A stretch of 64,000 bases of DNA from Zymoseptoria tritici IPO323 (lineage: Eukaryota; Ascomycota; Dothideomycetes; Mycosphaerellales; Mycosphaerellaceae): positions 2,294,001 to 2,358,000 of the forward strand of contig NC_018215.1 in the NCBI RefSeq assembly GCF_000219625.1, given 5' to 3'. Every line of letters begins with the position of its first letter. Position 1 is the stretch's first letter. Shown here piece by piece: positions 1 to 64,000 of this stretch. Made by a program: the position numbers and the translations under genes. Below the pieces are notes generated by a model. That model did not search any database, was not told where the DNA came from, and worked only from the letters and a program-made list of their open reading frames with translations.

Positions 1-2
1 GA

Positions 3-164
3 GGACAACCACATCCACCTCCTCCTCAGATCGGCGGCGCTTCAGACGGCACTACTCCTTCATCCTCCGAATCTCAGCCGCACATCGGAGCGGGCGATGA
101 GGATCCAGCGTCCAACTCTGAGTCCGATATTCAACCACCTCCCACAGATAGAGTTTCCAGATGA
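3..164 (+). CDS. 3' end of an upstream gene (partial, uncertain)
   Basis: One frame stays open from base 3 to a TGA at 162-164 and encodes a polar, proline- and serine-rich tail (begins GQPHPPPPQIGG, ends PPPTDRVSR). This composition is common at the C-terminus of fungal proteins, so it may be the last 53 residues of a gene entering from the left. It would converge on the NmrA-like gene, whose stop lies 20 bp further on. No domain is recognisable and the short length makes chance possible. Confidence 0.3.
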   Translation, partial: GQPHPPPPQIGGASDGTTPSSSESQPHIGAGDEDPASNSESDIQPPPTDRVSR

Positions 165-184
165 TGACGTATCGCAACATATCC

Positions 185-1120
185 TCATGCCAACATCTCC
201 CTGATCGTATCCTCCAGCGCCTTTGGCTTCACCGCCTTGGTCGCTAACAACTTCTCCAACGTCCCATCCTCAATCGCACACTCGCCTGCTCTCAACGCAT
301 CATACGTTCGACTCCACCACTCCACGAACGGTCTGTCCATTCCTCGTTCCTCAACGTAGAAATTCTCATGCTCCTCCCTCTCTACAACCTTCAACTTCAC
401 CTCTCTCTCGAGCGCCCTGCCGACCATTGTCGCCACATCCTTCAACGAATGGCTCTTACCTTGCGACAAATACACCGTCTTGCCCGCCCACTCCTCCTCC
501 GGCGCCGCGAGGATCAGCGCGCTCGCGAGACCCAAGTCGGCGATACTCGTCCAGTTAACCTTTCCATCTCCACCTACCACGACTTCGCTCCGTTCATCCT
601 CTCCCAATTTCCAGTGCCCGAAATATAGCGGCCAACTCTCGTTGTACAGTCCTTGCCTCAAGATCGTCCACTGCATTCCGCTCTGTCCCGAAGTGAGGAA
701 TTCTTCCGTGCGTTCATGGGCCGTCATGACCTCACTAAGAGACGGGTTTGCGAAAGCGAGACTGGTGTAGTAGACATGTTTCACACCGGCTTTCTTCGCG
801 GCCTGCAGTGCTCGGAAATGATCTTCCTCCCGTCCATGTCCTGGTGGTGCATTGTTGAAATCCTTTGAGATTCGAGGAGAAGAGATCAAGAAAAGTTTGT
901 CGCAGCCCTCGAATGCGGAGATTAAGGAGGAGTCATCGTCGAAGCTGGCGGACCGGAGTTGGACGCCAGCCGATTGTGCGGCCTTGAGCTTTTCAGCACC
1001 TGAGGTGGAAGAGCTTGTTACGATGATGGATGTCGATGGGATGAGATTGTGTTCCAAGAGGGCGTTCAAGGTTGCGAAGCCGAGTTTTCCGGAGGCGCCG
1101 AGGATAGCGAGATTGCCCAT
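185..1120 (-). CDS. NmrA-like NAD(P)-binding oxidoreductase / atypical SDR
   Basis: An intronless 311-residue protein. The N-terminus MGNLAILGASGKLG is a Rossmann nucleotide-binding loop of the GxxGxxG type (about residues 8-14). It is followed by a hydrophobic strand ending in VTSS and, near residues 110-120, by VKHVYYTSLAF, the usual beta strand with a Tyr/Ser patch of NmrA-like proteins. The TILRQGLYNE segment matches the substrate-side strand of quinone-oxidoreductase-2-like members. Length is normal for the family. Known relatives bind NAD(P) and act either as quinone reductases or as redox-sensing regulators; the sequence does not decide which. It is not in a recognisable cluster, and the dead Fot1 transposon begins about 260 bp upstream of its start. 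Confidence 0.9.
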   Translation of the reverse strand: MGNLAILGASGKLGFATLNALLEHNLIPSTSIIVTSSSTSGAEKLKAAQSAGVQLRSASFDDDSSLISAFEGCDKLFLISSPRISKDFNNAPPGHGREEDHFRALQAAKKAGVKHVYYTSLAFANPSLSEVMTAHERTEEFLTSGQSGMQWTILRQGLYNESWPLYFGHWKLGEDERSEVVVGGDGKVNWTSIADLGLASALILAAPEEEWAGKTVYLSQGKSHSLKDVATMVGRALEREVKLKVVEREEHENFYVEERGMDRPFVEWWSRTYDALRAGECAIEDGTLEKLLATKAVKPKALEDTIREMLA

Positions 1121-1382
1121 CTTCTATCGAGACTGCGTGCTTTGTAGCCTTCGGATTGGGCGGGAGAGGTTGGAAGTGGATGGTCGATGGAAGTGTCGGG
1201 TTTCAATAATGAATGCGAATGTACGAGGACGGGAATCCTACCTTCCAGGCTGGAGAAGACTTGATCGCTTACAAAGCCTCAGGTCCCAAGCTCCCGTCCC
1301 AGAAGGGGAATCTGCCTTGGAGCCAATGGCTCTCCACACTTGGAAAGCATTCATGTCCGGCTGTACTCGTGATGTTCCTTTT

Positions 1383-1437
1383 CACCGCCAAGGCGGTAAT
1401 GGCCGGTTTAACGCGAATCACGTGTTCAACGCAAATC
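1383..1437. repeat. Left TIR of the Fot1/pogo element
   Basis: 55 bp, starting CACCGCCAAGGCGGT and ending GTTCAACGCAAATC. It matches the reverse complement of 3176-3230 with only a few differences, mostly transitions such as CAC versus TAC. Confidence 0.9.
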
Positions 1438-1492
1438 CTCTATACTACTTACAACGCGTGCCTCTTTTACGTGTTTTACTACTACCACCACT

Positions 1493-3130
1493 ATGTCGTC
1501 TTATTTTGAAGTTAAGGATCGCATTGCTAAGGCCTTAGAATACCTTGTAGACGCGCTACACGCCCCTGTCACGCACGCAGCCTATTAATTTAACGTGCTA
1601 TATTACAGACTGCTTAAACGGCTTTAAGGACGACCGAGCAAGAGTAATCGCGTGTCTTTAAACCGGAGGCTTATAGCTAAATAGGACGAGGTGCTTACGA
1701 CCTATCTACGTTATCTAGACTAGTGTGGCATCTTACTACGCCTTCGAATAGTCGCCCTTACTACTAATTCGATACTCCGAGACTGCTATAATACGAACGA
1801 TCTACTACCGACTGTCGGCACTTACTAGGCTTTACGATAGAAGGATCGCAACCCCTTATAGTTTAAGAAGAAGCAGAAACCTTAGGAAATAGCACGAGCT
1901 GTAGCTAAGGACTTAGACGACTTAACAGGCTAGTTTGAGAAGCTCCGGCTAGTTATTAAAGAGCATGGTATCTAGCCTAAGGACATATAGAACATAGACG
2001 AGTCTAGCTTTAGAGTCGGCATTGCAAGAGCTAAATACATCCTTACTAAGATTCCTAAGCGTGAGGCACGGCTGCTAAACTCTACGAATCGTAAGAGCCT
2101 TACGGTTATTAAGGCTATCTTAGCCGGTGGATTAAAGACTCTACTAATGCTAGTGTTAATTAGCAAGGCCCATATGTCGAGCTAGTATCGATATCTACAC
2201 GACGACACGCTCGTTAGGGTCTCTGAATCTAGCTACACGAATAACCAGCTCGCACTCGAATAGCTGCAGCACTTTAAGGTGCATTTACGAGCAACACAGA
2301 AGGGTAGATTTAAGCTCCTTCTTATAGATAACTACGGCTTATACTGTATAAGAGAGTTTATTACTCGTTGCGACTAGCACAACGTGATCCCCTTTAGACT
2401 TCCTTTACACGCAATAGCTGTGCTTTAGCCCTTAGATGTCGTAGTATTCCAGCTATACAAATACTACTATAGTAAGGCTGTTAACCGTGCAGCTAGACTT
2501 AGTATTAAAGACTACGACAAGCTAGTATTCCTTGCTAATTTTGAGCACTTTAGAGCGCAGGCTCTAAAGCTAACAACGATATTATTAAGCTTTAGGAAGA
2601 CTAGTATTTATCTATTTAATCCGGAGGTAGTGTTAGCACTACTTCGTGCTTAAGCTAAACGCATAGAAACACTACGCATACTACTAAGACAGGCTCTACC
2701 GGACCGCATAACACCTCTTACTATAAGAAGCCTTAAAAGGCAAGCTAAGGCTATATTGTAGGCTACTATAGATATACTACTTTACGAGGCATTAGCACCG
2801 TTACTCCGAGGGGCTAAAATTTAAGCTATAGGCTTCTAACAGGCTTAACACGATCTAAAGGCATATAATGCAGTCTACGAGCAAAGGATAGCTCGTCGTT
2901 ACGACAAGAGGCGTCGGCTTTAGCTTAGGGGTGTTATAAAGGCTTTAGATGCTCGTATAGTAGTTAAATAACGTAATAAAGCTAATATTAAGACTATTCG
3001 AAGGAAGGCTGCTTAGGCTAAGACTGCTAATTACAGGCACAGGCTAGCTACAATCCGGAGGGTTTAGCAGCTAAGGTTTAAGATAAGAGGCCTGAAGACT
3101 GCCTTTAAGCACTATGTTGTTAATTAGATA
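1493..3130 (+). pseudogene. Fot1/pogo-like DDE transposase (many premature stops)
   Basis: Reading from the ATG at 1493 gives a transposase-like frame interrupted repeatedly by TAG and TAA. The N-terminus (MSSYFEVKDRIAKALEYL) resembles the helix-turn-helix start of pogo transposases. Around 1985 the frame reads a stop then NIDESSFRVGI, matching the WNFDETGFR motif with Trp changed to stop. Near 2320 LLIDNYG and near 2425 PLDVVVF match the second and third catalytic Asp regions. The stops lie at expected Gln (CAG or CAA to TAG or TAA) or Trp (TGG to TAG) positions. CpG is still common, so the decay looks like RIP acting on CpA rather than CpG deamination. Confidence 0.85.
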
Positions 3131-3175
3131 AGTGTAATAGCTAATATACGTAATAATCAATAAAGCTATATAGAA

Positions 3176-3230
3176 GATTTGCGTTGAACACGTAATTCGC
3201 GTTAAACCGGCCAACACCGCCTTGGCGGTG
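3176..3230. repeat. Right TIR of the Fot1/pogo element
   Basis: 55-bp partner of the repeat at 1383-1437 in inverted orientation, ending GCCTTGGCGGTG. The flanks do not show the expected TA on both sides. Confidence 0.9.
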
Positions 3231-4500
3231 GATATTGCTTGCAACACGAGTAGCGTGAAAGTTCACAGTTGTACTGTGCTTAGCAGAGTGCTGTTCCCGA
3301 GACGAAGACCTGAACCTTCGGTGGGTGGTATGCTGTAGTTCTACAGCCGCCTGTTGCTGTGTATTGGCACTAAGGTATCAGAGGCTTGTCTTCACGTCGC
3401 ACCTCACCTGTACGGCCATCATCTTATGCTCACCATTTCATACATGCAGCACTTTAGGGCCTGATCCGCAGCGCACAGCTCCAAGCGACGGCAGAAAGTC
3501 GTCTCGTGCACAAGGCGAACGAATAAGGTCCTAACGACGGCCACGGAGACAGCCTCGTTACATGGAATGTCAGCCGATGACCCTTCGACCGGCAATCGGA
3601 GGACGACGTTGAATGCCATCAAGAGCAAGACATGATATGGACATGGTTTTGCGAGCCGCGAAGTCGAGTAGGGTGCGAGGAGCAATGTTGTCGACGAGCA
3701 GGCTTGCATGAAAGCGACGTCAGCTCATTTCGACAACATCAGGTCGTCAGTACGGCGATGTCGTAAAGCTGGGCCAAGGAACACGATTCACAATGATGCT
3801 GTCACATGGGCTCCACATTGTCCTGGCCAGCAAGCGAGACCTTGGGCTTGGGAAGGAAGCGCATCCTGACTCCCGCAGACCTCCCTCGCGAGCCCGGTTT
3901 CAACGGCAACATGACGAGGAACGTCGACAACTTTGGACAAGGCTGGCGTCATTCCTGAATGGATTCACGGTTCGGCTTGCCCACCGTACCGGCTAAGGGT
4001 GCAGGACACCAAGACAAAGGCAGCACAGGAGATGTCGGATTGAGATCCTTCTCTTCAAGCTTCATCGTCTGATATTGCAAAGCTGACGCGAGTCTGTTAA
4101 GAAGGGAACGCAATTCTCTGAACACGGCGAGCTGTGAATGGCAAAAAGAAAGCCGCGTTACTGCGGAAAAGTAAACGATGTGCCACGAGCCAGCCGTGTC
4201 ACAGCCGCAAACAGCTGTTCGAACCTGTGGTAAAAAGAGCAAAAGAACACCTCCGACGAGTGCTCGAAACTGTGCTAGGAAGAGCAAAAGAACGCCTCCG
4301 AAGAGACACGAGAAACCTACTTGGCCACGGCGATTTGGAACAACCCCCTTCGACATGGGTACGATGGTCGTGGTACTATCCACCCCGGACGGGTTCTAGC
4401 TGGTTTGCTACTAAACACTCCCAGACGACGAGCGTCTTAACCGTTGTACTAACACGTCCGATTACTTGATTACGGGAGTTCATGGGAGTCGGCAATTTAG
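3231..4500. other. Intergenic stretch without a supported gene
   Basis: About 1.3 kb between the Fot1 element and the Gfd2-like pseudogene. Several short open frames exist on both strands, but none shows a domain, signal peptide or plausible splicing. At about 4222-4312 a motif containing AAGAGCAAAAGAAC and CCTCCGA occurs twice about 48 bp apart with a few substitutions; in one frame it encodes two KKSKRTPP-like blocks. I see no function for it. Confidence 0.5.
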
Positions 4501-4505
4501 CGGGG

Positions 4506-4513
4506 TATAAATA
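4506..4513 (+). promoter_or_regulatory. TATA-box-like site upstream of the Gfd2-like pseudogene
   Basis: TATAAATA lies in an otherwise GC-rich stretch about 220 bp before the first Met of the conserved frame. It may be the relic promoter of the pseudogene. A single short match is weak evidence. Confidence 0.35.
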
Positions 4514-4725
4514 CCTGGAAATCAGGGGCGTTGCATTGAGGGCGGCGTGGCGTCCCTGCTTCTCCGTCTTGTCGCCATATTTTGAGGAAGTTCCCGCTAG
4601 AAGGGTATGTTTCCAGGCCTCTCTTCGATAACCTTGCTCTCATCCCCATCACCCACATCCCAGCGCGTTGCTGCTACCAGTTTTTTTAATAATTTCGCAT
4701 TTCCGCTCTTTTTCTGCAATAGTCA

Positions 4726-5692
4726 TTGTTCGCTCTCACCTCTCTCAAACTGGCGCATCAGCGATCACCACAAGCTCTCGAGCCGAGCGCATGCAATGGC
4801 CCGCCAACAGCAACCATACGTGCCAGTGCCACAGTCACCCTTCGCACATGGCGTCGGAATTGGATCAATCTGCCCAACGAGGAGAGAGCTTTGTGGCGGC
4901 AAGGACATCACAATGGCAAAGACGCACATTCTCCTGCTGTCTACGCGGATGAAGCAGATCGAGAAAATGTGCTCGAGCTCGGTATGGCCGCGTTTGCCCA
5001 ACTTGAATTTCGACTCCTCAAACGGGAGGCGCGGCATTGGAACAAACTTCAGCTCGAACGCTTTGAGCGGCGGGCGCAATCTGCTTGCTCGGCACTCATC
5101 CACGACAATACTCTGGAACATGCTGCTCCGGACTCGGTCTTCCTTGCCATCGATTTCGAAGGCGACGGGACCCCCAAGGGAGTGTCGGAGCTAGGTCTGG
5201 CCAGATTGAAGGTGCATCATCTCGAAGAAGGCATTCATGGCAGTAATATTGCCACGGCATGTCGTAGCGGTTGAAACTACCTCTTCGGTCAGCACATGCG
5301 GATACCTCGATGGGCAGCAGATAATCCTCGTGGGCCACGATATATCGAACGAGATCTGTCACTCCAATCTCTAATGGATGCTCTTCGTATACCATATGAA
5401 AGAAACACCTTCCACTGTGGGGGGGAAGGATGCTTTCTATACGATGCGGGCATTTCTTGGGCTGCTTGTCCGTCGGATCGAAGAGGAACGAATTATCGGT
5501 GGTGGATCCGTGCATGGCGATCGGGCGATGGCGTTGTATGCGCGATTCAAGGAGCTGGCCTAGAAGGAGGCACCGCTCAAGCGCGAGGTTCGGAGACCAA
5601 TCGACGAGGAAGTCGAGAAGAACAGGCTCCATGATAAGGCGGATGGGAACTGTTGGGTGGGCTGTTTGAAGATGAGGCGTTGGACACGTGAG
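4726..5692 (+). pseudogene. Decayed paralogue of the Gfd2/YDR514C-like gene
   Basis: This stretch is a diverged copy of the gene at 47298-48452. The frame from 4726 keeps FLAIDFEGDG (exonuclease-like motif I; the other copy has FIAIDFEG) and then SELGLARL. It stops at a TGA near 5272 after ACRSG, and the sequence corresponding to motif II (VGHSISSELH) is missing or scrambled. Further on NTFHCGG is followed by a frame change inside a run of seven G, after which DAFYTMRAFLGLLVRR continues in another frame. KELA is then followed by TAG where the intact copy has Trp (ELAWKKA). One frameshift, two stops and a missing central part make a working protein unlikely. The damage is ordinary decay and not dense RIP. 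Confidence 0.75.
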
Positions 5693-5885
5693 TTGTCAGC
5701 TCGGAGAATCGAGCACACATCCGAAGCAAGGGGTGCAAAATCTGGAGACCACGGAATGTCGACGCAAGGAACTCCCCTTTCGATACACGTCTCTTCAACG
5801 TGCGCAATTCCCTTCAAATCGTGAGAGACGACAATTCTTACCTCTTTCCGAGCATCTCCAAAGCAAAATTCGCTTTACCGCAGGC

Positions 5886-7271
5886 ATGCATCTCCCTCAA
5901 CTCCATCCAGCCCACCTCCACCGGATTCAATCGCAGTCACCGACCGTGTATGGGCTCACATTGCTGCTGACCCTCGTTCCGTTATACATCCTCTCCTACA
6001 CCTACCGCCTCCATCACCCTTACGGCACCTCCTCAGCATCTTCCAATATCCGTCCACCTTCGACGAATGTCACCTCCGACTGGCTTGCCACCTCCCTGGT
6101 TCAACCTTACAACCCCTCCCCTTTGCGGACATACTGCGCCAAAACAACATGGCGTTCGAATTTAATCTTCAATCTGGCGGATGCGAACGGAGGAATCGGG
6201 AATGTGAGAGGGAATATTCTGGACTTTGTCTTTTACGCCATTGAAGCGGGAGCGAGCATGTACCTCCCTGGCATGGCGGGACGTGCGGAGGCGGATCTGA
6301 GTAACGTCTGGGGGAGTAAAGAGCAGATGGGACATATGTTTGATGAGGTGTGGTTTCTGGAGAAGATGAAGGAGGCGTGTCCGCAGATGAAAATCTTGAG
6401 AGAGGGTGAGGAGATTGAGGCGACGGAATTGCAGGGCAATTATCTGCCGAGGACGAGAAGGATGGATGATGGGTATGAGAATACGAGGCAGGCGTACCTG
6501 GCTGATCTGGAGATGTGGATGAGCGAAAAGGAGGGCTTCGAGAAAGATGGGTCGGCATTGATGAAGGTGAATTTTGAGCGGACGTTGTGGAATTTCGACA
6601 CGAGGAGTTTGCCGCTGGGTTTGAGAAGGAATTTCGGACAATTGTTGAGGGTGAGGTCGGATGTTCGCAGTCTTGCAGCTGGTGTTGTCAAGAATCTGAA
6701 GGAGACGTATGACTTACCGATCGACCCACGAGACGCGGTGCCCAAAGGAGCGTTTTACGGAGCGCATTTGCGGATCGAGGCTGATGCCGCGAATGCCGGG
6801 TGGTTGAGCGAGCCGGCGGCGAATTTCACGGTGCAGACGGATGCATATCTCAGTCAAGCCGTTAAGCATGGTCTCGGCGTCGTCTATGCCGCTTCAGGTG
6901 ATGTCGATGGCCTGAAGAGATTCAAGGAGAAAGGTCTTGCATGGCACCCTGCGGTTCGAGTCATCACCAAGCAGGACTTGATGAGCGAGGCGGAGCAAAC
7001 CATTATGGCGGGCTTGACGTGGGATCAGCAGGCTTTGATAGACTGGGAGGTGTTGCGGCGATGCAGTGTCTTTGGAGGATTCGTGAAGAGCAGTTTCAGT
7101 TTCAATGTGGCCATCAGCAGGAACCAGTGGTTGGAGGACTCCGGCGCCATGGTGGAGCCGTATTGGGTGCAGGATGCGGAGAATGGAGTAGCGTTTGATG
7201 ATGGATTGAGTCGTATGCTGGATCGGGATGGATGGCATGAGCAGAGGATTCCGAGGGGGATGTGGCCGTGA
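5886..7271 (+). CDS. Membrane-anchored O-fucosyltransferase-like glycosyltransferase family protein
   Basis: 461 residues from the ATG at 5886. The frame is open upstream to 5688, but the downstream Met precedes a clean type II anchor: a short basic N-terminus and then a hydrophobic segment at about residues 21-38 (VYGLTLLLTLVPLYIL). A lumenal domain follows with ADANGGIGNVRGNILDF (about 97-113), YGAHLRIEADA (about 293-303) and a late CSVFGGFVKSSFSFNVA. The HLR-type block and the SSFS block resemble the GDP-fucose O-fucosyltransferase fold, and similar proteins occur widely in filamentous ascomycetes. A Golgi glycosyltransferase role is inferred; donor and acceptor are unknown. Single exon. 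Confidence 0.8.
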   Translation: MHLPQLHPAHLHRIQSQSPTVYGLTLLLTLVPLYILSYTYRLHHPYGTSSASSNIRPPSTNVTSDWLATSLVQPYNPSPLRTYCAKTTWRSNLIFNLADANGGIGNVRGNILDFVFYAIEAGASMYLPGMAGRAEADLSNVWGSKEQMGHMFDEVWFLEKMKEACPQMKILREGEEIEATELQGNYLPRTRRMDDGYENTRQAYLADLEMWMSEKEGFEKDGSALMKVNFERTLWNFDTRSLPLGLRRNFGQLLRVRSDVRSLAAGVVKNLKETYDLPIDPRDAVPKGAFYGAHLRIEADAANAGWLSEPAANFTVQTDAYLSQAVKHGLGVVYAASGDVDGLKRFKEKGLAWHPAVRVITKQDLMSEAEQTIMAGLTWDQQALIDWEVLRRCSVFGGFVKSSFSFNVAISRNQWLEDSGAMVEPYWVQDAENGVAFDDGLSRMLDRDGWHEQRIPRGMWP

Positions 7272-7646
7272 GGGAGAGGAGAGAGAAAGAGAGTTGAGAA
7301 GACGGACGATCAAGTTTCCATTCTGCCTGAGGCTAGTCTTGCCTGAGGCAGCAACAATCGCAATTCAAGCAACTTGCCCGCCGGCAGGGAAGATTGCGGC
7401 ATTAATTCAGCCTCATTCTGTCACGACGATTCATTCGTTCGCTCGTTCCAATGTCCGTTCCCGGTACATGCATGCCCATGTTCCATCGCACCTGCCGAAC
7501 AGGCTCACTCCGCATCGCAAGTTCCGTGTCCTCAAGCAGTTTTATTACTTGATCGAGATGACAAGAAATCACCGAGGCCTCTAGGGACACCATGCGAGAA
7601 GACCCAGGCAGCCGTGTCTTGAATTGGGCAATAAGGTACGGTAGCA
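7272..7646. other. 3' flank of the glycosyltransferase-like gene
   Basis: About 375 bp between the TGA at 7271 and the copia target duplication at 7647. Short overlapping frames only; probably 3' UTR and spacer. Confidence 0.5.
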
Positions 7647-7651
7647 TGGAG
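7647..7651. repeat. Target-site duplication of the copia element
   Basis: TGGAG here and again at 19915-19919, directly outside the two LTRs. A 5-bp duplication is typical of LTR retrotransposon integration. Confidence 0.9.
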
Positions 7652-7761
7652 TGTTGAATATTGGACACGTGTTCATGGGTCCGATATCGGTACCAATCTG
7701 TACTTAGTTAAGGCTATGGCCCACCCGTAGATCAACAATCTATAGCTTATGACTTTTAATA
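7652..7761 (+). repeat. 5' LTR of the copia element
   Basis: 110 bp, beginning TGTTGAATATTGGAC and ending GACTTTTAATA. It aligns end to end with 19805-19914. Differences are mostly transitions, and its right end has lost the canonical CA (TTTTAATA versus TTTCAACA in the 3' copy), again RIP-like. Confidence 0.93.
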
Positions 7762-7781
7762 GGTTATAAGCCCGGGTGAGC
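7762..7781 (+). other. Primer binding site for initiator tRNA-Met (half-tRNA type)
   Basis: GGTTATAAGCCCGGG follows the 5' LTR with no gap. It is complementary, apart from one G-to-A change, to the anticodon loop of initiator tRNA-Met (GGGCTCATAACC). Priming from an internally cleaved initiator tRNA-Met is established for copia of Drosophila. The single mismatch is the transition RIP would give. Confidence 0.75.
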
Positions 7782-8219
7782 GTTTATACGTAATACAACA
7801 TTACTATTTCTCTCCTTAAACTACCGCATTAGTCGCAATACTTAGCTAAACGAAGTCGCAGAACAAGAAGTGACGACTTTATACAAATACAGTTAACGAC
7901 TGAACAGTAACGCTATATATAGGATTAATTTATCCTTAATAAATTCAAATTACTACAATGTAGTTAGATATCTGCCTAAGGGCTAGACCTACATAACTTA
8001 AATTAAAGCAAGGTCTATTAATTATTGGTTAATGACCTAAACCGTAAGCGGTAACCAAATCCCTACAGGGTTAACTTTAATAGTTGTTTAAATTCAAAGG
8101 CACAACGCTGCCTAATTCTCTAACGTTACATTAACGTCTCTTATATACGGCAACTCGCTGTTATCTTTCATCTCGTTATAAACAACTATTAAAGGCAGCA
8201 CGCTGCTAAATTTTTAATC

Positions 8220-9560
8220 GTTACATTTATACCTACGGCAAAAGGACCGAAACCCGGCTAAACGTAAGAAGAATACGAAGCGGTTAAACGCCAGAACGCC
8301 GATAGAGTCGCACTCTACCGCTATAACAAGAAGGTCGGTACAAACCTACAGACTATTAAGTTAAGAATAGGAAAGAAAAAGACCGAACCTGCTATTATTA
8401 GCGAAGGACTTGTAGCAATGCTAAATAAAAATACCGCTTAATAACTACAAAGCGAAGGGGTGTAAGGCGATGAGAATTCTGTACACCTACCAAAAAATCT
8501 AAAATCTAAGCGCCGTACCGAGGCTATAAATACTTTAACTACCGATTATCCTTAAAAGGATATAACATCTGCGGACGCTACATAAACTGTATCTACTAAT
8601 ACATCAGACTTAGACTCTAACAGCAACGTTAAAGAAGAAACTAGCGGAACACTTCTCGCTAAACCCGGCGCCGAACCTAGCGATCTAAGCGATAGCGACG
8701 GCGACGCCGACGACATACTAAACTCCGATCTACTCCCTAAGGGAGTAAGAAGGTCTACCTCGACCTTTTCCGACATACGACCGCGCAACAGACGCGCAAC
8801 AACAACAATAGCGCCTGCTATAAGAGTAGTCGCTAAGCGAATTACTCGCTACTCGCCAGAATAGCGAAAAGTATAAAAGGACATCTGCGGAGACGGTAAA
8901 GTCTTCGACATAGTTCCTCTTCTCGAGGGACTAGAAAACTAGTCGTCCTTCTACGATAACTGTCGAAATGTAGCAAAGCGTATAGGAATAGTTAAATTCT
9001 TCAATATAGGACTACGAGTGCCCCTACCAAACGAGCCTTATATTAAAGGCATAGTTCCAATTGTCCCTAAGAATGTGGACGATATTAATAAATATAACGA
9101 CTATATAATCGCACTAGCCGAGTATAAAAAGGTTAACGAAGTACTCTGTGGCTGCATCGTATCGCGATGTACAAAACGCCTCTCCGACAAGGTTAAGAAC
9201 CTCCTAACAATTAAGGCGGTGCTTATAGTCCTTAAATTAGACTATACACCCTCGGGCGCGTTTATGACAATTCTTAAGTATCGCGAGATATAGGCGTTAA
9301 CTCTCGACTCCGTCGCCGACTACTTAACATTCGTTCTCGAATTTAATCGACTAATCGAGGAGTATAATCGACTGCTATATGCCGCGTAGTATAACGAAGC
9401 GTACAAAATCCTTCTGTTTACCTCTGCTCTTAGACCAACCTTTGCCGACTAAATAGACATAGTTACCTAGACATATAGCATCGCTAGTGCTAGTACCGGT
9501 AGCGACCTTACCTTTAGTAAACTTAAAGGTCGCGCCCGAGCTAAATACTTCTCGATATAA
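8220..9560 (+). pseudogene. Copia gag-like ORF (degraded)
   Basis: One frame runs through this stretch with scattered TAG/TAA codons. Its acidic middle (DLSDSDGDADDILN) is followed near 9018-9293 by a gag-like helical region (PLPNEPYIKGIVPIVPKNVDD, then DYLTFVLEFNRLIEEYN). It precedes the protease and integrase as in copia elements. The zinc knuckle usually found at the end of gag is not clearly recognisable. Confidence 0.7.
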
Positions 9561-9869
9561 AGTTAAGGCGAAATTAGTATAGCGTACGTAGCACGCCTAT
9601 AGAGGTTTAACCTCTAGAAGAGAAAGCGCGACGGACTAAGGCTACCGCGTACGTCGCACATTACGCCCGACTATAATGCGGCAAAACCGCATCTAAGTAG
9701 TTAATTAAAGGGTAACTTTAACGCACCCTGTTTAATTTACACTAGGAACGGCACTCCCTCGTACACTAACGGGGCGTACTTTAGTTAATTTCCTTACCTT
9801 CTAAACAAGGAAGATTCAGGCCGGCCAGACAAGCGTTAGCGCATAGAGCGGCCCTCTCGCCCGCCTTCT

Positions 9870-12812
9870 AATTAAATAAGAAAAGGCGGAACATACCTAG
9901 CTAGCATTACCGATAATGTCTCTAACGACAACGACGATAAGGAGCAAATTAGGAAGGACAAACCCGCTGCGAGAATAATGTCCGGCCTATCTAAGGCGGG
10001 AATATACATATTCTTAGCGAACAAGGGCACCTCTCCTACCCTATTAGAATAACTAGCTAGAGTACGCCGTAGTCTAAACAAGCTCCGTATCTAAGCCTTT
10101 ACCGCGATTAAGCTAAACACCTTACGCGTATAAGTCGAAGACGCAGACCTTAGTTAATTAGACTAGGTAATTAATTTAGGCTGTTTAATACACGTCTGCT
10201 ACTAGCGCGAGGTGTTTAAGACATACAAGCCCTTTAAGCGCAAGATCGAGATAGAAGGCTGCGGAACTAGCTTCTTTACAGTCGGTAGAGGCACGGTAGA
10301 GCTTACCGTACAACAGCCAGATAGTACGCAAATAATCGCGCTATAAGGCGTGCTCTACGTCCCTTAAATGTCTGTTAATCTTCTATCCGTCGCTATAATT
10401 TACAAAGGCGGTGCGAAATACAAATTAGACACCGGCTGGTGCAAATTCTACGACAGACAAACTAAGCGAACAATTATAACCGGAACACAGCTCGGGAACC
10501 TATAGAAGTTAGACGTCTCTACAAAGTTATTGTTTTGCAATTAGTACGATAGCCCTAAGGGCTACGCCGCTTAAGCGCTAAATAGACGAATTCCTCTCCG
10601 ACAATCGTTCTTTACGAGCCGATTAACGAAGAAACTCCCTCTCCGCGTCTGGCATTAACGCTTTAGTTACCTTAATCTCCCCGCTCTTCGAAAACTCCTT
10701 ACGAAGAGCGATATTTAATACTACGACGAGGACTTTAATTGCTCTACCTGCATCCGCGGTAAAGGTGTGCGCACATTCTTTAAAACAAAACCGTTGCGAG
10801 ACGAAGAGCGACTAGGACTCGTCCACATAGACCTGTGTAGACCTATGCGAAGCTTAAAGGACACTAGCTACCGGTTATTCTCGAAATTAGGCGAGTTGTA
10901 CTACCTAGTGTTAGTCGATAATTTGACTCGCTATACCTAGATATACACCTACAAGTTAAAGGAAGGCCCTAAAATAGGTAATTATATTAAGCATTTTATT
11001 AAAAAGGCCGAGAGAAAAACCGGTAGCCGCGTTAAAACATTCCGCAGCGATATAGGTCTAGAGTTTATACTAGTCCTTAAATCTCTCGAGAAATCGCATA
11101 GAATCTTATTTAAAGGAACAGCGCCCTACTAAGCTAATTAAAATAGAGTCGCTAAAAGACGATACCGTTAAATCTAGGACATTATTCGATGCGCAAAGAT
11201 CGATTTAGACGTACAAGTCGCGCTCTAGCCTGAATTAGTACGAGCAGTAGTATTCCTAATTAATCGAAGGCTATTAATTGCTCTAAATGGAAGTATACCT
11301 CTCGAGAAGTTTATAGGTCGATAATACGACCTATCCTAGATAAGGCGACTTAGCTGTTGCGCATACAAACTTGTGCCTAAGCGCAAGTTCCTAAAGAAAT
11401 AGGATAACCGCGTACAAGTGCGCGTCCTCGTCGGCTACGAAGGTACGAATCTCTACCGACTCTGGAACCTATATAACGGCGTAATCGAGCGCGCAAAGGA
11501 AGTGATCTTTAATAAGGACACTACAATCGATTACAAAGAAATTAAGGTTATTTACCTAACGACAAGCGCGAACACCGCCGCTATAATAACGGCGGACGAA
11601 ATAATGCCTACTCGCTTCGAAACTAGCGATAAATACGGCGACCTTCTAAGCTTTGACGAACTTACTAGTTACCTACCTAAGTAGGAGAATAAGCAAGGCT
11701 AGTTAGGCAACACCGTTGCTAAAATCCGTTAAAGAGATAGCAAGAGACTCGGGTCCTAGGGACTAGGATTTACTCGATAGGCTTTAGGCTTTAAAGGCTA
11801 CTTTGTATCCGACATTAGCGATAATAGCCTGCGATTATTCCTTACTAAGGAAGCGACTAAAGAAGCCGGATCTAATATCGCCGTCGATACCGAGAACTGC
11901 TTCGAAGTCGAACTCGACCTTACCGGCCAAAAGTAGATGAAAATAGAATCTTAAACCGACGAGAAACTATAGCTAGAACTAGTACTACTAGGCGACATAG
12001 TAAAAATTCAACTGTCCTCGGATAACCCTATCGAACTAAAGTCCTATAAGGATGTCGAGAAGAATTAGTACGAAGCTAAATAGGTTACCGCGATAACAGA
12101 CGAATACTTATCGTTAATCGAGAACGCTACCTAGGAAATCGTCGACGAGGCCTTACTGCCCGCGCACAAACGCGCCTTTTTAGGGAAATAGGTATTTAAG
12201 GTTAAACGCGATAACAAGGGAAATGTTTACCGCTTTAAGGCACGATAGGTCGTCCGCGGTTTTAAACAAGAAGAAGGCATCGATTTTAACGAGACCTTTG
12301 CTTTAGTCGTAAAGCTAATAAGCTATAAAATGCTCTTCGCTCTCGCCTTAATTAATAGCTAGAAGGTCTATTAAATAGACGTAAAAATAGCGTTCCTCTA
12401 CGGGAAAATCGACGAAGAAGTCTACGTACGACTACCTCCTAGCTACGAATAGGAAGGAAAGGTCTACAAGCTAAACAAGGCTCTCTACGGACTTAAACAA
12501 GCACCGAGAATATAGTACTAAACACTTAAGACTACGCTAAAGGATATAGGCTTTACGCCTTGCTAACACGATAACGTAGTATTCTCCGATAGCACTACAT
12601 TCCTCCTTGCCTATGTTAACGACCTCCTTATTACTAAACCTAACCTCGACCGAATTAAATCGTTAAAGGAAAGCCTCTTAAAGCGCTTTAAAATAACCGA
12701 CATAGACAAATGCAATTACTTCCTCGGAATCGCGGTTAGTCGAAACAGTAACAAGATCCGACTTAGTTAAGAAACGTACTTTAAGCAAATGCTCGAGAAG
12801 TTTAAGATAACT
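9870..12812 (+). pseudogene. Copia pol, 5' part: protease, integrase, reverse transcriptase (degraded)
   Basis: Around 10171 VINLGC...HVC matches the copia protease DSGCxxHVC with the catalytic Asp now Asn. HQRF/CSTC residues near 10650-10760 mark the GAG-pre-integrase zinc site. The integrase core starts near 10820 (VHIDLC) with VDNLTRYT and FRSDIGLEF. The reverse transcriptase reads VRGFKQEEGIDFNETF near 12250, ALYGLKQAPR near 12480 and YVNDLLI at 12612, where the family has YVDD; the Asp-to-Asn change would abolish catalysis. The frame is cut at 12813 by the LINE and resumes at 17942. Confidence 0.88.
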
Positions 12813-12813
12813 A
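12800..12813. repeat. Target-site duplication of the LINE (left copy)
   Basis: GTTTAAGATAACTA, repeated exactly at 17928-17941. Removing the LINE and one copy restores the copia reading frame across the reverse transcriptase/RNase H border. Confidence 0.93.
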
Positions 12814-12889
12814 ATAATAATAAAGTCTTGTATTGCTGATCTATCCCTCTATGTAACTATGTACAGGGCAAGTAGCCTTCCCTAAATTT

Positions 12890-15800
12890 CACTAAGGGCA
12901 AAAAGCTATAGGCATAAAAACCCTCCTAATCTCTCTCTGCTTGTGTCTCCTAGGACTATTAGTAGACACCTTTTATTTCAGGTTCCTCTTTTGGACTCTA
13001 GAAGGATCTGTTATCCTATCCTCTTACTAGGTTGTGTACCTAGGCTCCCTTAGCCCTCTCCTCTCGTTCCTGCTCCTCCTTAGCTAGTAGGAATTAGTCT
13101 AGGACTTCTTCCCTAATTATCTACTTTGCAATTGCCCTAAGACCCTTCTTTGTTAACATTATGCTTTTCTAGTTAGATATACCTAGCTGCTAGAATGTTC
13201 TGTCCCTCCCCTAGAGGAGAGGGCAGAATATTACTATATGCTTTACTGTCTAAGCCTGACTTCTATAGCTACATTCTAGTGTCTTCCCTAGGACTCTTCT
13301 CTTTGTTAGGTAGGCATTGAATCTAATGTGCTTAGTCCTTATCTGTGTAGCAATTGTGCTCTGTGCTCTTGTCTAGTTCTAATATAGAGACCTTCCTTTT
13401 CCTCTATTTGTCCATGCTGTAGGTAACCTCCTATTGCTGTGTTGTCTCTTCTTTCTAACTTCTAACTCCTATCTTGCCTTCTATCTCTCCTAAATAAAGG
13501 ATCTGTTTAGGGGTATTCTATCTTAGTTTCCCCCCTCCTGTTAGAATTTTTCTAGGAGTCTTTCCTGTACAATTTCGTAGGGTGCCCTCTAGTTTCTTCG
13601 ATGTCCTTGTCTTCTCCGGGCCCCCTGTTCCTAATTTAAGAGTGCCTGACTTGCTGCCTTTGTGTACCTCCCTACATCTCGCCTATCCTCCTTCCTTGCC
13701 TAGTTTAAAGCTAGTTGCTGCATATATAGATTAAAGGATAGTATCTCTGCCTCTTGTTAGAGTACTCCTAGTAGGACACTCTTGTATGCTCTAGTAATCC
13801 TTCTTAGGGCAGCATTTTGGACTGCTTTAAGCTCTTTTGTCTAGCTTTTAGATCCCTTCTGAACCCCTTCTACCTTTGCCTATACTTTATAGCTAAAGGC
13901 TATTGCTAGCCTTACAACTATAGTGTAGATGTGCCTCGCCTTCTGGAAGGATGCTCCCTAGGTTAATTAGCTAAGCCTATATAGGGAGTTTATATGTAAC
14001 TCTGCTTTCTCTACAACTTTCCTAATGTAGGGTTTCTATATAAGTTTAGTGTCCATTTGCACTCTAAGAAGCCTAAGGTTAGGGACGGGTTTGCTATTAA
14101 ATCTTTAGATGTTAACTGTAGCTTGTAGGTTGTGTTTCCTTCTTAACCTTGTGAAGTAGATTAGCATGTACTTTTGTAGGGACTAGACTGCTCTATAAGT
14201 CTTTGCCTATTCTGCACATTTTTTATAGGCTCTCTTAAGTTTTCTGCAGTTCTCCTCTGTGCTTTTTCTAAAGGCTAGAATGTTTGTATTATCTACAAAG
14301 CCTATTGCTAATACTCCTATTTCTTTAATTAGAGGAAGTAGGGTTCTTGCAAAGTACAGGAAGAGGATAGGTAACATTATTAATCCTTAGGGGATTCCTG
14401 TATGCTAGGGCCTTGGTGTGTTAAGGTAGTTCCCTAGCCTAAGGCATGTTGTCCTGTCCTAAAGGAAGGATTCTACAAAGGCTACTAGGTTTAGCTGTAT
14501 TTAGCACATTCTTAGGTAGTAGATCAGTCTTGGGTGTAAAACATTTAGGAAGGCCGCTAAGATGTCTAAACATAGCATTAAGGCTACATTCCCTGGGCCT
14601 TTTCCCTAGATGGAGTAGACCTGTTCAGTTACTAGCTCTAGTGCTAATGTTATTAACCTTTTTGGTCTTCCTCCTATCTGGTTTAGTAGGAACAGGTTTC
14701 TTTCCTCAGCGGCTCTGCTAAGCCTTGTCGCCACAAGGGCCTCTAGGACTTTAGAGATTGTATTTAACAGGGCGATTAGTCTGTAGGCTCCTGCCTTTAA
14801 GTAGTCTGGTTTCTAGGGCTTCTTAAGGACTACTGTTGTAGATTCCTTAAAGGGCCTAGGGAGGTATCCTTGTACTATGCAGGCTTGCAGGAATAGTTGT
14901 AGGAGGTCTGCTAGCTCTTTCTTTGTCTTCTTTAGGAATAGGTTTGGGATCTGATCTAGTCCTAGTGCCTTGTTTAGTGCAAGCCTCTAGATTGTAGCTA
15001 GGATTTCTCCCTAGGTAATTATACAGTCTATAGGGATTAGGGCTAGTATAGATCCTGTTATGTCTGTAAGGTCTACCTCTGTCGGCTAAGGGAAGAACTC
15101 CTCTACAAGGGCCTTAGCCTTCCTAGATATTGTTGTCTAGAGGAGTCTAGCCTTGTTCTTAATGCCTAGGAACTAGGGAAGAGAGGGTCCTTTGTTTGCC
15201 CTTTCTCTTGCCTACCTTGCAAACTTCTATATCTTGCTCTAATCCTTTAAGATCTCTGTAACTGTTTTCCTTTAAGCTAGGTTCCCGCTCCTTTTAATGT
15301 GCCTCTTCTTTGCATATGCAGTTCCAAGTGCTAATAGGTGGTTTAGGAGGGATTTGTTCTCCCTCCAGGCTCTCCTAGCCTTCCTCGCTCTCTTAACTAG
15401 CCTGGTGCTTTCCTGGTCCTAACTTATCTTTGCGTATAGTAAGGGTCGGGCTTGTAGTACTAGCTCCTTAACCAGCTGCTAGATTGTCCTCTAAAGCTAG
15501 AGTGCCTATTAGTCCAGACTCTGCTTTCCCTCTGTAGGTAGCTGTTTAGCCTCTCCCTTTGCTTCTAGGATCTTAGATCTAATTTGTTCCTATAGTGCCT
15601 TCTTCTACTATAGCCTTTTCTAGTTCTCTTGCTCCACAATGCCTTAGGTGAAGAGTAATGTCTAGATTGGAAGGTAGTCTAACCCTGTTTCTAGTTTAGT
15701 GCAGGTCCTGCATTATGTTATCTGGTCCTGGATTTCCTTTATCCTAAAGACTAAGTTAAGGGTTTAGATGCTTGGTCCTCTCTCCTATGTTGTTATACCT

Positions 15801-16348
15801 GGTTCTAGGAGGAGCTGCATATCAGCCTGTTCTACCGTCTTAATCAGGTAGTCTGCAGCCTAGTGCTAGTTTGTTGCTGTTTGTGCTCCCTACTTCTAAT
15901 AATGCAGATTGAAGTCCCTAACTAGAATGTGCTAGTTTTCCTTTGTGTCCTAGAGAGCCTTCCTAACTTCCTAGAGGGTACCTAGGTCTCTGCCTGTTAT
16001 TAGGCTACTTGGGTTGTAGCAGTTTAAGATGTGGAGTTTTAGCTCTGTCTGGAGGAGGGTAATCCTAATTAGGTCCTTACAAATTAGCCAGGCTTCCTAG
16101 GTTTCTGGCTGTAGTTCCTTTAATACATATGTAACAACTCTTAGTGTCTCTCCTTCTAGAACTACTGTGTAGTATCCTGGGTATTGCTTAACATTCCCTC
16201 TGGTAGAGGTGTTTACCTATAGTTCCTAGATTGTAACAATGTAGTAGGTTCTTAGGTTCATTTGTTGCATAAATAGGGTTTGGATCTGGTTGCTACTCTT
16301 GTTTGTGTTATACTGTAGGATGTTAAGTTCCTTTAGTGTGTTATTCAT
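12890..16348 (-). pseudogene. LINE ORF2 (endonuclease and reverse transcriptase, degraded)
   Basis: Starts at the ATG at 16348 (MNNTLKELNILQYN), the usual beginning of LINE ORF2. VRDFNLHY and TLNLVF correspond to the endonuclease motifs DFNxH and IDLvF. The reverse transcriptase shows YRLIALLNTISKVLEALVA-like, GIP then stop then GL (GIPQG) and GFVDN at about 14300, where the active site FxDD has lost its second Asp. A late C...HIVIFCP motif matches the C-terminal Cys-His motif of such LINEs. I see no RNase H domain. Stops are TAG/TAA at Gln positions. Confidence 0.88.
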
Positions 16349-16399
16349 CCTGGGTTGGGAAGAAGTAGTCCTTAATGTCGCTCTCTCCTATTTCTAGGT

Positions 16400-17924
16400 C
16401 CTCCTGTCCGGGGTCCTGGGCTTAGTCCTGCTGCTGCATTCCTGCTTGTACCTAGGGTGCTTGTTAGTAGCCCTCCTATGTAGAGCTCCTTAGCATTGTG
16501 TTAATCTTGTTAGCCTGGCTTTGTCCTGCTTTTAGGATAGCTCTTAGTCTCCCTGCTAGGTTCCTAATCTAGTTGCCTTTAGTTTGCTTACTGTCGATAG
16601 GGCTAGCCCTTCTTTTCCTTATGTTTGTTAGTTGCACTATTGTCTAACTCTCCTCCGGCTAGGTTTAGGAGGGTTTCCTATACAATCCCTAGGCTATAAT
16701 GCTCCTAAACTGCCTTGCCTTTAAGATTACTGCTTGCTTAAATTTGTAGGTTGCTAACTAAGATAGGTGCTCCCTCTAGTAGTTGCTATACCTTGCTTTA
16801 GTCTCCTTGCATATGTCTGTTCTATAGTTTCCTAAGCACTTTCTATAGGTTTGTGTGCCTCTATAGTGCTTTGCAATATGTCTAAACTGTCTACAGTTAA
16901 GGCATTATGTTAGTCTCTAGTATAGGTAGAACTCTTCTACAACTAGAATGTTCCCTTAGAGAACTAATCCCTTAGCAACGATTTCCTTTGCCTGTGCTGT
17001 GTTCTAGACATTTAGGATTAAGGAAGAGAAGTCCTTGCCTTCCCTTCCCTTTTTGCTTTTTAGCTATCCTGCTCTAAGGACTTTTAGGTATAGGTAGAGT
17101 CTTCTATTCTCCTCCTTAATTTAAGTGTTTGTTCCCTAACTCTTAGTATTAATAGTCTAGATCTTAACACTATATACTAGCACTTAGAAGAGCTGCACTA
17201 CAGCTTTAGCACTAGGGTATTTGTCCTAGGCCTACTTAAGGTCCCTTTCTAGCCTTTCCTAGGAGCTCTGGCTGTAGGTAAAAACCCTAATGTCTCCGCT
17301 TTCTAGCTTCTTTACTGCTAGCACTACTAGGTCTTTTAACTCCCTAACAATCTCTATGCTTGTCTTCTTCTAGATCTCTTCTCTTTCTGCTAGGTTCTAG
17401 ATCTTAAGGAGGAAGTAGTAGCTTTAGGGTAGGGCTAGCTTTGTGTACACCTAGCTAGATGTCTGTTATTTAGGAAGGGCTGTAGCTTGTGCCTAGGTCT
17501 TTAGCTAGGTAGCCTAGATAGTCTTCTGGATTTCCTAGACTCTCTAGATAACTATCTGCCCTTAGAGAGTGTGCAGGAGGATGGTTTATGCCCTTTAGAG
17601 GAGGGAGAGGAGGAGAGACTTTAGGGTTTCCTCCTAGGGGGAGGATAGGACCTTTGCTACTTCACTAGTTAGTTTTTGCATATCCTTGTTAATTTCTAAC
17701 TGTATTTGCAGCTCCTTAAGGTGCTGCTAATAGCCTTTTAGGCCCTTTAAGTAGTTTAGGGTAGTTAGGGGGGCTTGGGAAGGCGGAGGATAGTCCCCTC
17801 CCCCTTCCTTTACTCCCTAACCTCCCTAAATGTTTTGCCTCCTCTAAGGGTAGACTGCTGCGTGTTAAGAGGCCTGGAGGCCTCTCTGTTCGTGTGGTGG
17901 CTGCGTTGGCATGATTTCCGACAT
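16400..17924 (-). pseudogene. LINE ORF1 (gag-like, CCHC zinc knuckle, degraded)
   Basis: Starts MSEIMPTQPPHEQRG on the minus strand at 17924. A coiled, Gln/Leu-rich section follows (LKELQIQLEINKDMQKL). Near 16850-16910 the frame reads CLNCRQFRHIAKHYRG, a CX2CX4HX4C knuckle whose last Cys has become Tyr (TGC to TAC). Numerous TAG/TAA stops. Confidence 0.8.
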
Positions 17925-17927
17925 TAT

Positions 17928-17941
17928 GTTTAAGATAACTA
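17928..17941. repeat. Target-site duplication of the LINE (right copy)
   Basis: Exact copy of the 14-mer at 12800-12813, directly after the LINE 5' end. Confidence 0.93.
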
Positions 17942-18706
17942 CGGCCAACGCCTAATTAACGCCTATACGGATAGACATTAAATACGAACTACCGCTAACG
18001 GACTACGTCTGCCTAAATAAACAAAGAAAGTAGTATCAATCCGTAGTCGGTTTATTAATGTACGGGATGCTCGGAATACGTCCTAACCTCGTATACGCTG
18101 TATCGGTCGCTAGCCGCTTCTGTTACAATCCTACAAAACAACACGCGGAACTAGTATAACGCATCTTCCGGTATATTAAAGGATTAGTTAACCGCGCCCT
18201 AGAATTCGACGGCACCGACCTATTTAGAGGCTATACCGATGCTAAATTCGCAGGTAATCCCTTTACGAGCAAGTTAGTCGGGGGCTACATATTTATGCTC
18301 GGTAGCTCTACTATTAGCTAGTTATCGAAGAAACAAACTACCGTCGTACTATTAACAGCGGAAGCCGAATACACCGCTCTACACTACGCGGGCAAGGAAG
18401 TAGCCTAGCTAAAGGATATACTAACATACTTCGGCTTACTACACGGTAGTAATCCGGTTCTTATCTACGTCGACAATTAAAGCGCTATTGCTATCGCTAA
18501 GAATCCTAAGCACTACAACCGGACGAAGCATATTCGCGTATAGTTCTACTTTATTCGACAGCTTATCGAAGACAAGCGAGTCGAGGTGTAGCACATCCCC
18601 GGCATTTATTAAGTCGCCGACATCCTTACGAAGGCACTCGCCCTAGGCGAATTCAACCGGCAATTATCCGCGCTCGGAATAATAACGACGGCAATTAATT
18701 AAGGTA
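17942..18706 (+). pseudogene. Copia pol, 3' part: RNase H (degraded)
   Basis: After the LINE the same coding frame resumes. It shows VGLLMYGMLGIRPNL, then YTDAKFAGNPFTSK, then LLTAEAEYTALHYAGKEVAQ-like and VDN.SAIAIAKNP, the ordered landmarks of copia RNase H. It ends with HIRVQFYFIRQLI and ADILTKAL, the classic end of copia pol. Stops are TAG/TAA at Gln positions. Confidence 0.88.
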
Positions 18707-19079
18707 ACATCCTTGCATAAACTCTGCAAACTAACACAATAGTAGGTCTATTAAGCGAGAACGACTATAAAAGCTACGCTATACGTTAGACTCCTTAGTC
18801 CGGTTTATTAAATACGGGCCGTCTACTTTTATAACCTTGTAATTGTCTTAAAAAGCACAAATACCGTATGACCTGGTAACCGTCTTAAAAAGTACCTATA
18901 CATATATATACATACACACACATTAAACTACACATCAAACCCTACATTAAACTACGCGCCAGTAATAGCAACCTAACTAACAGGTCTCGCGAAAGCGCGA
19001 GAAGAAGTACGAAGATACGGAGCGAGTGTATACTAACACTAGGCATAGTTTTACGAACAGTAACTAAATTCGAACTCTA

Positions 19080-19700
19080 ACGCCGGACTCTGGATTGACG
19101 AAGAGGACATAGACGATAACATTTACGACGCGAGCTACCTACAACGCATAGTAGAACTTTACGTTAGTAATGTCCGCTTCTTACGACCCGGACTTCTCGT
19201 AGAGAAAGTCCCTATCCTTAGTCTACTAGATCCTTAATTAAAAGTCAACTAGACAACCCGAATACTTCGTTTTATTTATTCCCTTAGACCGTCCTTTAAA
19301 GAAGTGTTTACCTATCCCGAGCGGTATCCTCTTAAAATTGTTTAAGCCTAACAATTTAACGAGGGCTTTAATACAAATCGACTACGCTAGAGACAGGCTT
19401 GCTAGGGTTAGATAAACTTGTTTATCGTTAACATTATTAAGGACAGAATTCCGGACTACCTATATTAATACATCGTTTAATATCTACTAGCAAAGGATCT
19501 CTTTACTAGAATCGACTAGATATAATACGACAACGAAGCCTAGACTAATAGGAAGAGGTCAGCTATCGCCGCAGCGATAATAACTAGACGGATTTAGGAA
19601 TTAAGAAGAGATAGAAATAAAGCGGCGTTAGCACTTAGTAGAAACAGGGGAAACGATAACCTTAGTAAACAGTTAGCTGCACTCTTTTTCCCTTAATAAG
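19080..19700 (+). pseudogene. Extra ORF between copia RNase H and the 3' LTR (unknown)
   Basis: A single frame reads with coding-like composition through about 620 bp after the end of pol, interrupted only by TAG/TAA. It reads DEEDIDDNIYDASYLQRIV, later KDRIPDYLY and later RRDRNKAALALSRNRGN. The middle resembles a gag-type helical domain in style, but I cannot name a family. Copia elements normally end coding at RNase H, so this is either a third gene, a captured host fragment or remains of another element. Confidence 0.5.
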
Positions 19701-19804
19701 GTTTTTAACGAGGCAGCGGGAATATTACTTAGTAGGAGTTAATAGCGTTTAGTAGGAGTTTACAGTTAATTACATAGGATATTAGTACACTCATCGAGTA
19801 GGAG

Positions 19805-19914
19805 TGTTAAATATTAGACACGTGTTCATAGGTCCGATATCGGTACCAATCTGTACTTAGTTAAGGCCATGGCCCACCCGTAGATCAACAATCTATGGCT
19901 CATGACTTTCAACA
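19805..19914 (+). repeat. 3' LTR of the copia element
   Basis: 110 bp, beginning TGTTAAATATTAGAC and ending GACTTTCAACA. Comparing both LTRs, the ancestral ends were TGTTGA...TCAACA, a 6-bp inverted terminus. Followed directly by target duplication TGGAG at 19915-19919. Confidence 0.93.
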
Positions 19915-19919
19915 TGGAG

Positions 19920-20243
19920 AACTCCGGGAGATGTGATGCCCCTCACCCCCACACTCTGCTGTCGTCCAGCGCAATCCATTCCCGTTGCGAATCTGGACCA
20001 AGTGGACCCCTCCTGGCTTGCTCCACAGGCCGAGGCAAGCGCAGGTACAGCATCATACGGGATGCAGTGCGACGACAGCTCCAGGCCTAGATCCGGTCGA
20101 CGGATATTAGTTTTCCTGACGTCCGCCGCGACCATTCTTTCCGTCTCCCACACAGTCTTCACCCGTACCAACCGCTTCGATCTTTTTTACCAGGAACAAT
20201 CGACAGAACCCATTCCCGCGATACTCTCGAATCGACCACCATC
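19920..20243. other. 5' flank of the small conserved gene
   Basis: 324 bp between the copia target duplication and the ATG at 20244. The sequence just before the ATG (CGACCACCATCATGG) has a favourable start context. The copia insertion may therefore sit in or beside the original promoter. Confidence 0.5.
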
Positions 20244-20853
20244 ATGGCCTCCGTTCCCGCCGAAATCAACATCAAGAACGTCACCGGCAGCTATGCCATG
20301 AACAAGAAGCTCTCCGACTCCACCGGGCCCATGCTCAAGATGCAAAAGATCCCATGGCTCGTGCAGCAGGCCGCCAACTACTCGAGTGTCTCCGTCAACC
20401 TGAAGCAGTACACCGACGACCAGGGTGTCGTGCACGTCGACCAGGAGCAGGTTTCCTCCGTCAACACCCAGCACGAGCCGAGAATTTTGGACAACCAGAT
20501 GCATGAGCGGGACATTCAGTACTGGGGCAAGGTCAAGGGACGGTCGCAGTATGTCTGACCTGCTGATCAGTATTTGACATGTCAACAAGATCGTCAAGCT
20601 GACCGGGATTTCTTCTCTCCACAGATTCGCCAAAGTCGCCGACCTTCAAGACGCCTACCTCAAAGAGGGCTGGGAAGGCGATGAAATTCTCGAGTCCTTC
20701 GCCGAGAGTCTTGAAAATGGCTGGACCGCTGATCAGGTCTGGGGTTTCGCCGAGGTCGAGGGTGTGCGTCGCCACGTCCGTCGTATCTTGTCCAAGAAGG
20801 GCAAGGATGAGTTGCGCATTCGTCTGGTCTACGACTGGGCTCCTCCTTCGTAG
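20244..20853 (+). CDS. Conserved fungal protein of unknown function, lipocalin-like style
   Basis: Two exons, 20244-20548 and 20625-20853, with a 76-bp intron (GTATGT...CACAG) give 177 residues. The start MASVPAEINIKNVTGSYAMN and the patterns KQYTDDQGVVHVDQEQ (about 55-70) and GKVKGRSQ before the intron suggest a small beta-barrel of lipocalin or fatty-acid-binding type. Exon 2 ends with ENGWTADQVWGFAEVEG, then RIRLVYDW. I remember similar short proteins as uncharacterised in many ascomycetes. There is no signal peptide, so it is probably cytosolic. The 3' end faces the F-box-like gene, only 225 bp away. Confidence 0.82.
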
Positions 20854-21078
20854 AGAGCATTGCCATGACGAGCTGGACGGCAAACGTTAGCGTGCTGGAA
20901 CTTGAGTCGAGTAATCCGATTACGACACTCGCGAGAGATACACAACAGGCTATACCACAAGACAAGACCATTGAGAATGAAGCAATTCTTCCATACGCAT
21001 TTTTCCGAGTGAGGTATGGCAAGGGTATGTATGTATTGAAGGATACTAAAGAATGAACAGCTTCCTGACACGCTGGCA

Positions 21079-22392
21079 CTACTGCACCTCCCTCCTGCCA
21101 GCCCGCGTCGCAACCGCCTTCTTCTCCGCCGCCAACTGCTTCTCACTTCTCTTCATCTTTCTCCGCTCCTTCTGCTTCTCTTTCGTACGCTCGGTCTTAG
21201 CCTCTTGCTTCTTCTGATCACGCCGCTCTTCCAACAGCGCCTCATGATCCTCTTCTTGCTCGTACCAGATTTTTGCTCGTTGATCCGACTTTTTCGCCAT
21301 CATCGCCAATTCCTCGTCGTTTTCACCTCCCAGTTCTGGAAGATCAGGCACTGTTCGCCTCGAAACCTTCAACGTCTTCGGCTTCCTTGCCTCCTGCAGA
21401 AACAATTTCCTCCTCTCCGCTTTTGAATGCGTTGGCAGTCCCCATATCTCCACTTCGACCCGCATTCCCTCCGCCATCGTCACAGTCACCCAATCCCGCC
21501 CACCTTCCTGATGGACCATCACATCTCGATCTCTTTCCAACGCCGCATCAACCCTTTGCATCCACTCGGGCGTCTCCCGTCTCCCGCCACGCCTGCCATC
21601 CGCTATTCTCAACCACTCCTCCATCTTCATCTCCCTCCTATTCCTCGCGATCTCACCGCTCCGAATTTTAAACCCCTTTTTAACTCCAATTTCCACCCTG
21701 TGCACATCCATACCCTCCACGAACGTCATCCACCCAACCACGCTCACACTCACTACCTCCAGGCTTCCCAGCTTCACGACCTCTCCCGCCAGCACCCCAC
21801 CCATCGTACTCGGCACCTCCAAATACTTCAATCTCGGACATCCTCCCACGAACCTCCAGAACTCAGCATGCAACCACTCCTTCAACCCAAACCCCCTCCG
21901 CTGCACATCCATATTCCTGTCCTCTCTAACCACCAACTTCCGCACTCTCGACCTACCTTCCAGCGGCATGGTCTTCATGCTATCCACGAAATCCTGCAGA
22001 CCGGTGAAAGTGAAGCCCCATTTTTCATCTTCCCACAAGATCTCTATGGCTTCCTTGTACACCAATCGACTTACGCGAAGGATGGCGAGATTCCGTCTTT
22101 GGCCGGATTGCTGGATACAGGAGATGCGACACTTTTCGGATAAGACTTCCCGGGGGAGGAGGGAGCGCCATGAGGCTGGTTTGGGACGATTTTGGAGGGC
22201 GGGTATGTATGGCGGCGGAATTGAGGCGGCGAGAGGATTGTGGTTGTGGCAGGTGGGTTGGTGGCGGAGGGCGTGTATGGGTAATGGAGGGATCAACATG
22301 TACTCGTAGCAACGCAGCCTCACCTCGGGCGGCAACGCCAGGAAATTTGCGTGCGTACGGCGGTCGCGGTGAGTCAAGACGAGCGTTTTCAT
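21079..22392 (-). CDS. F-box/2EXR-like protein with a basic coiled-coil tail
   Basis: 437 residues in one exon. Near the N-terminus FLALPPEVRLRCYEYML (about 17-33) is the short helical F-box/2EXR-like motif of fungal proteins. ILRVSRLVYKEAIEILWED (about 104-122) is the second conserved block. A central region follows and the last 80 residues are highly charged (EERRDQKKQEAKTERTKEK), probably a coiled coil or nuclear-localising tail. Such proteins are often thought to act as substrate adaptors, but no partner can be named here. An overlapping frame further upstream begins MASNSQNQKIDL; joining it would need an intron with poor sites, so the ATG at 22392 is kept. Confidence 0.8.
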   Translation of the reverse strand: MKTLVLTHRDRRTHANFLALPPEVRLRCYEYMLIPPLPIHALRHQPTCHNHNPLAASIPPPYIPALQNRPKPASWRSLLPREVLSEKCRISCIQQSGQRRNLAILRVSRLVYKEAIEILWEDEKWGFTFTGLQDFVDSMKTMPLEGRSRVRKLVVREDRNMDVQRRGFGLKEWLHAEFWRFVGGCPRLKYLEVPSTMGGVLAGEVVKLGSLEVVSVSVVGWMTFVEGMDVHRVEIGVKKGFKIRSGEIARNRREMKMEEWLRIADGRRGGRRETPEWMQRVDAALERDRDVMVHQEGGRDWVTVTMAEGMRVEVEIWGLPTHSKAERRKLFLQEARKPKTLKVSRRTVPDLPELGGENDEELAMMAKKSDQRAKIWYEQEEDHEALLEERRDQKKQEAKTERTKEKQKERRKMKRSEKQLAAEKKAVATRAGRREVQ

Positions 22393-24223
22393 TCTGGTTG
22401 GATTTGGTATTGCTGGTTGTGGAAGCTCTGAGGGAGACAGGTTGGCTGAGAGAGGCTATCAGGTCGATCTTCTGATTTTGCGAGTTGGAAGCCATGTATG
22501 CGTCTGTACAAGGCGTTCGGCAATGTGGAAAATATATGTCGTCTTGTCGGACTTGCTTGATTCAAATTATCGTTATCGCAGTCTTTGTCGCAACCGTTGT
22601 CGCAGTGGTCTCGGCGGTCTCAGTGGTCTCGATGGTATGAAAGAAATGTCTCGAAATGGTACGAAAGGACAGGTGATTATGCGATGTCGAGCGTGAAGAA
22701 CGAGAACGAACATATCTTTCGCCAATCGGAGAGAAGAGAATGTTGTATGCTTGAAGCTGTGGCTCTGTGCGGTACGATTGTATGACTCCAAAGCTAGATC
22801 CGTGGTTCGTTGCTCTTCGTTCCTTCGCGCGTTGTACACAGCCTCACCAGTAGTACTTAGACTACCTATGTGCCTGCTAAGTACATCTCTTTTGGCAGCA
22901 GAATGCCGCTGTGCGCTGTGCAGATCTTGAGGGTGAGCGAGCGAACGAGCAAGTCGAGGAAACATGGAACACATTTGTGGAATGCAACGACCATGCTCCA
23001 TAGATGTGGTGATAGATTCGGGTCAGAGGAAGAAGTTGACTGGAACGAGGGCTGTCGCCGAACAAGAAGTGGATATACCTGCCTTCCGCCGAGTTCTTGC
23101 GCTCATGCCGCTGCACCTTGTGCGCCCTCTGAGGTAGAAACGATGTTGAGCGCATTTCGAGTAATGTTCATGTTTTCGGCACGTCTTCTTTCAAAGAGTC
23201 GCGGTTCTGCAATCGTACAAGTCAGAACGATGCGCACATCGTAGAACGCTGGATATCTGCAGCCTTCCGATCTTCCAGACCTATTCTTCAGATACGCATA
23301 CAAATCTGGCCGGGAAGAAGCAGCGTCGAAAGAATCCCGTGGGCATTCAGCTGGCACGAGACATTCTCTTCGAGCATGCCTATGTCTTCAAGTGCAGCAA
23401 AATACATCGGACATGCCCTGCCGTCAGTCCCCGGTGACCAGGCTACCCGGTTGTGATGAACCTGGTCGGTATAGACACACGCAAGCTCCTCTCGTTGCGT
23501 TTTTCCTTGTTCACTTCGATTTAAAACAGGTAGATCAAGTCATTCGAGCTACATCAACGCAGATTCCGATCCACACTCGAGAGACCTCCCAACGACACCG
23601 CAAGAATGCATCTCTTCAAGCCAACGATTATCTTACTCTCCCTCATGTCCACCGTCACCTGCGAATATTGCGATGCGTACGTGCTGTTGTCGGATAACTT
23701 TGGCTAATTTTCTTGCTCCGCCGAAGAAAAACCCGTGCAAGGGCTCTCAACACCGAGTGAGTACTACCTGATGTCAGGCATGCAACTCAGCCGGAGACCA
23801 TTTATCTGGAGCTGGGCCATGTCCTGGTCTACGTTCACATTCACTTCAGCCGTGCCATAGCTGACTCTCATGTCCTTCTCTTTTAGTGCAGCTTCGCGGA
23901 GAAGAACGGAGATGCGATCTGCTACTAGATGGATGCATGCGCAAGTCGAGGAACTTGGAGTCTTCGAATCCAACGCGCAGACGAAGATATGCGTTGCGTC
24001 TCGAACCCGTTGGAAAGAATGACTTTGGCTAACGGGATTCGTCTTTTCTTTCCTCGCTGAACACCAAGTGCACAAAGGACTATCACCTTTGCAGACTCGT
24101 GGAGCGGACGAAGGACCCGATTTGTGCACAGCTTGCCTTGCACCTTGTGGTTCGAGAGTGGACGGATCGGCGACGAGTGCCTGTTACAATTTGCTCTGAC
24201 AGCGTCGGCACCCGATCTCGGTC
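22393..24223. other. Long intergenic stretch with one weak small-secreted-protein candidate
   Basis: 1.8 kb between the start of the F-box-like gene and the end of the succinate dehydrogenase gene. Around 22577-22640 there is a short run of GTCGCAG- and GGTCTC-like repeats. Apart from the candidate at 23606 I see no supported gene. Confidence 0.45.
23606..23707 (+). CDS. Candidate first exon of a small secreted protein (weak)
   Basis: An ATG at 23606 opens MHLFKPTIILLSLMSTVTC followed by EYCDA, which looks like a signal peptide and a first Cys pair. A possible donor GTACGT occurs right after GATGC and a possible acceptor (CCGAAG) lies about 50 bp on, but the phases do not give a convincing mature protein. 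The unspliced frame stops at 23707 after 33 residues. It could be a small effector-like gene, a relic of one, or chance. Confidence 0.25.
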   Translation: MHLFKPTIILLSLMSTVTCEYCDAYVLLSDNFG

Positions 24224-26326
24224 CTAATAAGTCCTCTTCACCGGCGGAATACTCTCCATCTCGCTCTTATCCAGTGTATCCATCACCACCCCGCGATACC
24301 CAATCTTCACCTCCTCTCCCACATCCCCCTGCCAACTCAACGTATGCTTCATCCAGCCCTTATCATCTCTATCCGGAAAATCCTCCCTCGCATGACTACC
24401 CCTACTCTCCTTCCTCAACAGTGCCGACTTGGCCGTCTGCGCCGCACACGTCAGGAGATTCCGCATCTCCATTGTTTCGATCAGGTCGCTATTCCAGATC
24501 ATACTCCGATCTTTGACGCTGAGCCGCGTGTTAAAGTCTTTTTGCACATTTTCCAGTCGAGCGACGCCTTGCTCTAATGCTTCTTGCGTGCGGAAGACGG
24601 AGATGTCTGCTTGCATGACTTTTTGCATGTCCGAGCGGATTTCCGCTGATAATTTATCTCCGTCTGCGGTGCGGATACTCTCCATATCCCGCACGGAGTT
24701 CATCCCGATGTCCTCAGGAGCTTTCTTATGCGGCATACCCTTTTCGTTCTTCGACGCAATATCGAGGGCGCAAGCTCGGCCAAAGACAACGATGTCAAGC
24801 AGAGAATTCGCACCGAGACGGTTCGCGCCGTGGACACTGACGCACGCGACTTCGCCGGCGGCGTAGAGTCCTTCAACGGGCTTCTCGGCGCCGGTGATGG
24901 GGTCGACGTTGAGGACTTCGCCTTTCCAGTTTGTGGGGACGCCGCCCATGCAGTAGTGGACTGTTGGTAAGACGGGGATGGGGTCTTTCGTGACGTCTAC
25001 GCCGGAGAAGACGCTCGCTGTCTCTGCGATGCCGGGGAGTCGTTCGTAGATTAGTTCCTTCGGAAGATGGGATAGTTGCAGGTAGACGTGGTCTTTGTCA
25101 GGTCCGCAGCCTCGTCCTTCTCGGATTTCCATGTTCATCGATCGAGAGACTACGTCTCGGGAAGCGAGGTCCTTCGCTGTCGGAGCGTAGCGCTCCATGA
25201 AGCGTTCGCCGGAAGCGTTGAGCAGATATCCTCCCTCACCGCGGGAGCCTTCAGTGATGAGCACGCCGGCGCCGTAGATTCCTGTTGGGTGAAATTGGAT
25301 GAATTCGAAGTCTTGGTTAGGAAGTCCGGCACGGGCGGCCATGGCCTTGGAATGGGGTGTTAGCCGCGGGCAATATGGCTATTTGAGACAAGACTTACGT
25401 TCCCATCTCCAGTCGAGGTATGCGCAGAAGTGCAGGAGAAATACGTCCGTCCGTAGCCACCCGTCGCCATGACCGTGTTCTTCGCGAACACACGATGAAG
25501 CGTGCCGTCTTCCATGGACATGCACAGCACACCCACACACGCTCCATCCACCATCAGCAGATCAATCGCAAAATACTCGATGAAGAAATTCGTGTTGTGC
25601 TGCAACATCACCCAATCAGTCTCGCACTCCTCACTCCACACGCCCTTCAGCAAAACTCACCTTAACACTCTGCCCATAAAGCGTATGCAACATCGCATGC
25701 CCCGTCCGATCCGCCGCACTACAACACCTAACCCCTTGTCCTCCCTTCCCATACTTCAAACTCTGCCCTCCCAACGCTCTCTGATAAATCCTTCCATCTT
25801 CCGTCCGACTAAACGCCATGCCATAATTCTCCAACTCATACACCGCCTTTGGCGCCTCCCTGCACATATAATGAATCGCGTCCTGATCCCCCAACCAGTC
25901 ACTTCCTTTCACCGTGTCGTACATATGCCACCTCCAGTCATCTTCCGTCATGTTGCCCAACGCGGCGTTGATGCCGCCTTGTGCGGCGACAGTGTGCGAG
26001 CGTGTGGGGAAGAGTTTGGTGATGCAGGCTGTTTCGAGGCCGGATTCGGCGAGTCCGACGGCGGCGCGGAGACCGGCTCCACCGGCGCCGAGGACGATGG
26101 CGTCGTAGTGGTGGTCGATTATGGGGTGGTTTGTGGAGGAGGAGATGGCGGAGCCGGAGGCTGTGGTGGCGCGGCGGCGTTGAGGGAGTGTGAGGTGGGT
26201 GCGACGTTGAGGGATGGTTGGAGGTGTTCGTCGTGGTCGTCGTATTGCTGGGCTCGAGCGGTGGAGGAGGGAGGAGGTGGTGAACGTGGAGGAGCGCAAG
26301 CAGTCTAGGAATACTCGTTGGGCCAT
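24224..26326 (-). CDS. SDH1: Succinate dehydrogenase flavoprotein subunit (complex II), mitochondrial
   Basis: Three exons (26326-25661, 25599-25399, 25345-24224) with introns of 61 and 53 bp, both GT-AG and phase 0, give 662 residues. It oxidises succinate to fumarate in the TCA cycle and passes electrons through FAD to the iron-sulphur subunit on the inner mitochondrial membrane. The first 60 residues are Arg/Ser-rich and lack acid residues apart from one Asp, as a mitochondrial presequence. GAGGAG at 80-85 is the FAD dinucleotide loop. SHTVAAQGG contains His111, the residue expected to bind FAD covalently. HPTGIYG, RGEGGYL and [13 protein letters not shown] are the substrate and FAD motifs. 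The end RGVVMDTLD...SIPPVKRTY is the conserved C-terminus. Nothing suggests damage. Confidence 0.97.
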
Positions 26327-26701
26327 GGTGGAAATGTGGCTACCCTATGGGTAGGACTTTGAGGTCTGTTCTTCGTGAGGCCTTGGTCTGCGTGTATGTG
26401 CTGCTGTCGTCTTGTTTGGCCACCGAATCGCGACTCAATGGCTCTATACACTCGCCTCTTGCAGCTCAATCGTTCAGTTCGAGAGCATGCGAGTTCACGA
26501 CGAGATCGTTTCAAGAGTAACAAGAGGGAAGATCGAGCAGGAGAGGAGAAGGATGCAATTGAGTCAAAGAAACAGTCAACACATAACTTAGCCCACTGTT
26601 CATATCACAGCTCGCCCAAACTGTTCGAAGCCGGTTGATGCGGTTGACGTGTAGCAGATCTATCCTCGGTGAAGCAGTGAAGTTCCTCATTCGTCCCCCG
26701 C
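26327..26701. other. 5' flank of the succinate dehydrogenase gene
   Basis: 375 bp from the start codon to the 9-bp target duplication of the large TE. No gene is visible. It must hold whatever remains of the proximal promoter, since RIP-affected repeat DNA begins right beyond it. Confidence 0.5.
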
Positions 26702-26710
26702 GATCTGGGG
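26702..26710. repeat. Target-site duplication of the 13.7-kb element (left)
   Basis: GATCTGGGG, identical to 40385-40393. Removing the element and one copy leaves a plain join between the succinate dehydrogenase upstream region and the LysM gene flank. Confidence 0.88.
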
Positions 26711-26797
26711 TAGTCTCAGAAGCACAGACCCTCTTGGCGAGCACTAACCTCTTCGAGCGCCTCGCCTGAGAGGGTCTGAGGGCCCAGCAGCGTTTTT
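26711..26797. repeat. Left terminal inverted repeat with internal hairpin
   Basis: Begins TAGTCTCAG and ends near AGCGTTTTT. Inside it, CAGACCCTCT (26725-26734) pairs with AGAGGGTCTG (26769-26778) and GGCGAG (26736-26741) with CTCGCC (26761-26766), forming a stem about 16 bp long. The outer ~23 bp and the inner GGTCTGAGGG...GCGTTTTT block match the right end in inverted order; the hairpin loops do not. Confidence 0.82.
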
Positions 26798-26979
26798 AGG
26801 TAATGCTATGTAGCGCCGCGACATCGAAAATTCAAAACTACTTTTATCGCATAATTAAGGTATGTATAAGAAGCTGCATATCGATCTAATTGCACTGCTA
26901 TAAAAATCATGCTATAATTCCATCGCTGTCGTACGCAGTAGGGGTATTAGTTTCTAACTAGTATCGCAGCTAGATTCTT

Positions 26980-27730
26980 ATGCTAAAAGCTTAAAATTAC
27001 TATACCTGTGTCTATTGCGCCCCTATATCCGTCGCTAGTACTATGTTATTTGTCCGCTATAGCAAGACGCTGCTACGCGCGTTCCTCCTTAGCCTTAATC
27101 GCTGCCGCCCTGCTCTGCTAATCCGCTAGGTTCTACTTCGTTAATAGCGGTTAATAAGCTCTTGGTCGTCGGCTAGAGCGACTACGTCCACTCGACTAAG
27201 TTGCTATAGTCTCGATACGGGGATGCTGTCCCGTGTTGCGATAAGTCGATAGCGCTGTGCTACGAGGCGCTGGCCGCGTTATGAACAGGTTGTTAACTTG
27301 GGCAGGCTATAGATTCCGGGTCGTCCGCCTAGCATCTCTAGTATTACGTCCGTTATCTAGCCTTATCCCTAGCCTCCCCTCTACGCGCTGTCCTAAACGT
27401 AATTCTTATATCTTATCTATATAGTAGTAGTCAGAGCTTCCTACATAGTATCCTAAGCCTCTGTATCGCGACTGATCGCGGTTGTCGGATAGGCGCCGTA
27501 CTAGAAGATCGTATACGGATTCGAAGTCTTGTTCTTACGCTATACGCTCGTCCTGCTACTACGCCTGGCGCTCTTCTTCTAAGTAGTTCCGGAAGGCGCG
27601 TAACTTTCGTAGACCTTACTTCGGGTAGCGGTTAACACTACGATAGACTAACTAGTCGTCTGAGGAGAAGCATATAGTGTCTGGCGAATATTAGTATAGT
27701 TCGGATATTTGCCTAGGTAGCTAAGGCATG
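26980..27730 (-). pseudogene. Degraded ORF of unknown function in the 13.7-kb element
   Basis: A minus-strand frame of about 250 codons with TAG stops at likely Gln positions. It is rich in Arg, Gln and Glu (LRKLRAFRNYLEEERQA, RRLSDNRDQSRYRGLG) and looks coiled and basic. I do not recognise a family. It is the gene nearest the left terminus. Confidence 0.4.
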
Positions 27731-28130
27731 CTTACTAGTCTCGCTTAATAGTTGTTAATGTTAGTGTTCGAGAGAAGTCTTAGGGGCTCTTACGGGGTTG
27801 TTTTGTATGCTATTTAGTCGCCTGGCTACGCGGCGCAACGTTAGCATCTCGTTAGTGAATTCTGTTAGCTGCTAATTGCTATTCGCACGTAGCTGTCGAC
27901 TTATCTACGTTGCCGGCCTTTATCTAATAAATAGTTATGCTAAAGTGCTATAAGAATAGTAATCGCCTTACGTGTTCTATAATCTTACGGCGAACTCTAT
28001 TGTTATATAGTAATGTTTAATAAAAGGGAGCCTTACGTTTGCTAGAGCACTAGTAAATAAGACGGTTCGGGTTATAAAGGCACTAGGGTTGTATTAAAAA
28101 GGACTTAACTATAAGCATGCTTTTAACTTA

Positions 28131-28300
28131 TAGGGCTATCCTATCGATAGGTGGAATTAGACAGCGATGTTAGGACTTGCAGTCTACCGCCGTCCGCGTT
28201 ATGTCTCGTCTCTACTCCTATCTTATGTAGGAGTTACGATGCGTAAAATCTAATACTCGCTTAGTAATCGCTCTACCCGTAGGGCTATCCTGACGACAGG
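28131..28300. repeat. Pair of 21-nt structured motifs downstream of paralogue A
   Basis: The core AGGGCTATCCT followed by (A/G/T)(A/T)CGA(C/T)AGG occurs at 28131-28151 and 28280-28300, about 150 bp apart. An equivalent pair lies at 31049-31219 behind the second paralogue. See the findings for possible folding. Confidence 0.7.
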
Positions 28301-28399
28301 CTAAGTTCGATGCTGCTCTGCTAAAGTCGCAGCGCAATACTAGTAAATGTAATAAAAGTACTAAAATCCAAGTTAAAACATCTGCACGCTCCGTAGTAC

Positions 28400-30120
28400 C
28401 CTCCTATTATCTACACCTGTCGCTCCGTTTCTTAGTAGTCGCGGTAGCGACCGCCCTAGCCAGACTCGCGGCGCTTCTGCTTTCCTACCTTAGTAGACGT
28501 ATTAGTAAGGTCCTAGGTCGTGTCGTCCTTACTAAGATCCTTTATGCGCGTATCCTAATCCCGAGGCTTGTATGCTCGACGAGCTAGTGCCTCCGCCGTA
28601 CGAGGCTTTACTACACTTAATAGCGCAACTAAGCGGCTGCTACGGCTACGGAACCTGTCGAACATCCCTATCGCTCTAGTCCGGGGTTCCGGTTCTACGC
28701 TAGGATCCGGGCTGAAACCTAAGCCTAAGTTTATGTCCGAGAAAACACTACCCTTCTTCTTCTTGCTAGGTGTCTTATCTACCTTCGAACTAACTATCCT
28801 GCCGTCCTTAAAGGGGGGACGGCTAGACGTCTAGATCCCCTCGAGATCCTTATCTAAGTCCTCCTATACAAACTCTAGCGAGAGTTAGGAAGTCTTCTTA
28901 GAGCGGCGACGACGTCGGCGGCTTACTAGCTAATCGTCTACCTCTATCTCGTCCGCCTAGGGCTGCTAGGTAGTGCTCTACGAGCGGGTAATGCGGCGCT
29001 AATTACGCGCGAAGTCTTTAGGCTCCCTCCTTAGTTCCTCTAGCTCCTCCTCTATCCTACTAGTTGTCCTCTAAGGCGTCTTCTTCTTCGGACTCGCAGT
29101 CTTTATTCTTAGCCTCGAAATGCCCGATCCTATCGACTAAGCATCTCTAGCATCGGACTTAGATAAGTTCCGGAGCTCTTAATTACGTAGTATCGACCGA
29201 TACTCCTCTACTCCGTCCTTTAATACGCTCTTAATCCGTCTAATGTATGTAGTAGCATCGTCGTTCCGGCTAAAGGTAAAGGGAACGCTTAGCATACCTA
29301 CTATGCGGTTAGTTACCCGGATAGAGTCGTCTAAGGTAGGATAGGTAACGGAGTTTAGGATACTAGCACTATCGTCGAAGATCTCGCTAATATGCACTTG
29401 CTAGGTAACTCTGTTTAGCAATAACAACAGCTAAGTTTCTTCTCGCTTGCTACCTTTGCTCGCACGCGATACGCGCTTCTTTACCGGGACTATGCTAATG
29501 CTATATAAGTAGTAACTACTATTAAGTAGGCAGTTTGTATAGGCGCCGCCGAAGAGGAGAGATTTACTGTCTGGCGCGGGAAACGTAAAGCAGCCGTTAA
29601 CTAGGCCTTTCGCGTCTAAAGATGGTCCGCATTAGTTGCAGCTACGTTAACCTACCTTATCGTCTAGCTCGCCTATTTCATTTGTACCCTTTATAAAGCT
29701 AGCTAGGATAGCGCTAAGCTTCGTAGCGCTTCCCTATAGGTTAACGTTTATGTCGCTGCGCAGACGGTCCTTAATTTCCTACGGGCTAATAAGCCTCGCC
29801 TAGCTTGCTAAAGAATCTAGGATAGACTCTAGTTCGCTATAAGGGCGACTATTTGCATAAGTCGACAGGATAAACTCTCTACATTTTTGCACCGCCGCTC
29901 TATCCTCCTATAATAGAGCCTAGTAAAGCTTTCTAATAAACTCTGCGATGCTCTCCTTCGTGTGCTCGACTCGCTTACAGCCGAACTAATGCTTCTACAG
30001 CTACCTTATAACGGCCTCGTACTCCTCCTAGTCTATTCCGGATAGCGTATTGCCCTAGCTCGCTAGGCGCTCGAGACCGTCGCGGATAATCTTCGCGCGT
30101 TTTCCTAAAGTCTCGGACAT
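28400..30120 (-). pseudogene. Paralogue A: unknown protein with CX2C...NC motif (degraded)
   Basis: One frame from ATG at 30120 (MSETLGKRAKIIRDGLERLA) runs to about 28400 with only TAG/TAA interruptions, nearly all at likely Gln positions. About 170 residues in, RSCN then stop then CGPSLDAKGLVNGCFTFP and, later, GGAYTNCLLN suggest a Cys-rich motif similar in layout to fungal DUF3716 (CxxC ... GxFxxC ... CxNC); this link is tentative. The C-terminal half is Ser/Arg/Lys-rich and probably disordered. Similar along most of its length to the frame at 31290-32900. Confidence 0.65.
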
Positions 30121-31048
30121 TTCGGTAGTACTGTAGTCTTATTAGTCTTTAGATTGTAAATCGCGGTAAATGTTAGGAAGTTATAAGCTTATAATAGCTG
30201 CTTCTAATAAGGCAGCGCAGTTACGAATAGTGGCCTGCTCGACGTAAGCGGACGATAGCGGATAGTGTGGCGGATGGTGTAATAGATAGTGTAATAGATA
30301 ATGTAGTAGATAATGTAAGGAAGGCAGAAGGGGAAGGAGGTTAATAAAGGATAGAGAAAGAAGATTAAGAAACGAGGTTAGTAGGGCTATAGATATACGC
30401 AGGTTGCCCTCTATGTAGCCAGCACAATTACCGCTTTCGAGTCGGCTAGTTAGTGCGTTAGCTAGCTCGTAAATTCACTACGCGGCCCCTCCTGCGCGTA
30501 TAACAGCGCGTGATAGGTTTGCTGTCGCGCCTTGCACGTAGGTATTTAAGGAGCACGATATTACTTATCGTCGCGGTTAGGTCACATAGTTTACTAGGCT
30601 TACTTTAGCAGTAAGATCTTAGCCGTAAAGTTAGTTATATAGCTTATTAGCCTCGCTCCGGTAGTAAGGACTTAATAGTAACTTTAGCTATTCTAGTAGT
30701 ACTAGGAATTATAAGGTGTGCGGTATAGCCGGATCTAAGATTCATTCCGGTCTACGGTTCAGACCTCGTCTTATAGCTCCTCTTATGTTTACGAGCCTCG
30801 AGGCTATGTTAGACTCCTTAGTCCGTGTATATGTACTAGGCCCGCCTACTTTAGCGTAGGCATAATGTAAGTCCTAGACTCCGGCGTTACAGCAGCTCGG
30901 ATAATAAGTATAATACAGATAAAGAAGCTGCGCTCCTGTTTATAACACTACTAGGTTTTACGCAACACCTAAGTAATATAAGGCGATAGCTAATAGGGAT
31001 ACTAAGGTTTAATTTAAAGAATGTATCTGGCAACTTGCTGTCGACCTA

Positions 31049-31219
31049 CAGGGCTATCCTAACGACAGGTACGAACGGACCTTTAATAACGGGCTTGTGG
31101 TCTATTGCTAATTAGCATATCGTGTTAGAGCGACTGCCGTTCGTAAAATCTAAGGCGCAATGCGCTAAACAAATGCTAAGAAGCGGTTGCTAGTCCTGCA
31201 GGGCTATCCTAACGACAGG
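31049..31219. repeat. Pair of 21-nt structured motifs downstream of paralogue B
   Basis: CAGGGCTATCCTAACGACAGG occurs exactly at 31049-31069 and 31199-31219, 150 bp apart, the same spacing as the pair behind paralogue A. The fourth copy has flanks GTCCTG and CAGGAC able to pair. Confidence 0.75.
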
Positions 31220-31289
31220 ACGGTAGCATAGTAGCTACGTAGGTAATAAAGCAAAACGCGAATCCAAAATAGTAGTGTAGGCGCTATAA

Positions 31290-32900
31290 ATTAAGCAAGC
31301 TCTAGTATCTTAGTATAGCTATCTAACTACCGCTTACGGCGGCGATTACTCTTGTCTACTTTGTTGCTCCTACTAGGCCTTATAGTGCCTATAGGCATAG
31401 ACTCTATAGTAACGTCTCGGTCCCCTCCGGCGTCGACTATCTCCTCGTCTGAAATTTGTCGCGGCTTATAGACCCTCTGCCTAGGCGGCTGCGAGGCGCG
31501 AGGCTAGGAAGGCTAGGTTACTATACGACTCTTATTACGACTACTTAGCAAGCTGCTAAAGATATTGCTTATTATTAAAGCTTGCTTCTTCGCTAGCGTA
31601 GTCTCCGGCTTAGGGCTGCTAAACAGGTCGGTAAGTGCTAGTTTCTTCCTTCTAGATTTCCGGGCCGAAGGGACGACTAGATCGTCTTTATCTTCGACGT
31701 CTATTTCTCTAAAGCTGCCGGGCAAATTCTTTCGATCCGAGCGGCGCCTAGAACAGTCCTCGTCGATAGGAACCCTCCTGCCTTAAGTTAGTCGCTCTAA
31801 TCTCGTGCTCCTATACTACTTACGCTCTTGGACCTTAGCCTTCGGTATGCTAAACACTAGCATAGAGTCTTTAGATCCGGATAAGGACACCTGTCTCTCC
31901 TCGGCCGCGGCTATCTTAGTTTAGTCTCGAGCTATAGCAGCATTCCTAATAGCAGTCCGACATGCTTCTACAGTCTTAGCCGCTACACTTTCTATCCGAC
32001 CGACGTAAGCCTCCGCAGTATCGTACTAGCTAAAGACGAATAGAATGTTAAGTGTACCTACTATGCAGTCTTCTTGTAGGATAGAGTCGTTCGAAGTAGG
32101 ATAGCTAACAGCATCTAGGACACTATCTCTGTCGAAGATGTCTGCAATGTTAACTTCGGCTAGGACGCGTCTAAGTAATGCTAATAGCGGATCGTTACGC
32201 CGTCTAGTTAACGTATTAGCCGTGTTTTTAGATGCTAGCCTATCGTAAACTCGCGATAACTTCCTTCTACTAATGCTGTATCCCTTCTTATTGCCGTCTA
32301 GCAGGCAGTTAGTATACGCGCCCGACTAGAGCTTAGACAAACTATCCGGCGCCGGGAATGTATAGTAGCCTTTAACGAAGCCTTTCTAGTTATCGTATAG
32401 ACTGCATTAGTCGCAGCCGCGTTAACTATCCTTCTCCTCCGGCTCGCCTATACGCTCGGCACCTACTATAAAGCTTGCTAGGATCGCAGAAAGCGAAGTA
32501 GTGCTTACATACGGGTAGAAATCGTTGCGGCCGCGCATACGCGCAGCGATCTTGTCCCGGGGAATAAGCTTCGCCTAGTCGGCTCGGCTGTCGAGGAGAA
32601 GCATAAGTTCGGTGTGCGGTCTGCCAGAGGCGTATAACCTGGGTATAAATCTCTTAAGTAGATCTAGTATAGCACTATCCTCCTATGTAAGGACGCTATA
32701 AAGCTTAACGATAAACGCTATTACCTCGAGCTCTAATATCCGTATTTTTAGCTAGCTAAACCAGTTCGCCTATATCTAGATGCATGCCGCGTTGTACTAG
32801 TCTTAATTAGTGCCTAGTAGGGCTTCGCCAAAGTCGGCTGGTCGCTAGAGACCCGAGAGGTTTCTGCCGCTCGTAGGAGTGCTTATAGTAAGCTAGTATT
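31290..32900 (-). pseudogene. Paralogue B: unknown protein with CX2C...NC motif (degraded)
   Basis: Minus-strand frame related to paralogue A. Matching blocks include LSAILASFIVGAERIGE (A: LSAILASFIKGTNEIGE), the RGCDQC...KGFVKGYYTFPAPD segment (A: NGCFTFPAPD) and GAYTNCLLDG (A: GAYTNCLLN). VSYPT.NDSI...EDCIVGTLNILF also corresponds to A. Stops are again TAG/TAA. Gene plus 3' motif pair was duplicated as a block within the element. Confidence 0.65.
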
Positions 32901-33214
32901 CGAGTTCGCGTGCGTTCGCGAAGGTAGGTAATAGAAGAGATAGTTAATTAGTAGATAAAGTGGACAAGAGAGTAGATAAGGAAGTAGATAATAAAGTAGA
33001 GTCGAGATGTTGTTAGTAGATAGAAGAGTTCCGAGTAATAATGTCGATAGGGCGGTAGATATACCGGGAGGTACCTGTGTAGTTAACACAATTAATGCCC
33101 GTGAATTTCGGTAAATTAGCTGACAATAGCAGGCGCATAACAGCGCCCTGCTGCGCCCGGTTTGCTCCTATGTAGCACGTAGCGACTGGCGAAGTAACTA
33201 ACATTACTCTACCT

Positions 33215-36200
33215 CGCCTTGTTATAAAAGCTCTAATTCGTATCCGTCTATTAAATCCTAGGATAACATAATAAGTCCAGGTGTTAGGTCGGTCGCTGCC
33301 GCTCGTTATAAGTAAGGGTCCGTCCTTAGGTCCGGAAGCTCTATACTAACAGACAATAAGGGCTAGTCGGCCTGTACAATCTGTTGTCCTTTAACTACTA
33401 CGTTCTTATTAAAGCGTTCTAGACAGCTAATATTCTTAACTAGAGTTACTAGGTTCTTAACACCTATAGCATATAGGTCTATAGCGTAAAACTAGGCTAC
33501 TACGTTAGGATCCGGATCGACTTCTTTGGTCTTTAACGTCTCGTCCTAGTATGCCGCTGCGACAGCATGCACCTCTTTAACTGATTTTAGGGACGTGTGC
33601 TTTGTGTTTGTAGACTCCCCGAAGCTAGCCTCTATAACCTCTCGCAGATAGCTAGTATGCATTGCTAAGAGGGTTGCCTCTTCTAGTTAATTCTCGACGT
33701 CGAATGTCCTATTATAGCGGCTGCTAATAAGAGTCTTTAGGTATCGATTAAGGAACTCGTTTGCCCGGTTAATCTCGAACTAACTATCCTCGGCACCCGC
33801 TATGTTTACAAACCCGTTCGCTAGCATCGCTCTTTGCAGCACCGGATCTAACGCCTTAGAATCGGTTAGCTATTTTATCTATAGTATAATAAAAGCGTAA
33901 TTCTTGTGGCTGCGTGCATAGAAGATTAGGATATAGCAGTTAACGACTCGACGCAGTAGGCTAATATCCGCATATTTAACAGCCCGGCTAAGTATATAAT
34001 ACATCTCGACGATATGCAGGAATCGGACATAGTTTCTCTGCTCTTCGTTTCTATCGATCCGGGCAGCTGCCTTTTTAGTCGCCTTTGCCTTCTTCCCCTG
34101 CTGCTTCTTCGAGGAGTACGAATTCTTTGCCTTCTAAGTGTTAGCTTTAATAGCATCGGGTTCTAGGCAACGAGCAGATAGCAAGAACACCTTCTTATAC
34201 ACCTTTCCGACTAGACCTATAAAGCCGTCGGCTAACAGCGCCTAGATGTAGTTAGATATAACATGCCTCTTAGGAACTACCGGGTCGATTTCTTTATACA
34301 CGAATGCTAGCACCCTTGCATTAAAGCTGTCGAGTGTTAGTCGTTCTAGGTGGCTATGCGGCGCGTAAAATGATAGACATATCTTCCGCTCTATTATCTC
34401 CCGGTATACTAGGAGTAACGATTTAGCCCGGCAGCCCTCTCTGCCGTTAAAATTGTTCTCGATTGCCTATATTAGACACATCTTAAGGTAGAAGAGCCTA
34501 GGCAATAGCAGTACCTATTGCATGCGGTTAAAATCGTCCTTATTCTCCTGGGACTCCTTTAGCTACGTCCGCATGTTGCTTACGGAGAGCTGATCGCTGT
34601 ACATTAGTAGAATATACCTAGAGGGGTTATACGCACTACCCGTAAAGTCCTCGACTAGCCGTCGAATACGTAGAATGTCGTCCTTAGCATGTTCTCCGTC
34701 CGTAGGTAGTCGATTACGAGTGCTAGGGGGCTAGTCTCGACTAGTAGGAGGCGGATTCCGTAGCGTAGGGAGGCGGTTCTACAAGGTAGGCAGCTAGTAT
34801 TATAAGCTAGGAGGCTAACTCTACGAGGTAAGCAGCTAATATTGCAAGCTAGGAGGGCAGCTCTGCAAGGTAGGCGGCTAATATTGCGAGCTAGGAGGGC
34901 AGCTTTGCGAGGTAGGCGGCTAATATTATAAGCTAGGAGGGCAGCTTTGCGAGGTAGGCGGCTAATATTACGAGGAGGGGGGCTGAATTTATGTGCCGGG
35001 ACGATAGTTATTAGCTATAGGCGACTGATTTGGAGGAGCGGGCACTTAGGTCTGCCTAGTAGAGGGCTAGGTCTAAGTAGTAGGAGGGCGTTCGTAGCAG
35101 TTAAAATTACTAGGGCGGCAGATCTAGTCCGCGTTCTGTCCTTTAACAGCCTGTTCGTATAATTCCCTAAGCTTAAGTTACTCCTCTAGTATATTCTCTA
35201 TAACGTTATAAGTGCCTTTGGTCGTGCCCTCTTGTTCGTAGATTAGATTTATAGTAGTACTAATAGTTTTCTGCTTTACTATACGATTAAAAGCCGGGAA
35301 TTAAGGGAAGCCCTTTACTTTAGTCTAGTCGATGCCGTTAGGGTTAGCTTCGCTACCGGTAGCAGTATCTCTACTAATACTAGGGTCCTAGCTAATATTC
35401 TTCTTCTTCTTCGGTTTCTTTTTTAAAACAGAATCGTTAGATTCGACACCGAATGCCTGTGCAACGTCGGCTAGATACACCCTTGCTATAGCGCTTGCGA
35501 TTAAGTAGAGTAAGATCGCCTTCTGCTAAGCGTCGTGCTAGTTGCCCGGGCTATCTAGGATGTCTTGTAGCTAAAGCGGCCTGTCCTCTCGGAATAGTTC
35601 TTTCTTTAGGCCTAAGCATAGTACCTCGATGCTCTTAAACTATTTTACGGTAGTAACATGTTTTAGGACGTCCCGCCTGCCGAAGCTATGCTAGCCGACG
35701 CGGGCAAAGTAGTCTAGGTTGTCGAATATACTATAGGTAAGGTTAGACCGGCCGAATGCCTTAATACAACCGGCAGCTAGGTCGTAGAGCATCCGGTTAC
35801 AACGGTATATACTCTTTAGGTATCCGCATATACCTAGTCTAGCTAGGACCGCAAGAACGCGACGTTTGACACCTTAACTCTGCAGGTACACTCCTAACTG
35901 CATAGCGAACTAGTTCCCAGATCGAGGATGTCTTATGCGCAGAAGTATACTAGAAATAAGACTAATGCGGCGGAGCATTAACTTAGAGAGATCCTAAGTT
36001 GCCGGCAAGCCTAAGAGCTCCTTTACGAGAGCCTAAATAGATAGGACGTACTAACCTATAGCTACTACCGCGTCTCTATAATCTAGTTCTTCTGCGGGTA
36101 GTTTTCTGTCCTAAGACCTGAATTCCTATATAGACTTAGCAACAGAACCTATATATGCTAATATTACTTACCTTCCGTCCCTTTAGATCCTCGAGCTCTT

Positions 36201-36610
36201 TCGCTAGACTCGCAGCACTTAGCTACTTACTATTAGACATATATAGTGCGATGCACTCTACTACTTTATCCTCCTACAGAATCCGTGCTAACTTTACCGC
36301 CCTAGTAGCCGCCCGCTCGCCCTAGTTAGGTATATTTCATTCTTTCTTAGTCGTTATATAAAGCGTTAGGAAGTCCTCGAACGACAGGTGCTGCCTGCGA
36401 ATAGTCTGTAGTATAAAGTCCACTTTCTCGCGAGCAGACTTCGAGTCGCTATGCTAGTTGTTCCCTCTCTTCCTCCTAGTCGGCTTAGGTTTCGTCTACT
36501 AGCTAGCTTTAGTTATAGGTGGCGGCGAGCCCTCGGGCGAATTAGATAGCGACTAGAGGGTAGGTGGACGAGGACTACGCATACGGCGAGAACTAGAAGC
36601 TAACTGTTGT
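33215..36610 (-). pseudogene. DUF6589-type protein (degraded)
   Basis: A long minus-strand frame with scattered TAG/TAA. The N-terminal part reads ILQTIRRQHLSFEDFLTLY near 36400. After a possible 23-bp spliced or damaged gap come NQFAMQLGVYLQSQGVKRR near 35900 and YSIFDNLDYFARVGQHSFG near 35700. These match the early blocks of fungal DUF6589 proteins as I remember them (LGLYL.., VYDNInf..). A Gln/Pro-rich spacer with 14-residue repeats follows (34785-34975). The C-terminal half shows FLHIVEMYYILSRAVKYADI and NEFLNRYLKTLISSRYNRTF, matching the family's C-terminus. DUF6589 has no established function; a role in transposition is inference from its presence here. Confidence 0.65.
34785..34975. 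repeat. 42-bp minisatellite inside the DUF6589-type gene
   Basis: Four full units and a part of a fifth, consensus starting GGTAGGCGGCTAATATT and ending GGGCAGCTTTGCGA. The period, 42 bp, is a multiple of three; on the minus strand each unit encodes a 14-residue block containing PPTSQSCPPS. Confidence 0.85.
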
Positions 36611-36849
36611 TAATCTATATTGTAAGATATTAATATTAACTTAGCTTAAGATAAGGTCGACGACAGTGTTAACTAATGTTAACTAAGAGCCTAGTAGCTA
36701 AAAATACACTTATAACTTAGCATTCTTAGCAAAACAAACTACCTAGCGCCGACTACCTCTTCTCTCTATTTAGCTTATCTATATAACTATTAATCTACCC
36801 GAGTCGATGCCGCTAATGAACCCCGTTTACGACCCGCTTCCTACCTCGA

Positions 36850-39800
36850 GATGTTTCCGTAGTTATAGGCGACTAGGCTGCTTCGGAGGATGCTAGAGAA
36901 ACAGGAGTAGGCGCACAAGAGCCTCGACGATTAGGATCTAATTCTGTGCCGAATCTGCGTACCGGCGAGGCTCGGGCGATAATAGGACTAGAAGCCGCGC
37001 TCTTGCCCTTCCGAGAGCCTACCGCCGTAAGGCTAGGAACTGCCGTAGGAGGTAGAGGCTGGGCGCTAGCAGATAGGCCGGGAGCAGGCAGAGGAGGAGC
37101 TTTCGCCTTCCCTCGGCGGCGCTTAGAACTAGTAACGACTAAGGAGGTAGGCGATACCGGGGAGGGTGTACGAGCAAGGACTAAACGAGTACTACTAGTA
37201 GTAAAGGCGACAATACGAGGGTCCGGAGCACTAGCAGACCTTACTTCCTAAGAGGCTGCGAAACAATCCTATTCTCGACTAGAAGAGGCCTCTTCTCGTC
37301 GGAGCCGCTAGCGCTAGCGCTCCTCCTAGCGCTCCCTCTCCCGACCCTCGCGCTTAGTCGCAAGCTCCTATAGCCGCTAGGCTTTAATAGACTCCGCGAC
37401 CTTGCGCAGGGTCGACAACTGTAGTACCAGTATGTCGCACAACTTAGAAGAGACTGCGAAGTCGATACCTACATAGAGTCCCTAGATCCGGCTATAGCTA
37501 AAATCGGGTAGCGCGTCCTCTACACTGTACGCTTTAGCGAGGTAGTTAACTACATACGAAGGTAGTAGAGACCTAGGAACTCCCGGAAAGACGGCGTTGC
37601 TATAGTATAACTAAGCGGCTCCGGACTCCTATTTAATTAGACTATCGCGGATCGACTTAAGGTATAGCTAGGTAATGCTTGCCGCCGTACGAGTACCTAG
37701 ATTAGTCGCCTATTCGAGCACATAATCCGAAGGCAGAGCGGACGCCGGCGAGCAGATATCGCAACAGACACGTCCTGCTACTAGCCTAGGTACCTCGGAA
37801 AACAACTTAAGTGCCGCAACGCGGCGATAAGACAGTAGAAAGGACGTGCTGCTTAGCGGACAAGCGTTAACAAACTTCTAGACACATCTATCTATCTTGT
37901 CGCGCTTCTGCTAATTCGTTAGTTTACCCTTCTTTTTCTTCGACTAGCTAACCTAAAGAGGCTTATCGATATCTAAACTAGCGTCTAATAGGCAATCTAT
38001 GTTAGCGTTAGAGCTTGTAGGCGTTGCGGTATCGTCGTCTGCTTAGCTCTGCTATCTCGTAGGGACCTAAGAGTCCGGCGGCCTTTGTATAACCCGATTA
38101 CCGAGCATCTACAGATTATATAGGAACATAAACGAACTAGCTCCCTATTTTCGACTGTCTCGGACTACGCGGCTAGTACGCTGGATAATAGTATGCATAG
38201 TGCCGTTTATAGCTAGTCGGTACTGCACAATGCGTTTAATATTAGGTAAGTTAACCCCTAGGCTAAGCGCCTTAGTAGCTAGAAGGATGCGGATGCGGGA
38301 GTTAGGCTTCTAGAACTCTTGGATAACATTTGCCTAAGTCCTCCTTACGGTCCTGCCGTAGTAAGTCCTTACGAGCTAGTGTACTTCGTCCGAACTTAGC
38401 TAACTAGGATACCTTACTTAGATATAGGCCCGGAGACTAGTAGCAGCGGCATAGATGCCGGCACGGCTGTTAATAAAGACGACCGTCTTCTCTACGCTCT
38501 AAGGTCTAGTAACGCCGTCCGGGCCGACTAGGTCTGCGAGCAGATACTAAAGCGCCCGCTAGTTCGTTAGTATCCTATCCGGAATAGCACAACACTACAT
38601 CGATATCTCTAGCCGATCGATTGGATCGCGAATAAGCTAAGTGTCCGGGTCGAACCCGGCCGCCTCCTAATATTTAAGCAGAGTAGACGCATTAAGCATC
38701 GCAGAGTAGCCGTAAAACTTTACCTACTCGTAAAGTATAGTCCGGAGGTTCTTTAGCTAGGTATACTATTTCCGGAATCCTCCTCCCTTAATGCCCTACT
38801 AGTAGACGAGATAAAACTTATCGCAGACGAGTATTCCTAGCCTTTTCCGCACGTCGGTCCTTATTATAAGCTTCCGGAACTAGGACTGCATAGCTATCTC
38901 TAGAGACAACATTAAGTAGGTGCACCTGCTAGAATACAGGAGTTTCTAGTCGTCCGCCGTAGCACTAGCCTTCGTATTATGTATTAGTATAACTAGCTTG
39001 CCTCCTATGCCTTCGATCCTTTTAAACTATTCCCTGCTAATCTAGTTTAAGGGCAAGATTAGGATCGACATCTTGTTGCGGATAATAGGCTATACCTAGA
39101 AGACGAGGCTCTTGCCTACGGACGTAGCAGCGATCTAGACAAGATCTCGGTTGTTAAATAGCAGCTAGTAGAGTGCCCGGACCTGCGGCGGGCGAGCGTA
39201 GTAGGGAAGGAGGAGTCGTACCGCCTGCTAAACTAAATGCATCTGCTAAGCGGTAGTTATAGGTAGCCCGCTGTCGACAGGGATAGGCTCGTCGATCGCC
39301 TAGTTAATTGCATTGCGCACCTAAAGAAACGCCCGCCGGCGCGACAGTACAAACAGACTGCTAACTATGTCTTTAGGTATCTCGAGGGTTAGCTTGCCGT
39401 TAGCGCCTACCGGACCGAGCTAGGTAGAACGTACAGCTTCTAAGTTAGTGTTTTGCCGCTATGCATTATGTAGCGCCTAAAGCACGACCTTCTTTATACC
39501 TGCGTTGTTAACCTCTACTAGCGTACGCAACAGAGCGGCGGTTATCTTAGCTACCTATTCGCGTCGCCTAGCGAAATAGATCCTTATATCCCCTCTACCT
39601 AGGACCTTCTATATAGACAAATCTTCCTCGGACGCCTTAACGGATACTTGCAGACTACCCTAAAGCCCTCCTACATCGTCGAAGTTACTAGGTACGTCCG
39701 AAAGCCTGCTGTTACTACCGTCGTCGTCGCCCGGGCACCTATCGAACTAGTCGAGTAGGGCAGCTATATGCTCGATATCTGCACTAGGAGACTACTCTTA

Positions 39801-40010
39801 CGATCGATTTTCCTTAACGACCGACGTCCCTGTACTGTTCTTATCTTGTCCGGTACTGCTAGTACTAAAGCTGCTCGAGATATCGCTAGCGCAAGATTAG
39901 GGATTAGCAACCTTTAGTTGTCTATAGCGGGCCTTTAGGGGAGCTATTAGAGAATTAGGGACTGTAACTTTGCAGAGGGAGCGTATGCGGTTCTAGTAGA
40001 TATAGTTTTG
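36850..40010 (-). pseudogene. RecQ-like superfamily II helicase (degraded)
   Basis: A minus-strand frame of about 1,000 codons. Near 39160 ARPPQVRALYQLLF and ATSVGKSLVFQV give motif 0 and a Walker A (TSxGKS, usually TGxGKS). LILPLNQI is motif Ia. GILVCDKFYLVY stands where DExH is expected; Glu to Lys and His to Tyr are the changes RIP would cause. The C-terminal half shows KTVVFINSRAG, RILLATKALSLGVNLPNI and IIQRVSRAVRD, equivalent to helicase motifs IV, V and VI (usually QRxGRAGRD). A Lys/Pro-rich tail follows. Related helicases sit in fungal telomeric and repetitive DNA. Confidence 0.78.
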
Positions 40011-40029
40011 TTAGCATTAGTTGCTAACT

Positions 40030-40109
40030 GCGACCTCTAATAGAGCTCGCGTCCTACTATATAAACGCGTTGTTAAGATGCGAGGTACGCGAGCTCTATT
40101 AGAGGTCGC
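40030..40109. repeat. 23-bp perfect inverted repeat near the right end of the element
   Basis: 40030-40052 (GCGACCTCTAATAGAGCTCG plus CGT) is the exact reverse complement of 40087-40109, with 34 bp between. It lies just upstream of the helicase frame, about 275 bp inside the terminus. Confidence 0.9.
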
Positions 40110-40285
40110 TATTAAGGAGGTATAGATAAATAAATAGCAGGAGGTTGTTTAGCAGGTCTAGTTGTACAAAGTTACAGTGTCTGAAATTTAAATATTATAC
40201 CTAGTATCGCTATCGTCGCTACTAGCCGTTATTAATGCTACACTGTATGTTAGTAGTGTTTACATACTAATGCTGCGCTCTATTA

Positions 40286-40384
40286 CGAAAAAAGCGCGTC
40301 TAGACCCTCAGACCACCTACAGTAGGGCCAGCTGCTTGCAGCTAATAGGCCCGTTAAGCGAGGTGGTCTGAGCGCCTGAGACTA
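40286..40384. repeat. Right terminal inverted repeat with nested hairpin
   Basis: Reading inward on the minus strand it starts TAGTCTCAGGCGCTCAGACC. CTCAGACCACCT (40307-40318) pairs with AGGTGGTCTGAG (40361-40372); inside it GGGCC (40325-40329) pairs with GGCCC (40348-40352) and AGCTGC (40330-40335) with GCAGCT (40338-40343). The whole 66 bp can fold into one nested hairpin. Confidence 0.85.
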
Positions 40385-40393
40385 GATCTGGGG
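40385..40393. repeat. Target-site duplication of the 13.7-kb element (right)
   Basis: GATCTGGGG directly after the right terminus. A further partial copy (GATCTGGGG after TG) occurs at once downstream, so the target itself was slightly repetitive. Confidence 0.88.
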
Positions 40394-40853
40394 TGGATCT
40401 GGGGGGCGTTTCTAGTAGATTATTCCCGGTTATGGCCGGACGAGGGTCCAATCGTGAATCTGGAGCGTATGATTGGACGTCTTCTGTAGTATCCTAATGC
40501 GTTCTGCTGTCTTATACGGAATGGTCATTGTTGCCTGCAAATTCGCCTAAAATACGGTAGTGGAGCTTTGCTTGATTGTACCAGAAGAAGGTGCTTCCAT
40601 AGGTTTTCCCGACCAGCGAATTCCAAGTGTTCGACCTCGAAGGAGCAGTTCGTTGAAGATCCTATAGGCAAATGCGGCAAACCACGAGACCCACTACGAT
40701 AGCGGCAAAATGGTAGTAAACTCGTATCGATATCCAAAATCTAGCTCCGAATCATCTAGATGATTATTCCCGGCCGGCCAGCAACGACTTGAAACAGCCT
40801 CCGGCCTTTTTCTTCTTCCATGGCCACCACAGCCTCATCCTTGGCGATCATTC
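40394..40853. other. 3' flank of the LysM gene
   Basis: 460 bp between the large element and the LysM stop codon. GC content and dinucleotide use return to host level. No gene seen. Confidence 0.5.
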
Positions 40854-42758
40854 TCAATCCGCCTTCCCACTCTTGCCACCCCTCCCTCGACTGACCGCCG
40901 TCGCTCCGTCAAAATAACTCGCCCCTGAGCTTCCTCCTCCAGCCTGACCATCCACGCCAACGCTCCCCTGCCTTCCCCTTCCCAGCTCATCTAGATCGTC
41001 GTCCTCTCCTCCAATCTCAAACTCGTCCGTCATCTCAATCAGATCTCCCACTCCACCCGCTCCCTTTCCAGGCGTGCCTACACTCGCTCTCGCTGCCCTT
41101 CTCTCTGCCGAAGGCGTCGTGACGCTCTTTGTTGCTAATCGCCTCACCCAGGATTCAATCGCGCCGCCGACATTTTCAAGATTCATGTGCATACCACCTG
41201 TACCACCTCCGCCGTGCGGATATGCAGGTGTATGTGACCCGGACGTCAGAGGAGTAGGCTCGTCGGTATAGAGCGGAACTTCCGGATGGTAGAGAGATTG
41301 CTGATTGCGAGGCGGAGCAACGTCGGGGAGATGTTTCGCGAAGATTTTGTTCAGCGAGTCTTGTGCTGGACCTGGGCATCGAACGGATTGGGACATTGTG
41401 CCGACGCCGCCGGGTCCGGAAAGGTAGGACGGGAAGTAGCCGTTGTTCGCGTTGGAGGGGCGCCGGGTGTGGGGAGGTCGGTTCTGCCGTGAAGGGGAGG
41501 GTGGCGGATGACCTGCATCGGATGTATTGCGGTTGAGATCGAGAGATGTGGATGGTGTCTCAGCATCGGACCAGGCGTTACTTTTCCGGCGTGCGGGAGG
41601 GAAGTATCCTAACGCTCGACGTGGTAGACGGGCGATTTCGGTGGGTTTGGTGTTGCCTGGGAGGAGCACCCACGAGTCGTGATGCCAATTCGCTTCGGTA
41701 TCGACACTTGACCCGGCGTGAGAGTGAGTGGAAGTTGATTGAGAACGATCTCGTCCGGTAGTGAGCAGGCCAGGATTAGGCTGTGCCTGTGTGGGTGTGG
41801 GGACCTCCTCCGCCTGCATGCTCGACAAGCTCTCGCTCTCTGCACCCAGCAGATCCAACCCATCTGACGTCGGCTTGCCCTTCACACCACACGCGTCCAC
41901 GGGTAATATCAATATCTGCCGCGTTTGCACTGTATCATTCGGCCACATGCGATTCGCTTTCCGCAAAGCGTTCGCAGAGATGTTATACCGTATCGTGATG
42001 CCTGCCAGAGTATCGTTCTTCGTCACATGGTGCACATAAACCAGCGCTTCTCGATCCTCCTCTCCTCCCGGCGGTGCTGAAACTGAATTGCGATCGTCTG
42101 AAAGCCGGCGTTTGAACTTTCCCATTGCATCAGTCGTGGCATAACTGCTTTCTTGCCTTGTCAACATGTCCATCCTCTTTTGCGCTCGCAATGCCGCTGC
42201 TTGCTCTTCGCGGGTGCCGGAGCCGATGCTGCTCGATTGCGGGTGGGATGTGGGTGCGGAGGGTCCCCATGAACTCGACTGAGGGTTGGTGGACTGTGAT
42301 CTCACGCTGTGCAGCTTTCCTTGCGTTCGCCTCGATCGGTGTCGATTTGTCGTATCGGTTGCAGCAAGATCGCTCCCCAACAAATCCGAAGCTAGGCCTT
42401 GAAGTGTGCTCCATGAACTCCCCCATAGTCCTGCTAGTGAAGGTGAACTATCCCGTGTTGTCCTCTGACTGCCTGCCACTCCTCTCTTGACCGGTGATCT
42501 CGTCGAACCCAAGCCATATTGCCGCGGTGTTCCTGTCCCTGATCTTTGCGGATGTGCTGAAGGTATGGGTGAGGCAGGTCGACTGCCATATGGAGAAGGT
42601 AGGGGTGATGCGATACGTGTCAGGTTGGAGTGGTCGGGATCGAAGCTGGTCTCGTCGCCCTCGTCCAGACCGGATATCAGACGTTTGCCTCGCGGTCGCA
42701 AACTCGAGGAGGAGGCATGGGCGGAGCTCGTGCGGACATTGCTGGCGCTCATCGCCAA
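40854..42758 (-). CDS. Intracellular LysM-domain protein
   Basis: 634 residues, one exon, start MAMSASNVRTSSAHASS. No signal peptide or membrane segment is visible. One LysM module lies at about 240-290: VYVHHVTKNDTLAGITIRY (the conserved start of LysM), then NISANALRKANRMWPNDTV and RQILILPV. The rest is Ser/Pro-rich and low in predicted structure, with likely phosphorylation-prone stretches. Secreted fungal LysM effectors bind chitin; this one lacks secretion signals and resembles instead the cytosolic single-LysM proteins of eukaryotes, whose ligand is unclear. It is divergent from the SDR gene, sharing a 944-bp upstream region. Confidence 0.88.
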   Translation of the reverse strand: MAMSASNVRTSSAHASSSSLRPRGKRLISGLDEGDETSFDPDHSNLTRIASPLPSPYGSRPASPIPSAHPQRSGTGTPRQYGLGSTRSPVKRGVAGSQRTTRDSSPSLAGLWGSSWSTLQGLASDLLGSDLAATDTTNRHRSRRTQGKLHSVRSQSTNPQSSSWGPSAPTSHPQSSSIGSGTREEQAAALRAQKRMDMLTRQESSYATTDAMGKFKRRLSDDRNSVSAPPGGEEDREALVYVHHVTKNDTLAGITIRYNISANALRKANRMWPNDTVQTRQILILPVDACGVKGKPTSDGLDLLGAESESLSSMQAEEVPTPTQAQPNPGLLTTGRDRSQSTSTHSHAGSSVDTEANWHHDSWVLLPGNTKPTEIARLPRRALGYFPPARRKSNAWSDAETPSTSLDLNRNTSDAGHPPPSPSRQNRPPHTRRPSNANNGYFPSYLSGPGGVGTMSQSVRCPGPAQDSLNKIFAKHLPDVAPPRNQQSLYHPEVPLYTDEPTPLTSGSHTPAYPHGGGGTGGMHMNLENVGGAIESWVRRLATKSVTTPSAERRAARASVGTPGKGAGGVGDLIEMTDEFEIGGEDDDLDELGRGRQGSVGVDGQAGGGSSGASYFDGATAVSRGRGGKSGKAD

Positions 42759-43702
42759 CTACGCAGCGTCGCAGGGGGTGGGGCATATGGTGGGATGTAG
42801 GGCCAGAGACAACACAGTTGGTCGTCTGGAAGCGGCTCCTATAACCGGCGCATTACGTTCAGTCGGTCGGAGACACGGAGAGTGGAGAATGTGGTCCCTG
42901 AACGAACGGCGTGTTGGAAGAGTACGAAGGCGCGTTTTATGGCATGTGGTCGGATCTTACGGTATTGATACGGCGCTCGAGCTGCAGCGTCATGGGTCAG
43001 AGAGAGGTCCAGTCCGGTCTGCGCCGGCGTTTGAACCTCGAACTCAAAGCTCTCCTTTACAACAACCTCACTTCATGTTGTGCCATCACGACGAGTGTAC
43101 ACGGACTGCAAGTACAGACGAAGACTTGCCTTCTTGTTATCTTGAATATCATGGTGTCCGGGCCGCGTGTTGCTGTGTCAGCAAGCAAAGCACTGTTTTG
43201 GCCAGAATGGCGGCCCATTCGGATTCCTTTGATGAGACGTGTTTACTCGGCGGAGAGCAGCAATCGTGGCGAGGTCGGGCAGCGCGCTCAACACACCGCG
43301 ATCAGTAACGGCCGCTCGGAATGACACTGGCGACAAGGTTTGACATCTCTTGCACTCGGACAAGCTGACTGATGGGTGAAATGTCGGATTCCCAAGATGT
43401 TGGACACGAAGCTAGGAAGCAACACCGACCCTAAGTGGAGGGCGAAGCTTCGCATGTGAGAGAGCACGCACAATGTTCCACTTCTTGCATGTGAAAGATA
43501 CGGTACTGCTGATCTTCACAATCTTCACCATCGCCGTGTCACCTTGATCTTCTGGGCAGTCACCACTCGATCACCATGACGTACCCGTTCCATGGCAAAC
43601 ATTCTCGCATTCGCCATTTGCATCGAAATTGACTTCCGAAAAACACTCCAGACTTTGACAATAACCACGATCAATCCTCAAGCAACCTTCGTCAGAAGCA
43701 CG
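42759..43702. promoter_or_regulatory. Divergent upstream region shared by the LysM and SDR genes
   Basis: 944 bp between two outward-facing start codons. Several short frames occur but none is convincing. No clear TATA box recognised. Confidence 0.45.
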
Positions 43703-44646
43703 ATGGTTCAAACAGCCATCATCTCCGGCGGCGCTCGCGGCATCGGCCGCTGCCTCACTCGCCGCTTCCTTGAAAGAGGCTACAAAGTCTACGTTCTCGA
43801 CATCGACAAGGAAGAGCTCTATCACACCACTCACTCGCATCTGAAAGGCTACACCGATACTCAAGCTCTGGGATCAAGTATCTGCGACCTGCGCAACGTC
43901 GACGACATTTATGACAAAGTCGGGAAGGCGGCCGTATTTCTTGGCGGTCACATCGATGTACTGGTCAACAACGGAGGGATAGCAAGTCCGCAGTGGAGAG
44001 ATGGGAAGACGATGTTCGATCGCGAGACGGCCAAGGAGTGGCAGGCGTGAGTCCAGCGTCCTTCTTCATCTTGGTCACATGCTAACAATCCGACCAAGCT
44101 ACGTCGAAACCAACCTCACAGCGCCCTTCATCGTCTCTCAAGCCTGTCTGCCATACATGGAACGCAAAGGCGAAGGTCTCCACGGACCCGTCCAAAACGA
44201 CGGCCACTCCAACGCCGGACCCTGCATCATCCACATCGGTTCCTTCCGTGCTCACCGTAGCGACCCGAACCAGGAAGGCTACGCATCCACCAAATCCGGA
44301 CTTCTGGGACTCATGCACAGTATGGCGATCAGTCTGCAGCCGAGGGGCATTCGCGTCAATTTGGTGGCTCCTGGACGAATCAAAGTCGCGCACGAGTCCA
44401 AGGCGGGAGATGAGGCAGGAATGGACTGGGAGGAGCAGAACGGGGAGAAGGATGTGGCGGATCATCCTACCAATCGCGCTGGACGGCCTAAAGATATTGC
44501 TGATGCTACCGAGTGAGTTGAGTCTGAAAGAATGTGTAGAAAGATGTGTGTGCTAATGTGTTGTTGTCAGATATCTTGTGAATGCTGGCTTTGTCACGGG
44601 ACAGGAGATCACCGTGGACGGAGGAGCAACAAGGGTGAAGAAGTGA
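43703..44646 (+). CDS. Short-chain dehydrogenase/reductase (classical SDR)
   Basis: Exons 43703-44046, 44099-44512 and 44571-44646 with two GT-AG introns (52 and 58 bp) give 277 residues. The ATG at 43703 is chosen over the in-frame one at 43592 because MVQTAIISGG starts directly at the Rossmann fold and has A at -3. GGARGIG (about 10-16) binds the cofactor, and DID at the end of the second strand suggests NAD over NADP. VNNGG replaces the usual NNAG. Ser in IGSF and the YASTK motif supply the catalytic Ser, Tyr and Lys. GFVTGQEITVDGG is the conserved C-terminal block. The substrate cannot be told; relatives include 3-oxoacyl reductase-like and sugar or polyol dehydrogenases. Confidence 0.92.
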
Positions 44647-44994
44647 GGTGCAGAGCGTCGACCATGCTGAGTTTCAAGAACGAACGGCGTCATGCTATCG
44701 AGCGGTCTGATAGCAGGAACGAATAAACAGACCGAAGACGTGCTTCCCAAACACTCCGAGCTCAGTCATGGCAAGCCATATTACCAAACCCAACCATCGA
44801 TTCGATGCTCAGTGGAAAGCCTGTTGCGGGCATTGTCAGTTCCGAGGTCTATCGCGGTCGTCCAAGGATTATGCTAATCAAGGGGAAAGACGTACCGCGC
44901 GAGCTGCGAGAGGAGCACGGATCGGCTGGTAACCGCCGTTGTGGCCGGAATCCTAAGTGGAAGGACTGTGGCCGTCATGCTGGAGTTAATGGGA
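44647..44994. other. Short spacer between convergent genes
   Basis: 348 bp between the SDR stop and the stop of the tandem-exon gene. Nothing recognised. Confidence 0.45.
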
Positions 44995-45983
44995 TTAGTC
45001 ATATGAAAACGTGAACAATTCAGCATAGTTCCGAGGACATACTGGATCGCGAGCAGCGAGAGCACGTGGTGAGCCGCCGTCACCGCCATGGCCACCGTGG
45101 CCTCGGCCGTCTGGATTGTTTGGATCGTTCCAGACAGGTCCCTGAGGATCTGGGTCAGTCATACAGGTCTTGCCAACATGCGTTGGAAGGACTTACGCCG
45201 GCGATACGAGCAGCGAGAGCGCGGAGTGGGCCACCGCCGCCGTGGCTGGGAGGATATCCATTGTTGGGGTCAAACGGGTGTGGCGTGGGGTTATTAACCG
45301 TTTGCATTCTAGGAAGTTGCATCAGTTATGAACAAAACGATATGTCCAAGATGCGTTGGAAGGACTTACGCCAGCTACACGAGCAGCGAGAGCGCGGAGT
45401 GGGCCACCGCCGCCGTGGCTGGGAGGAGATCCATTGTTGGGAAACGGCTTTGGCGTGGGGTTATAACCGTTTGCATTCTAGGAGGTTGCATCAGTTATGA
45501 ACAAAACGATATGTCCATGATGCGTTGGAAGGACTTACGCCAGCTACACGAGCAGCGAGAGCGCGGAGTGGGCCACCGCCGCCGTGGCTGGGAGGAGATC
45601 CATTGTTGGGAAACGGCTTTGGCGTGGGGTTATAACCGTTTGCATTCTAGGAGGTTGCATCAGTTATGAACAAAACGATATGTCCATGATGCGTTGGAAG
45701 GACTTACGCCAGCTACACGAGCAGCGAGAGCGCGGAGCGGGCCACCGCCGCCGTGGCCGGGATTTTTATCTCCATTGCTGGGGATATACGGCCTTGGCGT
45801 GGGGTTATAACCGTTTGCATTCTAGGAAGTTGTATCAGTTATGGACAAAACGATATGTCAAGATGCGGCGGAGGGACCTACGCCATCTACACGAGCTTCG
45901 AGAGCAGCAGCGGGTGGTCCGGTTGGAGCTGCGTAAGCAGCGGCGATGAAGATCGCGAGCGCGGAGGCACCGGTAAGCTTCAT
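44995..45983 (-). CDS. Secreted protein made of tandemly duplicated exons (unknown function)
   Basis: Six exons on the minus strand: 45983-45882, 45821-45708, 45646-45539, 45477-45370, 45308-45197, 45141-44995; introns of 60, 61, 61, 61 and 55 bp, all GT-AG. Exon 1 encodes a signal peptide (MKLTGASALAIFIAAAYA then APTGPP) and ends LEARVDG. Exons 2-4 each encode one 36-38-residue repeat starting NANGYNPTP, with a Gly-rich GHGGGGP core and ending LRALAARVAG. Exon 5 is the same repeat with a 1-nt shift that gives TAA after NANG. Exon 6 encodes a last diverged repeat (GHGGHGGDGGSPRALAARDP) and a short tail. I do not recognise the family. No dibasic Kex2 sites separate the units, though RALAAR recurs. 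It might be a cell-wall, effector-like or processed-peptide precursor. As read, the product ends at about 148 residues. Confidence 0.75.
45197..45881. repeat. 169-bp tandem exon-intron repeat
   Basis: The unit is one 108-bp exon plus its 61-bp intron. The copies 45370-45538 and 45539-45707 are identical over 169 bp. The flanking copies (45197-45369 and 45708-45881) are about 173-174 bp and diverged by small indels and substitutions. Identity of the introns shows very recent duplication or gene conversion. Confidence 0.95.
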
Positions 45984-47297
45984 GTTGAAGTCGTCGAACG
46001 AGGAGTGCGCGAGCAAGAGGGATTTTTCTGATGAGAATCCGAGGAAAGACAGAAGTGTGGTGCTGACAAGGTGGTGGAGGACAAGACTACCTATGTAGTC
46101 GCTCGGATACGCTCGGTTGCCGGCCTGTTTGTGACAGTTGACAAGTGGAAAGGCTAATCAAGACCTTTCTCTGGTGTTCTCCAGTTGCAGGTTCCGGCCA
46201 TTCCGCTGCCTGGCCCTGGATAGGATGGCGATACAGTAAGCAGTAGTGTGCCATTCAGAACTCAACAGCGGACATAACAAGGTGGTCACAATCGAAACCC
46301 AGGCTGTCGGTCTGAAGCAGTTTGGAATCTGGATCGCTGCCGAAAATCGTCTCGATTGAGGTTTCTCAACATAAGCACATCCATGTTGTATGCACAAGAG
46401 CAGGCAAGAGCACGAGATGGCAATGATAAAGAGATGAATACAGGCTTTACAGCTGAGAGTGTCAGAGATGAGGTCGTATACAGCCCTGATGGACAGGCCA
46501 AGACTCCTTGCACCGCTAACTTGGTGCAGTTAGTCGAGATTGGTCCATAGTGGCTGCTATTTACGTCCGCGTGGCCATGCTAGTTCATCGGCCGATGTGG
46601 AAACCATGAATTAATCTTGGCCAGCTCTACAGCATGTGAACGCATCGGAGTGCTCGGCGCTGGTGGGCACTTACAGGCTCAAGGGGGCCATGTCTGGGAC
46701 CGGATTGGCCCACTTCCTTGTAATCAGGTCATTAACCTTAGACAAGGTCTGAAAGGCGAGCACTCCGATGCGATCACATGCTGTACACAAGACAGCCAGG
46801 TTCAGGGGGAACTGTATCCCCTGGTCGCGAGATCCGACCTCTCCGCGGAAGTCCAGAGGTCCTCGAAGTAATGGTACGAATCGAGTTCGCTGCACAGCAT
46901 GCGGAAAATCGGAGAATCCGGAACATGACAAGTGATGGGAACTCCGCATGACTGTTACACGACAAACAATTGTCAGTATTCCACGCACCAAGTTGACCAG
47001 GCACAGTTCTTGCGATCCTGGGGAGCTCTCACGCCATTTCTTAGGAAGCCTCGGGGGATATAGATAGAGCACCAACCCTCTAACCGTATTTTCGGTTGAG
47101 TCATCGAAGTAGCAGTTCTGCCGGCTTAGACTGCATACGGAAGATTTCATCCGGGTCCTCAACCGCTCGTCGATTGATGTGAGGTAGGTGGCGATCGTTG
47201 TCGTGATGCATGTCCGCCGCTCTGTGAGTCAGGACACAGGTGTTCTCCTTTCCATTCCGGGTTCCATAACATCTCGCCTCCACCCACGACGTTACCC
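45984..47297. other. Upstream region of the tandem-exon gene; 29-bp inverted repeat
   Basis: 1.3 kb without a supported gene. A 29-bp inverted repeat, 46628-46656 against 46757-46785, with one mismatch, contains GCATCGGAGTGCTCG. The 158-bp unit looks like a miniature inverted-repeat element but no target duplication is visible. Confidence 0.5.
46628..46785. repeat. MITE-like unit with 29-bp inverted ends
   Basis: Ends TACAGCATGTGA and TCACATGCTGTA in inverted order, each followed inward by the 16 bases CGCATCGGAGTGCTCG or their complement. 100 bp of unique sequence separates the arms. Confidence 0.65.
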
Positions 47298-48452
47298 TCA
47301 TCCATCTTCAAACATTCCTCCAAACACGCCACATTCGTCTTCCTGCCCATCCTTTCGATAAGCCTCCGCGTCCATCCTGCTCCTCACCTCCCTCTTCAAT
47401 AGCGCCTTCTTCCAAGCCAACTCCTTGATCCGTTCGTACATCCTCGTCTCCGGATCACCACAAGCGACGGCGCCGCTACCTGTTTTGCGGGTCACCCCAT
47501 CCGCCCGATGAACCATCAACGCAAGGAAAGCCTGCATGGTGTAATACGCATCGTTGCCAGCGCAGTGAAACGTGTTATCCTCGTATCCAATCTGCAAATG
47601 ATCCAGGAGGCCTTGCAGCGAGAATCCTTTTCTTTGCGAGTCGCGGCTGAGGAGACATGTGTCGATGGCTATATCACGTTGTCAGCACGCATACAGTCGA
47701 GGTAGGTAGAGCGCGAGGAGCCAGATGACAGGATTAGGTCCGGTGGGAGAGGAAGAAAACTTACTGCCAACAACATTCTCAAACGCCTCAATCGGAACGC
47801 CAAGAACCCGCATAGTATGCAACTCCGAGCTAATACTATGTCCCACCAACACCATCTTCCTCCTTTTGTCACCTCTCAGCTCGTTTCGAATGACATCCGG
47901 TAGTTGGACAGAGTCAATTCGCACATACTCGCCAAACAAAAACTTTCCTCTCGAGCGTTTCGACGAGAGAGCGAGATCCATGCCTTGAATTCCAGATTGA
48001 AGGTTCTGAGGATGGAGTCTAGCCAGGCCAAATTCGGTTATGCCGCGGTTGTGGACTTCGCCTTCGAAGTCGATGGCGATGAAGATCGGAAGGTCGCTCG
48101 GTGGTAAAGAATTGGGCTGGGAAGTCATGGTGGTGACAAGGTCTGCGCAAGCTGTGTGGCCACGACGCTCGTAGTCTGCGAATTGCGCATGCTTCAACAT
48201 ACGTATGAGCAGAACCGTGAAGGCCGACATGCCCTGTTCGATGATTTGGTCGTGGTCGGCGTCGGAGAGGCGGAAAGCGGCGAGGTACGCTTTTATATCG
48301 TGATGCCACATCTCTCGCAACGACTCTCGTTCTTTGTCGTAGTACCAGGCTTGCCGCCATCTCCGCTGTTTGAGCTTGATGCTAGTTGTCGGGAGGAGAT
48401 GTTTCGGGATGGTTTGCTGCGACTGTGGAGTCATGGTATCAACAGCGCCCAT
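47298..48452 (-). CDS. Gfd2/YDR514C-like protein with exonuclease (RNase H-like) fold
   Basis: Two exons (48452-47765, 47668-47298) with a 96-bp intron give 352 residues. IFIAIDFEG (about 121-129) carries the Asp and Glu of exonuclease motif I. VGHSISSELHTMRVLG (about 200-215) is motif II with Glu where an Asp is common. After the intron, NTFHCAGNDAYYTMQAFLALM is motif III, the signature of the Gfd2/YDR514C-like domain. Yeast Gfd2 is linked to mRNA export, and related fungal proteins include an RNA-silencing exonuclease; which role applies here is open. A decayed paralogue lies at 4726-5692. Both the Wss1-like gene and this gene read leftwards, 206 bp apart. Confidence 0.88.
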
Positions 48453-48658
48453 TCTTCACGGCGTCATCAGTAGACTGCCGAAGTGCGGTCAAACGTAGTG
48501 AGATTCAGAGGGTATGGGAACTGTGAACGCGAAGATATGAAGCAAAGTGGTACTCAAAATATGGCAGCAAAGGGTAACTTGCCGTGCTAGACCTTACGCC
48601 TCATGCACCATGGTACAGCGAGAATTATGCCGTACCGAACCATGCGGCCCCGCCGATT

Positions 48659-50441
48659 TCAGGAACTCTCCTTCAACCTCCCACAAGCCGAGCAAGTCCA
48701 CCACCGATGCTCCATGAACGCACCACAAGAACACGTCCACCCAAGACTCTTCGTCCTCTCGGTTGAGCCCCTGTCCAGCACGCCGCCCGTGATGCTCGGC
48801 GCCTGTCTGTCTCGCGATGGGTATGGTATGGGCTTTCGCTCTTGCCGCTCTTGCTTGATGATCGGCTGAGACATCGGTGGCGGCGCTTTAGCTGCAACGA
48901 GGACGGACTGTGATCGCTCTGTGCCACACGCATCGCAGGCGAGGAATTGGAGCGGGTTAATACATGTGCAGACTTGGCAGGCCCAGTCGTCGGTAGCGGT
49001 GACGGGCGTTGCTGGCATCGTCGGTGCGTTGACAGTAGGTGGAGGTAGTGCTGCTGTCGGCTTCTCTTGTTTCTTGGAACGCATTGCCATTGGACTCGAG
49101 GGCGTTGGTGGACGCTTGCGCTTGGTGGGCAAAGCATCGGCATCCCTAGTCGGTGGTGCGCTCTCTTCGTCGGTAGAAGAATCCGGATCTGTGGAAGAGT
49201 CGATAGTGTAGCTTTGCGGCCCTGCTTCCGATGCCGTTGACTCCAAGTTCGCCTTCGATAGACTCGCAGCCTTGACGCTGTCCTCCATCGCCCAGCGCAT
49301 CTGCTCCTCTTCGTCTGGGTGATCGTGGCGGCCGCTGGGCTTCACTTCACCACTCGCTCCAGCATCGTACAGCCCCTTTTCCTTACTCCACCCAAGACCA
49401 CCACCACCCTTCTCATCTCCCTTCCACGTCCCATTCAACTTGCCCATTTCCTCCTCTTCCATCAACTCCATCAACGCCTTCGAGATCGCCAGATTATTCG
49501 CATCGTCTTCCTCCGCCTTTGTCTTGAAGATTGTACTCCCTACCTGATCCGACAGGATGACAGCATCGTCCCGCATCGATCCGCAGCCCTGATCGATTGT
49601 CGTCCTCCGAATCGCTTGTCTCGCAATGACGTTCCTCACATTCGCACCCCGATGGATCGGATTTCCACCCAGCCTCTGTCCTGACCCGCTGGCCAGTCCA
49701 GCTTGCGCTCTTCGCTTCTCGGCATTAACGCGAGCGAGGCGCCGGAGTTCGTGGGGTGGAGGTGCGCGGTGGTTATTGGACCCGCCGAGACGATGTCCTT
49801 CGGAGAGGAAGCCTTCGCCTGTGTAGCCTTTCCGGAGAAGGGTTTCGTGTTCATCTCGGAGTTCGTCCCAGAGTTTGTGGAAGTTGGAGTCGTGAGGGCC
49901 TGGAAGTATGTTAGCGAGAAGATCCTGGCATACCTCCGTGGTCCCACTCAAACTGCACCATACGACCTGACCCTCGGTGGCCTGGTGTGTGCAGGTTGAG
50001 CAGGAGAACGGAGGTAGAAGGGAAGATTTGCCACTCACCCCAGACATTATGACTTAATTCATGCAACATTGTGTCCGTCACCTCTTCGATCGGGAGGAAG
50101 AGTCCCGGATTGTGGTGATACCTCAGTCGGATACAGATCTTGTATCCCTTGTTGATGTTCAAGCCTAGCAGACTCTGTTCCTTAGGCAGAAACTCCGCGA
50201 GAACTTGGACATGCCAGTGGTGCTTCTGCATGATGGGCTTCACGATCGATGCCACCTTGCGCAGCATGAGAAGAGCCGCATCGGCACGTTCTTGGTTCGG
50301 TAGATGCTCATAAGTCGTGAAGAGGGCGGAGTGCTCCTTGAGTTGGGCGGCAGTTTGGCGCTGGACTCCATTTGCTGGCGGACGAGGATTTTTGGGCGGA
50401 GGTCTCGAAGGACCAGCTCTTCCGAACGGATTGTACGACAT
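48659..50441 (-). CDS. Wss1-like WLM metalloprotease with two RanBP2-type zinc fingers
   Basis: Two exons (50441-50039, 49899-48659), 139-bp intron, 547 residues. The WLM domain fills the first 180 residues. HELSHNVWG|PHDSNF, split by the intron at phase 1, holds the zinc ligands (HExxH with a later His, first His about 127) and KGYTGEGFLSEGHRLGG follows. After a long acidic, disordered stretch come WACQVC...CDACG (about 435-460) and WTCSCG...CSACG (about 520-542), zinc ribbons of RanBP2 type. Wss1/SPRTN proteases act in the nucleus on DNA-protein crosslinks and SUMO conjugates. A 49-bp internal part of the intron could be read as an exon but would split the conserved WLM motif, so it is left out. 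Confidence 0.92.
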
Positions 50442-52224
50442 GGTCGAATTATGTGCTGTTATGCTGTGGTGATCTCGCGCGTAATCTCATGGATGGTCCG
50501 GTTGGTGACCTCGTTGGTGACCTGGTCGATGATGAAGAGGAAGGAAGGAAGGAAGGCGAAAGTTTTATGAAGGTGTTCTTTCTCGGGCTGTTGTGTCAGT
50601 GAATGGGTCCATTCCCGGAACAGACATGAATTTAGGAGAAACGTGAGGACGAAGCAAACAGCTTTTCGTGAAGCGTGACCAGCCCAGGGACGACGCGTAG
50701 GCTTCTTCTTGGAAATCTTGAGGTCAGCAGACGATGGAGGCGCAGCTCCCGGAATAGGATTATGTTCGCAAATTCATCTCGAAGATGCTCTGCTTGGCAC
50801 GTCTTCGAATCAGTCTATCCCTCACTGTCCGACAAGAAGTGCTGTTATTCAGTCGCAAGTGTAAGGTACCTCCAAAGGAGAGTGCTGTACAGAAGCGTCA
50901 TAGCGCCGATCTACATATCGGGCCCCCAAAATCGCAGGGGTGTGTTCCTGGGGTCAACATTATTAGCCGGACGACAAGTTGTAACAAAGACAACCACTGT
51001 ACATGTACACGTACATTAGCAGGACGATTCAGTAGACGTGCGGGGACACGTGCAGGTAGTCTGACAGGAAGGAAAAGAAGGCGTGCCGGTACGTGTACAG
51101 GTAGGCGCCTAGGTAGGTAGGCGTACAGGTAGGCGTACAGGTAGGCGTACAGGTAGGCGTACAGGTAGGCGTACAGGTAGGCGTACAGGTAGGCGTACAG
51201 GTAGGCGTACAGGTAACTTAGTAGGCATGCTTCATAGCCGTGCAGATAAGCTGGCAAGACATGCTAGATAACCGTGCGGATAAGTTAGTGGACACGCTGT
51301 ACTGTCGTGCATCTGGCCAGGCATGCTAAATTGTCGTACTTGGCAAGACGTGCTAACAGTCGTGTTCGTATGCTCATACACTCTGGTGTTACCCGGTACC
51401 TGGGATGCTGCCCTGTTCTCTCAAAAGCCAAATCGCATACCACTGTACATTAGACTACAACTCTTACACGATGCAAGGTGTCGTTCTTCGAGTCTTCATG
51501 GTGATGGTTTGCTCAGCAGCCAGGCCAGTGCAGCCACCGAATGAACGAAATCTCTCATCCCATCTGCCGCGAGATCCCGATCTACGGACGCCAACGGGAA
51601 GGCCATTCAGATCTGTCACCTGTCTCGGCTTTGTTCCTTGTCTCAGTGCGACTTGAGGACTCGACTCTCACATTTACCTTGTACTTGAGGCCTCAATCTG
51701 CTCTCCCCAATACTGATGAATTCACATGTTTACCACTCCGCTCCTCTTCTCGCATTCCGTCTTCATATTTGACAAAAACACATCGTTCCGCATCAGCCGC
51801 TCCGTCAGATCTTGCGTGTAGGCAGCATTTGGCTTTTCCTAGCTCCAACCTTCGCAACGTCGAGAAGGGCTGGCCGCGTTCCATGGCGCCTCTGCCGGAA
51901 ACCGACGTAAATCCCAGGTACCGGCAGCGTTCTTCGAAGTTCGCGCGCTGAGCGATAGATGCGACAACAACAAGACCTCATGAGATTTCACCCACTATCG
52001 CAGTCTCTCGCTTTGCCTACAGAATCTACCTATCGACCCCTCCCACGCCCTGCCCCGAGGCCTGCGCTTCCGATCAACTCCGGCACATATCTGAAACTGG
52101 AACCTCTAGAGATCGCCAGACCGCCACGATTTTAAGAGGTGGATGAAGAGCGTACACAATCACACGGAGCCGGCGTCAAGCGCCTGGGGACGTAGGGGAG
52201 CGCATTGCGATCCATATTTTCGCC
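50442..52224. promoter_or_regulatory. Divergent upstream region of the WLM protease and the histidine kinase
   Basis: 1.8 kb between two outward-facing start codons. It contains the 12-bp minisatellite at 51117-51212 and, around it, looser repeats of CGTGC...GGCA(A/T)G(A/G)C(A/G)TGCTA. Several short frames are not supported. The long length fits a regulated promoter for the kinase. Confidence 0.45.
51117..51212. repeat. 12-bp minisatellite, eight copies
   Basis: GTAGGCGTACAG occurs eight times without a mismatch, with degenerate units on the left. On the minus strand it would read as a YLYA repeat, but this is a by-product of the period. Confidence 0.95.
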
Positions 52225-55200
52225 ATGGATCCTCCTACACGTCCCGCCGAGGTATCACGAGCACGAGTCTCTTTTAACGACAGCCCGCAACACAGTCCGC
52301 CGCCGCCCTCAGTGGACGGAATACAGGATGAGTCCGCAGAGCGAGATGGCTACTTCTCCGCCGACGACAGTGGATCGGATCGATGGGAAGAGGGCACTGC
52401 ATCACCGCCAGCCCGCAGACGAGCGTCGCTCGCCATTCGCATCCCGCCCAACCAAATGAAGACGGAATTGGCCTTCGCCGCGATGCAATACCTTCCAATG
52501 CCAGTGATGGTGCTCTCCTCCACAAAGAACGTCATCATGGCCAACGAAGCGATGGGCAGACTGCTGGGCATCGATCCGGAGTACGAAGACGAAACGACCG
52601 AGACCGATTTGCTCGGCCAGCTGGACGGTCGAGAAGAGAAGAGCGCGACCGAAACACTATACGGAGCGACAATGGCGGAACTAGGCGTGGACTTGCTGCA
52701 GAACGGCAATGCAGTATTCGTAGCTTGGGAGGACTTTCTGGAGACTCTTGTGGACGATGCATCTCGAGCGCAAAGTCGCGGCACGAACCTGAACACACAT
52801 CACGAAAGACGCCTAGATCATGACAGTACACCAACAGGAACGCGCGGACGCTCGACTTCAACCAGCACGAGTCGCTCCAACAAGTTTAGTGACCAGAGAG
52901 GGTCCCGTACAGAGGTTCACGATTCCGTGATGGATGTGGTGTTCTCTACACATCGAGATCCCAAGACAGGATTGCCCCTGGCTTCACGAACCGAGATGTC
53001 CGATCATGTACAAGCTCGGATGATTGTGTCGGTGTGGGCTACTGAAGACAGCCAGTACTTCACATTGACTTTCACAGCTGCACAGTCCGATTCGTCGTCG
53101 AGCGCCTCGACTTCTACCAAAACCACCAGTCGCACGGTGTCTCGCACGGCAACCTCGTATTCCAACAGCACCCATTCTAGCGCCAGTTCTCGGTCTGGAG
53201 CGCGGAGATCCGCGGTACAAAGCCCTCCAGCAGCGAGTTATACGGCCAGCCCAACGACCATGCCACGGATGGATTTTCCTCCTCGCGGCCCACCTGGCAA
53301 AAGCTCTGTCGCGGCACCTTCCATGTTCAGCAAGACGACTAAGCTGAAGGAAGCTCTGCTGAATAGCATGTCCATACCCGCATACGCCATGTGGAAAGAC
53401 GAATCCTTTGGCATTCCCAACATCGCTGCCGTCAAACTATTATATCCGTGGATCGAGGACGGCAAATTCGACTCTAGCGAGCAGGCTCGTGACTTTCTTT
53501 CTCACTACGTGCTTTATCGACCCGACTTCTCGGAAGAAATACCTCTTGCCGAGTTTCCGATCATGCGGCTCATGAAGGAGCAGCAAGGATTTGAAGGCTA
53601 CCGCGTCGGCATGTAAGTAAAGTACAGGGCGGAGAGCACCTCCAGCTTGGTTCAAACCTCCCTGAACACTTCCCTAACCTGCTTTCCACTTGTAGGTACA
53701 GCGTCAAAGACGGTAGCCAGGTTCTATACGACACCAGCGGAGAGCCTCTGCTCGACGAAAAGGGAGAATTCATCGGTGGGCTGGTCCTATTCCACGACGT
53801 TACAACTTTTACACGCACGATCGATCAACAACAACAGGTGAACGAACGACAGTTTGAGAATATTTGCAATATGATTCCCCAGATGATCTGGACGACGACT
53901 CCAGAGGGAGCGCATAATTACTACAGCGACAGATGGTACAGCTACACAGGGCTGTCTGTAGAGGAGAGCGCAGGCGAGGGATGGCTGAATGCATTTGATG
54001 ATGATGATTTGCAGGTCGCGGAGCCCAAGTGGCGACACAGCCTGGCCACGGGAGATGAATACCGCACCGAATACCGCTGTAAATCAGCCAGCGGAGAATG
54101 GAGATGGATGCTGGGAAGTGCAACACCCATGAAAGACGAGAACGGAGAGATTTTGCAATGGTTCGGCACCTGCACCGACATCCACGAGCAAGTCATCGCC
54201 CGCGAGGAAGCCAAGCAAACCCGCGCCCAGCTCGAGCGAGTCATGGAACACGGCGAGGTCACGCTCTGGTCCGTCGACCGGGACTTCACAGTCACCTTCT
54301 CCGAAGGCCGCTCCATGCACTCCGCGAGCGACAGGGAAACGCTACCCTCCAACGACCGCTCCCAGGTCGTCAGCCTCAATATGTGGAACGTCCTTGCATC
54401 CCAAGGTCGCGCTTCCGAGAGGTCGAATTTCGAGGGACCGATGCGGGAGATCCTGGCGGGTCGGTCGACCAGCGAGACGATCGAGTCGCAGATTGCGACT
54501 AACAAGCGCTGGTATCGCACGAGATTGTATCCGCTGTTGAGGCAGGAGAGGTTTGGAGGGATTGAGGGCGAGGCTTTTGTGGACGGTGTGGTAGGTGTGA
54601 GTATGGACGTCACGGAGGTGAGGAAGGCGGCGGAAGAGGTGGCGCAGAGGGATCGCGAGAATGCGCATTTATTGGCGCAAAGTGTGGCTGCGAAGGAGGC
54701 GAGTAAGATGAAGAGTCAGTTCTTGGCGAATATGTCGCATGAGGTAAGTCTGTACAGCAGGAGGTCTGTTGCATGGCTGGGGGTCTTCTCTTGGGCTGTG
54801 CTAGCAGGTCTCGGCTTTCATCCGCAACTTTTGGTTCTGTTCAATGCTGACTCCTTTATTGATACGTACGCCGATCGCTGGGGTTATAGGCATGTCCGAA
54901 TTATTGCTGGACGACGACCCGGGAGAGTTGAGCAAAGAGCAAAGAGAATGCGCCGAAAACATCCAGCGAAGCGCAAACGGGCTGCTCACGGTTATCAACG
55001 ATATTCTCGACTTCTCCAAGGTCGAAAGCGGTCGTCTGGACATTGAGGAAGTGCAGTTCGATCTATCGGTTGTCATTCGTGATGTCAACAAGATGCTGAG
55101 CTTCGCCGCGGAACGAAAGGGACTCAAATACGTGGACGATATCCAACAGCTCAAGTCATGGAAAGTCATGGGCGATCCTGGACGATTGCGGCAGGTCATC

Positions 55201-56751
55201 ACCAACCTCTTGACGAATGCCATTAAGTTCACCACCGAGGGCAGTGTCACAATGAAGGTCAAGACTCTAAAAGAGACTGATGACATGGTCCAACTCCAGT
55301 TCGAAGTTCAGGACACCGGCATTGGAATCGAAGAGGAGGTGCGCCAGAAGTTGTTCAAGCCTTTCTCGCAAGCCGATAGCTCGACCGCCCGACGCTTTGG
55401 CGGGACGGGTCTTGGGCTGACCATCAGCAAGAACCTCGTCGAACTCATGCGCGGCACCATTTCCCTCGAATCCACTCTAGGCGTCGGTACGACAGCAACG
55501 TTTTCCATACCCTTCCATAAAGCGCCCTACCAATCGGACAACTCGCCCCTGGTCGACCTCAACCTCACCACTATCCCCGACCGCTTGCAATCTGACCTCT
55601 CCGTGTCCCGCCACGGTTCCGAACACAATAGTGGACCACCTACACCTACCCTACCACGGTCTAACAGCAATAACCAAACGCACCAACGACAACCATCCAA
55701 TGTCGTGATCCCCAAGACCTCCGCTCCGTGGTCCAACACTTCCGCTGAGGATCAGGAATTAAGCGATGAAGACCGTAACGCCACCGAAGTCCTTGTGGTA
55801 GAAGATAACCCCATCAACCAACAAATCGCCCTTAAAACCATCAGAAAGCTCGGCTTTCCCGTCCGCGCTGTCTGGAACGGCAAAGAAGCTCTCGACTACC
55901 TGGCCTCCCCATCCTCCTCCCAACCTCGGCCGGACATCATCCTCATGGACGTCCAAATGCCCATCATGGACGGCTACAAGGCGACCTACACTATCCGCAA
56001 CTCACCGCTCTTCACCTCCTCTCCTCTTCTGCAATCCACTCCTATCGTCGCCATGACCGCGTCCGCAATCCAAGGCGACCGGGAAAAATGCCAAGCCGCA
56101 GGAATGGACGACTACCTCGCCAAGCCCGTCAAGAAACCCCATCTTGAGAAAATGCTCGTACGCTGGGCGATTGAAGGGAGGAAGAAGCGCGCCGAAATCG
56201 CGGCGAACCCCCGTGGCAAGACATTGGCTGTGCGTCCGCCGATTGATCGTGCCAGGAGCTCTTTCGCGAGTGATGAGCGCAGTGTGGGCAGTTTGCAGAC
56301 GCCACAGGAGCAGATTGAAGGACAGCTGGAACGCATGGAGTATGCGCACCGAGCGGCGTTTGAGCAGAGCGCTGAGTCGGAAGGCGATCGAGGATTGAGA
56401 CAGCTACGCGCTGAAGAACAAGCTATTGCTTTACGGGATCACGAACTGATTGAAGCCGGCGAAGATCCGAAGACCAAAGTAGGGAGGAACGTTGGCGAAG
56501 ACGATGAACGACTCGAAAGCGAGGGAAAGGGCGAGGCTCTGACGACGGAGAATATGCATAAATTTGCGCGGGACGCGAGGCTGAGCAAACTAATAGATGG
56601 TGCTGCGGATGCAGATGGAGATGCGAGCAGCAGTCTGGCGAATAATGCGGCGGAAACGGAGACGGTCAGCGTGGCGCCTGCTTCTGCTGCGCCACCACCA
56701 GTGTTGGTCGGCACGGCCGCGAAGAGGGCAAGTGTGGTGGAGCGGCGATGA
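52225..56751 (+). CDS. Hybrid histidine kinase with PAS domains and receiver domain
   Basis: Exons 52225-53612 and 53696-54743 and a third ending 56751; intron 1 is 83 bp (GTAAGT...TGTAG). About 1,441 residues, no membrane segment. N-terminal PAS-like region near 80-110 (LPMPVMVLSSTKNVIMANEA), a second near 370-500, and a clear PAS/PAC near 520-630 (PQMIWTTTPEGAHNYYSDRW ... WFGTCTDIHEQV). H-box SQFLANMSHE with phospho-accepting His about 811, then IRTPIAG after intron 2. N-box NLLTNAIKFT, G-boxes DTGIGI and GGTGLGL. Receiver VLVVEDNPINQQ with phospho-Asp in ILMDVQMP (about 1173) and Lys in YLAKPVK. A cytosolic sensor feeding the HPt-response regulator relay is expected. Intron 2 lacks an AG at the position that restores SHEIRTP; using the nearest AG (54806-54807) adds 18 residues inside the H-box helix. 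Confidence 0.93.
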
Positions 56752-57840
56752 AGTGAGCGTGATCTGGTCATAATTTGGGTGGTACAGCACCTAGGCATTC
56801 GGTTTCAGGTTCGCAGCATCGGGATGGGTGGGACACAGCACCGCCTGATTGTTGATGTTAGAGATAGAACGGACTTTGCGAAAACCAGGCATTAGCATTG
56901 ATTATGGAATGATTTAACGAGGCCTCCATGGCATGGCCCCCGGACGCTTTTGGCGCGTGGCCATTCGCTATTTGGCGCTTGTCTCCGCGAAATGAGCATG
57001 GTGCACAGACAAGCGAGCTGAAGTTGCGATACGGATCATACGAGGCCACGAGCGTCGGCAAAGACGGAAGTAAGCACTAGTTCTAGTTCTAAGGCGCCCG
57101 AAGTTGCGAGGGACAGCGACTGGCGTACGATACTGTACACGAGAGCGGTGAGGTATACTTTCGTTCAGAAGGTTCGCAAGACTGTTCTGGCCGCCGGAGG
57201 CTCTATTGCGGAGGTCGCACGCCAAAGCGCCAAACAACGAAATGCTATTGAAACGGAAAGCGCCAAACAGCACTCCGAGCATGGCTTTCTGACCATCAAG
57301 GGAAATCATGGTGTGATACGACCAGGCACCTGCAACGATCCTGGCCTGGACCGTCACACGGACGACCAGATTCTTTGTCGATGATCTCCGCAGGTGTCAA
57401 GTCCAAGGCATGAAAGCATTGATTATGGAATGCTTTTAAGAGGCTTTCGCACGAGCGGGACCAAAGGATTGAAGCGAGCGCTTGAATTGTCCATTCTCGA
57501 CACTCGCGACGGTGATCGCGTTCCGTTGCTATGCTGACCACCAAAGGAAAGCCATGCAAAAGCCGATGTGATATGACGAGGCACCTGCAACGATTCTGGC
57601 CTGGACCGTCACATGAACGACTATATTCCATGTCGATAATCTCCGCGGGTGTCTTACCTAGGTCCCAACGAATCGACGATTCGAGCCAGCTCGACGGACG
57701 TATATTGACCGCCCACTTCCACGTCTGCGCTGACGTTCCTCCTTCGTCCTCGAACCAACAGCAAAACCAGCCAACACACGGAGCTCAACAACACCACAAC
57801 CAAAACCGAGACACCACCAAAACCGAATACGACAAGAACC
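56752..57840. other. Intergenic region with an 86-bp direct duplication
   Basis: 1.1 kb between the kinase and the Cys-rich secreted gene. The block 57313-57398 recurs at 57568-57653. A shorter string CATTGATTATGGAATG occurs near 56893 and 57416. No gene supported, though this is the upstream region of the secreted gene. Confidence 0.55.
57313..57653. repeat. 86-bp direct repeat pair
   Basis: 57313-57398 and 57568-57653 share GGCACCTGCAACGAT, CTGGCCTGGACCGTCACA and ATCTCCGC with about ten substitutions between the copies. Start-to-start spacing is 255 bp. Confidence 0.85.
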
Positions 57841-58227
57841 ATGCAAATCTTTCAGGTCTCGATCATCCTCGCAATGGCTTCGGTCGCCTTTGCCGGCGTA
57901 CGTACCCCATGCTGCGCGCTCTCCACACGATTGCTTCAATGTCATTAACAACACACCAGAAATGCTTCTTCCCCAAGGGCGACCTGTTTGGCCATTGCGA
58001 TACGGGCGTCTATAGCGCTGGCGGGAAAGGAGAGGCCACCATCTGGGAATGCGACGTGGTTCGTACCTTGCATGTGCCTACTGCACGCAAGAGATTCAGT
58101 TGATGCCGCTGACACATTGTTCCTTCTTGTACAGGAAAGCAGGTGCGACTACCCAAACGCTCCGTGCTCCCTGGGCAAGTACTTTCCCAGGGCTTCTTGC
58201 GCGTACCAGGACAACGGCCCTCCGTAA
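57841..58227 (+). CDS. Small cysteine-rich secreted protein (candidate effector)
   Basis: Exons 57841-57897, 57960-58058 and 58135-58227; introns of 62 bp (GTACGT...CACCAG) and 76 bp (GTTCGT...GTACAG), both phase 0. The 82-residue product has a signal peptide (MQIFQVSIILAMASVAFAG) exactly filling exon 1, then six Cys in a mature part of about 63 residues: KCFF, GHCD, WECD, SRCDYPNAPC and ASCAY. An even Cys number suggests three disulphides. No known family recognised. The start follows ACAAGAACC, a normal fungal context. An alternative donor three bases earlier would drop one Val. Signal-peptide-only first exon, small size and Cys content are the usual marks of fungal effectors or antimicrobial-type proteins; the role is inference. 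Confidence 0.78.
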
Positions 58228-59447
58228 GCGGAGTACAGCGAACGGGCCGGAGGAGACTCAGTCGCCAGCGGAGAGGGTGATTGATGACGGAGAGCATGTT
58301 GTTGTTGTTGTGCATGCTGGGCGAGGGCAGGATTGGATCTCATGGCTATTCTCAACTTCCGCGTGCTGCACCTGGCCGACCCTTGCGCGGTGCAGATGAC
58401 TTCGTTCGATTTCGGCTTGAGACATTTTGAGATAGACCATTGAGAATTGGTGATTTCTTTTCTCTACTGCATCTACCTTTCATGTGTCTTTCTTTCCATG
58501 CACCATAACCAAGCATAAATCAAGGTCTCGCTGGAGCGTCAGGACGTAATTCGGTTCGGAAGACAAACGAAATAGGAGGAAGCGAGGAACCAGACATTGG
58601 GGATCCTCTTTTGCTCAATCTCCACCTGCTCTGGTCTTGCTTCACGGTATACAACATGGCGGTACCTCCCTTTCAAGTTGACCCCTCTTAAGCGCCTGAG
58701 ACAGGATATGCATAGCCATGACTTGACGAGCGCCAATGACGTCTCCTTCTTCTTCTTCTTCCTCTTCGTTCGAGACACACGGTGCCGTGCAGTGTTGCCC
58801 TGATTGAGCTTGGCTGAGGCGGAGGAGGTTCAGTGCGTGGAGCTCCAGGCCACGATTTCGACTTGATCGACGAGGGAATGTCCAGATTGCGCCAAATGGA
58901 ACGGACGGGCTCGGAAGGAAGAGGGGAGGGTTGGATTATGATAGGAGTAAAGGATTGTACAGTAATTCCACTCCAGTGGCGAAATGAGACGAATCGAGGT
59001 CCAAGAGAGATTCAAGGAATCCAAGCTTCTCTTTTACCTCGACTTCCACTCGCTTCACTACCAGTCGGTCGAAGCAGACTCCAGCTGTCAGCTCCGTGAT
59101 TGTATCACTTATGCGCAGTGCCGTGAATAAAGCAAATGCTCGTGAAGAGAGTGAGAAAGGTGAGTTCGCAACAAGGCCAGACCTATCGAGAGGTCAACAG
59201 CACCAAGGCTTGAAGGACACAAGGAAGAACAGGAGACGCACTGGAAATGCGACGGAAATTTTCGTTGTACTTCGCTCGCCCTTTTCTACTTTCGACGGAC
59301 CCTGCCTCGACTTCGCAATACCTCCAATTCCAGCGACTGCGCTCGCCGTATAAGTTGTACACCCAGCTAGTATGATACAGTATATCCAGGCGTTTAGAGG
59401 ATGGTCTGTACACATCGCAATTAGCACGTTCATCACCAAATCAAGGA
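58228..59447. other. Spacer between convergent genes
   Basis: 1.2 kb between the stops of the Cys-rich gene and the BTB gene. Holds a TTC/CTT-rich tract near 58746. No gene seen. Confidence 0.45.
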
Positions 59448-60321
59448 TTATCTCAAACTCACCCTCTGCCTCTTCCTTCCACTCTGTCCACCGGTACTCT
59501 GCCCCTCCTGCCTCTGACTCCTCTTCTCCTGCGCATCGAGCACCAAGCTGAGCACATCGAAACCAAACTGCGGGAACTCCAAACACATCCTCTTGAACTC
59601 CTGCTCGGCCTCGTGGCGCAGAACATGCGACCTCGTCGCCCAGAAAGTAGCCACGGGCTTGCGGATCGCCTCGTCGTCCGCGTCGCTCTCCTTGTACACG
59701 AAACGCGCGTACGCGATCTCGCCCTTGGCGGTGGAGTTGGTGAGGTGGATTTTCTTGTGCGCGAGGGCGGAAAGTTGTGGGAGACCGTAGCGTTTCGCCA
59801 GGGTGTAGACGCGGGCATGACGGAGGAGACCCACGCCGTCGTTATCGGGGGAGGGCACGGAGGCGTCGTATTCCATGTTTGTGCTGCCCGAGAGGGTGGG
59901 GAAGTAGTCGGATTTGTAGAGGTATTCGAGGACGGAGGCCGTGGCCATGAGGTCGTCGTGGGGCAGGGCGATGCGGCGGGCGGAACCGGTGAGTTGGCTG
60001 ACGGCTTGTTCGAAGAAGGGAGCTTTGGTGAGGAGGGCTTGGTGGGCGTAGAGTGTTTGCGCTTCGGCGCCGGAGCCGACTACGAGCTCGACGATGGGGG
60101 AGGAGAGGTAGCTGGGATTGAGGTTAGTTGAGTGAGGTAAGACGGAATGATTGCGAGAAGACGTACTCCAGGAAAGTGGTGCGAGTCGGGATGGTAGGCT
60201 CAATGTCTTCGAGGCCGCCGGGAGCAGTCTCGTCAGCGCCCTCGTCGACGTTGTCCTCTGCCATTTCCTCGTCGACGTTAGTCTCGTCCTCGATGACAAT
60301 CTCGGTCTCCGGGTCAGCCAT
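59448..60321 (-). CDS. BTB/POZ-domain protein
   Basis: Exons 60321-60167 and 60111-59448 with a 55-bp intron give 272 residues. The N-terminus is acidic (MADPETEIVIEDETNVDEE). The BTB fold starts after the junction with YLSSPIVELVVGSG, LYAHQALLTKAPFF and the end of the core VLEYLYKSDYFP. A helical back half follows with HARVYTLAKRYGLPQLSALA, typical of fungal BTB proteins, and a basic end GRKRQRVSLR. BTB domains dimerise and can bind Cullin-3; no second domain is seen here. A GTGAGT just before the stop could be a donor for a further short exon, so the very end is less certain. Confidence 0.88.
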
Positions 60322-61205
60322 TGTGATGGTTTGAGATGGTGAAAAGTGAGTGCGAGCTGAAGCAATATGATGCGACAATGAAGCGAGCGAATGGAAAAGT
60401 GGAGAGACGATGCGCGATGGATGGTCGAGGTTGTCGCAAAGTAGAAGAGCGAGTTGCTGTCGCAAAAGCAGTTCGAGGAGCTCCAAAGCTTGGTGGCTGG
60501 AGAAGTGAGCTAGTGAGATTAGCGCTAACCTGTTCCTGACTTCCGTGCAAGGATGGTCGAGCTGAGAGATGTCGATGTTGTCTGCTGCAAGTATCAGTCT
60601 CCGTTCACATGCCACAGCGACATACTCGTGCAATGCGTTCAATGAGGATGGCATGCAGCTGCCAAATGATCGATCCTAGGCCTGCTGCTTCGGAAGCTTT
60701 ACATCTACGAAGATCACTCCGGCCGCGCTTCCACGCATCACTGCCGACCACTGTACAATCACTTGGGTCTAGAAACGCGTCTTCAGATTTCATGAAATTC
60801 CATTCAGGGGTCCGATCGACTCTCGCAGAAGCCAGCTTCATTCTCGCCAGCAGAGGTACTACAGTTTGACCATGGTCAAAGCTGCCCGGCTAGCAGTGTA
60901 GCAATGAAGCTCACGCTTCCTGCTGCCTGCCATTCCCTCCATATTCATGCAGGGACTTCGCCTCAGTGCTCTCCTTTGGGAAAAAATCATCCAGTCGTAT
61001 ATTCACATCGTAAAAAGTCCCTCCACCAGCTAGTTGTATTCCTTTCGAGGCGGGTGTCCCATCATCGTAGGCGGAGCTGAGCTGAACTGGATCGAGCGAA
61101 ACGCCTCCCAAGAATATCTCCTCCTCGAGTCCGCTGTGTAAGACTCAAGAGAGGGCGCTGCCAATCTTATACCGCTAGTAGTTCTCTTAGACCTGACGAA
61201 CGCGC
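60322..61205. other. Upstream region of the BTB gene and 3' flank of the RING gene
   Basis: 884 bp. Open frames on the minus strand overlap the BTB 5' region and lack support. Nothing else recognised. Confidence 0.45.
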
Positions 61206-62562
61206 TCATCGGACAGTCCTCGTTCCAGCTTCGAGTTGCGCCTCCTGCGTGCGGCTCTCCTCTCCTCGTCGCAGTCTCGGCAGCATTGATCGCCACGTGC
61301 TGGTGGGTGGTGTTTGAGTAGTAATAGTAGGATCGGTAGAAGGATTCGTCGTGCCGGCCGTGGGTGTGGTGGTCGTCGCACTCTGCGCGCCAGGTCTCCA
61401 TCGTCCAAAGAATCCCGGTCTCGCCGCCCCATTCGTCGTCGTATTCGTCGTCCTCGCAGCACGATTTCTCCTCGCACCTCCCGGCCCATTCATCCTCTCC
61501 TGCACCTGATCTCCCAGGAAGAAGCCTCTCGACGTCAAAATCATGTGTGGCCTGAAACCGCCTGGTCCAATCCACGTGTGAGAAGGATACGTTGGCATCG
61601 AGCCTCTCTCGCCATCAGCTGCAGCATCGCGTGGCTTGGGAACGTAGTAGTCGGCCTTGCACAGTGGACAACATGCACGACGGGATGTCAGCCAGGGATC
61701 GACGCAGGAGCCGTGGAAGGCATGCCCGCATGTTAGGCCGCGCACATCATCATCGTCGTCGAGTGTGTCGATACAGATGGCGCAGGTATCACCCGGAACG
61801 TCGAGCATTTCAGCGGGCGCAGCGGTTCGGATCGGGTCGTCTTCATCGTCGTCGTCGCCTGTTCCAACGGAGCTGGACCGAACAGCGGTGTCGTTCTTCT
61901 CGGCCACAAGGTCGGTGCTGGTGGTCGCTTGGGGTGTAGGTTTGTTGGTAGTGTTGCCTCCTGTGACGGCTTCGGCATGATCTTGTTGCGCGATAGCAAG
62001 CGCGGTTTGTGGAGGTGCTGTGTCTGCTACTGTTCCTCCTACCATCGAGCTATTCACACCCTCGACCCTTCTCACACTGGCTGGGCGACTCGGCGAAGTA
62101 GGAACACCTCCTTCAGGCACGCCCACGGCTTCGCGACTCGAGCGAAAGACTTTGTATTTGGTGAGCGGAAACCGCTCGTTGACCTCTTGCATAGAAAGGA
62201 GCTTCTTCTCCTTCCTCCTCCTTCGGTGGCCCGGTGGCATGTTATCGAGATCGATGGGTTCGCCATGTTCGTTGAGGATGCGCGCGGCGCGGTTGCGGGC
62301 ATTGTATCGAAAGCAGTACTTAACGCCAACGATAATCCTGCGAAGCATGTTGTTAGCATCTTGCGTAATATTCACGGACGGCGGTCAGAAAGGGCGGGAA
62401 GCGCCGTGAGGCAGCGCAAGCTTACCATAAATTCGTGAAGACGACGCCGAAGCCCAGCGCGACAAAGAAAAGCAGTGGGTTGTTGGAGTTGCTCTTGCCG
62501 TCGTGCTTTTCAGTCGAGCCAGTCGTGGTGGCAGCAGGCGCCGCCGAAGTGGTAGAAGACAT
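61206..62562 (-). CDS. Membrane-anchored RING-H2 E3 ubiquitin ligase
   Basis: Exons 62562-62426 and 62337-61206 with an 88-bp intron give 422 residues. Exon 1 starts MSSTTSAAPAATTTG and leads into one hydrophobic segment that crosses the junction (LLFFVALGFGVVF then TNLWIIVGVKYCFRY, about 27-50), a probable transmembrane helix. The RING-H2 finger at about 228-270 reads CAICIDTL...LTCGHAFHGSCVDPWL...CCPLC, with the Cys3-His2-Cys3 ligands intact. The region between is polar and acidic, and the C-terminus Thr/Pro-rich. It resembles the single-span RING ligases of endosomal or vacuolar membranes. The last part could hold another intron, but the frame is open to the TGA. Confidence 0.9.
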
Positions 62563-63788
62563 GGTGATGTGTCCCAGAAAGGTACGTTGTGACAGTCGAC
62601 CGCTACGGGAAACACAACTTCGAGTCCAAGTATGCCACTCCCGTACTGCGCGCAGCCTCTGTCTCCTGCGAGGTGCTGCTGGATTGCGAGGTGGAGATGT
62701 AGTCGGCCGTGGAGGGGATTGCGGCTAATGCAGAGTCATGACCAGGGGTAGTCCAAATCGCGGAGTCGTGGAGCGGAGCAAGTCGAGACTCGGTGGCTTG
62801 AGTACTTCGACGCAGCCAGAAGCGAGTGAGGCGGTGGTCGTGAATGGTGCCCGTGAATGAGATGCTATACAAATGCAAGGAAGAGAGAAGCTCGAGCACG
62901 ATGCGATGCGGCTCACTCCGGGCTGCGGGTGAAGTGTAGATAAGGTGGCGATCGAGGCCGCTATTGAAAACTGTAGGGCCGTTGGACTCGTAACCGCACA
63001 ATGGAATGATGATTCACTCTACTCTGCTTATGGAGCGTGCTTGGGACAAGGCAAAGCGGAGAGTCGGCTTGCCGACAACGCACTTGGCGCGTGATGAGTT
63101 GCAGAAGGATCCGAGTCGATGAGGTGTGTATCGAAGGCGGGGCGACCCAGTGTTGTACTGTTGTTGTCAATGATTTGAGTTGCGAATGCGCTGGCCTGAT
63201 GCGGAGATTGAGAGGAATGTATCGGAATGATTCAGTGCGCTTCATAATGACAACTTGGACAGCACACCCAATGCGACGCTTACGGTTTTTCACGAGCATA
63301 CGGCAAGTTGGTGAATACGGCGGAAGAGCCGGTACATCGAGTAGAAGTATCCGATCTTGGTCCGATCGCACGTGCTTGTGGAGAGGCTGGGCGGAGTCGG
63401 CGGAGTCGGAAGCACGGATAACAAGGCTGGGCTCGGACTCGAAACTTCACTCACTTCAAAAAGCTAAGAAACTCTTACTACAAAAAGCTCCGCGGCGAAG
63501 ACACGTGCGAACACCGGCATCTCGCTGCCGGATTGCGTGGAAGACATCGATCGAACGTCACTGCTCCGCGGTCGTGTCGGCCTCACCATTCAATGGTACG
63601 AGCGACGATTGTTTGGAAGGATGTCCGCTCCAGCCAAGCCAAGCCATGGCACATGCTGCCACGCTCTCGCAGGCTGCGGCATGGCCTGGAGAACTTGAAG
63701 GCGCATGGACTGCGCAGGGCGAGTCCATTATTGTAACGAAGTCGCTACGCAGCTGGCCGACATTCAAGTTCTTGCTCACAAAGCTACC
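62563..63788. other. Upstream region of the RING ligase
   Basis: 1.2 kb. Several open frames on both strands overlap each other without a domain or signal. No feature supported. Confidence 0.45.
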
Positions 63789-64000
63789 TTACATGCCCGC
63801 GAATTCGGCAAGCCACTCAGCCTTGTCCTCGCTCTGCTCACCAAAGTGCGCATAGAATCCTAGATACTCCTCGAGAGTCTCATAGACGTCCGAAGACCAC
63901 TCTCCATCATGCACCGCGTATCGCCACTTCCACTCCTCAGCTTCTGCCTTCCGACAGTACATCGCGAAGGATCCTCCGTTGCTGATTGAGCAGCCGTCCC
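63789..64000 (-). CDS. 3' end of a gene continuing past the window (partial)
   Basis: The minus-strand frame from the window edge to TAA at 63791-63789 encodes about 70 residues: DGCSISNGGSFAMYCRK, then EEWKWRYAVHDGEWSSDVYE and LEEYLGFYAHFGEQ, ending LAEFAGM. The Trp/Tyr-rich, acidic make-up is convincing as protein and it has normal host codon use. The layout (a short strand-rich block and then an acidic helix after SDVYETLEEYL) recalls the end of SMI1/KNR4-type domains, but this is only an impression. Confidence 0.6.
   Translation of the reverse strand, partial: DGCSISNGGSFAMYCRKAEAEEWKWRYAVHDGEWSSDVYETLEEYLGFYAHFGEQSEDKAEWLAEFAGM

What the first reader, a model, noticed from the sequence alone, without database searches (positions are those of the whole stretch)
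44995..45983. Secreted protein grown by tandem exon-intron duplication
Each repeat of the protein is exactly one exon, and the duplicated unit includes the intron. Two neighbouring 169-bp units are identical, so the array is expanding or being homogenised now. A signal peptide heads the gene. Such a gene can change its number of peptide units by unequal crossing-over or exon skipping. Open-frame searches miss it, because every intron carries stops and the other strand offers long false frames. I know of no described family with this repeat.
Basis: partly seen in the sequence, partly recalled or inferred. Interest (0 to 1): 0.9.

Follow-up and report, generated by a model that had tools for sequence, protein, structure and literature searches.

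The report
Fungal secreted gene of repeated exons
A small predicted secreted-protein gene in what is most likely the wheat leaf-blotch fungus has grown by copying one exon together with its intron, and published gene models from two other isolates suggest that the number and intactness of the copies differ between isolates.

Summary
The array is real and lies on the minus strand. Exons 2-4 are 114, 108 and 108 nt, phase 0, with 60-61 nt introns; 219 bp repeat without mismatch at offset 169. The genome is very likely Zymoseptoria tritici: the only homologues found are unnamed proteins of isolates 3D7 and 3D1.

Exon 5 here is 112 nt and hits a stop after four codons, so the six-exon protein is not encoded. 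3D7's model ends at the same residues; 3D1's reads through a relative of this exon but is frame-shifted in exon 2 and adds a seventh exon, ending at 44953. The models show fewer units than this genome, which suggests but does not prove unit-number variation.

Each readable repeat exon ends 1-3 residues after L[A/E]AR (6 of 6), an LxxR Kex2-type motif. My best reading is a species-restricted precursor giving one peptide per exon. It fails the dibasic KEP definition, and decay is a serious rival. Exon-plus-intron arrays are known elsewhere (SmPoMuc), so this is a new variant of a known kind.

The parts
45882..45983 (-). Exon 1, 102 nt: signal-peptide-like leader and first LEAR site (MKLTGASALAIFIAAAYAAPTGPPAAALEARVDG)
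   Evidence: identical in P0001 and P0002
45822..45881 (-). Intron 1, 60 nt; 87-90% identical to introns 2-4
45708..45821 (-). Exon 2, repeat unit, 114 nt, phase 0
   Evidence: in frame in P0001 (3D7), read in a shifted frame from residue 54 in P0002 (3D1)
45647..45707 (-). Intron 2, 61 nt
45539..45646 (-). Exon 3, repeat unit, 108 nt
45478..45538 (-). Intron 3, 61 nt, identical to intron 2
45370..45477 (-). Exon 4, repeat unit, 108 nt, identical to exon 3
45309..45369 (-). Intron 4, 61 nt, 59/61 to introns 2 and 3
45197..45308 (-). Exon 5, repeat unit, 112 nt: out of frame here, stop after NANG; the 3D7 model ends in the same residues, the 3D1 model reads through an intact relative
45142..45196 (-). 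Intron 5, 55 nt
   Evidence: border agrees with P0002
45043..45141 (-). Exon 6, diverged repeat unit, 99 nt (GPVWNDPNNPDGRGHGGHGGDGGSPRALAARDP)
   Evidence: 33/33 residues in P0002
44980..45042 (-). Intron 6, 63 nt, donor GTATGT
44953..44979 (-).
   Evidence: 8/8 residues in P0002
44896..44952 (-). Possible older repeat unit behind the stop (DSGHNGGYQPIRAPLAARA, then GTACGT); reached only if the alternative acceptor at the TAG is used
   Evidence: neither P0001 nor P0002 contains it
45173..45905 (.). The 169-bp tandem array

Best explanation
It is a protein-coding gene on the minus strand, found only in Zymoseptoria tritici with these tools. It encodes a small, cysteine-free, Gly/Pro/Ala/Asn-rich protein made of a signal-peptide-like leader and several units of about 36 residues, each unit being one phase-0 exon. 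The unit multiplied with its intron, most likely by unequal recombination between copies, and the two newest copies have not yet diverged. Each readable unit ends in L[A/E]AR, an LxxR Kex2-type motif, so the likely product is a precursor that the secretory pathway cuts into one peptide per exon. The gene is in flux: this allele and the 3D7 model stop inside exon 5, whereas the 3D1 model reads a relative of exon 5 but is shifted in exon 2. Shown here: the array, its identity, exon phases, the broken exon 5, LxxR in each readable unit, and existing gene models with several matching borders. Inferred: use of the splice sites in this isolate, secretion, cleavage, unit-number variation in DNA, unequal exchange, and any role in infection.
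For: Exon lengths 102, 114, 108, 108, 99 and 27 are multiples of 3, while introns are 55-63 nt. Both indels between exons 2 and 3 are of three bases (2 of 2). P0001 (3D7) and P0002 (3D1) share exon 1 and the exon 1/2 border; P0002 agrees with the exon 5/6 and 6/7 borders. The 3D1 genome was annotated with in planta RNA-seq intron hints. LEAR or LAAR stands 1-3 residues before the exon end in 6 of 6 readable repeat-type exons (E1, E2, E3, E4, E6 and the unit behind the stop), including exon 6, only 59-65% like exons 2-5. Exon 5 was left out because it is out of frame here; its relative in the 3D1 model has LAAR. LxxR after residue 18 is more frequent than in shuffles (3 against a mean of 0.35 in P0001 and 0.43 in P0002, p 0.0016 and 0.0052), though the copies are not independent. 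KR, RR or LxxR is the Kex2 motif used in PMC10942635 (passage). De novo tandem-repeat variants (38 of 1464 rearrangements) were seen in a Z. tritici pedigree (PMC8192914, passage).
Against: No transcript, peptide or DNA of another isolate was examined. Exon 5 is out of frame here. The 3D1 model keeps frame past exon 2 only by leaving at what is a GTGTAG in this genome, and loses the LAAR of that exon; a long-read indel error there is possible (inference). The 3D7 model enters its second unit 30 nt further in than proposed here. No protein of 1A5 or 1E4, annotated in the same study, nor of IPO323, was returned. Six of 7 changed codons between exons 2 and 3 are replacements: no sign of purifying selection on the middle of the unit. 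The short exon 7 has no LxxR, and there is no dibasic Kex2 site and no cysteine in P0001 or P0002.
Confidence: 0.55

Rival explanations
1. A decaying gene: a once useful secreted repeat protein is being lost, and the array now drifts as a minisatellite with leftover splice sites. (The odds of the best reading and the first two rivals overlap and are not meant to sum to 1.)
For: Exon 5 is broken here and, by its model, in 3D7; exon 2 is shifted in the 3D1 model. Exons diverge about as much as introns (E2/E3 92%, I1/I2 87%). No homologue outside the species was found.
Against: Donor, acceptor and a branch-like site are present in each of the six introns. Exons 1-4, 6 and 7 are in frame. The exon 1 protein is identical in all three isolates, and exons 6 and 7 in this genome and 3D1.
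Confidence: 0.27
2. A secreted repeat protein that works whole (cell-surface or apoplastic, disordered), not cut into peptides; LxxR is only a by-product of the duplicated exon end.
For: The exon ends are the part shared by exon 1, the units and exon 6, so common descent alone could keep LAAR. No dibasic site in P0001 or P0002.
Against: LAAR survives in exon 6, which is otherwise 59-65% like exons 2-5, and in the unit behind the stop.
Confidence: 0.35
3. The coding strand is the plus strand and the minus-strand exon model is a coincidence.
For: Plus-strand frames are open over the units (two of three frames in each of exons 2-6), with ORFs up to 144 aa.
Against: A 169-bp unit is not a multiple of 3, so plus frames rotate from copy to copy. 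The 144-aa plus ORF has no homologue (76 candidates, none at E <= 10), whereas two minus-strand models exist.
Confidence: 0.03
4. The introns are introner-like elements inserted at the same place in each unit, not duplicated with the exons.
For: Introns 1-4 are 87-100% identical to each other.
Against: A 31-base intron core occurs 4 times in the genome at up to 3 mismatches, all 4 in this array, and exons and introns are alike to a similar degree between copies.
Confidence: 0.02

Closest known systems
Kex2-processed repeat proteins (KEPs; Umemura 2020, PMC7329392, passages seen)
   Same: Signal-peptide-like leader and three or more tandem repeats of 8 aa or more, with a Kex2-type motif at each unit end
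   Different: The sites are LxxR; none is KR, KK, RK or RR, which the KEP screen required. Here each unit is its own exon. The one Zymoseptoria core peptide named in the passages seen is YVIP, not this.
SmPoMuc polymorphic mucins of Schistosoma mansoni (PMC2576457, passages seen)
   Same: An exon with its flanking introns is a tandem array in a parasite protein gene; unit number varies, and splicing can drop exons without frame loss
   Different: A multigene family with units of about 1 kb and a 27-bp exon; here a single gene with 169-bp units and exons of about 110 bp. No sequence comparison was run.
Kex2-processed pro-domain (K2PP) effectors (PMC10942635, passages seen)
   Same: The LxxR form of the Kex2 motif
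   Different: Avr1 and Avr3, named there as members, are cysteine-rich and folded; this protein has no cysteine and repeats the site once per exon
[quoted passage not shown]
   Same: Repeat proteins of plant-associated fungi, e.g. Cin1
   Different: The review's main text has 0 occurrences of words starting 'intron' or 'exon'; Cin1 repeats are folded helices, while this sequence is Gly/Pro-rich

Membership tests
KEP (Umemura 2020 screen) | 3 or more tandem repeats of 8 aa or more, none longer than 100 aa | tested here: met
   Exons 2-4 give units of 38, 36 and 36 aa; definition
KEP (Umemura 2020 screen) | Repeats lie between KR, KK, RK or RR sites | tested here: not met
   No dibasic pair in P0001 or P0002, and none visible in the exon translations; definition
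KEP | N-terminal signal peptide | tested here: inconclusive
   Hydropathy peak 2.33 at residues 6-16; no predictor available
K2PP effector | Kex2 motif KR, RR or LxxR after the signal peptide | tested here: met
   LEAR at residues 28-31 and LAAR in each later readable unit; cleavage not tested
K2PP effector | Cysteine-rich mature protein (stated for Avr1 and Avr3; not stated as defining in the passages seen) | tested here: not met
   0 Cys in P0001 and P0002
Dikaritin-type RiPP precursor | UstYa genes in the same cluster (recalled) | tested here: not met
   61 UstYa matches listed in the genome; the nearest is 348 kb away at C4:1990582-1990896. The list is a lower bound.
SmPoMuc-like exon-intron array | Exon plus flanking intron repeated in tandem | tested here: met
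SmPoMuc-like exon-intron array | Unit number varies between individuals in DNA | not testable with these tools
   Only protein models of two other isolates were available
Introner-like element | Near-identical introns in different genes (recalled) | tested here: not met
   4 of 4 genomic matches of the intron core lie in this array

The most novel reading that the evidence does not exclude
A fungal 'one exon, one peptide' precursor with LxxR instead of dibasic sites, whose peptide number is set by meiotic unequal exchange of exon-intron units, and whose phase-0 exons let a frame-broken unit be dropped by splicing without losing the rest.
Probability: 0.22. Interest if true: 0.72.

Novelty: new variant of a known kind. 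Interest (0 to 1): 0.5.

Why it matters
If the units are translated and cut, peptide precursors with LxxR sites split over exons would escape screens that need dibasic sites or unspliced repeats. A gene with identical neighbouring units, in a fungus with pedigrees and several assembled isolates, would make it possible to measure how tandem exon arrays gain, lose and tolerate broken units.

Tried and rejected
Plus-strand gene: the 144-aa ORF has no homologue (76 candidates); shorter plus ORFs were not searched. Introner-like origin: 4 of 4 matches lie in the array. Paralogues: three protein queries (up to E 10) and an 821-bp DNA query hit only this locus; these tools score the best candidates only. 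RiPP cluster: nearest listed UstYa match 348 kb away. Known families: P0001 and P0002 gave 0 Pfam matches and 0 NCBIfam matches (that library is for bacteria and archaea); P0002 gave 0 solved structures (P0001 not run). Neighbours: 8 of 10 ORFs given to Pfam matched (LysM, short-chain dehydrogenase twice, DEDDh, WLM twice, PAS, histidine kinase), 2 had no match. Literature: ten searches listed no paper that I recognised as describing this gene or a fungal tandem exon-intron array; two of them returned nothing; of listed papers I saw titles and abstract starts, except where passages or sections are cited by call. Supplementary files could not be read. Not done: structure prediction and fold search, because a two-sequence alignment of a probably disordered protein would say little.

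Full report
What is there. The window lies at C4:2294001-2358000 of a 39.69-Mb, 21-contig genome. The only homologues found in a database of about 5.8 billion proteins are unnamed products of Zymoseptoria tritici isolates 3D7 (P0001, 102 aa) and 3D1 (P0002, 146 aa). In both searches only the 7991 candidates sharing most words were scored, and only proteins of 0.55-1.75 times the query length can be candidates.

Anatomy. Reading the minus strand from ATG 45983: exon 1 is 102 nt, exon 2 114, exons 3 and 4 108 each, exon 5 112, exon 6 99 and exon 7 27 nt with its stop; introns are 60, 61, 61, 61, 55 and 63 nt. Donors, branch-like CTGAT, CTGAC or CTAAT sites and AG acceptors are present in each of the six introns. 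For comparison, the RNA-seq-based IPO323 annotation has an average intron of 91.6 bp and 2.54 exons per gene (PMC4502367, passage), so these introns are short and the exon number high.

Duplication. Bases 45350-45568 equal 45519-45737 (219 bp, offset 169). Exons 3 and 4 and introns 2 and 3 are identical. Exon 5 matches exon 4 at 102/108 and intron 4 matches intron 3 at 59/61. Exon 2 matches exon 3 at 99/108 and intron 1 matches intron 2 at 52/60. Exon 6 is 59-65% to exons 2-5. Exon and intron thus travel together, and intron 1 with the end of exon 1 looks like part of the same ancestral unit. A unit-like stretch with LAAR and a GTACGT donor lies behind the stop at 44896-44952. TRF over the window and 20 further 10-kb stretches (264 kb) found no other array of period 60 or more with at least 3 copies.

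Frame. Exons 1-4, 6 and 7 are multiples of three and in phase 0. Exon 5 is 112 nt and stops after NANG. The 3D7 model ends in ...RVAGNANG, so the stop is unlikely to be a sequencing error of this assembly alone (inference). The 3D1 model reads an intact relative of exon 5 (NANGYNPTPHPFDPNNG...RIAG), then exon 6 (33/33) and exon 7 (8/8). Its exon 5 relative is a mosaic by comparison with this genome: HPFDPNNG matches exon 5, while SPPSHGGGGPLRALAAR matches exons 3 and 4. Its exon 2 runs in a shifted frame from residue 54 and ends where this genome reads GTGTAG, an unusual donor, so that border may be forced by the annotator. It lacks the PKPFPNNG type of unit. The 3D7 model has one such unit, entered 30 nt further in, where this genome has two. 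The simplest reading is different unit numbers and different broken units in three isolates, but a model that skips exons would look the same, and no DNA of the other isolates could be read here.

Evidence of expression is indirect. The 3D1 annotation used BRAKER with intron hints from infected wheat at four time points, plus IPO323 coding sequences (PMC5765654, section 18). I did not see reads at this locus.

Mechanism. In 6 of 6 readable repeat-type exons (E1, E2, E3, E4, E6 and the unit behind the stop) L[A/E]AR stands 1-3 residues before the exon end. Exon 5 was set aside as out of frame, and the short exon 7 has none. In the models, P0001 and P0002 each have three LxxR sites after residue 18, against shuffle means of 0.35 and 0.43; the shifted exon 2 of 3D1 has lost its site. 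KR, RR or LxxR is named as the Kex2 motif in PMC10942635 (passage; the original work is not held). I infer a precursor cut into peptides of about 36 residues. Against this, the copies share descent, so conservation of LAAR counts only through the old units (exon 1, exon 6, the unit behind the stop). P0001 and P0002 have no Cys and no dibasic pair, so the protein fails the KEP screen of PMC7329392 (passage). Between exons 2 and 3, 6 of 7 changed codons are replacements: the middle of the unit is free to vary or is being diversified, and seven codons cannot tell which.

Turnover. Unequal exchange is the natural mechanism for identical 169-bp neighbours (inference). PMC8192914 reports 38 tandem-repeat variants among 1464 de novo rearrangements in a Z. 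tritici pedigree (passage); whether this locus is among them is unknown.

Known kinds. Exon-plus-intron tandem arrays are described for SmPoMuc, where splicing can drop exons without frame loss, and the same paper cites spider silk genes (PMC2576457, passages). The review of repeat-containing effectors has no occurrence of intron or exon in its main text. The architecture is therefore a known kind. The fungal, single-gene, LxxR-per-exon form was not recognised in the listings of the ten paper searches named under Tried and rejected.

Verdict. Real, recent and, as far as searched, restricted to Z. tritici; not an intact gene as proposed. Its function is inferred only.

Noticed in passing
51079-51215: 12-bp minisatellite (AGGCGTACAGGT), 11 copies, in a stretch with no ORF of 150 aa or more
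   Followed up: partly
34784-34971: 42-bp tandem repeat, 4.5 copies, 87% matches
   Followed up: no
8001-20000: GC falls to 0.41-0.43 and no ORF of 200 aa or more; perhaps a mutated transposon region
   Followed up: no
43592-44516: Two overlapping ORFs of a short-chain dehydrogenase gene, convergent with the repeat gene
   Followed up: partly
40854-42758: 634-aa ORF with one LysM domain
   Followed up: no
53838-56751: PAS and histidine kinase - response regulator ORFs, a likely hybrid sensor kinase
   Followed up: no
whole genome (G000): 61 exon-wise matches to UstYa (PF11807), suggesting many RiPP-type oxidase genes
   Followed up: no
44896-44979: The stop TAG of exon 7 is itself a possible acceptor that would extend the protein in frame by a further LAAR unit
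   Followed up: partly
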